From assembly GCA_950295325.1 (NCBI GenBank), contig OX485807.1, positions 1,366,501 to 1,430,500 on the forward strand: a stretch of DNA of 64,000 nucleotides. Reading direction: 5' to 3'. Position numbers and translations under genes: made by a program. The notes beneath the pieces are model-generated. The model did no database searches. It saw only the letters and a program-made list of their open reading frames with translations, and was not told the DNA's origin. Source of the DNA: Polytrichum commune. Its lineage: Eukaryota > Streptophyta > Polytrichopsida > Polytrichales > Polytrichaceae. Of this stretch, positions 1-64,000 are shown in pieces. The first letter of the stretch is position 1, and each line of letters begins with the position of its first letter.

Positions 1-2763
1 TCAAGTTCTTAGCTACTTAGCCCTCACATGGGCCTCACATTTATGTAAGTGGATGCAATGTGAATTTTATAATTTTGGTGTTAGACTTGTTTGTAATTTT
101 CTATCTATTTGTGTAAAACTAATTTAAGATCTAGTCATTTTACAAATTGTGAAATAAACATTACAGTTGAAGTTCATATGAACTTTTCATTCATCCTTTT
201 CTTGACAAAAATGTTCTTTCCCCCCGTAGAAGGTCACTAAAACTAGAAGCAATATTTCATGTTTGAGATGTTGCTTATTGCAAGGATTAGCCACCTTTAG
301 GAGTGTGGACAACACCTTGAGCCAAAATTATTTCAAAATTGGCATTCAAGTTCATTATGAGAGACATGGTTCATATTCGGTAAATGAACTCTAATCACCT
401 CTACAATAGGCAAATGAACTCTAAATTTGAAAACCCAAATTCAAACATAGATGTCTTTTAATATACATAGTTTGAATATGTTCTTTTCATCTAAATCCAT
501 GAAAAAAATGATTTTCACTAGCTGCCCCAACTTGAGACTTCAACTTTACAACCAATATTGAATCTTTTCAAATTTTGTGGAAACAAAAGATTTCTTCCCA
601 TATATTCACAATGGAGTTGGTTTTCACATATAAGACCACAATCATAAAATATATTAGGGTGCAAGCACGGTCAAGTACATGATTCCATTACCATGCACAA
701 ATGAAATGAAAGTGATTCAAAACTATATACTAAATTCGAATTTTTTAAACGAAAAAAATTAGAAACATTTGAAAAACACATTGATCAGAAAATCCAAGCA
801 ATTTATGTTGATAAAATAATTTTAAAAATAAAATTCTACATATTTTAGAAGGCGGTGCAAGTAGTGTGCAAGTGGGTATGTTAAGCATGTAAGTGTGTAA
901 AATTTGTTTAAAACATGATAAATTAGATTAAATTCATGTTTTGTAAAAAAAATTGTAATGCCACCCTCAAGTTTATAATGAATTCAAGGAATATGGAAAA
1001 AATCCAACTTCAAAATAGTTAAGGTCATGAAATCTACATCCAATATTAGATTCAACCATTACATTTTGAGCAATACTTTTAATGATAAGTTTTGAAGATC
1101 CCATCTTGATATTCTATGTTTGAGTACCTAACACAACAATAGAGGGAGCCATAAAAACTATTTAAATGATAAAACACTTCGCTACTACCTTTAGGAGTTT
1201 AACCAATAAAATATGGTTTTAATATACTGGAGCACATTTTTGTATATCGGATTGTGCTTGCTCCTGTTAGTAGTAGTGCATTGAATGCCCTCAACATCAA
1301 AGGTGATATGAAACTTACGAGTTCATTGGAATGCACCCTAAACAACAAAGGTTTGAATCATTTAAACGTATACATGCAACACATTCATGACCAAATAAAT
1401 GCACCCCCCCCCCCCAAACCCATATTGAGCATCTCATAATAGTTTTCTTCTATAGGATGAGAATTACAATGAAAATAATAATAATAATAATAATAATAAC
1501 TCATGGTAGTTTTACTCTCTACTTGGGCATGTTATGGGAATTAGACTAATATGTGAATGAGGAGAGATGGGGTTGCATCTCATTTGAACCAATGACAAAT
1601 ACATATGAAGTATTGGGTTAGTGTGCCTATTGTGACAAATTGGGTGGAAGAAAGGTCATGAATTAACAACCTCAAGATTTCAAATTGGAACTTATTTTCT
1701 CAAAGCATTCTATATTTTATCAAAGCATTCTATATGTTTTATCAATTTTTTGCAATGCCATGGAAAACTTTACTTCAAGTCAATTTTACAAATTTGGGAA
1801 TTGTTATATTTTGAGGCTTAAATGCATGTCAAATGGGGGTGTCCATGCAAAACTTCCCTTCAAGTGAGGTATGCATATTCGGAGCCCTTTACGTAGTTAT
1901 GCATGGTTAATTGCAAGAGTGTCATGATGAATTTACCAACCAAAAAAGTGTCCTTCACAATATGAGAGGAAATAATCGCATGCAAGTGTGCCTCTCATTC
2001 ATCCATATTAACAATAACATATGTCTTTTGTATGTTTGTGATTAATTCATTTCAAACATAATCACATCCAACTAAATTGGGGGCTTTGTAGCTAATTCCA
2101 ACTACAAAATATTGAAATATTGTAACTTGAGACAATCTAAGCTTGAAATTTTATCAACCTTGCTAAAGTATTGTTTGTAAAGTTCTTGAGGATTGCAAGT
2201 TTTTTAATCCCCCCCCCCCAAGGCTAAATGGAGCTAGTTTCTGTAGGAGGTCCAATAGTTTTCAAAATTGGATGAGATCCAATGGAGTTAGAAATTCAAG
2301 CATGAATGGGTTGTTCACCACAATATGCTAGACAGTTGAGTCTCAAATATTGTTTTTCCCCATTCTTTTTCTTAGTCAACTGACAATTTAACAAATCCAT
2401 CAAACAATGTTGGCAATGTTGAGCTTAGATTGGATTTACTTGGTCAATATGCAAAATTGATTGTTAAAAAGGCATTATATTTATTTGATTATTGTGCTAC
2501 TTTTTTGGATTGGGAAACAATCAAGACTTGTCGGCCATTTCATAGAATTGGACTCTAAGTAGAAGTACATAAGCTCTCATACTTATGTGACCATGTTATG
2601 TCATGTTTGAATGAACTGTTGATTTAAATCCAACTATGTGATACCACAATGACAAAATATTGTATTCTTCTTGTAATTTTCAATTTTCATTTCTTTGTTT
2701 GTAAAAGCATGTGGGAAAAGTTAATGCTTTACATGATGTCCATCAAATTTGGGGCCCTACATT
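1..2763. repeat. Left part of DUF247 unit copy I, non-coding
   Basis: AT-rich sequence with no convincing gene. Bases 1-1135 match 32520-33670 and bases 1136-2763 match 49510-51107, so in copy III the same stretch is split by the 15.8-kb element. It contains an AAT microsatellite at about 1467-1498 and C homopolymers near 1396 and 2211. Short reading frames here show no family signature. It is the flank of a DUF247 gene unit and not a gene itself. Confidence 0.7.
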
Positions 2764-3100
2764 TTAGAAAGCAAAAGAGAACTTCAACCTTGAACATTGG
2801 TTGAGGCATTTACACATGTCTACAAAAATGTCATGCGTGCCAACATCTACTTGGATAAAACCCCATTTCACTAAAATGTCTACATCCTCAAGAGCTTTCA
2901 TTATATTTTTGTAACTCCTAGTCCAATATTTCAAATATCCATACGTCAATTGTTCATACACCACAAGATGGTGGAGGTTTTATATGAATGCTTCAAAATC
3001 ATATCAAAAAGAACTTTCATAAACTTTACCAAATTTTAAATCATGTGACAACGGAGAATGTTATCCCCAAAAGCTCTTTGGAGGGACCAATGCCCATGTG
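2764..3100 (-). pseudogene. DUF247 fragment (C-terminal part)
   Basis: Bases 2964-2764 on the minus strand translate to about 66 residues matching the second half of the DUF247 proteins in this window: an HEQLTY-like block, then DVDILVKWGF and VGTHD. Weak nucleotide similarity to the DUF247 genes continues upstream to about 3100 without an open frame. The N-terminal half and the C-terminal membrane segment are missing. A second copy is at 51108-51305. It is a decayed gene remnant. Confidence 0.65.
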
Positions 3101-6100
3101 AAACGGTTTAAATGTTCAATCATGAATTTAATGATTTTGTTTGGGAAAACCATGTGAAAGACAATGACCCCTTTAGTTCATAGGGAATGCTAACATAGTG
3201 TAGTATTTATGGAATAGACCTCGAGGATGGAGAAGGCTTGATGTCTTCCTTTTCGTGCTACCCTTCCCCCCCACCAAGAAAAAATTCAAAATTGAAAACT
3301 TAGTCAACTATATTATAACGCATACTACACTTTTGATAGTTGATTCAACTCCGACATCAAGGGTCTCCAACCAAATTGAATATTATAGGTGAGTTACTTA
3401 GGCCACTTGCACACCGAATTCTTCCAAATGCAAATTGAATATGGTGAGGTAGGATTCATGTTGTGCCAACTAGCTACTCTCAGCTTCTCAAATCCGGGTC
3501 CGGGTTACTTACCTCCTCCTTCTAAAATCGGTCTTCAAGCCTTCACTGACTAACAGGTTGCAAAGTGCTTTAGTAGGCGCATGGCCCATGTCCATGGCCC
3601 TTCACATTCTAGGTGGCCACCATAATGTGGTTGGTTAGCGGCTTGTGCTTGTCTACATGAGAACACCTCCAATTCATTATTATCTAATATGTAGTTAGCG
3701 AGCGGCCTACATGGAAACTCACCCTAAGAGGGTTGGTTTGACAATGTAGCAACCATAACATCATCCCTTTGAGTATCAAAGGTTATATTAGTTTTGGGTC
3801 TAGAAGCACCACCTTAGTGCACCGAACTATGGTGGGGGGTCCTTGGACCTTGTTGTATGGGTAACTCAAAGCCCTTTGGGGGGATACCATGTCCGGTATC
3901 TTCAAGGCACTAGTGGCTAGCTAGGAACTAGTATAGTGTGTCACTGTAGTGTCCATCCTCAAAAGGGGAGAGTAGTATTTTCCCAATGTCCCGTTGTCCG
4001 GTGGGCATCAGGTCATTGGCATTACGAACGGACACTTTATTCACGCCGGCCCCTTGCTAAAAAGGAACCGGAGTTTCTATCTATCTATCTATCTATCTAT
4101 CTGGGTCCAGAGGCATATATCCAAGGACTACATATATAAACATAATTGATTAGACAAACGACTACATTTGCAACAATTGATACCAATTGAAAGTATTTAG
4201 CTACATGACCCACGTTCACATCCGTATGATTAGATAAAATAGTAACTTTTTAAACTTGATGTTACACTTCTTTCTACACATTTTCTTTATATAGTCCAAA
4301 AATTCAACAACTTATTAAGGAAGTATAGCTATAGTTCAAGTTCATAGGTAAACTCTATGCATTTCAAATGCTACTATTCTCTAGTTGTACGAATGACGAA
4401 AGAGACTCAAAACTCATCCAAAGAGTGCATGTGCAACACATTCAAAAACAAATGGATGTACTACACAATTAAAAGTTCCAAACTCTAATCATTTTACTAA
4501 GTGACTTTGAAATGAGAATACAGTAATGACAATGACAATGACAAAATAGTAATAAACATAATAAGTGCAAGCATTAGATTGTAATTTATAATATTTAGAC
4601 TCTCTTAGGGCATGTTGCAAGAATTAAATCGATTGGGGACATATTTGTTTGCAATATAGTTTTCCGTTCTTTTATGGTCAAAGATCACAATTCACAATAA
4701 AACTCTAGTGTACAGTGAGTTTATTCCCTAGTCACATGCATAAAGTAACATTGAAAACCCATGCAAAAAGTCATACCATGTGCAATACAGTCAAAATCAA
4801 ATGGATGCATTAAAATCCCTCCCTCCCCCTACAAATTTACTAAACGTTTGAAGATGAACTTCCTCACTAAAATGAAAATAGAATTATAAATAGAAACATA
4901 AATTACCAAATAATAAGTATATGTATTCCATATTTTTACTCTCTCTACGGGCATGATGCATGAATGGGCCTCCTATGTCAGTGAGGAGGGAAATGGGGTT
5001 GCATCCCATTTGAACCAATGAAATGTCCATACGTCAATTGTTCATACACCACAAGATGGTGGAGGTTTTATATGAATGCTTCAAAATCATATAAAAAAGA
5101 ACTTTCATAAACTTTACCAAATTTTAAATCATGTGAGAATGGAGAATGTTATCCCCAAAAGCTCTTTGGAGGGACCAATGCCCATGTGAAACGGTTTAAA
5201 TGTTCAATCATGAATTTAATGATTTTGTTTGGGAAAACCATGTGAAAGACAATGACCCCTTTAGTTCATAGGGAATGCTAACATAGTGTAGTATTTATGC
5301 AATAGACCTCGAGGATGAAAAAATTTAAAATTTAAAACTTAGTCAACTATATTATGACGCATACTATACTTTTGATAGTTGATTCAACTCCGACATCAAG
5401 GGTCTCCAACCAAATTGAATATCATAGGTGAGTTACTTAGGCCACTTGTCCACCGAATTCTCCCAAATGCAAATTGAATATGATGAGGTAGGATTCATAT
5501 TGTGCCAACTAGCTACTCTCAGCTTCTCAACTGCAGGTCCGGGTTACTTACCTCCTCCTCCTAAAATCGGTCTTCGAGCCTTCACTGACTAACAAGTTGC
5601 AAAGTGCTTTAGTAGGCGCATGGAAGTCTAATGGCCCATGTCCATGGCCCTTCACATTCTTGGAGGCCACCATAATGTGTTTGGTTAGCGGCTTGTGCTT
5701 GTCTACATGAGAACACCTCCAATCCATTACTATCTAAAATCTAGTGGGCGAGCGGCCTACATGGAAACTCACCCTAAGAGGGTTGGTTTGACGATGTAGC
5801 AACCATAACGTCATCCCTATGAGTATCAAAGATTAGATTAGTTTTGGGTCTAGAAACATATATCCAAAGACTACATATATAAACATAATTGATTAGGCAA
5901 GGGACTACATTTGCAACAATTGATGCCAATTGAAAGTATTTAGCTACATGACCCATGTTCAAATTTGTATGATTAGATGAACATGTAACTTTTAAAACTT
6001 GATGTTACACTTCTTTATAAACATTTTATTTATATATTCCAAAAATTCAACAACTTACTAAGGAAGTATAGCTATAGTTCAAATTCATAGGTAAACTCTA

Positions 6101-6560
6101 TGCATTTCAAATGCTCCTATTCTCTAGTTGTATGAATGAAGAAAGAGACTCAAAACTCATCCAAAGAGTGCATGTGCAACACATTAAAAAACAAATGGAT
6201 GTACTACACAATTAAAAGTTACCAAACTCTAATCATTTTACTAAGTGACTTTGAAATGAGAATATAGTAATGACAATGACAATGACAATGACAAAAATAG
6301 TAATAGACATAATAAGTGCAAGCATTAGATTGTAATTTATAATATTTAGAATCTCTTAGGGCATGTTGCAAGAATTAAATCGATTGGGGACATATTTGTT
6401 TGCAATATAATTTCGTTTCTTTTATAGTCAAAGATCGCAATTCATAACTTCCTCACTAAAATGAAAATAGAATAAAATAATAACATAAATTACCAAATAA
6501 TAAGTACATGTATTCCATATTTTTACTCTCTACGGGCATGATGCATGAATGGGCCTCCTA
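2935..6560. repeat. Tandem duplication of about 2.1 kb
   Basis: The segment starting at about 2935 recurs starting at about 5027 and runs in parallel to about 6560, apart from a retroposon insertion at 3808 in the first copy and some deletions in the second. The junction near 5023 joins the 3' end of one DUF247 copy to the HEQLTY region of another. This is what unequal recombination between two DUF247 copies would leave. The stretch has no intact gene. Confidence 0.6.
3808..4102 (+). mobile_element. Retroposon-like insertion with (TATC)n tail
   Basis: A 295-bp segment is absent from the paralogous sites at about 5852 and 58190. It is flanked by imperfect 12-bp direct repeats, GGGTCTAGAAGC at 3796-3807 and GGGTCCAGAGGC at 4103-4114. 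It ends in about eight TATC units. No terminal inverted repeat is visible. Long variable target duplications plus a simple-repeat tail fit target-primed retroposition by a SINE or a 5'-truncated LINE. No tRNA-like A/B box was recognised, so the subclass is open. Confidence 0.55.
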
Positions 6561-6562
6561 TG

Positions 6563-8495
6563 TCAGTGAGGAGGGAAATGGGGTTGCATCCCATTTGAAC
6601 CAATGACATTTACATAGGTTTGAATTAGTGTTGCTATACTCACAAGAGTGGCTCCAATCACAGATAGTACAATCCACGGTCTTGAGCAAAACAACTTCAC
6701 AAATTCAAATCGGAACTTATTTCTTCTTTGCCCTACATATTTATTCACTTTTGTCAATGTTAAGGAAAAATCCTCCGTCACCGAGGGGTCATTTATATAC
6801 ATGTTAAGATTTTTCCACATGTCTAAAATACTATCATGCGTGCCAACATTTACCTCTATAACACCCCACTTTACTAAAAGTTCGACGTCCTTAGTGGTTT
6901 TTATGAGATTTTCCATAAGAGTCATGTAACTTCTAGCACACCATTTCGATTGGTCATATGTCAATTGTTCATGCACCTCAAGATTGTGGAGATATCTCTT
7001 GGTCTCATCATATATACAAAAGAACGGAATCGATAAGCAACCTCTTTCAAATGATATATCTTCAAAACATGTGACCTCCTTGCCTTTTATCCGCACTCCA
7101 CATGCCTCCAAATAAGTGGCTGAAGGTACACTCTGATAACGTTTATCATGGCGTCCATGTGAGTCCCCACCAGAGCCCAACATTTTCCTTTCTAATTGCA
7201 CCCATACCCAGACCATGCCCATCAGCAACGACCTATGCCCACCCATGCCCACCCATGCTATTCAAATTGCGCCCATGTATTCAAAAATTATGTAATGTGT
7301 ATTGTGTAATTGTGTAATTGTGTAATTATGCCCCACCCATGCCCACCCATGCCCGCCCATGAACAATAATATTGCACCCATGCCCACCCAAAACCCATGG
7401 GCATGGTTGGGTATGGGCATGGGTATGGGCGCCCGATGTAGGGCTCTGGTCCCCACACAAGATGCGGTATCTCTTATCCAGAATGTGGAGGCCCGCTTCC
7501 AACTTACCACCTTCTAGTTGTAACCTTTTCTCCATCCTTTGCTTGAAAATGGTCTCACTTTCAGCGTGGGAAATCCCAGGCCTGTGAAAAGTAAACCACA
7601 TTACACAGTGCCCAAAATTCCGTCCTTGCCATTGTTTATGCTCCCATGCTCTAATGAACTTGCAACCCTGCCTCCTCAGAATGCGGACCACTCTCTCCAA
7701 CAACACCATGGGGATCTGGTTCTCAACCAAATAGAAATCAGAGCACCATAAGTCATCCAAATACACACGCATCACCTGGGTTTCCATCACTTTCTGCAAC
7801 TGCGGGCTCAAGCTCTTAATTCCTCCACCCCCCCACTGCATCCATATAACCAGGAAAAGCGCATCCAAAGCCAGAAGGCACTTTATATCCGCAATGCTGT
7901 GCGATTTTGCATGAGGGCTTTGACCGTACACTGCTTCCCAGTGGCTCTTCTCCTCTACGACTACATCGTTGCAAAACTCGTCCCATCTGTCTCCTGTCAG
8001 ACTCAATGCTCTTGCTACTTGGATTTTAAAGCGTTCCATGCCATCAGTTTGAAGAGTATCAGGGGCACGATGGTGTAGCCCAAATCGCCAAGTCTTGGGA
8101 TCAAAGTGATCGCTGGTCCTCATGAAATCAGGTACCTTCCAACACACCACTTCTGAGAAATCGTTGGCATCATCTCTCAAAAGCGCATCGTGGACCCGAC
8201 AAATCCAACTCGTGGGTTCAGTTCCCGTATTCGTTTCAAGAGCAGTATTGAGTGGAGGAATCATAGCTCCGGATTCAGACGTCCCCGTATTTGTTTCGAG
8301 CCCGACTACATCGACCGCAGTGTCAACTTGAGGGATTACATCGGGCACCGTTCCCACATGCCTTTCAAGCTCGACCTTTTCAAGCACAGTGCTCATTTGA
8401 GGAATCAAACATTTTGCATGTCCAGTGTCCGTATTCTCTGACATTGTTTCGATCAGAAAATCAGTCGAGAAAGTATATTCAGAAAGCCGTACCAA
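6563..8495 (-). pseudogene. DUF247 (UPF0481) gene, copy I, split by a MITE
   Basis: Two minus-strand open segments, 8495-7326 and 7252-6563, together cover a full-length DUF247 protein. The first has N-terminal repeats of an IPQxDTA type, then the family blocks SIADIKCLLALDALFLVIW and YLVENQIPMVLLERV. The second has PSATYLEACGV, the LLVKWGVIEVNVGTHD block and a hydrophobic C-terminal segment (WIVLSVIGATLVSIATLI), the usual membrane anchor. The break after ILCGD is a 278-bp insertion at 7171-7448, so the gene is inactivated or truncated. DUF247 proteins are plant-specific and mostly uncharacterised; some grass members are self-incompatibility determinants. The start could also be the methionine at 8441. 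Confidence 0.8.
7171..7448. mobile_element. hAT-type MITE, 278 bp
   Basis: The ends form inverted repeats CAGAGCCC-A-ACAT and CAGAGCCC-T-ACAT (right end read on the other strand). The element is flanked by the perfect 8-bp duplication GTCCCCAC at 7163-7170 and 7449-7456. DUF247 copies II and III give the empty site. An 8-bp duplication and a CAGAG-type terminus fit the hAT superfamily. The interior is mostly degenerate repeats of CCCATGCCCA on both strands. There is no coding sequence. Confidence 0.85.
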
Positions 8496-9985
8496 CTAAT
8501 AGCTCCTTCTGGTCTGAAAGCTTTGCAAATCCTTACGCCTTGGGAATCGCCAATATATGGTTCTCAGTGTGAACTAGTGAGGCTCCTGTTAGACACCATT
8601 ACACATATGTCACTAGAATTTTCAGCTTCATGCCATGAGAAGTGTTCAGCGTACAGAAGAAGGGAAAAGGGGTTCCAGATAACATTCTGCCTATGTTGAC
8701 AAAGATGTTGGTATAGACATTAGAAAGTGGATTGCGGAAACTATGTAAAAGTTGAAGATATAAGGCAGACTTTCAAAAATCGAGAACTACTACATATTAC
8801 GAAAATAACAACACATTGGCCACGGAAATGTATGGATAACAATGCAACATTGTTACAGCGTGCGTTTCCAATGCTTTAGCGACACCGTTCTTTTTGTGGA
8901 TACAAGTCATTAGAGTTCCTGCACTCCAAGAATGTGTGTTGGAATTGGATTGCAATGTCACTCCGTACAACCGTTCAAATGGGATGAGTAATCCTCCCTC
9001 TGGCAGTTGCACTCTTGATTGCATCCATTCAAAACTTTTGTTTAGACCTATCGAAGTTCACAATCATACATTCGTTCGTATTCCTGGGTCCCAATATAGG
9101 TTGCCAGCCACAAAAAAAACCATCAATATCTCTGTGACATAGGCGAGGATTGACTATTATCAGAAAATTGCCAAAAATGACTCGGTCACTAGAACATTTT
9201 ACCCTCCCAAGTATGCAAACCGCAAGCACGGAGATCCTTGAAAACCACCAAGTTCTTTACTAAACGGAAACCAAAGAGGACCTCACGTAAACAACTCCAG
9301 CCGCACACATCGACAATGTCAACGGGAATAGAAATATTGGAAGGTCGTGAAGATTTCCGACGGACAAGACTGCATCAAACAGATCTACAAATCATCCGCA
9401 ACACGGATGCAAAGGCAACCCAAATACGTCGAGATACAGTCTTAAATGACCTCAAAGGATGACTAGAATATTACAATTCATATCAAATGAAAAAAACAGG
9501 ACCATTACAGAGCTTGGCAAAGCTATTGAAGCACAAGTGCAAGAAGAAGATAGGCCATACCTGATCAAACAACCGAGCGCCGGTCACTGGAAATCTTCGA
9601 TCCCGTGTAAACCATAAGACAGCTTGAACCAAGCGAGGATTAAGCAACGTGGCTCCAGGTAGGTGAAGTCGGAGGGGCTCTGCAAGAATGAGGTCTCTGC
9701 ACGACGCCCTTTACGATGTGACTCACCTTAAGTAGTGAGAAAGAGAGTAGCTTCACATTGGAAAAAAAACGTCGATGGAAGAGCGGTAGATGGATCCTCT
9801 TGTACACAAATGCCAATGCAAGACTAAACTATATGACAGCAAGTGTGCCGGCAAGAAGCACGGAAGAAACACATATTGCAGTGGTTACACGATTCGGAGG
9901 AAGTGCAACTTTAGGCTGCTTCTGAAATTGCAGCAAGTGGCCCTTGAGGGATGCCCTCATTCTGAAGGAGGCGTGGACTAACTTT
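8496..9985 (-). promoter_or_regulatory. Conserved upstream region of DUF247 copy I
   Basis: This stretch recurs upstream of all three DUF247 copies (about 20690-22001 and 23108-23195, and 60590-62060), while flanks further away diverge. No long open frame is conserved across the copies. It probably holds promoter, 5' leader and possible leader introns, but no core element could be assigned. The bases near 9971 provide the empty site for the hAT insertion at 62061, and bases near 9851 correspond to the hAT target at 21994. Confidence 0.5.
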
Positions 9986-10190
9986 GTTCATCTCCTATTA
10001 AGACCTGACCCAACCATTGCATATGAATTATGCATTTCCTCGGATTTTATTAATTTTACGATCTATAATCTTGCAAGGTAGGATCTGTCGCTGTACGGAC
10101 ACTCTTGGGAATTTCAGTCTAGCCAGCTGCAAGCTGCAAGGATTCAAGGCATCTAACTATCCTTTTTTTTTCTTTTTTTTTGAGACGACA
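9986..10190. other. Short non-coding spacer
   Basis: No gene seen. From about 10090 it carries a block (GGACACTCTTGGGAATTT, then GCAAGGATTCAAGGCATC) that recurs at 24510 and 26110 beside the long inverted-repeat elements, so it belongs to that repeat family. Confidence 0.5.
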
Positions 10191-11310
10191 TCTTACTTAT
10201 GTTCACTTCCACTTAATAAATAAGTGATTGGTTGGGATTTCATTTTTGAAGTTAAACCCTCAATAAAGAATGTAATTAACTTTGGAAGTCAAAACTATTA
10301 CAAAGTCCTCATTAGCACCGAGGTTATCATTTTTGTGATTTACCATTTGAAATAGTCTTTTGACATTCTAAAATGAAACTAAAATTAGTGTTTTAATATG
10401 AGTGTGTTCTATTTTGTTCTATTTTGGTTAATGCCTTTGACTTTCACAAGTATTCATACACATTCAAAGTATTTAAGTGTCTGACATGGTTAAGCGTAAA
10501 TAACCATAATTGAAGGTACTTGAGTGCAAGGCCTAGGTTTCTACAAGTATTCACACTTTCGAACTAATTAAGCCCGATTACATGCAAGTAAGTGCATTTA
10601 ACCTAATTATGTGTAATGAGGCCTAAACAAGTGTAATTGAGCACATCATTTCTCATATCTGATTCAAATCATGATTAACTGAAGTAAGCACATTTTATAT
10701 TTACTTAGGGTTACTTAGTTTGGTAAGCATAATTTATGATTGAATTGGGCCTAATTGGGCTTAATTAGCTCAATAATCTTGATTACACTCAATCACACTT
10801 ACTTAGTTTGAGTGTGTATAAATACTTGTGAAAGTAGAAGGCATTAACTAAAATTCTATAAAATAAAAACATACTAGAAAGAAAGCATTAATTTTAGTTT
10901 CATTTTAGAATGACAAAGACCCCTTTCAAATGGTAAGTCACAAAAACTACAACCTCAATGCTAATGAGGATTTTGTAATATTCTAGATCTCAAGGTTAAT
11001 TACATGCTTTATTGACAGTTTCACTTCAACACGTCAATTGCTTATTTACTAAGTGGAAGTGAACATATGTATGGATTTTGGACCTTGAAGTCGAAGTGCA
11101 CTCAAGATGGGTTATATGAACAAGCAGCCTTCAAGAATGCAAGGGCAATTTTTTATCAAATATTTTTCGAAATCGGATAGAGTGGACAACAATTCTTTTG
11201 TTGGGATTTGAAATTTTCATATTTGTTTCTGGGAGTTGCCCAGAGGTGACGGATCGCGGGCCCTAGACCCTATCCACCTCCCTTTAAAGTTTGTAGGGGA
11301 AGGTTTAGCG
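10190..11310. mobile_element. Long inverted-repeat element, copy 1
   Basis: Arms at about 10200-10440 and 10840-11080 are inverted copies of each other, with landmarks such as TTCACTTCCACTTA, CCTCATTAGCA and the ATTCTAAAATGAAACTAAAA block. The right arm continues to a CCTATCCACCTCCCTT block near 11275 that also ends copies near 24960, 27670 and 30975. No transposase frame is present. Long arms with non-coding interior suggest a Mutator-like or foldback non-autonomous element; the exact termini and target duplication were not determined. Confidence 0.5.
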
Positions 11311-11465
11311 TTTGCCCTGACAAATTGTCCTGACATCGTGTGTGTATAAGACCCAATCCACGAATGACATGTGCCCAACATGAGTAAACAATGAATGCAC
11401 AATTCACCAAAAAAGTACAAAGTGGCTGTGTGCAGGACTTGCTCAGCCCATTGACTCGACCCATT

Positions 11466-12165
11466 CAAATGTGTGCCTAATGTTACAAATTGGGTGGAAG
11501 AAAGGTCTTGAGTATAACAACCTCAAGATTTCAAATTGGAACTTCTTTCCTCAAAGGGTTACATATTTTACCACTTTTGTCAATGCCAAGGAAAACTTTA
11601 CTTGAGGTCAAATTTCAATTTGGGTAGTTGTTATATTTAGGCTTAAATGCATGTCAATGGGGGTATCCATGCAAAATATCCTTTCAAATGAGATATGCTT
11701 AATTGGAGGCCCTTACATAGTTATGCATAGTTTATTGCAAGAGGGTCATAATAAATGTACCAACAGAAAAAGTGCCATTTATACTTTGAGAGGAAATATT
11801 CGCATGCAAGTGTACCTCTCGTTCATCTATATTAACAATAATATATGTCTTTTATATATTTGCGATTAACTCATTTCAAACATAATCACATCCAACTAAA
11901 TTGGGGGCTTTCAAGCTAATTCCCCAAACTACAAATTATTGAAAAATTGTGACTATGATACAATCCAACACTCAAATTTTAAAAATTTTAAGATAAAAAA
12001 GTGAATCAAATCTACATTTCAACATTTGACCTTGCTTAAGTATTGTCATTAAAGTTCTTTAGGAATGCAAGTTTTTTTTCTAGGTTGGGTAGAACAAATT
12101 TCCATAGGAGCTACAATAGTTGTAAAAAATGAATGAGATCCAATGGAGTCATCCTTGATAGTCCA
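11466..12165. repeat. Fragment of DUF247 unit (copy II left part)
   Basis: Matches 1622-2305 and 49977-50630 at good identity, and ends abruptly at about 12165 where Gypsy LTR sequence starts. No gene. Confidence 0.55.
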
Positions 12166-12930
12166 ATTTTATGTTGATCATCGCGTTCCCGGAGCAACAC
12201 TACAACGACCCGAACCATACTAAGCAATTATGCCCTCACATTGGGCCAATGCCCATGAAGGCTGTGGCGTTCGGCCTCGGGTGGGTTTGGCTGCCACACC
12301 GCCCCACCCATATAAGCCTCTAGGACTTTTGGCAAGGCCCCTACCCCACCATCAAGAAACCTTTTGTCTCTCTACCAAGAGTTGGGGACAAGTAGACATT
12401 TTCCCTTAGCCGTTGGGCCTAGAAACCCCCAACAGCTTCAGGAGAGCATAACTTCCTTGTATCATCTCTAATGCTAACAGAAGACCATTTCATCGGCAAT
12501 TAAGGTTTAAGTAGATGCCAATGGACTCCACACTTGTCCCATTTGGGCAAATATTGAGTAAGTTATGCCTGTTCAAACCTTCGCAGTCCCGGGAGCCACT
12601 GCCAGGCCAGTGTTGTTCCATGGCGTTGTCCCATGACAACGCCCCACTTAAATTGCCATATCTCCTAGCTCACACCTCCGATTGAGGTGATCTTGAGCAT
12701 TCTAGAATCTGCATGCCATTAGCTACTGATAGCTGATGGCCTTACCTTCGTGACTCCTAGTCTTCGTGGGTGGGAGGTGTTCCTAACGCCCAGGGCCCTC
12801 ACCCACACTAGGATCACTTGGGCCCTCTCACCAACGGCGCCACGAGTCCCAGGTTCACTCCGGGGTCCCCCTTGTGCCCATGGTGTTTCAATTTCCTCAT
12901 GGAGAGGTGCACGACATTCACCCCCACGAA
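12165..12930 (+). mobile_element. Gypsy-type LTR fragment (copy A)
   Basis: Homologous to the LTR copies at 15133 and 16312 from their internal block TGTTGATCATC onward; the first 230 bases or so are missing. Contains the shared CTCTCTACCAAGAGTTGGGG, CCCATATAAGCCTCTAGGA (possible TATA region) and CCTAGCTCACACCTCCGATT blocks. The open frames across it are not conserved in reading frame and are not called as genes. Confidence 0.6.
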
Positions 12931-13784
12931 ATGGAGTTGATGTCCTCATCGATTATACTCGTAATCGGCATACAAATTATCAAGGTACCATCCTCTATGG
13001 TGGGGCATTGTGTTTACCTTAGGGTGCGACCCCCACAATGCATCTTCAAATTTGGCATAGTCCCAAAGGTGTCGTTCCTAGGTGGTTTGTTTGCAACCTT
13101 GGATCTCTTCTCCAAGGACCTAACTTACACTATATCCACCTACTTTGGGACTCACTGGGGTTGCCTTTCTTTTGGGTTTTCCCCCATTAGGTTGCACTAG
13201 CCTAACATGACACATCTAGGCCGGACCTCAATGCTTTCACCAAGTTGTCTCGGTTGCAACTCCGAAATGGCTTTCCATTGTTAAGCCACGCTTTGATCGC
13301 ATGTGGGTGATACCAAGTCCCACCTGACTCGGTTCCCACTTTGTTTTTTCGAAACATGGGTTCATAACTCCCATGCGCCAACTCTCGTTAGCTCGTGGGT
13401 TGCACTTTTATGAGGACGCGCCATCACATTGCCCCTGTCCGGAAAAACCCATGGTCAAGAAGTTTCTTAATTTTATCCAAGGCCCAACCAAGCCATGGCC
13501 CCCAATTACTCGGCTTACCCAACCTAGTTTGGCATGTCTATTCCCCCTCTTCGACTAACCAAGCACAAGTACAAGATTAGGACCTCATCTTGTACTCTTT
13601 TCTTTGCACCACTAAAGTTGAACTTTATTGCCTTAAGCCAAAAAACAAGTACATGTTGTGGAGCGCTTTGCCTCCAAGCTAAGTGTACTACTAAAGGAGA
13701 TTGATGTCCTCATCAATGCGTACGCTTCATTTTATTGGAACCTCTACCCTAGTTTTTTCAAAGTACTCCACCCATTCCTTGGCA
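12930..13784. other. Unassigned repeat-like sequence between LTR fragments
   Basis: No gene could be supported. A short block near 12937-12955 (GTTGATGTCCTCAT) recurs near 13702, which hints at old internal sequence of the same retroelement. Several short frames exist but carry no recognised motif. Confidence 0.3.
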
Positions 13785-14351
13785 TCTACGTGAAGCGTAG
13801 ATGATAATAAAGTGGTCGTTGTTAACATCAGACATCATACAAGGAAGTTATGATGGTCTGAAGCTGCTGGGGGTTTCTAGACCCAGCGGCTAAGGGAAAA
13901 TGTCTACTGGGCCCCAACTCTTGGTAGAGAGACAAAAAGTTTCTTGACGGTGGGGTAGGGGCCCCGCGTAGAGTCCTAGAGGCTTATATGGGTGAGGTGG
14001 TGTGGCCTCACCCACCCGAGGCCGAACGGCACGGCCTCCATGGGCATTGGCCCAATGTGAGGCATAGTTGCCTATTATGCTTCAAGTTGTTGTAGTGTTG
14101 CTTCGGCAACGCGATGATCAATATAAGATTGGACTGCCATGGATGGAAATCCACATCAAAGAATTGGTTACCGATTAAGGGGTGAGTTCCGAAAACAAAG
14201 TAGGAGGGTTGGTTCCCCCCTACGAAATAAGGGTCCGGGGTAAGAGGAGCTAATCATTAGCATGGCAAGATGCGAAGGGTTAGCGCTCGTAACCTTTGCT
14301 AGAAATAAAAATTGGCAATATTGTTAATAGGACTAGCAAAGGTTTCGACAA
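13785..14351 (-). mobile_element. Gypsy-type LTR fragment (copy B)
   Basis: Reverse-orientation copy of the same LTR. Its outer start (TGTCGAAACC on the minus strand) lies at 14351 directly beside the pol fragment, and it breaks off near 13785 after the TACGCTTCACGTAGATGCC block. The other end is lost. Confidence 0.6.
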
Positions 14352-15132
14352 CTTGACCCATATAGACCGCCCAATCTGCTTGGTCCGCACTCACCAAGTT
14401 ATTGGTTCGAGACTCCATTCATACGCTTCGTTTTCCCAACCGTTTGGGAATGGAAGGCCGTACTAAACTTTAGTTTCATTCCGACTTTTCCTAGAGAAGG
14501 GCCTTCAAAATGCACTTGTGAACTTTGGATCTCGATCCGACACAATCACTTTCGGCAACCCATGATGCCTCCACCATCCATTGAAAAAGGGCCATGTGAT
14601 CTCCAACGCGGTTGCGCTTCCCACAATCGGCACCATGTGTGCCAACTTGGCAAACCGCTTTACCCTCACTAAGATGGCATCATACCCTTGTGTCTCCGGC
14701 AAACTTGTGATCAAGTCCATGCACATAGTATACCATAGCCTCGATGGGATACGCAACGGTTGCAAGAAACCAACTTGCTTTTGGTAAGAGGCTCGGTTTA
14801 CTTGGCATCCACCTAAGCCTTCACAAAGTGGGTTATATCCTCCTTTATGCACCGCCAATGGTACCTCCTTGACATCATTTCATGGTGGTTTTTTTCTATC
14901 TCCTCTATGGCCAGCAATGGAATTATTATATTCTTCCTTCAAAACTGATAGCCTCAACTTACCTTGTGGCACATACTCCTGACTCCGTTATACTTGAACA
15001 ATCCGTTCCCCAACTTAACCTTTTTGAGCACCTTGCTCTTGCAAAGCTCATTTAGAAGCCTTTGTGCTTCGGGATAGTTAATGTATCCTTCCCGTATCTT
15101 GCATCACAAATTTTCTTCACCGGTAAACATTA
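14352..15132 (-). pseudogene. Ty3/Gypsy pol fragment (RNase H to integrase linker and integrase)
   Basis: On the minus strand 14858-14505 is open for 117 residues and matches the Ty3/Gypsy integrase core: LQPLRIPSRLW, then MDLITSLPETQGYDAILV with the first catalytic Asp, then GLPKVIVSDRDPKFTS with the second. Similarity continues with stops to about 14360, where a VSADQADWA block appears. Upstream, decayed LLNELCKSK and LGNGLFKY blocks resemble the linker before integrase. Gag, protease and reverse transcriptase are absent. It is dead and flanked by LTR copies in opposite orientations. Confidence 0.7.
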
Positions 15133-16104
15133 TGTCGCAACCCTTGCTAGCTCCATTAACAATCTAGCCAATTTTTGTTTCTAGCAAAGGTTACGAGCGC
15201 TAACCCTTCGCATTCCGCCATGTTAATGGTTAGCTCCTCCTACCACGGATCTTATAGTTCATAAGAGGGGAACCAACCGTCCTACTTTGCTTTCGGGACT
15301 CACCCCTTAATTGGTAACCAATTCTTCAATGTGAACTTCCATCCATGGAAGTCCAATCTTATGTTGATCATCGCATTGCCGAAGCAATACTACAACAACT
15401 TGAAGCATACTAGGCAACTATGGCCTCAAATTAGGCCAATGCCCATGGAGGCCGTGCCGTTCGGCCTCGGTTGGATGAGGTCACACCACCTCACCCATAT
15501 AAGCCTCTAGGACTCTAGGCGGGACCCCTACCCAACCGTCAAGAAACCTCTTGTCTCTCTACCAAGAGTTGGGGCCAAGTAGACATTTTCCCTTAGACGC
15601 TGGGCCTAAAAGCCCCTAGCAGCTTCAGACCATCATAACTTCCTTGTATTATGTCTGATGCGAACACATAACCACTTCATCTTCATGTACGCTTCACGTA
15701 GATGCCGATGGACTCCTCACTTGCCCCATTCTGCCAAGTATTGAGGACAATATGCCTGTTCAAACCCTTAGCAGTCGCGGGAGTCACTCCCAGGCCACTG
15801 CTGTACCAGGGCGCTGTCCCAGACAGCGCCCTACTCAAATGGCCATAAGTCCTAGCTCACACCTCCGATTGAGGTGATTTTGAGCATTCTAGAATCACCA
15901 CGTCATGAGCTACGCATAGCTCATGGCCTTACCCTCATGCCTCCTAGTCTCTGTGGATGGGAGGCGTTTCCAACGCCCGGGCCCTCACCCACATTAGGAT
16001 CACATGGGCCCTCTCACCAACGGCGCCACAAGTCCCAAGTGTCAGTCCCGGGTCCCCCTTGTGTCCATGGTGTTTCAAGCACTCCTCATCAAGACGTGCG
16101 CAAG
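15133..16104 (+). mobile_element. Gypsy-type LTR (copy C), near full length
   Basis: About 972 bp, collinear with the 994-bp solo LTR at 16312-17305. Starts TGTCGCAACCC and ends near GCGCAAGA, a mutated form of the expected GCGTAACA. No matching 5-bp target duplication was found, so it does not mark a clean insertion and probably reflects a rearrangement. Followed directly by decayed DUF7869 coding sequence. Confidence 0.6.
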
Positions 16105-18261
16105 ATGTTGTACACGATACAATACCGGAGCCTACCGGATGGTTTCCTTGTGTGGCGCATTGATGCGGATGGAAAAATGATGTTACAGGATGGCGAGCCT
16201 AGGCCTTGGGAGCCAATACCCATGAAGAATTTGGAAGATATAGGAAAAATGCATATTAGGCTTCATACAATATTGGAAAAGTTTGAAGATAGCGGATGTT
16301 GGTGGATCATGTGTCGTAACCCTTGCTAGCCCGCTTAACAATCTTGCTAATTTTCATTTCTAACAAAGGTTACGAACGCTAACCCTTTGCATTCCGCCAT
16401 GCTAATGGTTAGCTCCTTCTACCCCGGACATTATAGTTCATAAGAAGGGAACCAACCTTCCTACTTTGCTTTCTGGCCTCACCCCTTAATCGGTAACCAA
16501 TCCTTACATGTGGACTTCCATCCATGAAAGTCCAATCCTATGTTGATCATCACATTGCCGGAGCAACAATATATCAACCTGAAGAATACTAGGCAATTAT
16601 GGCCTCACATTGGGCCAAAGCCCATGGAGGCCGTGCCGTTCGGCCTCGGGTGGGTGAGGCCACACCACCTCACCCATATAAGCCTATAGGATTCAAGACG
16701 GGGCCCCTACCCCACCGTTAAGAAACCTCTTGTCTCTCTGCCAAGAGTTGGGGCCAAATAGACATTTTCCCTTAGACGCTGGGCCTAGAAGCCCCCAGCA
16801 GCTTCAGACCATCAAAACTTCCTTGTATGATGTCTGATGCTAACAAGCGACCACTCCATCTTCATGTACGCTTCACGTAGATGCCGATGGACTCCTCACT
16901 TGCTCCATTCGGCCAAGTATTAAGGACGTTATGCCTGTTTAAACCTTGGCAGTCCCGGGAGTCACTCCCTGGCCACTGCTGTACCAGGGCGCTGTCTTGT
17001 ATTAGGGCTCTGTCCCATACCAGGGCCCCACTCAAATTGCCATAACTCCTAGCTCACACCTCCGATTGAGGTGTTCTTGAGCATTATGGAATCTGCACGC
17101 CATAAGATAGTACGCATAGCTCATGGCCTTACCCTTTTGCCTCCTAGTCTATGTGGGTGGGAGGCGTTCCCAACGCCGGGGGCCCTCACCCACACTAGGA
17201 TCAATTGGACCCTCTCACCAACGGCGCCACAAGTCCCGGGTGTCATTCTGGGGTCCCCCTTGTGCCCATGGTGTTTCGGGCACTCCTCATGGAGAGTGCG
17301 TAACATTATGTTGGGATCGTTACGGGAGTTGGATACAATATTGGACACGTGTTCGTGGCGCCTTGGCAGACCTTCACCAAGATACCCACTTACTTTGAAA
17401 CATGTATTTTGGCCATAAACATGTGTCGATTTTAAGCATCAAAGGCTAGTCTTTTGGCAAATAGAGAGGTTCGTGAGGAGTTTGATTTGGACGACCATTA
17501 CGTCGGGCCTGTTAGTAACCGTCCCCCACCATCTTTCCACATTGCAGTGGATTGTCATGAAGGGTATATGCTCATTTTGTGTCCTGAAGATGACACATAT
17601 CCAAAGCCAGTGTGGGTGGCAAGAGCTTTATCCAAACCAAACTTTGCAATTTCCAGCTCTTATTTTTGGCAAATTCAGATGGAGTACTACCAACTGACGG
17701 CATGGAATGAAGATGTGATTCGACATTACACGGACTGGTATACAAACCCTAATTTTTGGTGGAAGGTGGATTCTGAGCACGGTTCATCTTAAATAGACAC
17801 AGATTCCATATTCATAGCATGAAAACCATGGAAAAATCATACTGGATTAATTTCCATCCTTCAAAAGTACATATATTTTGCAAAAAACAACCTTGCTCGG
17901 ATCGAACAAGAAGCATGCCACGATGAATGAGAAGTTGGTGTAACTATAGTAGACACATATTAGTCATGTGTGTGCTCTTCAAAATAGGGGGAGAGTGTGG
18001 GTTGAACTTAAGAACGCTCCAACTTCATTGGGGTTGGATGAATATTCATATATAATATTTTATAACAAATGTGAACTTTATTTTATTATTTATTTTGGAA
18101 CTAAATTGTTGGGTTGAATGAATATGCATTTTTTGCACGACGCTTCCAAGGTCGTAGTATTTATATTTTACTTCACATGCTAATAATAACCAACATTCTA
18201 TATGATTTCTTTCACGAGGTTCGTTTCAAGTACTCTACCCTTGTGGTTCTGTTGGTGAAGT
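16105..18261 (+). pseudogene. Decayed DUF7869 gene and downstream flank of an older large element
   Basis: The plus-strand protein pieces at 16105-16311 (FLVWRIDADGK, MKNLED) and 17306-17930 (YGSWIQYWTRVR, REEFDLDDHYVGP, DCHEGYMLIL, VWVARALS, DVIRHYTDW, NPNFWWKVDSEH) match the C-terminal half of the protein encoded at 34203-37267. It is split by a solo LTR at 16312-17305 and has stops and frame changes. The matching 3' flank runs to 18261, parallel to 33840-34200 of the intact element. The N-terminal half and the terminal repeats are missing. Confidence 0.75.
16312..17305 (+). mobile_element. Solo LTR (copy D), 994 bp
   Basis: Begins TGTCGTAACCC and ends GCGTAACA, so TG...CA. Flanked by a 5-bp duplication TCATG at 16307-16311 and TTATG at 17306-17310 (one change). 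The intact paralogous sequence at about 34826 (minus strand) reads straight through this site. This is the best-defined copy of the LTR family in the window. Confidence 0.85.
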
Positions 18262-19126
18262 TGGTTTCAAGGACTGCATATAGACACATAATTCATTGGG
18301 CGAGGGACTATGTTTGCAGCAACTGATGTTAATTGAAAGTATTTAGCTACTTGACCCATTTTCACATTTTTATAATTGGATGGAATGGCAACTTTTAAAA
18401 TTTGGTGTTACACTTCTTTGCAAATATTTTATTTCTATATTTCAAAAATTTAACTATTGACAACTTAGAAAAGAAAGTATAGCTATAGTTCAAGTTCATA
18501 GGTAAACTCTATGCATTTCAAATGCAGCTATTCTCTAGTTGTATGAATGAAGAAAGAAACTCAAAACTTATCCAAAGAGCAGATGTGCAACATATTCAAA
18601 AACAAATGGATGTACAACACAATTAAAGGTTACCAAACTCTAATCACTTTACTAACTGACTTTAGAATGAGAATATAGTAATGACAGTGATAATAAGAAT
18701 AATAAGAATAGTAATTAAAATAATAAGTGCAAGTATTATATTTTTATTTATAATATTTATAAACTCTTAGGGCATGTTGCAAGAATTTAATTGATTGGTG
18801 ACATATTTGTTTGTAATTAGTTTATTTTATTTTTTATAGTCAAAGATCACAATTCACAATAAAACTGTAGTATATAGTGAGGTTGTTATCTAGTTGCATG
18901 TGCAAACTAACATTCAAAACCCATGCAAAAAGTCATGCCATGTGCTATCCCTCCCTCCCCCTGTGAATTTACTAAATATTTAAAGGTAAATCTCTCAACT
19001 CAAATGAAAGTAGAAATAGTACATGATTTGATAATAAGTACATGTATTTCATATTTTAACTCTTCCTACGGGAATGATGTATGAATGGGCCTCCTATGTC
19101 AATGAGGTGGAAAATGGGGTTGCATC
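18262..19126. repeat. DUF247 unit copy II, 3' flank
   Basis: Matches about 5870-6560 and 58220-59070, which lie downstream of the other two DUF247 genes. AT-rich, no gene. Confidence 0.6.
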
Positions 19127-20688
19127 TCATTTGAGCCAATGACATTTACATAAGTTTGAAGACTGTGTCCCTATAGTCACAAGAGTGGCTCCAATCACAG
19201 ATAGTACAATCCACGGTCTTGGGCAAAACAACTTCACAAATTCAAACCGAAGCTTATTTCTTCTTTGCCCTACATATCTATTCACTTTTGTCAACAATAA
19301 GAAAAACTCCTCCGTCACAAAGGGGTCATTTATATAACTGTAAATAGTTTTCTACATGACTAAAACATTATCATGCGTGCCAACATTTACCTCTATAACA
19401 CCCCACTTTACTAAAAGCTCGACGTCGTCAATAGTTTTCATGAGATTTTCCATAAGATTCGTGTAACTTCTAGCACAACATTTCGAATGGCCATATGTCA
19501 ATTCTTCATGCACCACAAGATTGCGGAGATATCTCTCGGTCTCATCATATACACGGAGGAACAGAATCCATAAGCAACCTCTTTCAAATGATATATCTTC
19601 AAAACATGTGAACTCCTTGCCTTTTATCCGCACTCCACATGCCTCCAAATAAGTGGCTGAAGGTACACTCTGACAATCATAATCATGGCGTCCATGTGAA
19701 TCTCCACACAAGATGCGGTAGGCCTTATCCAGAATGTGGAGGCCAGCTTCCAACTTACCACCTTCTAGTTGTAACCATTTCTCCATCCTTTGCTTGAAAA
19801 TGGTCTCACTTTCAGCCTGGGAAATCCCAGGCCTGTCAAAATATGCCCACAGTCAAAATATTCACACAGTTCCCAATATTCCGTCCTTGCCATTGTTCAT
19901 GCTCCCATGCTTCAATGAACTCGCAACCCCCCGTCCTCGAAATGCGGACCACTCTCTCCAACAACACCATGGGGATCTGGTTCTCAACCAAATAGAAATC
20001 AGACCAGCATAAGTCATCCAAATACACACGCATCACCTGGGTTTCCATCACTTTCTGCAACGACGGGCTCCAGCTTTCAATTCCTCCAGTCCACCATTGC
20101 ATCCATATAACCAGGGAAAGCGCATCCAAAGCCAGAAGGCACCTTGTATCCGCAATGCTGTGCGATGTGCGATTTTGCATGAGGGCTATGACCATACACT
20201 GCTTCCCAATGGCTCTTCTCCTCTCTGACTACATCTTCGCAAAACTCATCCCATCTGTCTCCTGTCAGACTTAATGCTCTTGCTACTTGGATTTTAAAGC
20301 GTTCGGTGCCATCAGTTTACAGTATATCAGGGGCGCGATTGTGTAGCCCAAATCGCCAAGTCTTGGGATCAAAGTGATCGCTGCCGGTCCTCATGAAATC
20401 AGGTACCTTCCAACACACCAGTTCTGAGAGATTGTTGGAATCATCTCTCTCAAGCGCATCGTGGACCCGACAAATCCAACTCGCGGGTTCAATTCCCGTA
20501 TGTGTTTCAAGCCCGACTTCAGCGGCCGCAGTGTCAACTTGAGGGATTAAATTAGCGGACTCTTTTCCCATATGCGTTTCGAGCTCGACGATTTCAAGCG
20601 TAGTGCTGATTTGAAGAATCAAACATTTTGCAGGTCCAGTGTTCATATTCTCTGACAAATAGTTCCTTGTGGTCTGAAAACTTTGCAA
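19127..20688 (-). pseudogene. DUF247 (UPF0481) pseudogene, copy II
   Basis: Minus-strand pieces 20688-20317, 20195-19836, 19786-19352 and 19318-19127 align in order with the copy III protein. Recognisable blocks are WICRVHDALERDD, LLALDALSLVIWMQW, YLVENQIPMVLLERV, PSATYLEACGV and LLVKWGVIEVNVGTHD, then the C-terminal hydrophobic segment. It is broken by a stop after APDIL near 20317, a frame change and a short duplication of GCGATGTGCGA near 20161, and further stops near 19350 and 19790. It has fewer N-terminal IPQxDTA-type repeats than copy I. Confidence 0.8.
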
Positions 20689-22001
20689 ATCCTTACGCCT
20701 TGGGGATCTCCAATGTGGTACTCAGTGTGTTGCTGTGAACTAGTGAGGCTCCTATTAGACACCATTACACAAATGTCCGTAGAATTTTCAGGTTCATGGC
20801 ATGAGGAATGTTCAGCCTACATAAGAAAGGTGCTAGGCTTCCAGTTAACATTCTGCATATGTTCACAAAGATGTTGGTATAGACATTAGAAGGTGGATTG
20901 CGGAAACTATGTAAAAGTTGAAGAAATCAGCGAGACTTTCAAAAATCGAGAATAACTCGCTACCTACACATTACGAAAAAAAATTTACATTGGCAAAGGA
21001 AATGTATGTATAACAACGCAATATTGTTACAACGTTCGTTACTAATGCTTTTGCAACACTTTTCTTGCTCTATTTTTCTGGATACAAGTCCTTAAAAGTT
21101 CTTGCATTCCAAGAATATGTGTTGGAATTGGATTGCAATGCCACTCTGTACAACCGTTAAAACGGGATGAGTAATCCTCCCACCGGCAGTTGCACGCTTG
21201 ATTGCATCGATTCAAAACTTTTGTTTGAACCTATCGAAGTTCACAATGACATATTTGTTCATATTCCTGGGTCCCAATATAAGTTGCCAGCCACAAAAAT
21301 ACCATCTATATCTTTGTGACATACATGAGGATTGACTATTATCAGAAAATTGCCAAAAGTGACTCGGTTTCTAGAACATTTTACCCTCCCAAGTATGCAA
21401 ACCGCAAGCCCGGAGATCCTTGAAAGGGGAAGCAGAGAGGACCTCATGTAAACAACTTGAGCCGCACACATCTACAATGTCAAATGGGACTAGAAGTATT
21501 GGAAGATTACGGACAGATAAGAGTGCATCAAACAGCTCTACAAATCATCCGCAGCAAGGATGCAAAGGCAACCCAAACACCTCGAGATGCAGTTTTAAAT
21601 GACATCAAAGGATGACTAGAATATCAGGATTGACATTAAACGAAAAAAACAGGACCTTCATAAATCTTGGCACAGCTATTCAAGCACAAGTGCAAGGAGA
21701 AGATAGGCCATACCTGATCAAACAACCTAGCGCCGGTCACTGAAAACCTTCGAGCCTGTGTAAACCATGAAACAGCTTGAATTAAACGAGGATTAATCAA
21801 CGTGGCTCCAGGTAGGTGAAGTCGGAGGGGCTCTGCAAGAATGAGGACTCTGCACGACGCCCTTTACGATGTGACTCACCTGAAGTAGTGGGAAAGACAC
21901 TCGCTTCACATTGGGAAAAATGTCGATTGAGAGCGGTAGACGCTCTTGCACACAAATGCCAATGCGAGACTAAAATATATGACAGCAAGTGTGCCGGCAA
22001 G
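20689..22001 (-). promoter_or_regulatory. Conserved upstream region of DUF247 copy II
   Basis: Parallel to 8496-9860 and 60590-61940, with small deletions. No conserved open frame. Ends at the hAT insertion, after which the same upstream sequence resumes at 23108. Confidence 0.5.
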
Positions 22002-23107
22002 CAGTGCTCAAAATTGAAGCCCTCATATGAATTTCATTTTGAAGGGCTCTGAAATTTCAGCATTGCAATTGAAGGGCATATCTAAATCCAGGACGTCAAT
22101 GAAATTTTTTCAAAGAAATATAAAACTTATATTAAAATTATGCATGATTTGCATGGTACATGCTTCTAGTACAATGAAATAATGGAGAATCAACTATCTA
22201 ACTCCACCTCTTGAAGTGACAATGCCCTACGCTTGTTGGTTACTGTAGCGGTTTTCCAAGTGTCAAAAATGCCATTCCAATCCATGAATTCAACTCCCAA
22301 ATTGTTTAGTCTAACCCTCATCAATGCATCAAGTGTGTCAAGGTTTAGGCATGTTCTCCTTTCGCTCTTAACCCAATTCTGCTTTGAAAAACCACGCTCA
22401 CAAACAACAGTGCTAGTAGGGATCACAAATATGGCTTGCCATAGCGACATTAGGGTTGGCCAATTGATCTTAAACTCTCGGTCACGGCCACAAAAAACCC
22501 AATCTTCATGCTTACTTCGGTGTTGACAAGTTGAAGATAACATCTCCACAAATTCGAGCAACTCCGCATTGGCTTGATCAACAAGAACAAAGCTCCACTT
22601 GAGATGTGTCACCAACCGGTTCAACCATTGCTCAGTTAAAGTGCCTCGATCCAATGCATCCATGGGATAGTGTTTTGGGCTGAAAAGCCTGGCTGCATAA
22701 AAAATGGGCAAGTCGGGGAAGCGATCATTTAGTGAGTCAATAACCTTTTGGACGTATAGTCTACCAAGGGTGATGCAATCCTCCAATGAGCCCCCTACAT
22801 CACACCCGGGCATAGAGTCATAGTGCAAAGTATGCACTTTCTCACAACCAAACCTATCAACATACAATTCCCATCTGGACTAATTCCCATATGGATCTGA
22901 GATCTGGAGCCCAAAGTTAGACAGCCGGAGTTAAACGGCTACTTGAGATGATGAACAGTACTTGAAGGGTACTATTTATCCAGCACTTCAAGTGAAGGGA
23001 GCACTTAGACATGAGGATTATGTTTTGAAGGGTTGTTTTCCTTGAGGTATTTTTTGAAGTCCCAAAACCCATTTGAAGGGCACTGAAGACTTCAATTTTG
23101 AGCACTG
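22002..23107. mobile_element. Non-autonomous hAT element, 1106 bp
   Basis: Perfect 18-bp terminal inverted repeats, CAGTGCTCAAAATTGAAG at 22002-22019 and its complement at 23090-23107. Perfect 8-bp duplication CCGGCAAG at 21994-22001 and 23108-23115. The paralogue near 61940 shows the empty site. Subterminal GAAGGGC motifs recur at both ends. It keeps one decayed coding piece, described separately. This is a deletion derivative of a hAT transposon. Confidence 0.9.
22190..22867 (-). pseudogene. hAT transposase C-terminal (dimerisation) fragment
   Basis: A 225-residue minus-strand frame with the hAT C-terminal dimerisation pattern: WPTLMSLWQAIFVIPTSTVV, CERGFSKQNWVKSERR and LDTLDALMRVRL. The zinc finger and the DDE catalytic region are absent, so it cannot be an active transposase. 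It could still be translated as a dimerisation fragment, for which nothing here is direct evidence. Closest relative in the window is the fragment at 62403-62804. Confidence 0.8.
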
Positions 23108-23115
23108 CCGGCAAG

Positions 23116-24500
23116 AATAAGGAAGAAACACATATTGTAGTGGTTACACGATTCGGAGAATCGGAGGAAGTGCAACTTTAGGCTGCTTCTGAAATAGCAG
23201 CATTAAGTTCCCCCATACGAACTATGGGCGTGTCAGATCTGGGCTTCCAGTGAAATTTTTGAACCCGACCGAAAACTGTTGCCCGCCCCGCCCAACTTCG
23301 AAAAAAATAATGCCTTTGCATTCTTGAAGGCCGCTTGACTACAAATCCCATATTGAGTGCACTTCACCTTCAAGGTCCAAAATCCAATATATATATGTGC
23401 ACTTCCGACTAGTAAGTAAGCAATTCATTGGGATTTCATTCCAGAAGTGAAACCATCTATTTAACACGAAATTAACTTGGAGGTCAAATAAGATTATAAA
23501 TTTCTTATTAACATTATAATTTTTCTGACTAAGCATTTGGAATTGTCTTTTTCATTCTAAAATGACACTTAATTTAGTGTGTTGGCGTAGTATGTATATT
23601 TTATAATATACATACTCCGTCACCTCCGGACAACTCCCAGAAACAGATATGAAAATTTCATATCCCAACAAAAAATTGTTGTCCACTCTACCTGATTTCG
23701 AAAAATATTCGATAAAGAATTGATCTTGCATTCTTGAAGGTTGCTTGTTCATATAACCCATCTTGAGTGCATTTCAACTTCAAGGTCCAAAATCCAATAC
23801 ATATGTTCACTTCCACTTAGTAAATAAGCAATCGATGGGGATTTCATTGTTGAAGTGAAACTGTCAATAAAGCATGTAATTAACCTTGAGATCTAGAATA
23901 TTACAAAATCCTCATTAGCATTGAGGTTGTAGTTTTTGTGACTTACCATTTGAAAGGGGTCTTTGTCATTCTAAAATGAAACTAAAATTCATGCTTTATT
24001 TCTAATATGTTTTATTTTATAGAATTTTAGTTAATGCCTTCTACTTTCACAAGTATTTATACACACTCAAACTCAAATTAAGTGTGATTGAATGTAATCG
24101 GGATTATTGAGCTAATTAAGCCTAAATAGGCCCAATTAAATCATAAATCATGCTTACCAAACTTAGTAAGCCTAAGTATTTTATAAAATGTGCTTACTTG
24201 AATTAAGCATGATTTTATTCAGATATGCGAAATGATGTGCTCAATTACCCCTGTTTGGGCTTTATTACACATGATTAGGTTAAATGCACTAACTTGCATC
24301 TAATCCGGCTTAATTAGTTCGAAAGTGTGAATACTTGTAGAGCCTAGGACTTGCGCTCAATTACCTTCAATTATGGATATTTACACTTAACCACATAAGA
24401 AACTTATTAATGAGTTTGAATGTGTATGGCAAGGTGAAAGTTGAAGGCATTAACTAAAATATTACAAAATAGAACACAGTCATATTAAAACACTAATTTT
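23116..24500. repeat. DUF247 upstream tail, then long inverted-repeat element copy 2
   Basis: To about 23200 this is DUF247 upstream sequence. From about 23270 it carries a left arm of the long inverted-repeat family, partly present twice (a copy starting about 23330 and another about 23750). It continues through the family interior (ATCATGCTTACCAAACTTAG near 24150) to a right arm near 24420-24490. No gene. Confidence 0.5.
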
Positions 24501-24813
24501 ATGTACAGACACTCTTGGGAATTTTGGTCTGGCCAGTTGCAAGCTGCAAGGATTCAAGGCATCTAACTATCTCTTCTTCTTTTTTTCTTTTTTTTCGGGA
24601 GACGGCATCTAACTTATTGAATGGGTCCAATCAACGGGCCGAGCAAGTCCTGCACACGGCCACTTTGTACGTTGTCGGTAAATTCTGCATTCATTGTGTA
24701 CTCATGTTGGAGCACATGTTATTCGTGGATTGGGTATTATACACACGATGTCAGGACAATTTTTCAGGGCAGACTTTAAACCTCCATAACATTATTCAAA
24801 TCCATATATAACA

Positions 24814-24910
24814 ATGTTATGTGGGACTGACAATATTCCATGGAATATGTCCCACATACTATCTCAATGTGGGGAATATTCTATGAAATATTGTCAATCC
24901 CACATAACAT
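24814..24910. repeat. 97-bp foldback, first copy
   Basis: Arms 24814-24837 and 24888-24910 are near-perfect inverted copies starting ATGTTATGTGGGA, and a smaller inverted pair (GGAATAT and ATATTCC types) lies inside. Repeated at 27524-27620 through the block duplication. Fits a short stem-loop MITE relic. No target duplication could be fixed. Confidence 0.6.
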
Positions 24911-26409
24911 CATTATGGATCTGAGTAATGTCATGTCCCTCTACAAACTTTCAAGGGAGGTGGATAGGGTCTAGGGTCCACGGTCCGCCACCTCCGGACT
25001 TATGATCGGGGACAACCGGCAATTAGCTACAAACTAACCGGTTGAGTTTGAGAAACAATCGGTGGAAGTTCAACACTGCATGAAAATTGCCAATCATTTT
25101 AGAGGAATTTATAGAATATACCCCAATTCAATAAAGGAAAACCGAAGGATGTCAACATGTAACTGGTTGGACTTGCAAACACTAGAATCTCAACCGATTT
25201 TGTCCAAAAATCTCCCCGATCACTGCTCTAGACAACTCCCAAAAACAAATATGAAAATTTTGAATCCCAACAAAAAATTGTTGTCCACTCTACCCGATTT
25301 CAAAAGAAAATTGAGAAAAAAAGTGCCCTTGCATTCTTGAAGACCGCTTGTCCATGTAACCCATCTTGAGTGCACTTCAACTTCAAGGTCCAAAATCCAA
25401 TATATGTTCACTTCCACTTAGTAAATAAGCTATTGACATGGAATTCATTGTTGAAGTGAAACTATCAACAAAGCATGTAATTAACTTGGAGATCTAAAAT
25501 ATTACATAATCCTCATTAGCATTCAAGTTATAGTTTTATGACTTACCATTTGAAAGGGTCTTTGTCATTCTAAAATGAAAATTACATTACTTCATTTTTT
25601 TAGTATTTTCATTTTTTAGTATTTTAGTTAATGCCTTCTACGTTCACAAGTATTTATAAACACTCACACTCAAATTAAGTGTGATTGAATGTAATTAATC
25701 AAGCTTTTTAAGCCACCTAAGCCTAAATAGGCCCAATTAAATCATAAATCATGCTTACCAAACTTAGTAAGCCTAAGTATTTTATAAAATGTGCTTACTT
25801 GAATTAAGCATGATTTTATTCAGATATGCGAAATGATGTGCTCAATTACACCTGTTTGGGCTTTATTACACATGATTAGGTTAAATGCACTAACTTGCAT
25901 CTAATCCGGCTTAATTAGTTCGAAAGTGTGAATACTTGTAGAGCCTAGGACTTGCGCTCAATTACCTTCAATTATGGATATTTACACTTAACCACATAAG
26001 AAACTTATTAATGAGTTTGAATGTGTATGGCAAGGTGAAAGTTGAAGGCATTAACTAAAATATTACAAAATAGAACACAGTCATATTAAAACACTAATTT
26101 TATGTACAGACACTCTTGGGAATTTTGGTCTGGCCAGTTGCAAGCTGCAAGGATTCAAGGCATCTAACTATCTCTTCTTCTTTTTTTCTTTTTTTTCGGG
26201 AGACGGCATCTAACTTATTGAATGGGTCCAATCAACGGGCCGAGCAAGTCCTGCACACGGCCACTTTGTACGTTGTCGGTAAATTCTGCATTCATTGTGT
26301 ACTCATGTTGGAGCACATGTTATTCGTGGATTGGGTATTATACACACGATGTCAGGACAATTTTTCAGGGCAGACTTTAAACCTCCATAACATTATTCAA
26401 ATCCATATA

Positions 26410-27516
26410 CACCCTAACCTTGATAATGTCACACCCTCCGTTTCACCAAAAAGTGTGATATAAACAAGGTGTGACATACTTGATAATGTCACATTTTGTG
26501 CATAATGTGATATTATCAAAAAATATGTAGAAAATCAAAATATAATTACAATTAAAAAAAAAACGAGACTTCAATGTTTTTGAATGTAAAATCTAATTCA
26601 AAATTGTGAATAACAACAAGAGCACATCATAATGTGTCATTGAGATCAGGTAAAGACCTCTCACTAGAGACAAAGAAGCTTCTAATGTCACATTGTTTTG
26701 TTGATGTTAAATGTGCAACACCAATTCTAATGAGTTTGTCATGGATTTTTTCCATTTCTAACAACTCATGAGTGCTGAAAATCTGAGAACCTTGGCTAGC
26801 CATAAAATTCAAAACATCTTTAGAAATCACACACGGCATCCCACTATGCCCGCATGCAGCACTTGTTCATCGATCAAGGTTGGTGCTCAATGAACAGGTA
26901 GAACCAGCTGGTAGTTATAGATGAACAAGTGAAGGTCAAGACTTCAGGAAAATTATTGATATCAACATATTTACAAGCAAGAGCAAGGACAAAACTTAGA
27001 ACCAAACATTCAAATTTGTGGAATGCAAGTTATAAGGGGAAGAAACCCACCACCACCACCAAGTTGCTGTGAGTCGAACAATCAGCAAGAAAAATCAGCA
27101 AGAAGTGTATCTGTGTGTTTGTGAACTTCCACCTTTGGCCTCAACTTACAGACAACTGCGAGTATGTAGAATTGAGCATTTGGACTCCGAAACACGTACC
27201 AAATTTGAAATTACACAAGGCATCCCACTATGCCGAAAGCATTGAATGAGAGCTCATTCAATGACCCCCAATATGCTTTGCTTTAGCCCATGCTCACCCA
27301 TGAACAATAATATCGAACCCATGCCCACCCATACAATCCATCCATACTTGATATTATCACATTTACACTACGGATTTTGAAAAAAAATAGTGACATTATC
27401 AAGGGTGATAGGGATAATAACGAGGGAGTTTTACACTATGAAAATCGGTTTCAAACTTTTAGGTGACAATATCAAGGTGTTCTATTAACAAGGGTGACAT
27501 TATCAAGGTTAGACTG
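26410..27516. mobile_element. Tc1/mariner (pogo-like) element, 1107 bp
   Basis: Terminal inverted repeats of 23 bp with two mismatches share CTAACCTTGATAATGTCAC, and the right end begins CAGT on the minus strand. Flanked by TA at 26408-26409 and 27517-27518. The undisrupted site is in the first block copy at about 24807. The motif TTGATAATGTCAC and variants recur several times near both ends. A TA target and CAGT end fit Tc1/mariner, and AATAACGAGGG near 27416 recalls pogo-type ends. The interior contains a further direct repeat (GGCATCCCACTATGCC at 26835 and 27221) that may bracket a nested insertion. Confidence 0.8.
26627..26839 (-). pseudogene. Possible transposase C-terminal remnant
   Basis: A 70-residue minus-strand frame inside the pogo-like element. 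Its STKQCDIRSFF segment resembles the short basic tail that ends some CENP-B/Tigger/pogo transposases. No DDE catalytic region remains. Assignment rests mainly on the host element and is tentative. Confidence 0.3.
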
Positions 27517-27523
27517 TATAACA

Positions 27524-27620
27524 ATGTTATGTGGGACTGACAATATTCCATGGAATATGTCCCACATACTATCTCAATGTGGGGAATATTCTATGAAATA
27601 TTGTCAATCCCACATAACAT
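27524..27620. repeat. 97-bp foldback, second copy
   Basis: Identical or nearly identical to 24814-24910, carried along by the block duplication; it starts seven bases after the pogo-like element ends. Confidence 0.6.
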
Positions 27621-27641
27621 CATTATGGATCTGAGTAATGT

Positions 27642-30600
27642 CATGTCCCTCTACAAACTTTCAAGGGAGGTGGATAGGGTCTAGGGTCCACGGTCCGCCA
27701 CCTCCGGACTTATGATCGGGGACAACCGGCAATTAGCTACAAACTAACCGGTTGAGTTTGAGAAACAATCGGTGGAAGTTCAACACTGCATGAAAATTGC
27801 CAATCATTTTAGAGGAATTTATAGAATATACCCCAATTCAATAAAGGAAAACTGAAGGATGTCAACATGTAACTGGTTGGACTTGCAAACACTAGAATCT
27901 CAACCGATTTTGTCCAAAAATCTCCCCGATCACTGCTCTAGACAACTCCCAAAAACAAATATGAAAATTTTGAATCCCAACAAAAAATTGTTGTCCACTC
28001 TACCCGATTTCAAAAGAAAATTGAGAAAAAAAGTGCCCTTGCATTCTTGAAGACCGCTTGTCCATGTAACCCATCTTGAGTGCACTTCAACTTCAAGGTC
28101 CAAAATCCAATATATGTTCACTTTCACTTAGTAAATAAGCAATTGACATGGAATTCATTGTTGAAGTGAAACTATCAACAAAGCATGTAATTAACTTGGA
28201 GATCTAAAATATTACAAAATCCTCATTAGCATTCAAGTTATAGTTTTATGACTTACCATTTGAAAGGGTCTTTGTCATTCTAAAATGAAACTAAAATTAC
28301 TTCATTTTTTTAGTATTTTCATTTTTTAGTATTTTAGTAAATGCCTTCTACTTTCACAAGTATTTATACACACTCACACTCAAATTAAGTGTGATTGAAT
28401 GTAATCAAGCTTTTTAAGCCAATTGTGAGCCCAAAATGGTGTGCTCACATGGGTGTTAGAGTTAGAAATCATTAAGACTTAGGATTTGGATTTGAGTTAA
28501 AACAACAGAAATATAAAAAGAGTGCAAGCACTGAGCTTGGGTTAGAATGGAGTTAATTGCGGATTTGGTATTTTAGTGTTGGAAGTAATTAGTGAGAGTG
28601 CTAAAGGCTGGTTAGTAGGTAGGGGGAGTGGGCTGTTACATCGAGAGTTTGAGTTTATCGTTCGAATTAGACACCGGGGTTGTTGGTTGTGGGTGATGGG
28701 CACTGTGCCCTAGCTATTCCCGGGACTGGGAGAGGCGGCAGTTGGAGGAGGATCCTCTCTCTCTCTCTCTCTCGTTACAGGGCAGAGGTAGGCTGAAGGA
28801 GACGGAGGGAGGGAAAAGGCAGGAGAAGGGGTTGCTGCCGGGGGAGCAGGTCGCTCTCAGTTAGGGACATCAGAAAGGCAAGAGGACTGATCACCGAGGT
28901 AACAGGCGGGGCTGGGGGGATGATTGAGAGGTGCTGTGGCACTACAGATGAATCGGCCGAGTTGAAGCTCGGTGGGTTGAGGATGTTACTTCAGAATGTG
29001 CACCTGCCGCCTTGGGAAGATCTGTGGGAGACACCACCACCGACTGATAGCGCACTGGCGGAAAATCAATAGGTACTTGCTGGATTCAGAATCACGAGGA
29101 TCTTGAATGACTATTCCGAAAATGCACCTGGCACCGGAGCATCGCTGCTGCGATCTGGGTCAGTGTGCGAGCTTAATGTAGCAGTCGACGGGAGGGCAAT
29201 GAACAATATCTGGCTGAGGGGTTTAGCCTCTGAAGCAAAAGCTGCTTCCCCGGTGCGGAATTTCGCAATCTGATGGCAGGGGCAGGGTCGAAGAGGTGCG
29301 TCTTCGGTGGTGCAGAGCTAAAATTGCGGACCATCCAGTGATCGGGGGGGGGGGGGGGTCGCGGACAGGAGGCATTTCTCCATTCTAAAACCTGAGGATA
29401 GTCAGCAGAGTCGAGGTGGATGCGGGTATACGAGGTTGGTATTTGCTGTGAAGGATCAGCGGATTGAGGAGGCAACGAAATTAACCTCTGTGGCAGCGGT
29501 CTGGTTGCGAGGAGGTTTGAGCTATGGGAGTTGGTTGCGGATTCGTCAGCAAAACTGGGTGCCTAAACAATGTTCTGGTGAGGTATTGGGACTAAGGTGA
29601 ATGGACCTCGTAGGCAATCGGAGCTGCCCAAAGGCAGGGCCCCGAGGCACATTGGTGCAAGGCAACCAGGAGAAAAGAGGATCCACCTCTGGTGCATACT
29701 GCGGCAGCTACGACAAGCACTAGTGAAACCTGGCTGGTCTCGGGAGCCTCAGTCCCGACCCTTGACGGGCAGTGACGGGCTGGCCCCTGAGCCGAACATC
29801 GTTTATTTTCGGAGCCATCACCGAGACTGAGGGCGAACTATGGTGGGGACCCGGTGGTTTTAGCAACCTATTATAGGAGGGGGTTAGTTAATTAGGCAAA
29901 AGGAAAGGGGTTAGACTAGGAAATTAGCTTATTAGCTAATTAGGGGGTTACCAAGTACAAGGTGGTGCCATTAGGAAGGGGACTTAGGTGGGAATTTTGT
30001 GTGTGGGGTTGTGATAAAGCATAGAAAGGGGGTAATAATAGAGAAGATCATTTGTCAATGCTTGTATTCTTATCATGCAATAAACTTGTGTGCCAACATT
30101 GAGGTGGAGGTTAATGGTGTGGGTAACTGGAAATCTGTAAGCAAGGGATGTGAGCCCCATGCCCCCACCCGGACTACGACGCATAAGGGTGGGTGGTTTG
30201 GCCTCACACCAACTAAGCCTAATTAGGCCCAATTAAATCATAAATCATGCTTACCAAACTTAGTAAGCCTAAGTATTTTATAAAATGTGCTTACTTGAAG
30301 TAAGCATGATTTGAATCAGATATGAGAAATGGTGTGCTCAATTACACCTGTTTAGGCTTTATTACACATGATTAGGTTAAATGCACTTACTTGCATTTAA
30401 TCCGGCTTAATTAGTTCGAAGTGTGAATACTTGCAGAAACTTAGGGCTTCCATTCAACTACCTCCAATTATGGTTATTTATGCTTAATCACATAAGACAC
30501 TTAATGAGTTTGAATGTGAATGAATACTTGTGAAAGTGGAAGGCATTAATTTTTTTTTAGATAAATAAATAAAACATACTCATATTCAAACAACAATTTT

Positions 30601-31020
30601 AGTTTCATTCTAGAAGGAAAAAATACTCTTTCAAATGGTAAATCACAAAAATTATAACCTCGATGCTAATGAGGACTTTGTAATATTTTTGACTTCCAAA
30701 GTTAATTACATGCTTTATTGACAATTTCACTTCAAAAATGAAATCCCAACCAATCACTTATTTACTAAGTGGAAGTGAACATATGTATTGGATTTTGGAT
30801 CTTGAAGATGAAGTGCACTCAATATGAGCTATAATATTATGGACAAATAACCTTTAAGAATGCAGGGGCAAACTTTTTTTGAAGTTGGACAGGGTGGGCA
30901 CTAGTGTTCGGTAGGGATTTGAACTTTCATATGTGTTTTGGGGTTGCCTGGGGGGTGCTAGATTGCGGGCCCTAGCCCCTATCCACCTCCCTTGAAAGTT
31001 CGTAGGGGGAGGTTTACCAT
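27642..31020. mobile_element. Long inverted-repeat element, copy 3, interrupted by a solo LTR
   Basis: The left arm from about 27650 (CTACAAACTTTCAAGGGAGG) and the right arm to about 31015 (CCTCCCTTGAAAGTTCGTAG) are inverted over several hundred bases. The interior interrupted at 28424 resumes at 30209. Without the LTR the element is about 1.6 kb. The left arm also carries an extra segment of about 226 bp (27712-27937) absent near 23637. No transposase frame. Confidence 0.5.
28424..30208 (+). mobile_element. Probable solo LTR, 1785 bp
   Basis: Begins TGTGAG and ends CTCACA, so TG...CA with a 6-bp inverted terminus. Flanked by 5-bp repeats CCAAT at 28419-28423 and CCAAC at 30209-30213 (one change). 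TATAAAAAG lies near 28513 and AATAAA near 30080, consistent with LTR promoter and poly(A) signal. A CT microsatellite at about 28755-28774 and a G homopolymer near 29345 lie inside. No protein-coding frame is convincing. The family differs from the LTRs at 12-17 kb. Confidence 0.65.
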
Positions 31021-32519
31021 ACGCCCTTTTTCTATTTATGGGTGAAATTTGGGGGGGGAGTGAAACTAAGGGAAACACAAACTATAGTATGGCACTTATA
31101 AATCTTGTTAAATATATGTGAGATCCAAAAATTGCATAAGAGACAGACTCCGATTTAGTTTTATAGGATTTCATAGATATCAAAATTTAAGATGCTTGTC
31201 CCCATCATTGGATGAAAGCACGTGTACAATGTCAAAGTAAGGCAACCGGATTAGATATGGCATCTTTGTTGTATGTCTCATAGTTGGGTTCGATGTCCAC
31301 ATAGTTGACTCTCCTATAATGATAATTAATTGTAAGTGTTTTGCACAAACTTCAACTTGTTTCCAACCCAGTCTTAATGAACTTTGCTGCAACCTTAAAA
31401 CTTAGCAATTCCATACTCTTAAATCCATATATGTTATGTGTAGGTGGGTATATGCTATTAGATCAACAAGTCCATGTTATTAAACTAGTTGGAATAACTA
31501 ACTGATCAAAAACTTATAAGACTCATAAGTAATGATCCAATCGAATGGGTACATAACAATTGTGGGTCTACAGTGATATGAATGGTTGCGAATTGGACAT
31601 GTGTGTAATGTTTCGTTGTCAAGGAAGTGTGGGGATGGATGGAGGATGTGTACGAGATCTCCATTGGTGGGAGCTTGTGGGTTTCTGGCTCCACATTGTG
31701 CTAGTTTTTTAGCTATATGGTTATGTTGTATGCACATGTGGGATCTCATTGATGAAACAACAATGGGTGGCTATGTACAACAATATGGCGTAGAACTACA
31801 GCGAGGAGGTGGCTTGAATAATGTCAGTGAGCCGATGTAGGATTGCAATACATTGGGTGGAGATAGGGGGAATGTGCCTACATATGAAATTGTATGTGAA
31901 TAAGTGGGATTGGAGGATAGTATTGTATGTGTGCATGTCCGTGAATTCATTTCATAAGTTGTTTTGGTGGTCAACGAATCATGCCGTTTTTGTTTGTGTT
32001 TTGGATAGTTGAGTGTATTTGTATCCAACCATGTTGGAAGCCACACATACCATTATGGAGCCATCAATGAATTGGCTTAGTGAGACGATGAATTTTGGTG
32101 TGCAAATTCAAGTGAAGGGGGTCATCAACTTTCCAACTTTTGGAAATTTTGGGTTGAATGTCATATAAACTTCAAGATAATATTCAAGACCCTAGTTTAA
32201 TCTAGTATGATCCAATGGGGATGAATCAATGTTTTTACTAAACACCCCCACCCTCAGTAAGATTGGTGGGGCCTCAACTTAATGGGCAAGGCATTTAGCT
32301 CTAATTCACCATATCACACTGCCACATAGCAATATCCTTTTTTCTTTTCTTTTTTCTTTTTAAAAATAGGGTCTCCCACCGGTATTGAGGGGGGGGATGA
32401 TGTGGGAATCCATAATGTGGTCTTTCCGGATATCAATGGTTAAGGAATGCATTTCTAAGATGACTTTTGTTGACGTAGTTGATTGTTGAGGGATAAATTA
32501 TATTTGCAGCAGATGATGA
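31021..32519. other. Unassigned intergenic sequence
   Basis: No gene, RNA or repeat arm could be supported. There is a pyrimidine-rich run at about 32337-32360. From about 32470 it becomes similar to the boundary of the DUF247 units. Confidence 0.4.
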
Positions 32520-33670
32520 GTTCAAGTTATGAGCTACTTAGCCCTCACATGGGCCTCACATTCATGTAAGTGGATGCAATGTGAATTTTGTAATTTTGGT
32601 GTTAGACTTGTTTGTAATTTTCTATCTATTTGTGTAAAACTAATTTAAGATCTAGTTATTTTACAAATTATGAAATAAACATTACAGTTCAAGTTCATAT
32701 GAACTTTTCATTCATCCTTTTAAAAAAAATTGTTCTTTTCCTCCGAAGCTTGTACATCGAAGGCCCATAGAAGGTCACTAAAACTCGAGCAATATTTCAT
32801 GTTTGAGGTGTTGCTTATTGCAAGGATTGGCCACCTTTAGGAGTGTGGACAACACCTTGAGCCAAAATTATTTCAAAATTGGCATTCAAGTTCATTATGA
32901 GAGACATGGTTCATATTCGGTAAATGAACTCCAATCACCTCTACAATAGGCAAATGAACTTTACATTTGAAAAACCAAATTCAAACATAGATGTCTTTTG
33001 ATATACATAGTTTGAATATGTTCTTTTCATCTAAATCCATGAAAAAAATGATTTTCACTAGCTGCCCCAACTTGAGACTTCAACTTCACAACCAATATTG
33101 AATCTTCTCAAATTTTGTGGAAACAAAAGATTTCTTCCCATACATTCACAATGGAGTTGGTTTTCACATATAATCATAAAATATATTAGGGCGCAACCAC
33201 GGTCAAGTACATGATTCCATTACCATGCACAATTTAACTGAAAGTGATTCAAAACTATATACTAAATTTGAATTTTTAAACAAAAATTTTTACAAACATT
33301 TGAAAAACACATTGATCGAAAAATCCAAGAAATTTTTGTTGATAAAATATTTTTTAAAATAAAATTCTACATATTTTAGAAGGCGGTGCAAGTAGTGTGC
33401 AAGTGGATATATCAAGCATGTAATTGTGTAAAATTTGTTTAAAACATGATAAATTACATTAAATTCATGTGTTGTACAATTTCTTGTAATGGCACCCTCA
33501 AGTTTATAATGAATTCAAGGAATATGGAAAAAATTCCAACTTCAAAATAGTTAAGGTCATGAAATCTACATCCAAAATTAGATTCAGCCATTACCTTTTG
33601 AGCAATACTTTTAATGATAAGTTTTGAAGATCCCATTTTGATATCCTATATTTGAGTACCTAACACAACA
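32520..33670. repeat. DUF247 unit copy III, left part
   Basis: Collinear with 1-1135 at high identity. Ends at the left terminus of the 15.8-kb element; the last four bases AACA (33667-33670) are repeated at 49510-49513. No gene. Confidence 0.75.
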
Positions 33671-33698
33671 AACACTATATTCGTTAAATTGAGACTTT
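33671..33698 (+). repeat. Left terminal inverted repeat of the large element
   Basis: 28 bases perfectly complementary to 49482-49509. It is followed by a short local inverted pair (TTGAGACT with AGTCTCAA, 33690-33711). Likely transposase recognition site. Confidence 0.85.
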
Positions 33699-34202
33699 CT
33701 CTAGTCTCAAATTAATATATGGATCAAAGAACTTGAAGAGGCCCGAAACTATATTGTCAACAATCTCAATTATATCATATGTTCTAATATCCCAAATCTA
33801 TGATGTGCGGACATAAGCACATATGGTAGAGCACTCGACACCAACTTCATCAACAAAAACACATTGGGTAGAGCACTTCAAACAAGTTTCACCCAAAAAT
33901 ATATATAAAATGATTTCTATTATTAGCATGTTCAATAGAATATAGACATTGCAACATACAAAGTGCATGTAATAAATGTATGTTTCTTCATTCGAGAATA
34001 TAGTCCCAAGCATAATAATAAGATGAACTTCAATTGCAGCTTGAAATATAGTAAATGGATATTCATCCAACTCCAAACAATATAGTATTCGTAAGTTCTA
34101 CCCAAACTCTGCCCCAATTTTGAAGAGCACACATATGTGTAATTTATATTGCTATAATTACGTATTAAACTATAATCATGCTAACACAATCCTACCAACT
34201 TC
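33699..34202. other. Left subterminal region of the large element
   Basis: AT-rich, no gene and no palindrome copies. About 33841-34200 is the part also preserved beside the decayed DUF7869 gene at 17931-18261, and probably contains the 3' untranslated region of the leftward gene. Confidence 0.5.
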
Positions 34203-37200
34203 TCATTCAACGTGGGTTGCTTCTTCTGCAATCCGAGCAAGGTTGTCTTTTGCAAAAGTTATGTACTTTTGAGGGATGGACACTGATCCACTATGGTGTT
34301 TCCGTGGTTTCCATGCTATGAATATGGAATCTGTATCTACCCAAGATGGACCGTGCTCAGAATCCACCTTCCACCGAAAGTTAGGGTTTGTATCCCAGCC
34401 TGTATAATGCCGAATCACATCTTCATTCCTTGCTGTCGGTCGATAGTACTCCACTTGTATTTGTCGAAAATGAGGGCTGGAAGTTACAAAATTGGGATTG
34501 GACAAAGCTCTTGCCACCCACACTGGCTTCGCATATGTCTCGTCTCCAGGACGCAAAATGAGCATATAACCTTCATGACAATCCACTGCAATGCGGAAAG
34601 ATGGTGGGGGACGACTACTAGCAGGCCCCACGTAATGGTCGTCCATATCAAACTCCTCTCGAACCTCTCCATTTCCCAAAAGACTAGGCTCTGAAGCTTG
34701 TACATCGACTCGTGTTTGTGGCCAAAATCCATGCCTCAAAGTATGAGGGCTATCTTGGTGGAGGTCTGCCAAGGCGGCACGAACACGTGTCCAATAATGT
34801 ATCCAACTCCCATAACGATGCCAACATGATCCGCCAACATCCGCTATTTTCAAACTCTCCCAATATTGTATGAAGCCTGATATACCTTTCAAAATATCCT
34901 CCAAATTCTTCATGGCTATTGGCTTACAAGGCCTAGGCTCCCCATCCGGTAACATGGTCTTTCCATCCGCATCCACGCGCCACACAAGAAGACCCTCCGG
35001 CGGGCTCCAGTCTTGTGACGTGCACAACAACTTGTATTGCATGGCCGGGACACCATCGTCACGCATATAGAAGCGGAATTGTTGTGCCTTCGTATGCCCG
35101 ATCAATCGGTGAGCTCCACTTCGAATATAAGGTTCTATAAATGCCTTGAAGTCTGGCACCTCCTCAATCATATGGGGGATGACGGGAACGTTCTCCAAAT
35201 CCATGTACGACTTCATCAATAATGGAATTGTAGGGAAATCCTCCTCCCGCAACTTCATGCTCCACCGCCCAAAAGATGCATCAATATCATCGTGCGTGTG
35301 GCCTACCAATAGGAAGGACACAAAAACCTCCTTGAAAATGCCTTTCGCAACCAACAACGACCAATATGCAAATACATATCTGCTTTTATTGTCCTTGGCA
35401 CAATTGTCCAATTGGACACGCAAAGTTGGAGGCAACTTCTTGGCAATCACGGGTTCATTGGGTGGCTCGGGCAACGAATGCAAGCATACATCTTTTCCAT
35501 CCAACACCGCTTCATATAAAGGTGTTGAACCCGTGTTCTCAAATAACAATCCTGAAGAATAGGCTGGTGGTTTCTCTAAATCACGTAAAAGCCTTGCAAA
35601 TGATCCTATCGTGTGGTTTGAATCCGCTGGATACAAATCAAGAGCATAATGAGCAAATTTGACATCACCGTGTCCATGTGCAATCATTCCTGCAATGCCA
35701 ACCCAACGTGATTAGCATCTATGTATGAATAAACCATTATGAAGGAATCCATGTTCTCCAGTACATCACGGAATAAAATACAACAACATTTAGGGTATGT
35801 CATGACATTGTTTCGAAGTTCACCTGTAACCGATACAGGCAACTTGAAAAACCCATCCGTGGCCTTGATTCGATTTGCAAAACATGGGGAGGCTGTTTTG
35901 GCATGGTCCATTTTGTCATGGATGACCGTAAGAACCTCCAAGGGCCTGGAGATGGACAAAGCTCTATTTGTGTAGTAATCATTACGGTGTGCCTCTTGCA
36001 TGTTTACGTGCTTGAAATAGTTCAATTGATGCGCTGCATATGACTCGGTGCCCATCGTGTGTGCATCCCGGAGGCGCTTCAACTTCTCGCAATTAGAGCA
36101 CCTGGCAAATTTGTCCCCTCGTCTTTTTGTAATGTATTCGCTAAAGTTTTGTTTCTTGATTGCACTCAATTTTGACAATGAAATTGGCTCCAACCCAATC
36201 TTCTCGCCAACTGCATTAACGTCCAACAATATGTCTTTCCATTTTGTGCCTGTGGGAAGAACTTTCTCCACAACCTTTTCACCGGTTGTGAGTGTGCGTG
36301 TTTTGTGCGGCATTGCATCGGCAAGAGGGACAATGATGGTTGCTGGAGTGGCCGTTGCTTGCCTTGTTGCTTCCCTAGGCTTCTTTAAACCCACGTTACC
36401 ATGGTGACGGGACCGGCGGCCTTCCTTGGCATAAGCAGCTTGTCTATAAAAGTCCGATTTCGACACACCGTGAATGGTGTACCATGCCTTACAACACACG
36501 TCTATGCTTTCAATGGTGATGACCTTGCGACCCGTCCCATTCACATGTATCGCCCTATGGACATCAAGTTTTCTTGTGGATCTTAGACGGAAATCTCCAA
36601 GCCACATTTCTTCGCGGATGACCTTCAATTTATCCCTTGGAAACAATTGGCAACAACGATGCACACAACAATCCTTTGTGGCAACTTCTCTAATGGACTC
36701 CTCCCCGAGCAACCTTTGACGTTTACAATCAGTTGCAGACGGAGCAGGACGTGCCAATGTATCGTACTTTCTTTGACCCTTGCGCGGCCGCATGTTTGAT
36801 TGTACCTCCTTTTCGATTTGCATGTGTCGTTGCTCATGTTCACGCAAGCTAACTCCATCAATTGTGACATTCCTCAATGGCCACCTGCGGAGGGAGAACC
36901 TATGAGTGGGATCCACCTCGGAATGAACGACCGACTCCAATATGACAACCCCAACGTCCTCAGTGCCAAGCGGGTTTTCATCAATGCAATCTTGCGGATG
37001 GGTGTTACGGCAAATCCCCTCCGCCACAACAACTCCACTATCGTTAAGAAGTATCACCTCCAAATTCACCCACGAAGCCCTTGAAAGTCCCGTACATTCA
37101 ACAATGGGACACTGCGGTACGGAAGACGAAGGTAAATCCAAATGATCTTCATCCGCACTGTCAGCCATAGTAGCCTCCCCGACAATGTCTAGGTCATCAT

Positions 37201-37267
37201 CAGATGCAGATGGCCAAGTGGCCATGTCATCAGATGACCAATCCCCTATTTCACTAAACCCATCCAT
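34203..37267 (-). CDS. DUF7869 transposase-like protein, 976 residues, two coding exons
   Basis: Exon A runs 37267-35824 and exon B 35689-34203, both on the minus strand. The 134-bp intron is GT...AG (donor after GTTACAG, acceptor TTGCAG), and splicing gives the continuous block SVTGMIAHGHGD and an in-frame total of 2931 bases. The N-terminal third is acidic and unrecognised. The middle has a basic stretch, a C-x2-C pair (RCSNCEKLKR) and VIHDKMDHAKTASP with a candidate first catalytic Asp. Exon B has RVQLDNCAKDNK (second Asp) and LVGHTHDDIDASFGRW (last acidic residues), an RNase H-like layout, followed by a DCHEGYMLIL to WKPRKH domain possibly binding chromatin. It matches proteins annotated DUF7869. 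A splice acceptor two bases before the ATG implies a 5' leader intron. Catalysis is inferred. Confidence 0.75.
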
Positions 37268-37480
37268 TCTGCCTACACACATGAACATTGAACATTGTCT
37301 TAAAATCACAAAAATTGTAGGTTCAAATCGAAGAACAAAAAAACCATCATATATAAACAAAATTGCAAATACTCAGTGCTCATACAAGTTCATATGACTG
37401 CTATGCCATTGGGCTTGTAAAGGTTTCGGAAGGCCAGTGGCCACACCGACACCCAGATCCCAACCACACTTAGAGGCTGG

Positions 37481-38439
37481 GTTTGGGTCGAGCGACCCAA
37501 ACCTTTTGGGAGGATGGGTTCAGGCTCAATACAGAGAGCACCCACACTTAGGCGCTGGATTTGGGTCGAGCGACCCAAACCTTCTGGCAGGATGGGTTTA
37601 GGCTCACTACAGACAGCATCCACACTTAGGGGCTGGGTTTGGGTCGAGCGACCCAAACCTTTTGGCAGAATGGGTTTTGGGTCACGACAGGGAGCACCCA
37701 CACTTAGAGGGCTGGGTTTGGGTCGAGCGACCCAAACCTTTTTGCAGGATGGGTTCAGGCTCACAACAGTGAGCACCCACAGTGTAGGGCTAGGTTTGGG
37801 TCGATCGACCCAAACCATGAGGCAGGATGGGTTTAGGCTCACAACAATGAGCACCCACACTGTAGGGCTGGGTTTGGGTCGATCGACCCAAACCTTGAGG
37901 CAGGATGGGTTCAGGCTCACAACAAAGAGCACCCACACTGTAAGGCTGGGTTTGGGTCGACCGACCCAAACCATGAGGCAGGATGGGTTCAGGCTCACAA
38001 CAGTGAGCACCTACACTGTAGGGCTGGGTTTGGGTCGATCGACCCAAACCATGAGGCAGGATGGGTTCAGGCTCACAACAGAGAGCACCCACACTGTAGG
38101 GCTGGGTTTGGGTCGATCGACCCAAACCATGAGGCAGGATGGGTTCAGGCTCACAACAGAGAGCACCCACACTGTAAGGCTGGGTTTGGGTCGACCGACC
38201 CAAACCATGAGGCAGGATGGGTTCAGGCTCACAACAGTGAGCACCCACACTGTAGGGCTGGGTTTGGGTCGATCGACCCAAACCATGAGGCAGGATGGGT
38301 TCAGGCTCACAACAGTGAGCACCCACACTGTAGGGCTGGGTTTGGGTCGATCGACCCAAACCTTGAGGCAGGATGGGTTCTGGCTCAATACAGAGAGCAC
38401 CCACACTGTAAGGCTGGGTTTGGGTCGACCGACCCAAAC
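37481..38439. repeat. 78-bp tandem array with 13 palindromes
   Basis: Thirteen 22-bp palindromes, TTTGGGTCG-NN-CGACCCAAA plus an outer pair, at 37481, 37559, 37637, 37716, 37794, 37872, 37950, 38028, 38106, 38184, 38262, 38340 and 38418. Spacing is 78 bp (once 79). The central pair is AG in the first four and AT or AC afterwards. Intervening sequence is GGCAGGATGGGTTCAGGCTC-like. Because 78 is a multiple of three and stops are absent, long frames run on both strands (up to 326 codons); these are artefacts of the repeat. The array begins about 210 bases upstream of the DUF7869 start codon, probably inside or upstream of its leader intron. Confidence 0.95.
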
Positions 38440-39060
38440 AATTCCGCAAAATCCGCCTATTTATTCGGGTGATGCTCTATTAATCTATTTATAACCTATT
38501 TGGGACAACTGAACTCATAGATGCTTGTTGTAATTAGCTGCTCATGAATGGAAGCGTATACAAACCGTGTATTACAGCTCCAACTTAGAGAGCTTGCAGC
38601 AATCTCAGGATTGGGACATGAAAGAAAGAACCAGCATTTGGGGGGGTTGGGCTCTTTATACTACCCGCCTCCGCTTTGGGCATCCTCTTTGGATGCCTTT
38701 CCCACCTGGTCTCCTTTGGATGTTAATTCAAACCTTCTGACTCAATTTCCCGCTTCTTGTCAATAATAGAGAATGTATATTTAGCTTGGCTCTTCGTTGC
38801 CCCAACCACCAAATGAATAATTCAACATATATTTAAAGTTGTTACCACCCTAACTTGGTCAACACTATTCTTCAACTCTTTCATAATTAGTTTTATACAT
38901 GAATACACCACCACTTTCCCTATTGCCATCTCCTTTCTCCTTTTATCATTGTTGTATATTTTTCTCACATCCTTACTAATACTAAATCCCTATATGTAAC
39001 TTCCATATATCACCATAGTGGATATTTAGTGTTTGAGTTTACATTTAATGTTACTTACTC

Positions 39061-39196
39061 TCATAGGGTTAGTAATGGGAAGTGTATGCGTTCGTTTTAA
39101 GTGTATCAAACACTAACTATCATATAACTAAAAAGGATATAAAGGTTTTGATACACTACATATGAACGCATACACTGAATACCAATAACCCTATGA
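39061..39196. repeat. 136-bp foldback (MITE-like)
   Basis: Arms start TCATAGGGTTA on both strands and share AGTGTATGCGTTC and TGTATCAAA blocks, in mirror positions. The right arm lies at about 39145-39196. No coding capacity. No clear target duplication was identified. Confidence 0.6.
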
Positions 39197-40011
39197 CAAT
39201 ATGTAAGATTATATCTATTAAGGGGTTTTACTCTACTTGTAGTCAAACATTATGGTATATTTCAAACAATATATTGACAAAAGATGTGCATGTATTATAA
39301 AACTTCATATACTAAAAGTCACTAAATATAATAGTTAATGCTATTATTTAGACTCTCACATGAGGACTTATATTTTGAAAACAAATAATTAATGCCATGA
39401 CAAACTTGAATAATTTGGCCAACTTTCAATTTCTGCTAATTAAAAGAACATATGTTGTGTTGTAATGTGTGCACCCAATATTGCTTCATCCTCAAGACTC
39501 CAAGTGTGACAATAACCTAGTACCTATGTGGAAGTCATTAATGGAACCCTAAACCACAAATGACATTTGGCACGTTCAATCTTCCAAGGATGTTTGAACC
39601 TATCGTGAAGTCCCTTGAACTCTACCAATGTGTGTGAGCAAAACATGCAAAGTTCAAAAGGTATGTCCTCATATCATTCACAACATGAAATCTACTTTAA
39701 ATTAATATATAATATTTCACTATTCCAAATAACATGTTAACATGAACAACATCCTATCCATTATAATCTAGTTCTTATGCTTTTCTTACCAGGTGACAAG
39801 GTTATAGGTTAATATTGTATCACCTACTTGTGAGCACAATATCGTTTATTTCCTTTAGTGCGTTCATTCGTGAAAAACCACACATCCATCTTTCACGTTT
39901 GTGAATTAGGATGTTGTGATGACAATATACATTTGTATTGGAAACTACAAGCACCAAGGCCCATGTCATTTGACCTATGTGCCATCCAGTTATGGTTTGT
40001 GTTGTTTAAGG

Positions 40012-40032
40012 TTTAGGGTTTAGGGTTTAGGG
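40012..40032 (+). repeat. Interstitial plant telomere-type repeat
   Basis: Three perfect tandem TTTAGGG units followed by a degenerate TTCAGG. This is the canonical land-plant telomere unit and a hint to the kingdom. Too short to say whether it came from telomere repair or chance. Confidence 0.7.
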
Positions 40033-40672
40033 TTCAGGCATCATCAAACATCAAACTGAATGTTTAAATGACTTCATATGATATGTGAACTCCATGGGGT
40101 TGCAGTAGATACATTTGTAATCATTTGTTTCTCCCATGTACTTCAAATGTGAACTTCTAAGTACATATATTAATGTTCACTCTAATGCTACTTGTTAGGG
40201 TATCCATTATAGACTAGAGCATTGTCCTCTACCAACAACCATCATATAAATTACAATACATAATCCTAAACTGTTAACCATGTGAATGGTTACCATATTT
40301 ATATTATTGCACCGTGTAATTGCCTTTGTGGATTGCAATATAATTATGACTTACTCCTCTTAGACTTTGTAACACTCTCATATGATTCCATAAATTACAT
40401 TATTCATACACCAAAACGATAATGGCTACATTCAACGATGTTATCAATTCCAACGGGTGATCATTCAATTGAACACCATTAAAATATGAGTTGGTGATGG
40501 TGTTAATTTTGTGGAATACCTTAGTCCACGTAGGTTTTTGACTGGTATTGAATTGCCGCTAATGAATAGCGGGTTAGAAGGCCGGGGCCGGGCGGCCAAG
40601 AGAGGCGCCGGCCCTCCTATGTCCCGCACCTAGGGGCAAGGACAACCAGGAAGGCAATCTCCCTAGGGTGGC

Positions 40673-40756
40673 AGGTGTCAACACCACAAGCCTCGCGGGC
40701 AACCACCTAAACCAAGGAGGTGTTGACACCTGGCAAGGTGTTGGCCCGCGAGGCTT
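40673..40756 (+). promoter_or_regulatory. Interleaved inverted repeats upstream of the ParB-like gene
   Basis: Two perfect 13-bp inverted pairs are interleaved. AGGTGTCAACACC (40673-40685) pairs with 40719-40731, and AAGCCTCGCGGGC (40688-40700) pairs with 40744-40756. The order A-B-A'-B' would allow a pseudoknot in RNA or alternative hairpins. It lies in a locally GC-rich stretch (40575-40780) just upstream of a pyrimidine-rich leader. Function unknown. Confidence 0.6.
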
Positions 40757-40789
40757 TTGAGCCGTTGATGGGCCCGGCGCAATCTAATG

Positions 40790-41416
40790 TCCCGGATTCG
40801 AGGGTTTAGGGTGACCCCTTCCGCTCTCTCCTTCTCTCCCCTCCTCTTTTTTCTTTCTCTCTTTTTCTTCCTCTCTTCCTCCGCGCCAAGCGCCGCTCTT
40901 GGAAACGCCGCCGCCGCTTTCCATAGCGCCGTGCCAAGCGCTTCCTCTCGCACCTTTTGCTTTTGTCTTGGTCGCGCCGCTTCCCTTCATTCTTCTTTCT
41001 CCTTCATTCCTCTCCTCCTCTCTGATGCTTCTCCTCCTCTTCTCTCATTCTATTCCTCGTGTTATTGTCTTCCTCTTCTTATTCTCTCTTCTTGGTCCAG
41101 AGTGTTAGCTTTGAGTGAGTTCGGAGCGGTTTATTGTGTTGAACTCCTTACTTGTTTTGTAAAATTCATGCATGGAGTGATTTTAGGTTGAGTAGAAGTG
41201 AGCACGGTCGAGTGTGATAGAAAGGTAGAGGTCTTTCAAATTAGGCCTGAGTTTGCAAGAATCAGGGGGTTTGTGAGAAAGTTTTAGGGTGCTTGAGAGA
41301 TTCATTGTGTTTCTGAGATCTTTGTGAGAGTTGTTCTTTAGTGCCACAACAGAGTTTCTGAGTCTGGTTGTAAGAAGCAGATTGTGAGAGCAGCTTTCAA
41401 GAGTTTGAAAGACAAG
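40790..41416 (+). other. Probable 5' leader exon of the ParB-like gene
   Basis: A pyrimidine-rich stretch (40820-40880 and 41000-41090) is followed by a sequence ending in a good splice donor, GACAAG then GTAAGC, with the intron starting at 41417. Frames across it are short and not continued in frame into the next exon by any evident start, so it is called untranslated. The transcription start was not located. Confidence 0.45.
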
Positions 41417-42502
41417 GTAAGCAATTTGCATCAGTGCACACAATTTGCATCATTCCCTTTAGGTTCCTGTTACATATACAATGCATAAGCATTGTATATG
41501 TTGCCCAAGCATTAAACATGCATCTGGAAACACAGTAGTTTGGGGAGACGACCCAAACTCATATTAAAATATAATAAATATTTGAATTGCAGCCTAAAAT
41601 GAACTAAAGGTTTGGGTCGTTCGACCCAAACATTGCAGCCTCTTGTTTGGGTCGAGCGACCCAAACATTGGAGCCTCATTATGTTTGGGTCGCTCGACCC
41701 AAACATTACAGGGAGAAGAACTAAACCACATTGTAAAATATAAAAGAACTTCAAAAATTAAGTAAATGTTTGGGTCGTTCGACCCAAACATTGCAGACTG
41801 AAATGACTGGGTTGAGGTACCTAAATTTGCAGCCTAACATGTTTGGGTCGCTCGACCCAAACATTACAGGGAGAAGAACTAAACCACATTGTAAAATATA
41901 AAAGAACTTTGAAAATTAAGTGAATGTTTGGGTCGTTCGACCCAAACATTGCAGTCTGAAATGATTGGGTTGAGCTACCTAAATTTGCAACCTAACATGT
42001 TTCGGTCGGTCGACCCAAACATTACAGGGAGAAGAACTAAAGCACATTGTAAAATAAAAGAGAAATTTGAAAATTAAGTAATTGTTTGGGTCGTTCGACC
42101 CAAACATTGCAGTCTGAAATGAATGGGTTGAGCTACCTAAATTTGCAGCCTAACATATTTGGGTTGCTCGACCCAAACATTACAGGGAGAAGAACTAAAC
42201 CACATTGTAAAATATAAAAGAACTTCCAAAATTAAGTAATTGTTTGGGTCGTTCGACCCAAACATTGCAGTCTGAAATGAATGTGTTGAGATACCTAAAT
42301 TTACAGCCTCATCATGTTTGGGTCGCTCGACCCAAACATTACAGGGTGACCACCTAAACCACACTTTAAAATCTAAAAGATCTTTTAAAACGACTTTGAA
42401 AATTAAGTAAATGTTTGGGTCAATCCTCCAAATGTTAAATGCACATTGCAATACTTTGGGTCGATCGACCGAAATTCACAGTTTCGATTTCTTGGATTGC
42501 AG
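41417..42502 (+). repeat. 5' intron filled with a 158-bp tandem array of palindromes
   Basis: Intron bounded by GTAAGC at 41417 and GATTGCAG ending at 42502. It carries palindromes of the TTTGGGTCG-NN-CGACCCAAA family at 41610, 41645, 41683, 41768, 41841, 41926, 41999, 42084, 42156, 42242, 42316, and decayed ones near 42412 and 42458. TT-centred sites repeat at exactly 158 bp (41610, 41768, 41926, 42084, 42242) and CT-centred sites at the same step (41683, 41841, 41999, about 42157, 42316). Thus about 4.5 units each contain two palindromes. 158 is about twice the 78-bp period of the other array. Confidence 0.9.
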
Positions 42503-45500
42503 ATGGCCCCTAAAAAGAGACCAGGTGAAAGGTGGTTCATGCTCGCGCCAGACCACCTTTGGCAGGAGTATGAAACTCCACAGGACGATTCTTACGTCCC
42601 AAAAGATGGCGTCGTTTTGGCATGGTCCGTTCAGGTGGTGAAGGCATCCATGTTCAAGCTGCTATTCGTGGTGAAGGTGGGGACCCACGAGCAGCACACC
42701 TGGGCAACGCTGACGGGATGGGAGGTTGCGTCCGTCCAGTCTCTCGGGAACTACGTAGACGTGATACTGGAGAACTCCGCCGTGCAGAACGTCCACATGT
42801 TCATGCACCAGTTCTCCGAGCCCTTCGACCCCCTGTACGCCAAGGAGACTTGCGTCGACCCTGAAACCATAAAACCGGAGGCCATATTCATAGATGGTAG
42901 TGTAACGAACACGAAGGTTGCGAGCAGGTTCACGAAGTTAAAACAGGCTATCACGGTTCTCAACAAGGCGCTGCAAAGCAAACCCAAGACGCAGCAGCCT
43001 GTGAGGCGGAAGGCAACGACGGAAGAAGGCGCAGGGTCCTCAAGACCACAAACTGTGAGGAAACCGCGGGCGGTCCCTGCAGACTCGAGACGGACGAGCA
43101 CTACAACAACGCCGGCTGACAGCGAGACGCCAACGCCATCAGGAAGCCGTCAGACGACCCCTTCCAAGAGGGGAAGAAAGTCATCGGGGATGACTGACGA
43201 GCCTGTTTCCCCGGAGCTCCGGATGCCGAAGCCTGGCCAAGAAGTGGATGCAGGCGAAATACAAAAAATAAACAACAACTTCGAGACAAAATGCCTGCAC
43301 TGCTTCTTCATGGGCAGGGACTTCAAATTCGAGGTCAACATTGCGCAGTGCCACCTTGCGCCACCAGAGAAGTGCGTCCGAGCCAAGGAGGACGCCTACG
43401 TCGACTGGATGGTCGCTCAAATCTTGGGCGGGCAGTTCAAGGACGACAGGCAGACAATTGTTGTCATGCCACAAGGGCTGAAAAGAATGCCAACGCCTGA
43501 GATGTGGCCGACAATCTCTAAAGGAGACTTCTGGCTGATTGACGGGCAGCACAGTGTGGAGGCCTCGAAAAAAATCCAGCTGATGACCGAGTGGGACGAC
43601 CCGAACAACCAGAAGGAGAAGCTAAAAGTTTGGAAGGCTTTGGTGGTTTGGTCGGACAACGAGACGGTCCTCAGCGACATCTCCAGGTTCTTCAACATGG
43701 GGAACAAAAAGAGGGCCTATCAGGCATCGTGGATCAGAAACATCATGGCCTCGAGGGAGGTGTGGGAGTTTTATGGAAGGCCTCCCAAGGAAAGGAAGAG
43801 TGTTTTTGAAAAACACGAGACGGGGGACCTCATGGACCCCGACACCGGCATGCTCTTCAACCAGACTACGCGCTTCAAGCAAATGAAGCCTCTGGTGAGG
43901 GAGTTCTTCAGAGCGCTTCAAGGTCTCTCCGAGACAGAGATGGGAAAAGCGGCGTCCCACATCCTACACGTGGAGACGACGGCGAAGAGATGCTGGGTCC
44001 ACCCTAAGATCGTCTTCACCAAACCCAAGATCTTCGTCCCTTCATGCTACACAATGAAGGAATGGACGGAGAACAGGAAGAAGAAGACGACCATCGTCCA
44101 GGAGCTGCACAAGCTTGTGCCAGAGAAGAAGCTCATCGTGGACGGAGAGGTCGACGAGGCGCACTGGAGGGCCTTCAAAGCCGAATATAAGTTTACCAGT
44201 GCGTCCATGGCGGCACTCATGAGGGAGGCGGGAGACGACTTCCTCAGATCCAAGCTCGTGAAGGGGGGGAGGAACCGGGCGCTTCCCGAACACTCAGTGC
44301 GGGCCTTCTCCAACTTCATAAAGGAGAAGAAGATCGTCAGTTTCGAAGGCGATGCGCAATTCAACATGGTCACTGTCGAACCTCTCAGGATCCAGGGTTG
44401 GCCGGGTTCTGAGTCAAGGAAGGCGATCAGGACTAGAGCCGGGGACCGCTTCCCCTTCGGAATGATAGACTTCAGGAACATCCCTGGAGCCTCATTCGAG
44501 GGGACTATGAGCACCCCTTTTTACGATCCTTTCTTGTCGAAGTTCGTGGACTACGCCAGCCCCAAATTCAGGGAGGTCGACGTCTGGCTCTGGATTGTCG
44601 AGGACAGAAGGGCAGAGCAGGTTTACGAGATCGTGCGCAAATTGCAGCCGGAGTATGCCGTCTCAAAATCTCACTACGTTGCTGCACCGGCGGAGGGGGC
44701 GTACAGCACGCTGAAAGACAAGAAGACGAAGATCGTCAACGTGCTGTGTTTGTACTTCGTGTACAAAGCTGAGCTGCTTAAGGTGCCAAACCATCCCATA
44801 GCCAGGATGGAAAAGCTCTTCCAAGTCCAAGAAGGGTTGGGTACCAGCAGGAGCTTATATGACGAGGCGAAGTACGCCAACTACCCCGCGGATGAGCTGC
44901 GCATGGAGTTCTACCTGCGGATGATGAGGACCCTCACGAAGAGAGGGGACTGCATCTTCAACGTTTTCGGGGGGTCCAAACCGATTTTTGCAGCCATGGT
45001 AAGCAGAAAACCCAGAAGTCCCTATACGTTCGGTTTGGGTCGAACGACCCAAACTAGGGGCATGCACAGTTTGGGTCGAGCGACCCAAACTAGGGCCATG
45101 CATAGTTTGGGTCGAGCGACCCAAACTAACTATTCTTATTTTGTTTGGAAGTCATTTTCCATTATATGTTCATTTGGTGTTACTAATAGTATTGATTTTG
45201 ATTGTGCAGATGTCTGGGTTGAACATCTACTCCTATGTAGAGGATGCCGATGTTCAATTCTACAGGACCCAAAAGGCGCTGGCCAAGAGAATGGACATCC
45301 TCGACTGGATACCCGGATCCTACGTCGAAGAGATCGTCGAGGGGGGCGAGAATCCTTTGGATATTGCGAGGCGAATCAACCCGGGTGAATTCGCCATGCG
45401 GGCCCCCGTTCAATTGCCAGAGCCGCTCATCGGGTTGCATCCGGGCAATCCGTCTATGGGAGCAGGTGGCAGGGTTGGGGAGGAGGGGGAGGAAGACGAG

Positions 45501-48500
45501 GAGGAGGCGGAGGAGGAAGCAGAGAAAGTGGAGGGGGAGGTGGAGGAAGGGGCAACAGGATTCACTCAAGAATCCGAGGCCCCTCAGCGGAAGAAGGCCA
45601 TGCGGCCTGCCACGCCGCAGAGCAGGCTGGTGCCCGCGTTGACGGTGGACGACGCCAAGGATATGTACTCGAGGGACGCGACGGCCACCTTCAGGGAGCG
45701 TAGAAGGATGAAGGGGAAGAAGCTGTACGGGGACTATGCGGTGGAGGAGACGATCGCAATAAGCTCCGAGGACGAGGACGACATGGAACTCGCCAAGAAG
45801 TTGAGGTCTGATCCTGCCTCCCCCAGAGCGTTCGCCGGGAATGTGAGGGTGAAACCGGAGGTCCTCACCGTGGAGGAGGCGAACGCAAAAATGCTCCGAG
45901 ACGAGGAGCAGCGTGTGCGACTGCAGAGGGCTGCCGCCGAGGAACCCTCTGTCCGCAACGAAGTCGCGGAGTTGAGGGCTCTCCTGTTGGAGCAGGAGCG
46001 GCAAAGGGCGATGTCCCAAACTCCGTCCCAAGCGGACCTCATCACGCAAGTGATCCAGGGCATGCTGGCGCAGGGATTGGTGATGGCTCCCCCGAGTTCA
46101 TTCCCTCACTTGCCCGCAGGCTTCCCTCCACAGGATATCCGCCCGCGGCCGGCGTTGGAGCATTCCTTCAGCTTCGCGGATTTGCTGCAGCCGCACGCCC
46201 GTCCTTACGCGCCTGTGCAGCAGGTGGATGATCCAAACCTTTGGCGCGTCCCCGGAGCGTCCAGCTCGTTGGCACCCCCCCCCGCTCCGGCCTCCCATCC
46301 TCTTGCCCCCACACCACCAGCGGGACGACCCCCACATGTTTGGGTCGTCCGACCCAAACAGTGCCGACGTTGCAGCGTCGCAGAGCGACCCTCGCCAAGC
46401 AGCAGGGTTTGGGTCGGCCGACCCAAACCCCGTCCCCCATCAGACCCCGGTCGACGAGCCTATGCTAGATGTTGAAGGCCCGCAAGGGCCTGGTGATACC
46501 TCTACTCCTAACCCAGTCGATGAACCAATGCATGATGCGCATGCGGAGGTTGGGTTGGGACAAAGGCCTGACAGTCAGCCTTTGCAGGAGCAGGTTGCGG
46601 CTGACGGCGTCGTCGGAGGCGGCGGTGACAGAGGTGGGGCAGCGCACGCGATGCCGGCATCAACGTCGTCAAGGCACGACCAAGGCGAGGTAATGCACTG
46701 ACCCCACTCAGTTTGGGTCGGCCGACCCAAACTTCCTGGGTCTTTGACTTCTTGCCTTGGTCGTGTCCCCTAGCTAGGACGAACTTAGGCCCCCCCCGGC
46801 ACTCGCGCCCTTCGTCACCCCCAGCGACCATTCGTTCGTCCACCTACCCCCGGCTTTGCAACGAAGTCTTCATCACGGCGGCCCGTCTCTTCAATTTTTT
46901 CTAGATGTAGAAGTAGGCTAGTTTGAACGCATCGTTCAACGCGGCTCCCCCAATCAAGATGTACATAGAGCATTGTATATAATATAATCACCATTTTTGA
47001 CTCCTATATACTTGTATATTGTGTTTGAATGTATTTTGTATGCTCTTGTATCCCTTGTATCCCTTGTTGCACCCCCTCCAAAATGAATCAAATGCTTTTG
47101 TGTTTGCACCGAGAACGCTCGTTTCCTTAATGCTTCGTTTGGACATAGCATGACATAAGTCGCCCCCGTTTTCTCTCGCTCGTATCCGCAGGGCTCGGAG
47201 CATAGCGTAGCGGCTCCCCGACGCTCTTCCCCAAGGAGCGGAGAGGGCAGCGCGGCGGCGCCCCCGGTTTTACCCGCCCCGCCCCCGCTGCCGAAGAAAC
47301 GATTCCTGGTGTTAGACCTGAACGGGGTCCTCGTCCAATGCGTTCATTGCCCTAGGACCCCCACGGTGCCCTTTTGCAAGCCCGAGGACGCTAATTACGA
47401 CGGGCCGCCCACGTTCATAAAGAGCAAACTAGTTCACCTCCGCCCGTGGCTTCGGACCTTCCTCCAGATCGCCCAACAACGATGGTGGGTGGTCGTGTGG
47501 AGCTCCATGACGGCCGAGAACACCAATGCGGTCGTGGAGTTCATCTTCAAGGGCATCGAGCCCCCCTGCATGGTCCTAGCACAGGAAGCCTGTAGAATAT
47601 TGTACACACAGGACGGCAAAGTCGTCAAAAAACCAAACAACCCCGCTTCCCCCCAATACCTCAAGGTCTTGAAGCCCATTTTTTGGGACCAGCGACCGTC
47701 CTTGATAGGCGTCCCCTACGACGTCCGCCCCACCCGCGAGAACACGCTCATGGTGGACGACAGCGCCGCAAAGAACATGTTGAACCCGACGGCCAACTTC
47801 ATAGTGTGCCCTACGTGGACGGTCGAGAAGGTCCGGGACCGATTTTTGTTAGACCTTAGTAAATACCTCCAGGCGCTCTGGGGAAGCGGACTTCCCGTAA
47901 ACAATTTTGTTAGGAATAATCCCATAGGCGAGAGATACTTGGATCCACGAGACCATTTGTACAGAGAGTTGTTATCTCACGCGAAATTTAACAAGCTCAT
48001 TTGAGACAGTACGTGTGTTTGTATGTGTGTGTGTGTATATGCGCCTACCCATTTTGTGTAATTTACGCTTCATATGTATCTTGATTTTCACGCGCTCTAT
48101 CTCCCCCCTTTTCCTTGGGTTTTGTTTTGTTCCAATTTTGGCTCCAGCGTTTGGAGCCCTCGATTGACGTCGTCAGCGAGTCAGACTTGGGGAGCTTCTT
48201 CTACGAGACCGTTTACGACGCCGCGTCAACCATCGACTACTCCAAGGAGCCTCTTGACGCCGGCGTCGTCGATAGCCCCCCACCCAAGCAAATCTTCCGG
48301 CGATCTGCGTCCCCGTCACCGCTCAAAGGCATAAATCGCAAATGCGTCCGGACATCCCCCTCTCGGCCCGGCGGCAGTAGTACACCTCAACGGCGGCTGC
48401 GGATGGATGCTCGGCCTACGAAGAGTGGAACCCTTCCTATTCCTTTGCGGGATGCCTTGCCCCTCCTCGCCAACTCCGACGGGAACGCCCCCGGTGACAA

Positions 48501-48960
48501 GGTGAACCCCCCCCCCCCCCCAAAAAAAACATGGTTATCCGCGCATTACAATCATTTTGCACTTAAAAAATGAATGTGTGACACGTTTGGGTCTTCCTCC
48601 CTAAACTAACACATGTGTTCTTGCGTTGACGCGTTGCAGGTTGCTCCCACCCGTAAACCTATGCGGTCTAGTGCGTCCATCGAGTTGGAGCGTTTCTACT
48701 CCATGACCAGAAATGCAAGACAGTCCACTTCATCGTATTCGAATTCTTCGTCGTATAATTCGGGCGGCCGACGGAATACAAAATGTGTTATTGATGGCGT
48801 TCACCCCAAGAATGGCTATAGTCGCGGGGCGGAGATTTTCAGGAATGTTGAAGCAATGCGAGCAAAAGAAGCTGCAGCAAAAGAAAAAGAGGCAAAAGAA
48901 AAAAAAAAAGCAAAAGAAAATGAAGCAAAAGAAAAAGAGGTAGTATCCGAGGCTAGATAG
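42503..48960 (+). CDS. Multidomain protein: ParB-like, methyltransferase-like, coiled coil, FCP1-like HAD
   Basis: Phase-0 exons: 42503-44998, 45210-46223, 46321-46689 (acceptor uncertain), 47192-47896 or to the stop at 48004, 48148-48501 and 48640-48960. The ATG follows the intron acceptor directly. Residues 1-160 form an unrecognised domain and 160-250 a basic Ser/Thr-rich linker. A ParB-like region has DGQH at 347-350 (FWLIDGQHSVEA). Residues about 640-870 resemble a beta-class DNA methyltransferase: the FNVFGGSKP loop joins MSGLNIYSYVED across the second intron. The expected catalytic DPPY is absent (IDFRN instead), so it is probably inactive. Then follow a Glu-rich tract, a coiled coil (RDEEQRVRLQ to LLLEQERQR) and an FCP1/NIF-like HAD domain with LDLNGVLV and MVDDS. 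The last exon ends in a Lys/Glu-rich helix. The exons are GC-rich in an AT-rich setting. Confidence 0.7.
44999..45209 (+). repeat. Second intron with a 36-bp array of three palindromes
   Basis: GTAAGC donor at 44999 and TTGTGCAG acceptor ending at 45209. Splicing is phase 0 and joins two halves of the methyltransferase-like fold, which supports it strongly. Palindromes lie at 45033, 45069 and 45105, at a 36-bp step, with AA, AG and AG centres. Confidence 0.85.
46224..46320 (+). other. Third intron, boundaries uncertain, next to two palindromes
   Basis: A donor CAG-GTGGAT at 46224 and acceptor CACCACCAG at 46320 restore the reading frame. Other in-frame acceptors are at 46383 (GTCGCAG) and 46587 (TTTGCAG). 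The palindromes at 46338 (TC centre) and 46407 (GC centre) are coding under the first choice (FGSSDPN, FGSADPN) and intronic under the last. The repeated VDEPM motif downstream of 46440 looks coding and argues against the last choice. Confidence 0.5.
46690..47191 (+). other. Fourth intron of the ParB-like gene
   Basis: GTAATG donor at 46690 and ATCCGCAG acceptor ending at 47191, phase 0 on both sides. Contains one palindrome at 46711-46732 (GC centre). The rest has no features. Confidence 0.7.
47897..48147 (+). other. Fifth intron or alternative 3' end
   Basis: The acceptor at 48147 (a long pyrimidine-rich run, then GGCTCCAG) is good and the following exon has no ATG, so it should be internal. 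The only well-placed phase-0 donor before the TGA at 48002-48004 is GTAAAC at 47897. Skipping it leaves the HAD domain ending at 48004, with a tail that still looks coding (NNFVRNNPIGERYLDPRD). Two isoforms are possible. Confidence 0.45.
48502..48639 (+). other. Sixth intron of the ParB-like gene
   Basis: GACAAG-GTGAAC donor at 48502, GCGTTGCAG acceptor ending at 48639, phase 0. Begins with a C homopolymer then an A run, and contains a decayed palindrome near 48583 (GTTTGGGTCTTCCTCCC). Confidence 0.65.
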
Positions 48961-49082
48961 GCCATAGTAGGCGTAGGGTTTTGGGCCATAGGCAAGAACA
49001 TTTTGGGTCGCACTATCCAATGCATGTGTGGTGTTAGCATGATATGCATTTTACATGCCACACTTTGTATGTTTTTTTTTTG

Positions 49083-49375
49083 CAATAATACAAGTTAGAC
49101 ATGATTTCCCCTTCCATATGGTCTAAGGTTTGGATTGCCCTACCTAAACCATCACAAATATGAGTTTGGAATATTTTGTATGCAATATTATATTGGTTAA
49201 CATATTAACCCTTCAATAAGATCTATGGTTTGGATTGCCCTACCTAAACCATATTCATACAAGCTCTAATATTTTGTGTGCAATAATATGAATGTTTTAA
49301 GGTTTCCCCTTAAATGTGGTCTAAGATTTGGATTGCCCACCCTAAACCATCACAAATATGAGTTATTTATGGGGT
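49083..49375. repeat. Subterminal repeats of about 100 bp at the right end
   Basis: Three units with the imperfect palindrome GGTTTGGATTGCCC-TACC-TAAACC at 49127, 49227 and 49325, each followed by AAATATGAGT- or CAATAAT-like sequence. They look like decayed relatives of the main palindrome, placed 130-380 bases inside the right terminus. Possible subterminal protein-binding sites. Confidence 0.65.
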
Positions 49376-49481
49376 TCTTGGTCTAAACACCTGCTTCAAA
49401 GTGTTCGCATCTTACAACTTTCTCCAATATGTGTTCCATTTATCCTTGTTCTTATTTATGTGAATGTCTCAAAATGCCCAA

Positions 49482-49509
49482 AAAGTCTCAATTTAACGAA
49501 TATAGTGTT
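49482..49509 (-). repeat. Right terminal inverted repeat of the large element
   Basis: 28 bases perfectly complementary to 33671-33698. Followed by AACA and then the sequence found at 1140 onward in copy I. Confidence 0.85.
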
Positions 49510-51107
49510 AACAATAGAGGGAGCCATATAAACTACTTAACTTTGCTACTACCTTTAGGAGTTTGACCAAAAGAAATATGGTTTTAGTATATTGGATTGT
49601 GCTTGCTCCCGTTTGTAGTAGTGCATTGAATTGCCCTCAACATCAAGGGTGATATGAAACTTACAAGTTCATTGGAATGCACCCCAAAACAACAAAGGTT
49701 CTAATCATTTAAACTTATACATGCAACACATTCATCACCAAATAAATACACCCTCCCCCCCCCCCCCAAACCCATATTGAGCATCTCATAATAGTTTTCT
49801 TGTACATGGTGACAATAAGAATGAAATCATTGAATAATAATAATAATAATAATAACTCATGGTAGTTTTGCTTTCTACTTGGGCATGTTATGGGAATTAG
49901 ACTAATATGTGAATGAGGAGAAATGGGGTTGCATCTCATTTGAACCAATGACAAATACATACGAAGTATTGGGTTAGTGTGCCTATTGTGACAAATTGGG
50001 TGGAAGAAAGGTCATGAATTAACAACCTCAAGATTTCAAATCGGAACTCATTTTCTCAAAGCATTCCATATTTTATCAATTTTTGGCAATGCCATGGAAA
50101 ACTTTACTTCAAGTCAATTTTACAAATTTGGGAATTGTTATATTCTGAGGCTTAAATGCATGTCAAATGGGGGTGTCCATGCAAAACTTCCCTTCAAGTG
50201 AGGTATGCTTATTCGGAGCCCTTGACGTAGTTATGCATGGTTAATTGCAAGAGTGTCACAATGAATTTACCAACCAAAAAAGTGTCCTTCACAATATGAG
50301 AGGAAATAATCGCATGCAAGTGTGCCTCTCATTCATCCATATTAACAATAACATATGTCTTTTGTATGTTTGTGATTAATTTATTTCAAACATAATCACA
50401 TCCAACTAAATTGGGGGTTTTGTAGCTAATTCCAACTACAAAATACTGAAATATTGTAACTTGAGACAATCTAAGCTTGAAATTTTATCAATCTTGCTTA
50501 AATATTGTCATTAAAGTTCTTGAGGTTTGCAAGTTTTTTAATTTTTTAATTTTTAACCCCTAGGCCAAGTGGAACTAGTTTCTATAGGAGGTCCAATAGT
50601 TTTCAAAATTGGATGAGATCCAATGGAGTCAGAAATTCAAGCATGAATGGGTTGTTCACCACAATATGCTAGACAATTGAGTCTCAAATATTGTTTTTTT
50701 TCCCATTCTTATTCTTAGTCAACTGACAATTTAACAAATCCAACAAACAATGTTGGCAATGTTGAGCTTAGATTGGATTTACTTGGTCAACATGCAAAAT
50801 TAGTTGTCAAAAGGGCATTTCATTTATTTGATTATTGTGCTAGTTTTTTTGGATTGAGAAACAATCAAGACTTGTAGGCCAATTAATAGAATTGGACTCT
50901 AAGTTGAAGTACATAAACTCTAATACTTATGTGACCATGTTATGTCATGTTTGAATGAACTGTTGATTTAAATCCAATTCTTCGATACCACGATGACAAA
51001 ATTTTGTATTCTTCTTCTATTTTTCATTTTTCATTTTTTTGTTTGCAAAAGTATGTGGGAAGAGTTAATGCTTTACATGATGTCCATCAAATTTGGGGCC
51101 CTTCATT
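49510..51107. repeat. DUF247 unit copy III, middle part
   Basis: Collinear with 1136-2763. AAT microsatellite near 49833-49855 and a C homopolymer near 49755. No gene. Confidence 0.7.
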
Positions 51108-51305
51108 TTAGGAAGCAAAAGAGAACTTCAACCTTGAACATTGGTTGAGGCATTTACACATGTCTACAAAAATGTCATGCGTGCCAACATCTACATGGAT
51201 AAAACCCCATTTCACTAAAATGTCTACATCCTCAAGAGCTTTCATTATATTTTTGTAACTCCTAGTCCAATATTTCAAATATCCATACATCAATAATTCA
51301 TACAC
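51108..51305 (-). pseudogene. DUF247 fragment (second copy)
   Basis: Nearly identical in sequence to 2764-2964, with the same DVDILVKWGF and VGTHD blocks. A remnant of a DUF247 gene carried in the unit. Confidence 0.65.
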
Positions 51306-51916
51306 TACAAGATGGTGGAGGTTTTATATGAATGCTTCAAAATCATATCAAAAAAGAACTTTCATAAACTTTATCAAATTTTAAATCATGTGAGAATGGA
51401 GAATGTTATCCCCAAAAGCTCTTTGGAGGGACCAATGCCCATGTGAAACGGTTTAAATGTTCAATCATGAATTTAATGATTTTGTTTGGGAAAACCTTGT
51501 GAAAGACAATGACCCCTTTAGTTCATAGGGAATGCTAACATAGTGTAGTATTTATGCAATAGACCTCGAGGATGGAGAAGGCTTGATGTCTTCCTTTACG
51601 TGCTACCCTCCCCCCCCCCCAATCCTCACCAAGAAAAAATTGAAAATTGAAAACTTAGTCAACTATATTATAACACATACTACACTTTTGATAGTTGATT
51701 CAACTCCGACATCAAGGGTCTCCAACCAAATTGAATATTATAGGTGAATTACTTAGGCCACTTGTCCACCGAATTCTCCCAAATGCAAATTGAATATGAT
51801 GAGGTAGGATTCATATTGTGCCAACTAGCTACTCTTAGCTTCTCAAATCTAGGTCCGGGTTACTTACCTCCTCCTTCTAAAATCGGTCTTCAAGCCTTCA
51901 CTGACTAACAAGTTGA
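51306..51916. repeat. DUF247 unit copy III, continuing to the Copia insertion
   Basis: Collinear with 2965-3556. Ends with GTTGA at 51912-51916, the left copy of the target duplication of the Copia element. No gene. Confidence 0.65.
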
Positions 51917-52401
51917 TGTTAAGAGTGAGGAAACCAGGTGCATAATGAAACAGAGTAACGGTGCTAACTCAAACTCTTGAACTATTTTGATCAAGGGGGG
52001 AACTGCCCTTATATACAATATGGCTTGACACTTGGACTAGGTCCAAGTGTCGGCACCTAGTTACACCGTGGACTAGCTACCTCGGTGGGAATATTCTAGC
52101 TCGGCCTCGGTCTCCTACACCAAGACCGATGCCCTTAACTAATTGTTTGCTCATAAGTTGAGATACCTTGGACTTGTGTGCACGGCCTCCTACCGGCGGC
52201 CGCCACTTTACTTAAGGTGGCTAATGCCCATGTGGGACTAATTAATAGCGATTAGCTTCCATGCTAGATGATTGTTAACCTAGGTTGCCTAGGTGCTTAT
52301 CCATTATCTTAACACTCTTCCTCAACCTAGGATTAACCTCATTAAAAACTTTCTCAAGTAAAACCCGGCTCGGGACAAAAACCTTGAGAAAGAAAAAAAT
52401 G

Positions 52402-52914
52402 TTAATATTTGGAAGAGTCTAAGTCTTGGAGTGACCTGATCCCGGCGGCATGTAACAATTTCTTATGCTTATATGCCGGGAGAGCTTTGGTAAGCATATC
52501 GGCTATATTATGTTCCGATTCTATCTTTCGGATCTCTAGTTGACCTTTGTTTATCAAGTCTTGAGAGAAACTAAAGATATGGAGACTAATATGTTTAGTC
52601 CGGTCGGCTTTGATGAAGCCCGAAGACATTTGCTGTATGCAAGCGGCATTGTCTTCGAAGATGACCATTGGTTTATCCTCCTCCTGGATCTTACATTGTT
52701 GCTTTATGATCTTTTCGATGGTGCGCAACCAAACGCACTCGCGGGCGGCTTCATGGAAGGCTAGCAATTCGGCGTGGTTCGTCAATATTGCGGTTACGGT
52801 CTGTTTTGTGGACTTCCACGAGATGGGCGCTCCGCACTTGAGGAAAATGTATCCGGTTTGAGATTTTCCCGCACTCGGGTCGGTTCGGAATCCCGAATCT
52901 GCAAAACCTATCAC
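52402..52914 (-). pseudogene. Copia RNase H
   Basis: 170-residue frame with GFADSGF, SQTGYIFLKCGAPISWKS and the HAEL block, the usual Ty1/Copia RNase H pattern. Separated from reverse transcriptase by two in-frame stops, so it is not made as part of an intact polyprotein. Confidence 0.85.
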
Positions 52915-54624
52915 CTCGGATTTGTTAGATTTTTGATAATATAGTCCGAGGTCAGATGTACCTCGTAAATACCGTAGGAGGTGCTTGACTCCATTTCAAT
53001 GCCGCATCGTTGGATTTTGGCTATGCCTAGCCAAGATGCTTGTGGCGAATGCGATGTTGGGTCGAGTGTGGGTCGTTAGGTAGGTGAAGGAACCAACCGC
53101 GGTGAGGTATTTTTGCTTATCTATCACCTCCTTCTCCTCCTCACGAGGTTGGTACGGGTCTTCGTCCGTCTTGCTCCTCCCGATCATTGGCGCGGCCTAT
53201 GGGTTGGCGTCCTCCATTTGAAACATTTTGAGCACTTTCTGGACGTATGCATGTTGGTGCAGGAATATGCCATCCGGCATGTGATGGACTTGAAGTCCCA
53301 AACAAAAGGTTGTGGGACCAATACATTTCATATCAAATTTGCTTGTTAAAATATCTTGGGCGAATTTGTACATCTCGAGTGTTCCGATGATGTTCAAATC
53401 GTCAACATATGCGGCAATAATTACAAAACCATCCTTGGTGCAATATGTAAAAATGCAGGGTAGGGTAGGGTTGTGAATGAAACCTTGAGATATTAGGAAG
53501 TAACACAAGTGGTGATACCAGGCTCGGCCTGATTGCTTGAGGCCGTATAAGGCCTTGCATATCCTTAAGCCTACAAACCGTCCCGGTTTGGGCTTAGGCA
53601 CGGATTCTAGGAATCCGGGTGGCGGGTTGATATACAAGATTGAATCCAAAGTACCGTGTAGGTACGCAGTTACCACATCCAGTAAGTATATCTTGAGAGC
53701 AATATGGACTGTTAAGGCAAGCAAGTACCTGAAGGAGACACAGTCCATCACAGGTGAGTAGGTTTGGTCGAAATCGACTCCGGGCCTTTGAGTGCAAACT
53801 TGGGCTACTAGCCTTACCTTATACCTTAGGACTCGACCTTGCGAGTCGAGCTTTCGGGTGAAGATTAGCTTGTGGCTGATTGGTGGCTTCTCGAGATTGT
53901 TCGTGATGTCGGAGAATACCTCATGTTTTCGAAGAGAGGTGTATTCGGCCTCTATGGCCGCTTGCCACTGTGGCCAATCCGTCCTCTTTCGGGCTTGTTC
54001 TAAGGTAGTTGGATCGGTGTCGGGACTCGAGTCTAAGGACTCGGTGGTGTAATGAACCTTGAGTGTCCGCTTGGGTGTCCTTTGGGTAGGTGGTTTGGTA
54101 GGTGGGCGTTTTTGAGGTAGAATGTTACCGGTGCCAGGGATGGCACCTCGAATCACCCTTTCCTCGGTTGAGAATCCGTCGGGTACGTTTTCGACTAAGG
54201 CCTTGAGGTTGAGGAGTTTGGATGTCTCGGTGTTAGTTAACGAGGTAGGTGGGTCTGGATTCATGGTTAACGTCTCTGGTGCACCGAACTTCAAAGGTGA
54301 GGTGGGTTTGGTTGAGGGTAGTGTCGGGAATACGTGTTCTAGGAACTTACAGTTGGCGAACCGGACCTTCATTAGGTTCCCGGTTGCGGGTTCGAGGTAT
54401 CGGATAATTGAGGGTGAATCGTATCCAACATAGATTCCCTCGTGTCTTTGTGGGCCTATTTTGTGCCGTTTTGGGTCCGGGAGAGGGACCCAAACTTGGC
54501 AACCGAAGGTTCTGATATGGGCCACATTCGGTGGCCTCCCATATAGGAGTTCGTGAGGTGTTTGTGTGTTGAGGAGGGTAGGTCTTAGTTTGAGAAGGGC
54601 CGCGGCGTGTAAGACCGCGTGCCC
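52915..54624 (-). pseudogene. Copia reverse transcriptase
   Basis: The main open part is 54525-53197 (442 residues), with a second piece at 53187-52996. Visible blocks are GRVLRYKVRLVAQ, DVVTAYLHGTLD, ALYGLKQSGRAWY and AAYVDDLNIIG, where YVDD is the catalytic motif. In-frame stops lie at the boundary near 54625, near 53194 (before AAPMIGR) and near 52993 (before NGVKHLLRYL). Confidence 0.85.
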
Positions 54625-55824
54625 CTACATGGTAGATGGTAATCGGGAGTGTAGCAATAAGGGTCTTGCTACCAGTTGGATTTTCTTCACAAATGCCTCT
54701 GCGAGGCCATTTTGTGAGTGTTCGTAAGGTACTGAGTAGGTTAGGTTGATCCCAGAGGCGTTACAATAGTCCTCGAAAGCGTGAGATCGGAATTCCTGGG
54801 CGTTGTCCATCCTTAGGTGCTTAATCGGGTTGTCGGGGAAGTGGTTTTTGTACCTGATAAGGATGGATAAGAGTTTTGGGAAGGCTAGGTTTTGGGTCGG
54901 GAGTAAGGCGACCTCGAGGTGGCTTCCCAATGCGTCCACAAGTACGAAGTAGTAGCGAAAGGTCCCTGAAGGTGGACTTATCGACCCGCATATATCCCCG
55001 TGTATCCTGAATAGTGGTGGAGGTAGTTCCGTGGGTAGTGTCCAATGTGATGGCCTCCGGATTAATTTTCCTTGGATACAGGCTACGCATTCTTGTGTCT
55101 TCCCGGCGTCTGCCGTTGTAAGGGCGTGACCTTGGGTCAATGGGATCATCCTCCGGAATATGGTTGTTCCCGGATGTCCCAGTCTAGAGTGCCAAATATC
55201 TGGCTTGGCGGCTTTAGTGTCTATAGACACCCCCTGCGCCAGGTTGCGCTCCGTCGTGGGACCTCTCTCCCACGCGGCCATGCAAACCTCTTCCTCACCT
55301 AGGGTGGGGCTAGATGCCAAAGGTTTTATGGCAACCTTGTATAGTTCATCGAGGTCCGCGTTAGCGGTGGCAATGACTTGGGGTCCTTGCCTAAGCTCGA
55401 TTACTTCTTCATCGCCCTGCATCGCCGTGCAGAGGTGGATATTCCTCGCCCTCAGATCCCGATAGCTGATCAGGCTCCTCGGCGCATCTGGGGCGTACAT
55501 TGCCTTCTCGCAATTGAGGGGGAATCCCCCGGGCAAGATAATTGTTGCCCGGCCCTCCCGGAACCTTAGCGTCCGGCTTCCGGCCATTGTAAGTATTTTA
55601 CAGGTGGACCAGGACTTCTCACTTTGGAAGTGGAAGAATTGTGCCTTAGTTAGGATTGTGTGAGTTGATGCGCTATCCAGGAGGGCAACATCTTGGGTTG
55701 ACGTGCCTCCTTCCCGGATAGCCATAAAATTTTCCACATCAAAATCAAGATCGAGCATGTCTGAGGGTTCAAAGTTGTAATTCTGCCTTGGTTTATTACG
55801 TAGCTCTTGCAATTCTCTGAACAT
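54625..55824 (-). pseudogene. Copia protease and integrase
   Basis: 399-residue frame. The protease has LLDSASTHTIL (catalytic Asp). Integrase follows with the HHCC zinc site (WHSRLGHPG and CVACIQGK), first Asp in FRIHGDICG, second in LRMDNAQEF and a Glu in the HSQNGLAE block. Ends at a premature TAG, where related elements usually have Trp before GHA. Confidence 0.85.
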
Positions 55825-56887
55825 ATCTACAATGTACTGTGATGCCTTGCAATCCTTTGCAAAATGTTATTTTCTCCCACATTTGTGACAATTTCCCGAG
55901 GTTGTCCTAGCATGTTCCTGCTTAGGTGGGAAGTATCTAGGTCTGTGTGGGTTCCCTGTTGCAGGTTTATTATGCCATTGAGGTGGAGTTTTGCGAAAAT
56001 AACCTCTTGGTGGCCTACGGGAGGCCTTTGTAGTGTGAACTTCTGCGTGGTGATGAACTGGTGAGTCGTCCCGCCGCGGTCCTGCTCCAGCTCCACGCGT
56101 CGCTCCCGCTCCGCGTCTCGTCCCCGGCATTGGTGCGAGTGCTCCCATGGTTCCGTTTAGCTCCTCCGGCTCGACGTCCTCGATCTTGGCGATGGTCGTA
56201 TGCACCTCCCTCGCGGGTCGGGACTCCGCGTTTCGTAGCAGGATTTGGTGATGCTTCTCGACGAGCAATAGGTGAGACATGAGCTTCGAGTGCTTCTTAA
56301 ACTTCATATTCCTGTATTGTTGTGAGAGGATGGCCGTTGCAGGTGGGAATGTCGAGAGGGTCTTCTCGATTAGCTCCTCGTCCGTGATGACTTGCCCGCA
56401 CAACCGAAGTTGAGCTGTAATCCGGTGCAGCTCCGAGTTGAATGCGGCGAAGTCCGGGAAATCGAGTACCCGGATGTTGGTCCAAATCCGCTCGAGCTTG
56501 TGGCAGGAACAACGTCTGTTCGTGGTCAAACCGGGCGTGAAGTTCCGCCCATAGCTTGGCGGGGTCCTCGATCTGCAAGTATTGAAGTCGTAATGCATGG
56601 TCGAGGTGGCGTCGAAGTATCATCAGTGTATGCCATTTGGCTGCTGGCGGGATCGGTGGTGTGTCATCCGTTAGGGTGGTGCTTGTGCTGGGAGGTGGTG
56701 ATGTTAGAGTCTTGGCGAGGTCCTCAACACTCAGTAACACTTTAGCATCGTTAACCCATTCTAAGAAGTTTGACCCGTCGGAACTCAGAGGTGCAAACAT
56801 TAAGGCATGCATTTTGGATTCCGTAAATCTAGGTTTTGTAGACATTGATATTATGGTGTGTATGTCATCAGTTGATGAAGTAAACAT
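55825..56887 (-). pseudogene. Copia gag
   Basis: Begins at 56887 (FTSSTDDIH) and covers the UBN2-like gag core with LSSDGSNFLEW and KLWAELHARFDHEQ. A frame change between about 56598 and 56297 shifts to the frame used by pol. The zinc knuckle NCHKCGRK is broken by a TAA codon at about 55865 before HFAKDC. Confidence 0.8.
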
Positions 56888-57937
56888 TTATTTTGATGAG
56901 ACAAAGGTACATACGGACAAGGCTGCTTAAATATGGTTAGTCGCTATCAACCAGAACTATATATTAGTGTGACCAGGAACTTAAGTGGGAAAGGAAAGTG
57001 CTAAGTCTATATATATAGATAATCAGAAATACAACTTAGAAATGAGAATAAGTAGGGTAAGTTATATCTCAAAGTGTGAGTATCAAGAAAAATTCGGCAG
57101 CATAACTTTTCTATGAAGAGGAAATCATAAAGTGCAATTCTGATTTCTACCAAAAATTGGGCAGCATTTCGGTACTGTAAACTTTTATGACCTTTCTAGA
57201 TATGGATTTCTAGAGTAAATTGGGCAGCATTTCTGTACTAAAAAGATGATCCAGAATGTAGAGAATAAAAATGGTAGGTAGGCGCTTGAGTTCAGATGTA
57301 GCAATTGTCACAAAAAAATGACTCTAGATATATCTGATCTAGGTAAAATCTGCTCTTCGATAGTAGCTCAGTAGTAAAAACTATCTATCTGGAGGTGAAA
57401 AGACTTTCTGATGCTCGTACAAGTTAAACATGCATGTCTATCTAGTGATCTCTCAAAAGTAACCACTCAAGTGCTCTCCGAAGTAATTGACTAACAATCT
57501 AAAGTGAACAATGAGGTGCTAGGAGCAGTGCTGATAACGTGTTAAGAGTGAGGAAACCAGGTGCATAATGAAACAGAGTAACGGTGCTAACTCAAACTCT
57601 TGAACTATTTTGATCAAGGGGGGAACTGCCCTTATATACAATCTGGCTTGACACTTGGACTAGGTCCAAGTGTCGGCACCTAGTTACACCGTGGACTAGC
57701 TACCTCGGTGGGAATATTCTAGCTTGGCCTCGGTCTCCTACACCAAAACCGATGCCCTTAACTAATTGTTTGCTCGTAAGTTGAGATACCTTGGACTTGT
57801 GTGCACGGCCTCCTACTGGCGGCCGCCACTTTATTTAAGGTGGCTAATGCCCATGTGGGACTAATTAATAGCGATTAGCTTCCATGCTAGATGATGGTTA
57901 ACTTAGGTTGCCTAGGTGTTTATCCATTATCTTAACA

Positions 57938-59072
57938 GTTGCAAAGTGCTTTAGTAGGCGCATAGAAGTCTTGCGGCCCATGTCCATGGCCCATCACATT
58001 CTAGGAGGCCACCATAATGTGGTTGGTTAGCGGTTTCTGCTTATCTACATGAGAACACCTCCAATTCATTATTATCTAAAATGTAGTGGGCAAACGGCCT
58101 ACATGGAAAGTCACCCTAAGAGGGTTGGTTTGACAATGTAGCAACCATGACGTCATCCCTATGAGTATCAAAGGTTAGATTAGTTTTGGGTCTAGAAGCA
58201 TATATCCAAAGACTACATATATAAACATAATTGCAAGGGAGTACATTTGCAACAATTGATGCCAATTGAAAGTATTTAGCTACATGACCCATGTTCACAT
58301 TTGTATGATTAGATGAACTGGTAACTTTTAAAACTTAATGTTACACTTCTTTGTAAACATTTTATTTATATATTCCAAAATTTCAACAACTTATTAAGGA
58401 AGTATAGCTATAGTTCAAGTTCATAGGTAAACTCTATGCATTTCAAATGCTACTATTCTCTAGTTGTACGAATGAAGAAAGAGACTCAAAACTCATCCAA
58501 AGAGTGCATGTGCAACACATTCAAAAACAAATGGATATGCTACACAATTAAAAGATACCAAACTCTAATCATTTTACTAAGATCATTTGAAATGAGAATA
58601 TAGTAATGACAATGACAATGACAAAAATAGTAATAAACATAATAAGTGCAAGCATTAGATTGTAATTTATAATATTTAGACCCTCTTAGGGCATGTTGCA
58701 AGAATTACATCGATTGGGGACATATTTGTTTGCAATATAATTTTCCTTTCTTTTATAGTCAAAGATCACAATTCACAATAAAACTCTAGTGTATAGTGAG
58801 GTTATTCCCAAGTCACATGCGTAAACTAACATTCAAAACCCATGCAAAAAGTCATACCATGTGCAATACGTTCAAAATGAAATGGATGCATTAAAATCCC
58901 TCCCTCCCCCTACAAATTTACTAAACATTTGAAGATAAACTTCCTCACTATAATGAAAATAAAATCAAATATAGAAACATAAATTACCAAAATAATAACA
59001 TGACAAATAATAAGTACATGTATTCCATATTTTTACTCTCTACAAGCATGATGCATGAATGAGCCTCCTATG
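57938..59072. repeat. DUF247 unit copy III, DUF247 3' flank
   Basis: Collinear with 3556-4960 and 5600-6560, lacking the retroposon found at 3808. No gene; the short frames are not conserved. Confidence 0.65.
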
Positions 59073-60488
59073 TCAGTGAGGAGGGAAATAGGGTTGCATC
59101 CCATTTGAACCAATGACATTTACATAGGTTTGAATTAGTGTCCCTATAGTCACAAGAGTGGCTGCAATGACAGGTATCACAAACCACGGTCTTGAGCAAA
59201 ACAACTTCACAAATTCAAACCGAAGCTTATTTCTTCTTTGCCCTACATATTTATTCACTTTTGTCAATGTTAAGGAAAAGTCCTCGGTCCATGTGGGAAT
59301 TGCTATATGATTGTTGATAGTTTTCCACATCACTAAAACATTATCATGTGTGCCAATATTTACCTCTATAACACCCCACTTTACTAAAAGTTCGACGTCC
59401 TCAGTGGTTTTCATGAGATTTTCCATAAGACGCGTGTAACTGCTAGCACAACATTTCAAATCATATGTCAATTGTTCATGCACCACAAGATTGTGGAGAT
59501 ATCTCGCGGTCAAATCATATATACTCAAGAACGGAATCCATAAGAAACCTCTTTCAAATGATATATCCTCAAAGCATGTGAACTCCTTGCCTTTTATCTG
59601 CACTCCACATGCCTCCAAATAAGTGGCTGAAGGTACACTCTGATAACCATAATCATGGCGTCGATGTGAGTCTCCACACAAGATGCGGTAGCTCTTATCC
59701 AGAATGTGGGAGGCCGCTTCCAACTTACCACCTTCTAGTTGTAACCTTTTCTCCATCCTTTGCTTCAAAATGGTCTCACTTTCAGCCTGGGAAATCCCAG
59801 GCCTGTGAAAATAACCCCAATCCACACAGTTCCCAATATTCCATCCTTGCCATTGTTCATGCTCCCATGCTTCAATGAACTCGCAACCCCCCGTCCTCAG
59901 AATGCGGACCACTCTCTCCAACAACACCATGGGGATCTGGTTCTCAACCAAATACAAATTATACCACCATAAGTCTCTCAAATGCCCACGCATCACCTGG
60001 GTTTCCATCACTTTCTGCAACGGCGGGCTCAAGCTCTCAATTCCTCCACCCCTCCACTGCATCCATATAACCAGGAAAAGCGCATCCAAAGCCAGAAGGC
60101 ACCTTATATCCGCAATGCTGTGCGATATTGCATGAGGGCTTTGACCATACACAACTTCCCAATGGCTCTTCTCCTCTACGACTACATCTTTGCAAAACTC
60201 ATCCCATCTGTCTCCTGTCAGACTCAATGCTCTTGCTACTTGGATTTTAAAGCGCTCGGTGCCATCAGTTTGAAGAGTATCAGCGGCACGATTGTGTAGC
60301 CCAAATCGCCAAGACTTGGGATCAAAGTGATCGCTGCCGGTCCTCATGGAATCAGGTACCTTCCAACACACCACTTCTGAGAAATCGTTGGCATCATCTC
60401 TCTCAAGCGCATCGTGGACTTGACAAATCCAACTCGCGGGTTCAGTTCCCGTATTCATTTCAAGAGCAGTGGTGAGTGGAGGAATCAT
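59073..60488 (-). CDS. DUF247 (UPF0481) protein, copy III, 471 residues
   Basis: The only uninterrupted DUF247 frame in the window. Blocks in order: WICQVHDALERDD, HFDPKSWRFGLH, SIADIRCLLALDALFLVIW (about 130-150), YLVENQIPMVLLERVVRIL (about 185-205), PSATYLEACGV (about 285), CFEDISFERG, LLVKWGVIEVNIGTHD (about 375-390), and a C-terminal hydrophobic segment WFVIPVIAATLVTIGTLI (about 437-455), the likely membrane anchor. The frame is also open upstream, with one more IPQxETA-type repeat but no methionine as in copy I, so the true start may lie in another exon or have been lost. Function unknown. Upstream region is conserved with the other copies. Confidence 0.75.
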   Translation of the reverse strand: MIPPLTTALEMNTGTEPASWICQVHDALERDDANDFSEVVCWKVPDSMRTGSDHFDPKSWRFGLHNRAADTLQTDGTERFKIQVARALSLTGDRWDEFCKDVVVEEKSHWEVVYGQSPHAISHSIADIRCLLALDALFLVIWMQWRGGGIESLSPPLQKVMETQVMRGHLRDLWWYNLYLVENQIPMVLLERVVRILRTGGCEFIEAWEHEQWQGWNIGNCVDWGYFHRPGISQAESETILKQRMEKRLQLEGGKLEAASHILDKSYRILCGDSHRRHDYGYQSVPSATYLEACGVQIKGKEFTCFEDISFERGFLWIPFLSIYDLTARYLHNLVVHEQLTYDLKCCASSYTRLMENLMKTTEDVELLVKWGVIEVNIGTHDNVLVMWKTINNHIAIPTWTEDFSLTLTKVNKYVGQRRNKLRFEFVKLFCSRPWFVIPVIAATLVTIGTLIQTYVNVIGSNGMQPYFPPH

Positions 60489-62060
60489 AGCTCCGAATTT
60501 AGACGTCCCCGTATTTGTTTCGAGCCCGACTACATCGACCGCAGTCTCAACTTGAGGGATTGAAGCCGTACCAACAAAAATTCCTTCTGGTCTGAAAGCT
60601 TTGCAAATCCTTACGCCTTGGGAATCGCCAATATATGGTACTCAGTGTGCTGCTGTGAACTACTGAGGCTCCTGTTAGACACTATTACACAAATGTCACT
60701 AGAATTTTCAGCTTCATGCCATGAGAAGTGTTCAGCCTACAGAAGAAGGGCAAAAGGGTTCCAGATAACATTCTGCCTATGTTCACAAAGATGTTGGTAT
60801 AGACATTAGAAAGTGGATTGCGGAAACTATGTAAAAGTTGAAGATGTAAGGCAGACTTTCAAAAATCGAGAACTACTATATATTACGAAAATAACAACAC
60901 ATTGGCCACGGAAATGTATGGATAACAATGCAACATTGTTACAGCGTGCGTTTCCAATGCTTTAGCGACACCATTCTTTTTGTGGATACAAGTCATTAGA
61001 GTTCCTGCAATCCAAGAATGTGTGTTGGAATTGGATTGCAATGTCACTCCCTACAACCGTTCAAATGGGATGAGTAATCCTCCCACTGGCAATTGTTGCA
61101 CTCTTGATTGCATCCATTCAAAACTTTTCTTTAAACCTATCGAAGTTCACAATCATACATTCGTTCGTATTCCTAGGTCCCAATATAGGTTGCCAGCCAC
61201 AAAAAAAACCATCAATATCTCTGTGACATAGACGAGGATTGACTATTATCAAAAAATTGCCAAAAATGACTCGGTCACTAGAATATTTTACCCTCCCAAG
61301 TATGCAAACCGCAAGCACGGATATCCTTGAAAACCACCAAGTTCTTCACTAAACGGGAACCAAAGAGGACCTCACGTAAACAACTCGAGCCGCACACATC
61401 TACAATGTCAAATGGAAATAGAAATATTGGAAGGTCGTGAAGATTTCCGACGGACAAGACTGCATCGAACAGATCTACAAATCATCCACAACAAGGATGC
61501 AAAGGCAACCCAAACACCTCGAGATACAGTCTTAAATGACCTCACGGGATGACTAGAATATCAGGATTCATATCAAACGGAAAAATCAGGACCATTACAG
61601 AGCTTGTCATAGCTATTCAAGCACAAGTGCAAGAAGAAGATAGGCCATACCTGATCAAACAACCTAGCGCCGGTCTCTGAAAATCTTCGATCCCGTGTAA
61701 ACCATAAGACAGCTTGAACTAAGCGAGGATTAAGCAACGTGGCTCCAGGTAGGTGCAGTCGGAGGGGCTCTGCAAGAATGAGGTCTCTGCACGACGCCCT
61801 TTAGGATGTGACTCACCTTAAGTAGTGGGAAAGAGACTAGCTTCACATTGGAAAAAAATGTCGATTGACGAGCGGTGGATGCACTTGCACACGAAAGTCA
61901 ATGCGAGACTAAAAGGTATGACAGCAAGTGTGCCGGCAAGAATCAAGGAAGAAACACATATTGTAGTGGTTACACGATTCGGAGGAAGTGCAACTTTAGC
62001 CTGTTTCTGAAATAGCAGCAATTGGCCCTTGAGGGATTCCCTCATTCTGAAGGAGGCGTG
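60489..62060 (-). promoter_or_regulatory. Conserved upstream region of DUF247 copy III
   Basis: Collinear with 8400-9970 and 20600-22001. No conserved open frame. Ends at the hAT insertion at 62061; the last bases GAGGCGTG are its target duplication. Confidence 0.5.
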
Positions 62061-63009
62061 CAGTGTATATGTTTGACAAAGTTTTTGCAAGTTTTTCTCT
62101 TTTGACACGCAAAAACTTGCACAAAAAAAAAATGCACGTCAATTGACACGCACAATCTAGAAATTGACACGTACTGTGACTTGTGAAGAAAAAAACCACA
62201 CGTCAATTGACACACTAGAAATTGAAATGACACGTATTACTTGAGTACTATAAAGTGCAAATCAAGTATCCGGAAAACATAACCCATAACAGTAGGAGAA
62301 CTTCCTACACTCACTCACATACTTAAGTTCAACTTTGCTCTTGCAATTTCCTTTGTAACCGGGAGCTAAGACGGTGATCGGAGAGCCAGACTAACTAGGA
62401 ACATGGTGAGGCAAATGTTTCAATACTCTGAAGAAGAGAGTGACATGTGTAAGGGAGTACTCTTGGAATTTACGGAAACACTTCGACATGAGTGTGAGAA
62501 CAAAACGATATTTGAGGCTTGGCGCATATGTGGTAGCAATTTGGAATGGCACACAAATTGGCCTAAACTTATGCAACTTTGGCAAAAAATTATTCTCATT
62601 CCATCAAGTATAGCTTTTCGTGAGAGAGGATTTTCCAAACAAAATGCAATCAAAAGCCACTTGCCCAATAGGTTGAACTTGAAGACCCTTGATGCTCTTA
62701 TGCATGTTTCTCTTTGTGGGCTTGAAGTGGATGCAATGGATTGGGCTACCATCTTCAACATCTGGAGAAACATGCGAGACCGAAGGATACTTACGCTCGA
62801 TTGATAGTTTTTTTTTGTTACAAATCAAGTTTGTTTTTTATTATTCAAAATATTAGTTTTCTAAAATATTGTGTAAGCCAAAAATTGAGGTGACATTTTG
62901 GGATAAAATGTAGATGTCAATTGACATTCATTTTTGTTTTTGAAAACGTCACGTGACACTTTGGATTTGAGGTTGAACGTCACATGAAATTTGTCAAACA
63001 TACACACCG
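62061..63009. mobile_element. Non-autonomous hAT element, 949 bp
   Basis: Twenty-base terminal inverted repeats with two mismatches, CAGTGTATATGTTTGACAAA on the left and CGGTGTGTATGTTTGACAAA on the right. Perfect 8-bp duplication GAGGCGTG at 62053-62060 and 63010-63017. The empty site is at about 9969. The subterminal motif CAATTGACACG recurs near 62140, 62165 and 62205. Carries one transposase fragment. Confidence 0.9.
62403..62804 (+). pseudogene. hAT transposase dimerisation fragment
   Basis: 133 residues with NWPKLMQLWQKIILIPSS, FRERGFSKQNAIKSH and LKTLDALMHVSL, the same C-terminal region kept by the element at 22002. No zinc finger or catalytic part. An ATG starts it, so a short product is possible. 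Confidence 0.8.
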
Positions 63010-63017
63010 GAGGCGTG

Positions 63018-63200
63018 GACTAAGGGGCGGTTTACACTATGGACCATGAAGTCGTCCCACGACTTCATGAGACGACTTCCATGGTCTGAGTTACTAAAAT
63101 ATTAGTTTTCATGGTTCATGGGCCCTTCACTAGGTGTAAACCGAATGTGGACCATGAAGAATGACCATGCACCAAAAAGTGGAGGTGCTGATTTTTTTAA
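63018..63200. repeat. Foldback with a nested perfect hairpin
   Basis: GGTTTACACTATGGACCATGAAG-type sequence at about 63030 recurs inverted near 63130-63160. Inside is a perfect hairpin CATGAAGTCGT-CCC-ACGACTTCATG at 63045-63069. It is absent from copy I after GGACTA (9975-9980), so it is probably another small insertion; its target duplication was not fixed. Confidence 0.5.
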
Positions 63201-64000
63201 TACATGCCCAAAAAGGGCAATTTTGAGAAAAAATTAAGTTTGATCATTCCTTGTCTTCTCTTGGGCTTCACTTGTCTTCACTTCTTGTTAAATGTGTCGA
63301 AGATGTGGCTTGCAAATCTTCTCACAACAATTTTTTTAAATAAAATAAAATGAGCAATTTAATTTGTACACGCTCAATGTAATTTACATGTGACATGTAC
63401 CTTGTGTTGTCACTACACTAAATAGGATATTTAGTGTTTGATTATATTTAATGTTGTTACCACCCTACCTTGCCAACACTAATTTTCAATTCTTTGATAA
63501 TTAATGTTAGAAGATTTCCCATTGCACTTCTTTTGACTACCCTGATCTACAATCACTAAACCACTACAGATTTTTCTTTTTTGTTTTGAAACTGCATTTT
63601 GTAATAATATTGGGGTGTGTAATATACCGTTGAAAAGGTATTTTCAAGATCTTTCCAACGGTATATTACAAGCCCCAAAATTCCAAACATTACATTTGGT
63701 AGACCAAAAAAACAAATCTGCACTTGAATTCTTGAGTTCTAGATGTCGTGTGTTGTTTGGTGAAACACGTGTGAGCCGGTTTAAGGGGTAGGGCAAGGTA
63801 GTGTTGGTATGTCTCATGGGCTATGGTATAATTAAGGCGCTTAAAAGGTAGATTCATTAAAATTTATTGAAATGGTATTTCTCTGACATGGGCCCTTGCC
63901 TTTTCCTCCCAGACCACCTCTCTTGCCTCTCTCAACGCAAAACCCGTTGGACCATGTCAGTGCATTTATTAGGCCTTAAACTTTATATTTTGGGGACCTC
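63201..64000. other. Right end of window, non-coding, with one foldback
   Basis: No gene. Blocks near 63430-63510 resemble 38840-39060 in the large element. A foldback lies at about 63605-63695: GGGGTGTGTAATATACCGTTG pairs with CAACGGTATATTACAAGCCCC with two mismatches. The rest shows nothing recognisable. Confidence 0.5.

Follow-up and report, generated by a model that had tools for sequence, protein, structure and literature searches.

A 15.8-kb TIR DNA transposon in Polytrichum commune carrying a DUF7869 gene, divergent right-hand ORFs and arrays of a 22-bp palindrome

An insertion of 15,839 bp (33671-49509) lies in the 64-kb window of Polytrichum commune contig OX485807.1 that forms the whole stretch of DNA analysed here, at a locus where the host genes are DUF247 genes. 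It contains a DUF7869 gene, a divergent set of right-hand ORFs and 31 copies of the palindrome GTTTGGGTCGNNCGACCCAAAC (counted with up to three mismatches), and elsewhere in the window a related DUF7869 gene survives as a decayed relic (Table 1).

Table 1. Positions of the features within the window; splice sites were modelled, being picked by eye.
Feature	Position	Strand	Remarks
Empty site	1135..1138		single AACA, host copy I
DUF7869 relic	16101..18271	+	16101-16312 and 17305-18271; 79-84% DNA identity
Target site duplication, left copy	33667..33670		AACA, flank of element
Left terminal inverted repeat	33671..33698	+	28 bp, AACACTATATTCGTTAAATTGAGACTTT
DUF7869 gene	34203..37267	-	976 aa; exons 37267-35824 and 35689-34203 (stop included)
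DUF7869 gene intron	35823-35690	-	134 nt, GT..AG
Thirteen palindromes	37481..38439		78-bp tandem array, beginning 214 bp upstream of the DUF7869 ATG
Twelve palindromes	41610..42475		directly upstream of the right-hand ORF; eight within the four regular 158-bp units tested
832-aa ORF	42503..44998	+	first coding exon of the right-hand gene, divergent from the DUF7869 gene
Right-hand intron	44999..45209	+	211 nt, GT..AG; three palindromes (45033, 45069, 45105)
Second right-hand exon	45210..46475	+	to limit of open frame; acidic, low complexity
Single exact palindrome	46711..46732		between second exon and NIF ORF
NIF/FCP1-like phosphatase-fold ORF	47159..48004	+	Pfam NIF match
Two small ORFs	48085..48960	+	48085-48573 and 48610-48960
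Subterminal repeat	49074..49358		about three copies of 98 bp; degenerate palindromes GTTTGGATTGCCCTACCTAAAC at 49128 and 49228
Right terminal inverted repeat	49482..49509	-	28 bp, perfect inverted copy of left end
Target site duplication, right copy	49510..49513		AACA, flank of element

The inverted identity of the two ends stops at 28 bp, with base 29 differing, and beyond the 28-mers the outer 730 bp on the left and 909 bp on the right share only three matches of 11-13 bases. With up to three mismatches allowed, the window has two occurrences of the terminal 28-mer, against none in 100 shuffled versions, and the element end had no exact match in viral contigs. The perfect termini and AACA flanks described in the earlier note were recovered, as was the empty site in host copy I, which has a single AACA and is about 92% identical to the flanks of the insertion (91.9% for 1-1138 aligned with 32522-33670, and 91.7% for 1135-3560 aligned with 49510-51915). 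Compared with copy I, the joined flanks carry exactly four extra bases at the insertion site, which with symmetrical ends reads as a 4-bp duplication, seen in this one copy; from a single copy, a duplication of ACA (3 bp) or AACAA (5 bp) may also be read, the ends being slightly unequal in that case. No second complete copy of the element was found within the 64-kb window. Inverted ends, target duplication and empty site, which characterise class II elements, are all present, and the 15.8-kb insertion is a plant DNA transposon of the TIR type, with the boundaries originally given to it.

The reading frame of the DUF7869 gene is open over its 976 codons with one modelled intron, and the spliced protein matched the Pfam family DUF7869 at E 3.3e-44 (151.2 bits, with 146.2 bits for the second exon alone), in agreement with the transposase-like DUF7869 gene reported before. 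This was the sole family listed for the protein from 24736 Pfam models in a search listing matches up to E 10, the filters of which drop most matches above about E 0.1. Acidic residues D451, D576 (in VQLDNC) and D615, D616 and D618 (in GHTHDDID) have a DDE-like spacing by motif, and because of this D-D-D spacing (451/576/615-618) the protein is likely to be a DDD-type transposase, as judged from its primary sequence. When compared with the PDB by sequence, the protein showed no relative, with two chance-level matches (E 0.86 and 1.4). Searches with the second exon gave no match in phages (tblastn), pattern matches and no confirmed relative in viral contigs, and a single match in PHROGs to a family of unknown function (E 0.16), which we took as chance. 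AlphaFold models made without an alignment, for the exon-2 core (34968-35687) and for part of the right-hand ORF (43253-44998), had mean pLDDT values of 32 and 31, respectively, too low for the models to be of use. The DUF7869 relic lies outside the element and has stops and frameshifts, with no terminus preserved; over 164 codons it differs from the element at 22, 18 and 27 sites in codon positions 1, 2 and 3, respectively, a pattern with no clear sign of constraint.

The locus had been described as holding two divergent multi-exon genes, which stands for the left gene with its modelled 134-nt intron, whereas in the right part the 832-aa ORF is followed by an intron modelled at 211 nt, another exon and a separate NIF ORF with small ORFs downstream. 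Near a run of nine C residues (46275-46283) the coding signal of the second right-hand exon shifts to another frame, and this change was also seen with a coding score trained on the first right-hand exon alone. The NIF ORF matched Pfam NIF at E 3.8e-15 (56.4 bits, cut-off 21.8) and an NCBIfam dullard-like model at E 2.9e-08, but under that model's cut-off. NIF/FCP1 phosphatases have the catalytic motif DXDX(T/V); this motif is absent from the NIF ORF, where the first motif is DLNGV. Because this ORF and the small ORFs downstream are separate, the right half may hold more than one gene. Weak Pfam matches below cut-off were also observed to Thioredoxin_11 (NIF ORF, E 0.0084) and TAF1C_HB (ORF 46084-46701, E 0.022), and Rfam gave no match at gathering scores.

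The 832-aa ORF contains a DGQHS stretch that is ParB/DGQHR-like by eye and a FGGS stretch that is methylase-like by eye. The name of ParB-like gene given to it earlier derives from the motif, and neither profile nor sequence searches supported it. There was no ParB/DGQHR profile match to the ORF, the weak matches obtained being to unrelated families (Rhomboid_N, E 0.13; MPN396, E 0.022), and no N6/N4 DNA methylase profile match to the right-hand gene, with one unrelated match at E 0.14. The ORF had no match in phages or plasmids by tblastn or in PHROGs, and no confirmed relative in prokaryote contigs or, despite pattern matches, in viral contigs. Likewise, tblastn with the ParB-like segment gave nothing in phages and one plasmid match at E 4, and with the methylase-like segment four phage records at E 1, all taken as chance. 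Sequence searches of the PDB found no match for the ORF or the ParB-like segment, none for the NIF ORF at 0.01, and one for the methylase-like segment at E 0.46, again taken as chance. In the open-licence literature, only bacterial papers came up for ParB with transposase and moss, and papers pairing ParB with adenine methyltransferase concerned bacteria or phages only, as judged from titles and abstracts. Papers retrieved on ParB-like cargo did not contain the term 'parb-like', and for giant Sola elements in mosses the literature yielded only work on endogenous giant viruses.

All 31 palindromes lie inside the element and none in the rest of the window, which upholds the palindrome system of the earlier note; 27 are exact in the arms. 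Most (25 of the 31) precede the two start codons, three are in a modelled intron, and those at 46338 and 46407 fall in a coding-like stretch. The element contains tandem arrays of 78, 158 and 36 bp. Taking columns as independent, although tandem units share history, permutation tests showed the arms to be less variable than the remaining columns in both long arrays: among 12 aligned sites out of the 13 of the 78-bp array, 1 of 20 arm columns varied against 24 of 57 others (p 0.0007), and among 8 of the 12 sites of the 158-bp array, 3 of 40 against 30 of 115 (p 0.0057), with a borderline result for the last eight 78-bp units, which are most alike (0 of 20 against 9 of 57, p 0.053). When the 158-bp array was first tested, with its units misaligned, p was 0.074. 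The 40 bp around seven representative palindromes showed 10-38% identity in 21 pairs, in both orientations; the contexts are unrelated and the arms vary less than their surroundings. RNA folding of the right-hand promoter array was far more stable than in 20 shuffles (z -14.2), which the repeated palindromes must produce by themselves and which is therefore no evidence for an RNA function.

The placement of the palindromes, most of them ahead of the two genes, suggests self-control by the element. We consider it reasonably probable that this is an autonomous cut-and-paste plant TIR DNA transposon with a DDD-type DUF7869 transposase and a right-hand protein that controls both promoters via the palindromes. 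The DUF7869 protein, with a DDD-type RNase H fold, would bind the element ends, excise the element and join it to the target with a 4-bp stagger, while the protein of the right-hand gene would bind the palindromes as a dimer and control the promoters of both genes, or shield them from silencing, as VANC does for VANDAL elements. A more specific version, in which the DUF7869 lineage evolved its own anti-silencing or self-regulation independently of VANC, with a large protein of prokaryotic-type ParB/DGQHR-like and defunct methylase-like domains reading the 22-bp CG-containing palindrome that is arrayed ahead of both genes and within an intron, seems to us unlikely.

Somewhat short of an even chance, in our estimate, is that the element is a large Sola member, its right-hand genes being passengers acquired by capture that play no part in transposition, and its palindromes being bound by the transposase or a host factor. 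The earlier note recognised no described superfamily, but Sola has a DDD transposase, 4-bp duplications, TIRs of 11-1124 bp and some elements above 15 kb, and it is present in Physcomitrella while apparently being uncommon among flowering plants (PMC10741241). The 4-bp duplication (in one copy), the likely DDD-type enzyme (by motif), the TIR length, the size above 15 kb and the moss host all fit the description of Sola. Sola2 elements make 4-bp duplications and carry captured Fanzor1 genes, a precedent for passengers, although their duplications are AT-rich (AWWT and the like) and AACA is less so (PMC3627910). The cited parts of these Sola accounts describe neither the second gene nor the palindrome arrays. 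Capture would also agree with the higher GC content of the right half (55-62%) relative to 38-40% in the host flanks and 47% in the DUF7869 gene (over 34206-37268, intron included). However, the right-hand gene too has palindromes concentrated in front of it and inside it, and a functional link of that gene is therefore favoured.

The palindromes could instead be partition- or centromere-like sites of a ParB-type protein from a prokaryotic replicon or virus, and not serve promoter control. parS sites are perfect palindromes in arrays, which those seen here recall, and by eye the DGQHS stretch resembles ParB/DGQHR box II; yet no ParB, DGQHR or methylase profile matched, none of the viral contigs, prokaryote contigs, phages or plasmids held a convincing relative of the ORF, and the palindrome had no exact match in the viral or prokaryote contigs, making this reading very improbable. 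We give equally little credence to functionless palindromes produced by slippage alone, which would account for the three tandem arrays and for the borderline conservation in the most similar 78-bp units, but not readily for one palindrome in unrelated contexts with arms that vary less than the rest of the unit in both long arrays. Membership of CMC (CACTA/Mirage/Chapaev) is scarcely probable: the ends contain CACTATA, with CACTA at position 3 of the terminus, and 4-bp duplications are made by Chapaev, but membership is disfavoured by the terminus position, as CMC termini begin with CAC at the duplication whereas the empty site gives two bases before CACTA to the element, by the Pfam search, which listed DUF7869 and no CMC transposase profile, and by the 39-42 residues between the second and third acidic residues, a spacing that is longer in CMC transposases.

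Pfam assigns no function to DUF7869, and no paper naming the domain came up when the open-licence literature was searched in full text. The locus places this domain in an element whose boundaries are precise and whose empty site is at hand, so that a transposase role can be tested directly. The palindrome arrays provide another, independent case in which to test how plant transposons escape or tune silencing via a tandemly spread short motif.

Among known systems, En/Spm (CACTA), in which TnpA binds subterminal motifs, shares with this element a two-protein logic, binding motifs (putative here) near the ends and the promoter, and CACTA near the end, but has another duplication length and another transposase family, and the ends of the present element begin with AACACTA. 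VANDAL elements are Mutator-type, VANA21 presumably being the VANDAL21 transposase, and the VANC motif arrays of these Arabidopsis transposons are the closest mechanistic analogue. In VANDAL21/Hi, the VANC21 motifs are highly enriched in the element and are repeated in tandem, both within introns of VANC21 and VANB21 and ahead of VANA21, so that VANDAL21 and the present insertion are both plant multi-gene elements with a short motif repeated in tandem upstream of one gene and in introns of others (PMC5735166). No Pfam match pointed to a relation with VANC. The VANDAL21 motif is the 9-base YAGTATTAY and is mainly non-coding, whereas the element described here combines a 22-bp palindrome, two copies of which fall in a coding-like stretch, with a 4-bp duplication and a DUF7869 gene (PMC5735166).

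The element, a TIR DNA transposon of 15,839 bp, was inserted cleanly, and its target also survives in the window as an empty site. As the earlier note had claimed, its 28-bp inverted ends are identical and AACA flanks both, and a scan of the 64,000 bases allowing up to 3 mismatches to this 28-mer returned only the two element ends, with none in 100 shuffles. The proposal that copy I, the host-unit copy at the start of the window, preserves the uninterrupted site was likewise borne out: aligned with the element's two flanks joined, it matched at 91.6% over 2,727 columns across the junction, differing at the insertion site by exactly four extra bases. On the symmetrical reading of this one copy the target duplication is 4 bp; judged from the same copy, 3 or 5 bp would also be formally possible if the ends are taken as slightly unequal. 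The ORFs on its flanks gave DUF247 matches (E 1.6e-46, 2e-35 and 2.9e-12), a family described as 'plant protein of unknown function'.

Coordinates of element parts and neighbouring features
Feature	Position	Strand	Remarks
Inverted ends	33671-33698; 49482-49509		
DUF7869 gene (left)	37267 to 34203	minus	976 codons without stop; one modelled 134-nt GT..AG intron
Hairpin-like stretch, central spacer	38828-39217		in part matches 63425-63509; perhaps a small nested element
Right-hand ORF	starts 42503	plus	832 aa
Right-hand intron	44999-45209	plus	modelled
C9 run	46275-46283		
DUF7869 relic	16101-18271		
~995-bp repeat	16312-17306		splits the relic
Its other copies	15133-16106; partial, 12150-12906 and 13781-14360 (inverted)		
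~0.9-1.2 kb repeats	23629-28421		94-98% identity; mutually closer than most host-unit copies
hAT fragment	22.2-22.9 kb		
Host-unit copies	1-9975; 18268-22004; 57933-62060		diverged; DUF247 genes
Single ORF in one host-unit copy	59073-60638		nearly full-length DUF247 domain
Retroelement polyprotein	53-56 kb		RVT_2, rve, gag_pre-integrs; Copia-type

From this anatomy it follows that the DUF7869 protein would supply the cut-and-paste core that moves the element. DUF7869 was the sole Pfam family listed for the left-gene protein, under filters that discard most matches above E 0.1, and by motif reasoning the spacing of its acidic residues (D451 in VIHDKMDHAK, D576 in VQLDNCAKDNK and D615/616/618 in GHTHDDID) is that of a DDE/D transposase; single-sequence structure prediction gave no usable model (pLDDT 32). 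The window also holds a DUF7869 relic with stops, frameshifts and an inserted repeat, lacking a recognisable terminus and differing from the element gene without clear codon-position bias. This shows that more than one copy of the gene family has existed, from which multiplicity of the whole element does not follow. Viral, phage, plasmid and prokaryote collections, where searched, yielded no confirmed relatives, as expected for a plant element.

In the right-hand gene, the earlier note's ParB-like assignment gained no support from profiles: the ParB/DGQHR-like stretch FWLIDGQHSVEASKK and the degenerate methylase-like stretch CIFNVFGGSKPIFAAM were seen by eye, Pfam, NCBIfam and PADLOC supported neither, and PHROGs gave no support for the 832-aa ORF. 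The coding signal of the second exon changes frame near a C9 run, through sequencing error, mutation or an unseen splice. Beyond this exon lie a NIF-like ORF, in which DLNGV stands in place of the expected NIF/FCP1 motif, DXDX(T/V), and small ORFs. The right-hand exons (first 55% GC, second 62%) and the NIF ORF (57%) are richer in GC than the flanks (38-40%) and the DUF7869 gene (47%), which fits acquired cargo but is no proof of it.

A scan of the whole window for the palindrome GTTTGGGTCGNNCGACCCAAAC, tolerating up to 4 mismatches in its 20 arm bases, gave 34 sites, all inside the element (27 exact, 31 with up to 3 mismatches, 3 with 4). Of these 31 sites, the region upstream of the DUF7869 ATG holds 13 and that upstream of the right-hand ATG 12; the right-hand intron contains 3, a coding-like stretch 2, and 1 lies past that stretch. 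Within the repeat units, arm columns were less variable than the other columns, both in the 78-bp array (12 of 13 sites; 1/20 arm versus 24/57 other columns varying, p 0.0007; first four units 1/20 versus 20/57, p 0.005; last eight 0/20 versus 9/57, p 0.053) and in the 158-bp array (8 of 12 sites; 3/40 versus 30/115, p 0.0057), these tests omitting the incomplete 13th 78-bp unit and irregular sites 41610, 41645, 41683 and 42454. Because the flanks of seven representative sites were 10-38% identical, about chance level, one motif recurs in several unrelated contexts, as selection for a binding site would predict; candidates for binding it are the product of the right-hand gene, the transposase and a host factor.

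The best superfamily lead, short of assignment and by likeness of description, is Sola, which one paper describes as having a DDD transposase, a 4-bp duplication, TIRs of 11-1124 bp and some elements above 15 kb, and as occurring in Physcomitrella and seemingly uncommon in flowering plants (PMC10741241). The element is large for this superfamily, against a mean of 5,445 bp given for curated bivalve Sola1 elements in another paper (PMC10294476). A CACTA/Chapaev placement was disfavoured.

By analogy with Arabidopsis VANDAL21, in which VANA21 is the transposase gene, the right-hand gene may have a role in regulation. VANC21 is described in one study as binding a 9-base motif that forms tandem arrays in the VANC21 and VANB21 introns and upstream of VANA21, and as inducing loss of DNA methylation (PMC5735166). 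The motif here differs from that of VANC21, but the element's layout, with motif arrays upstream of genes and in an intron, is closely parallel.
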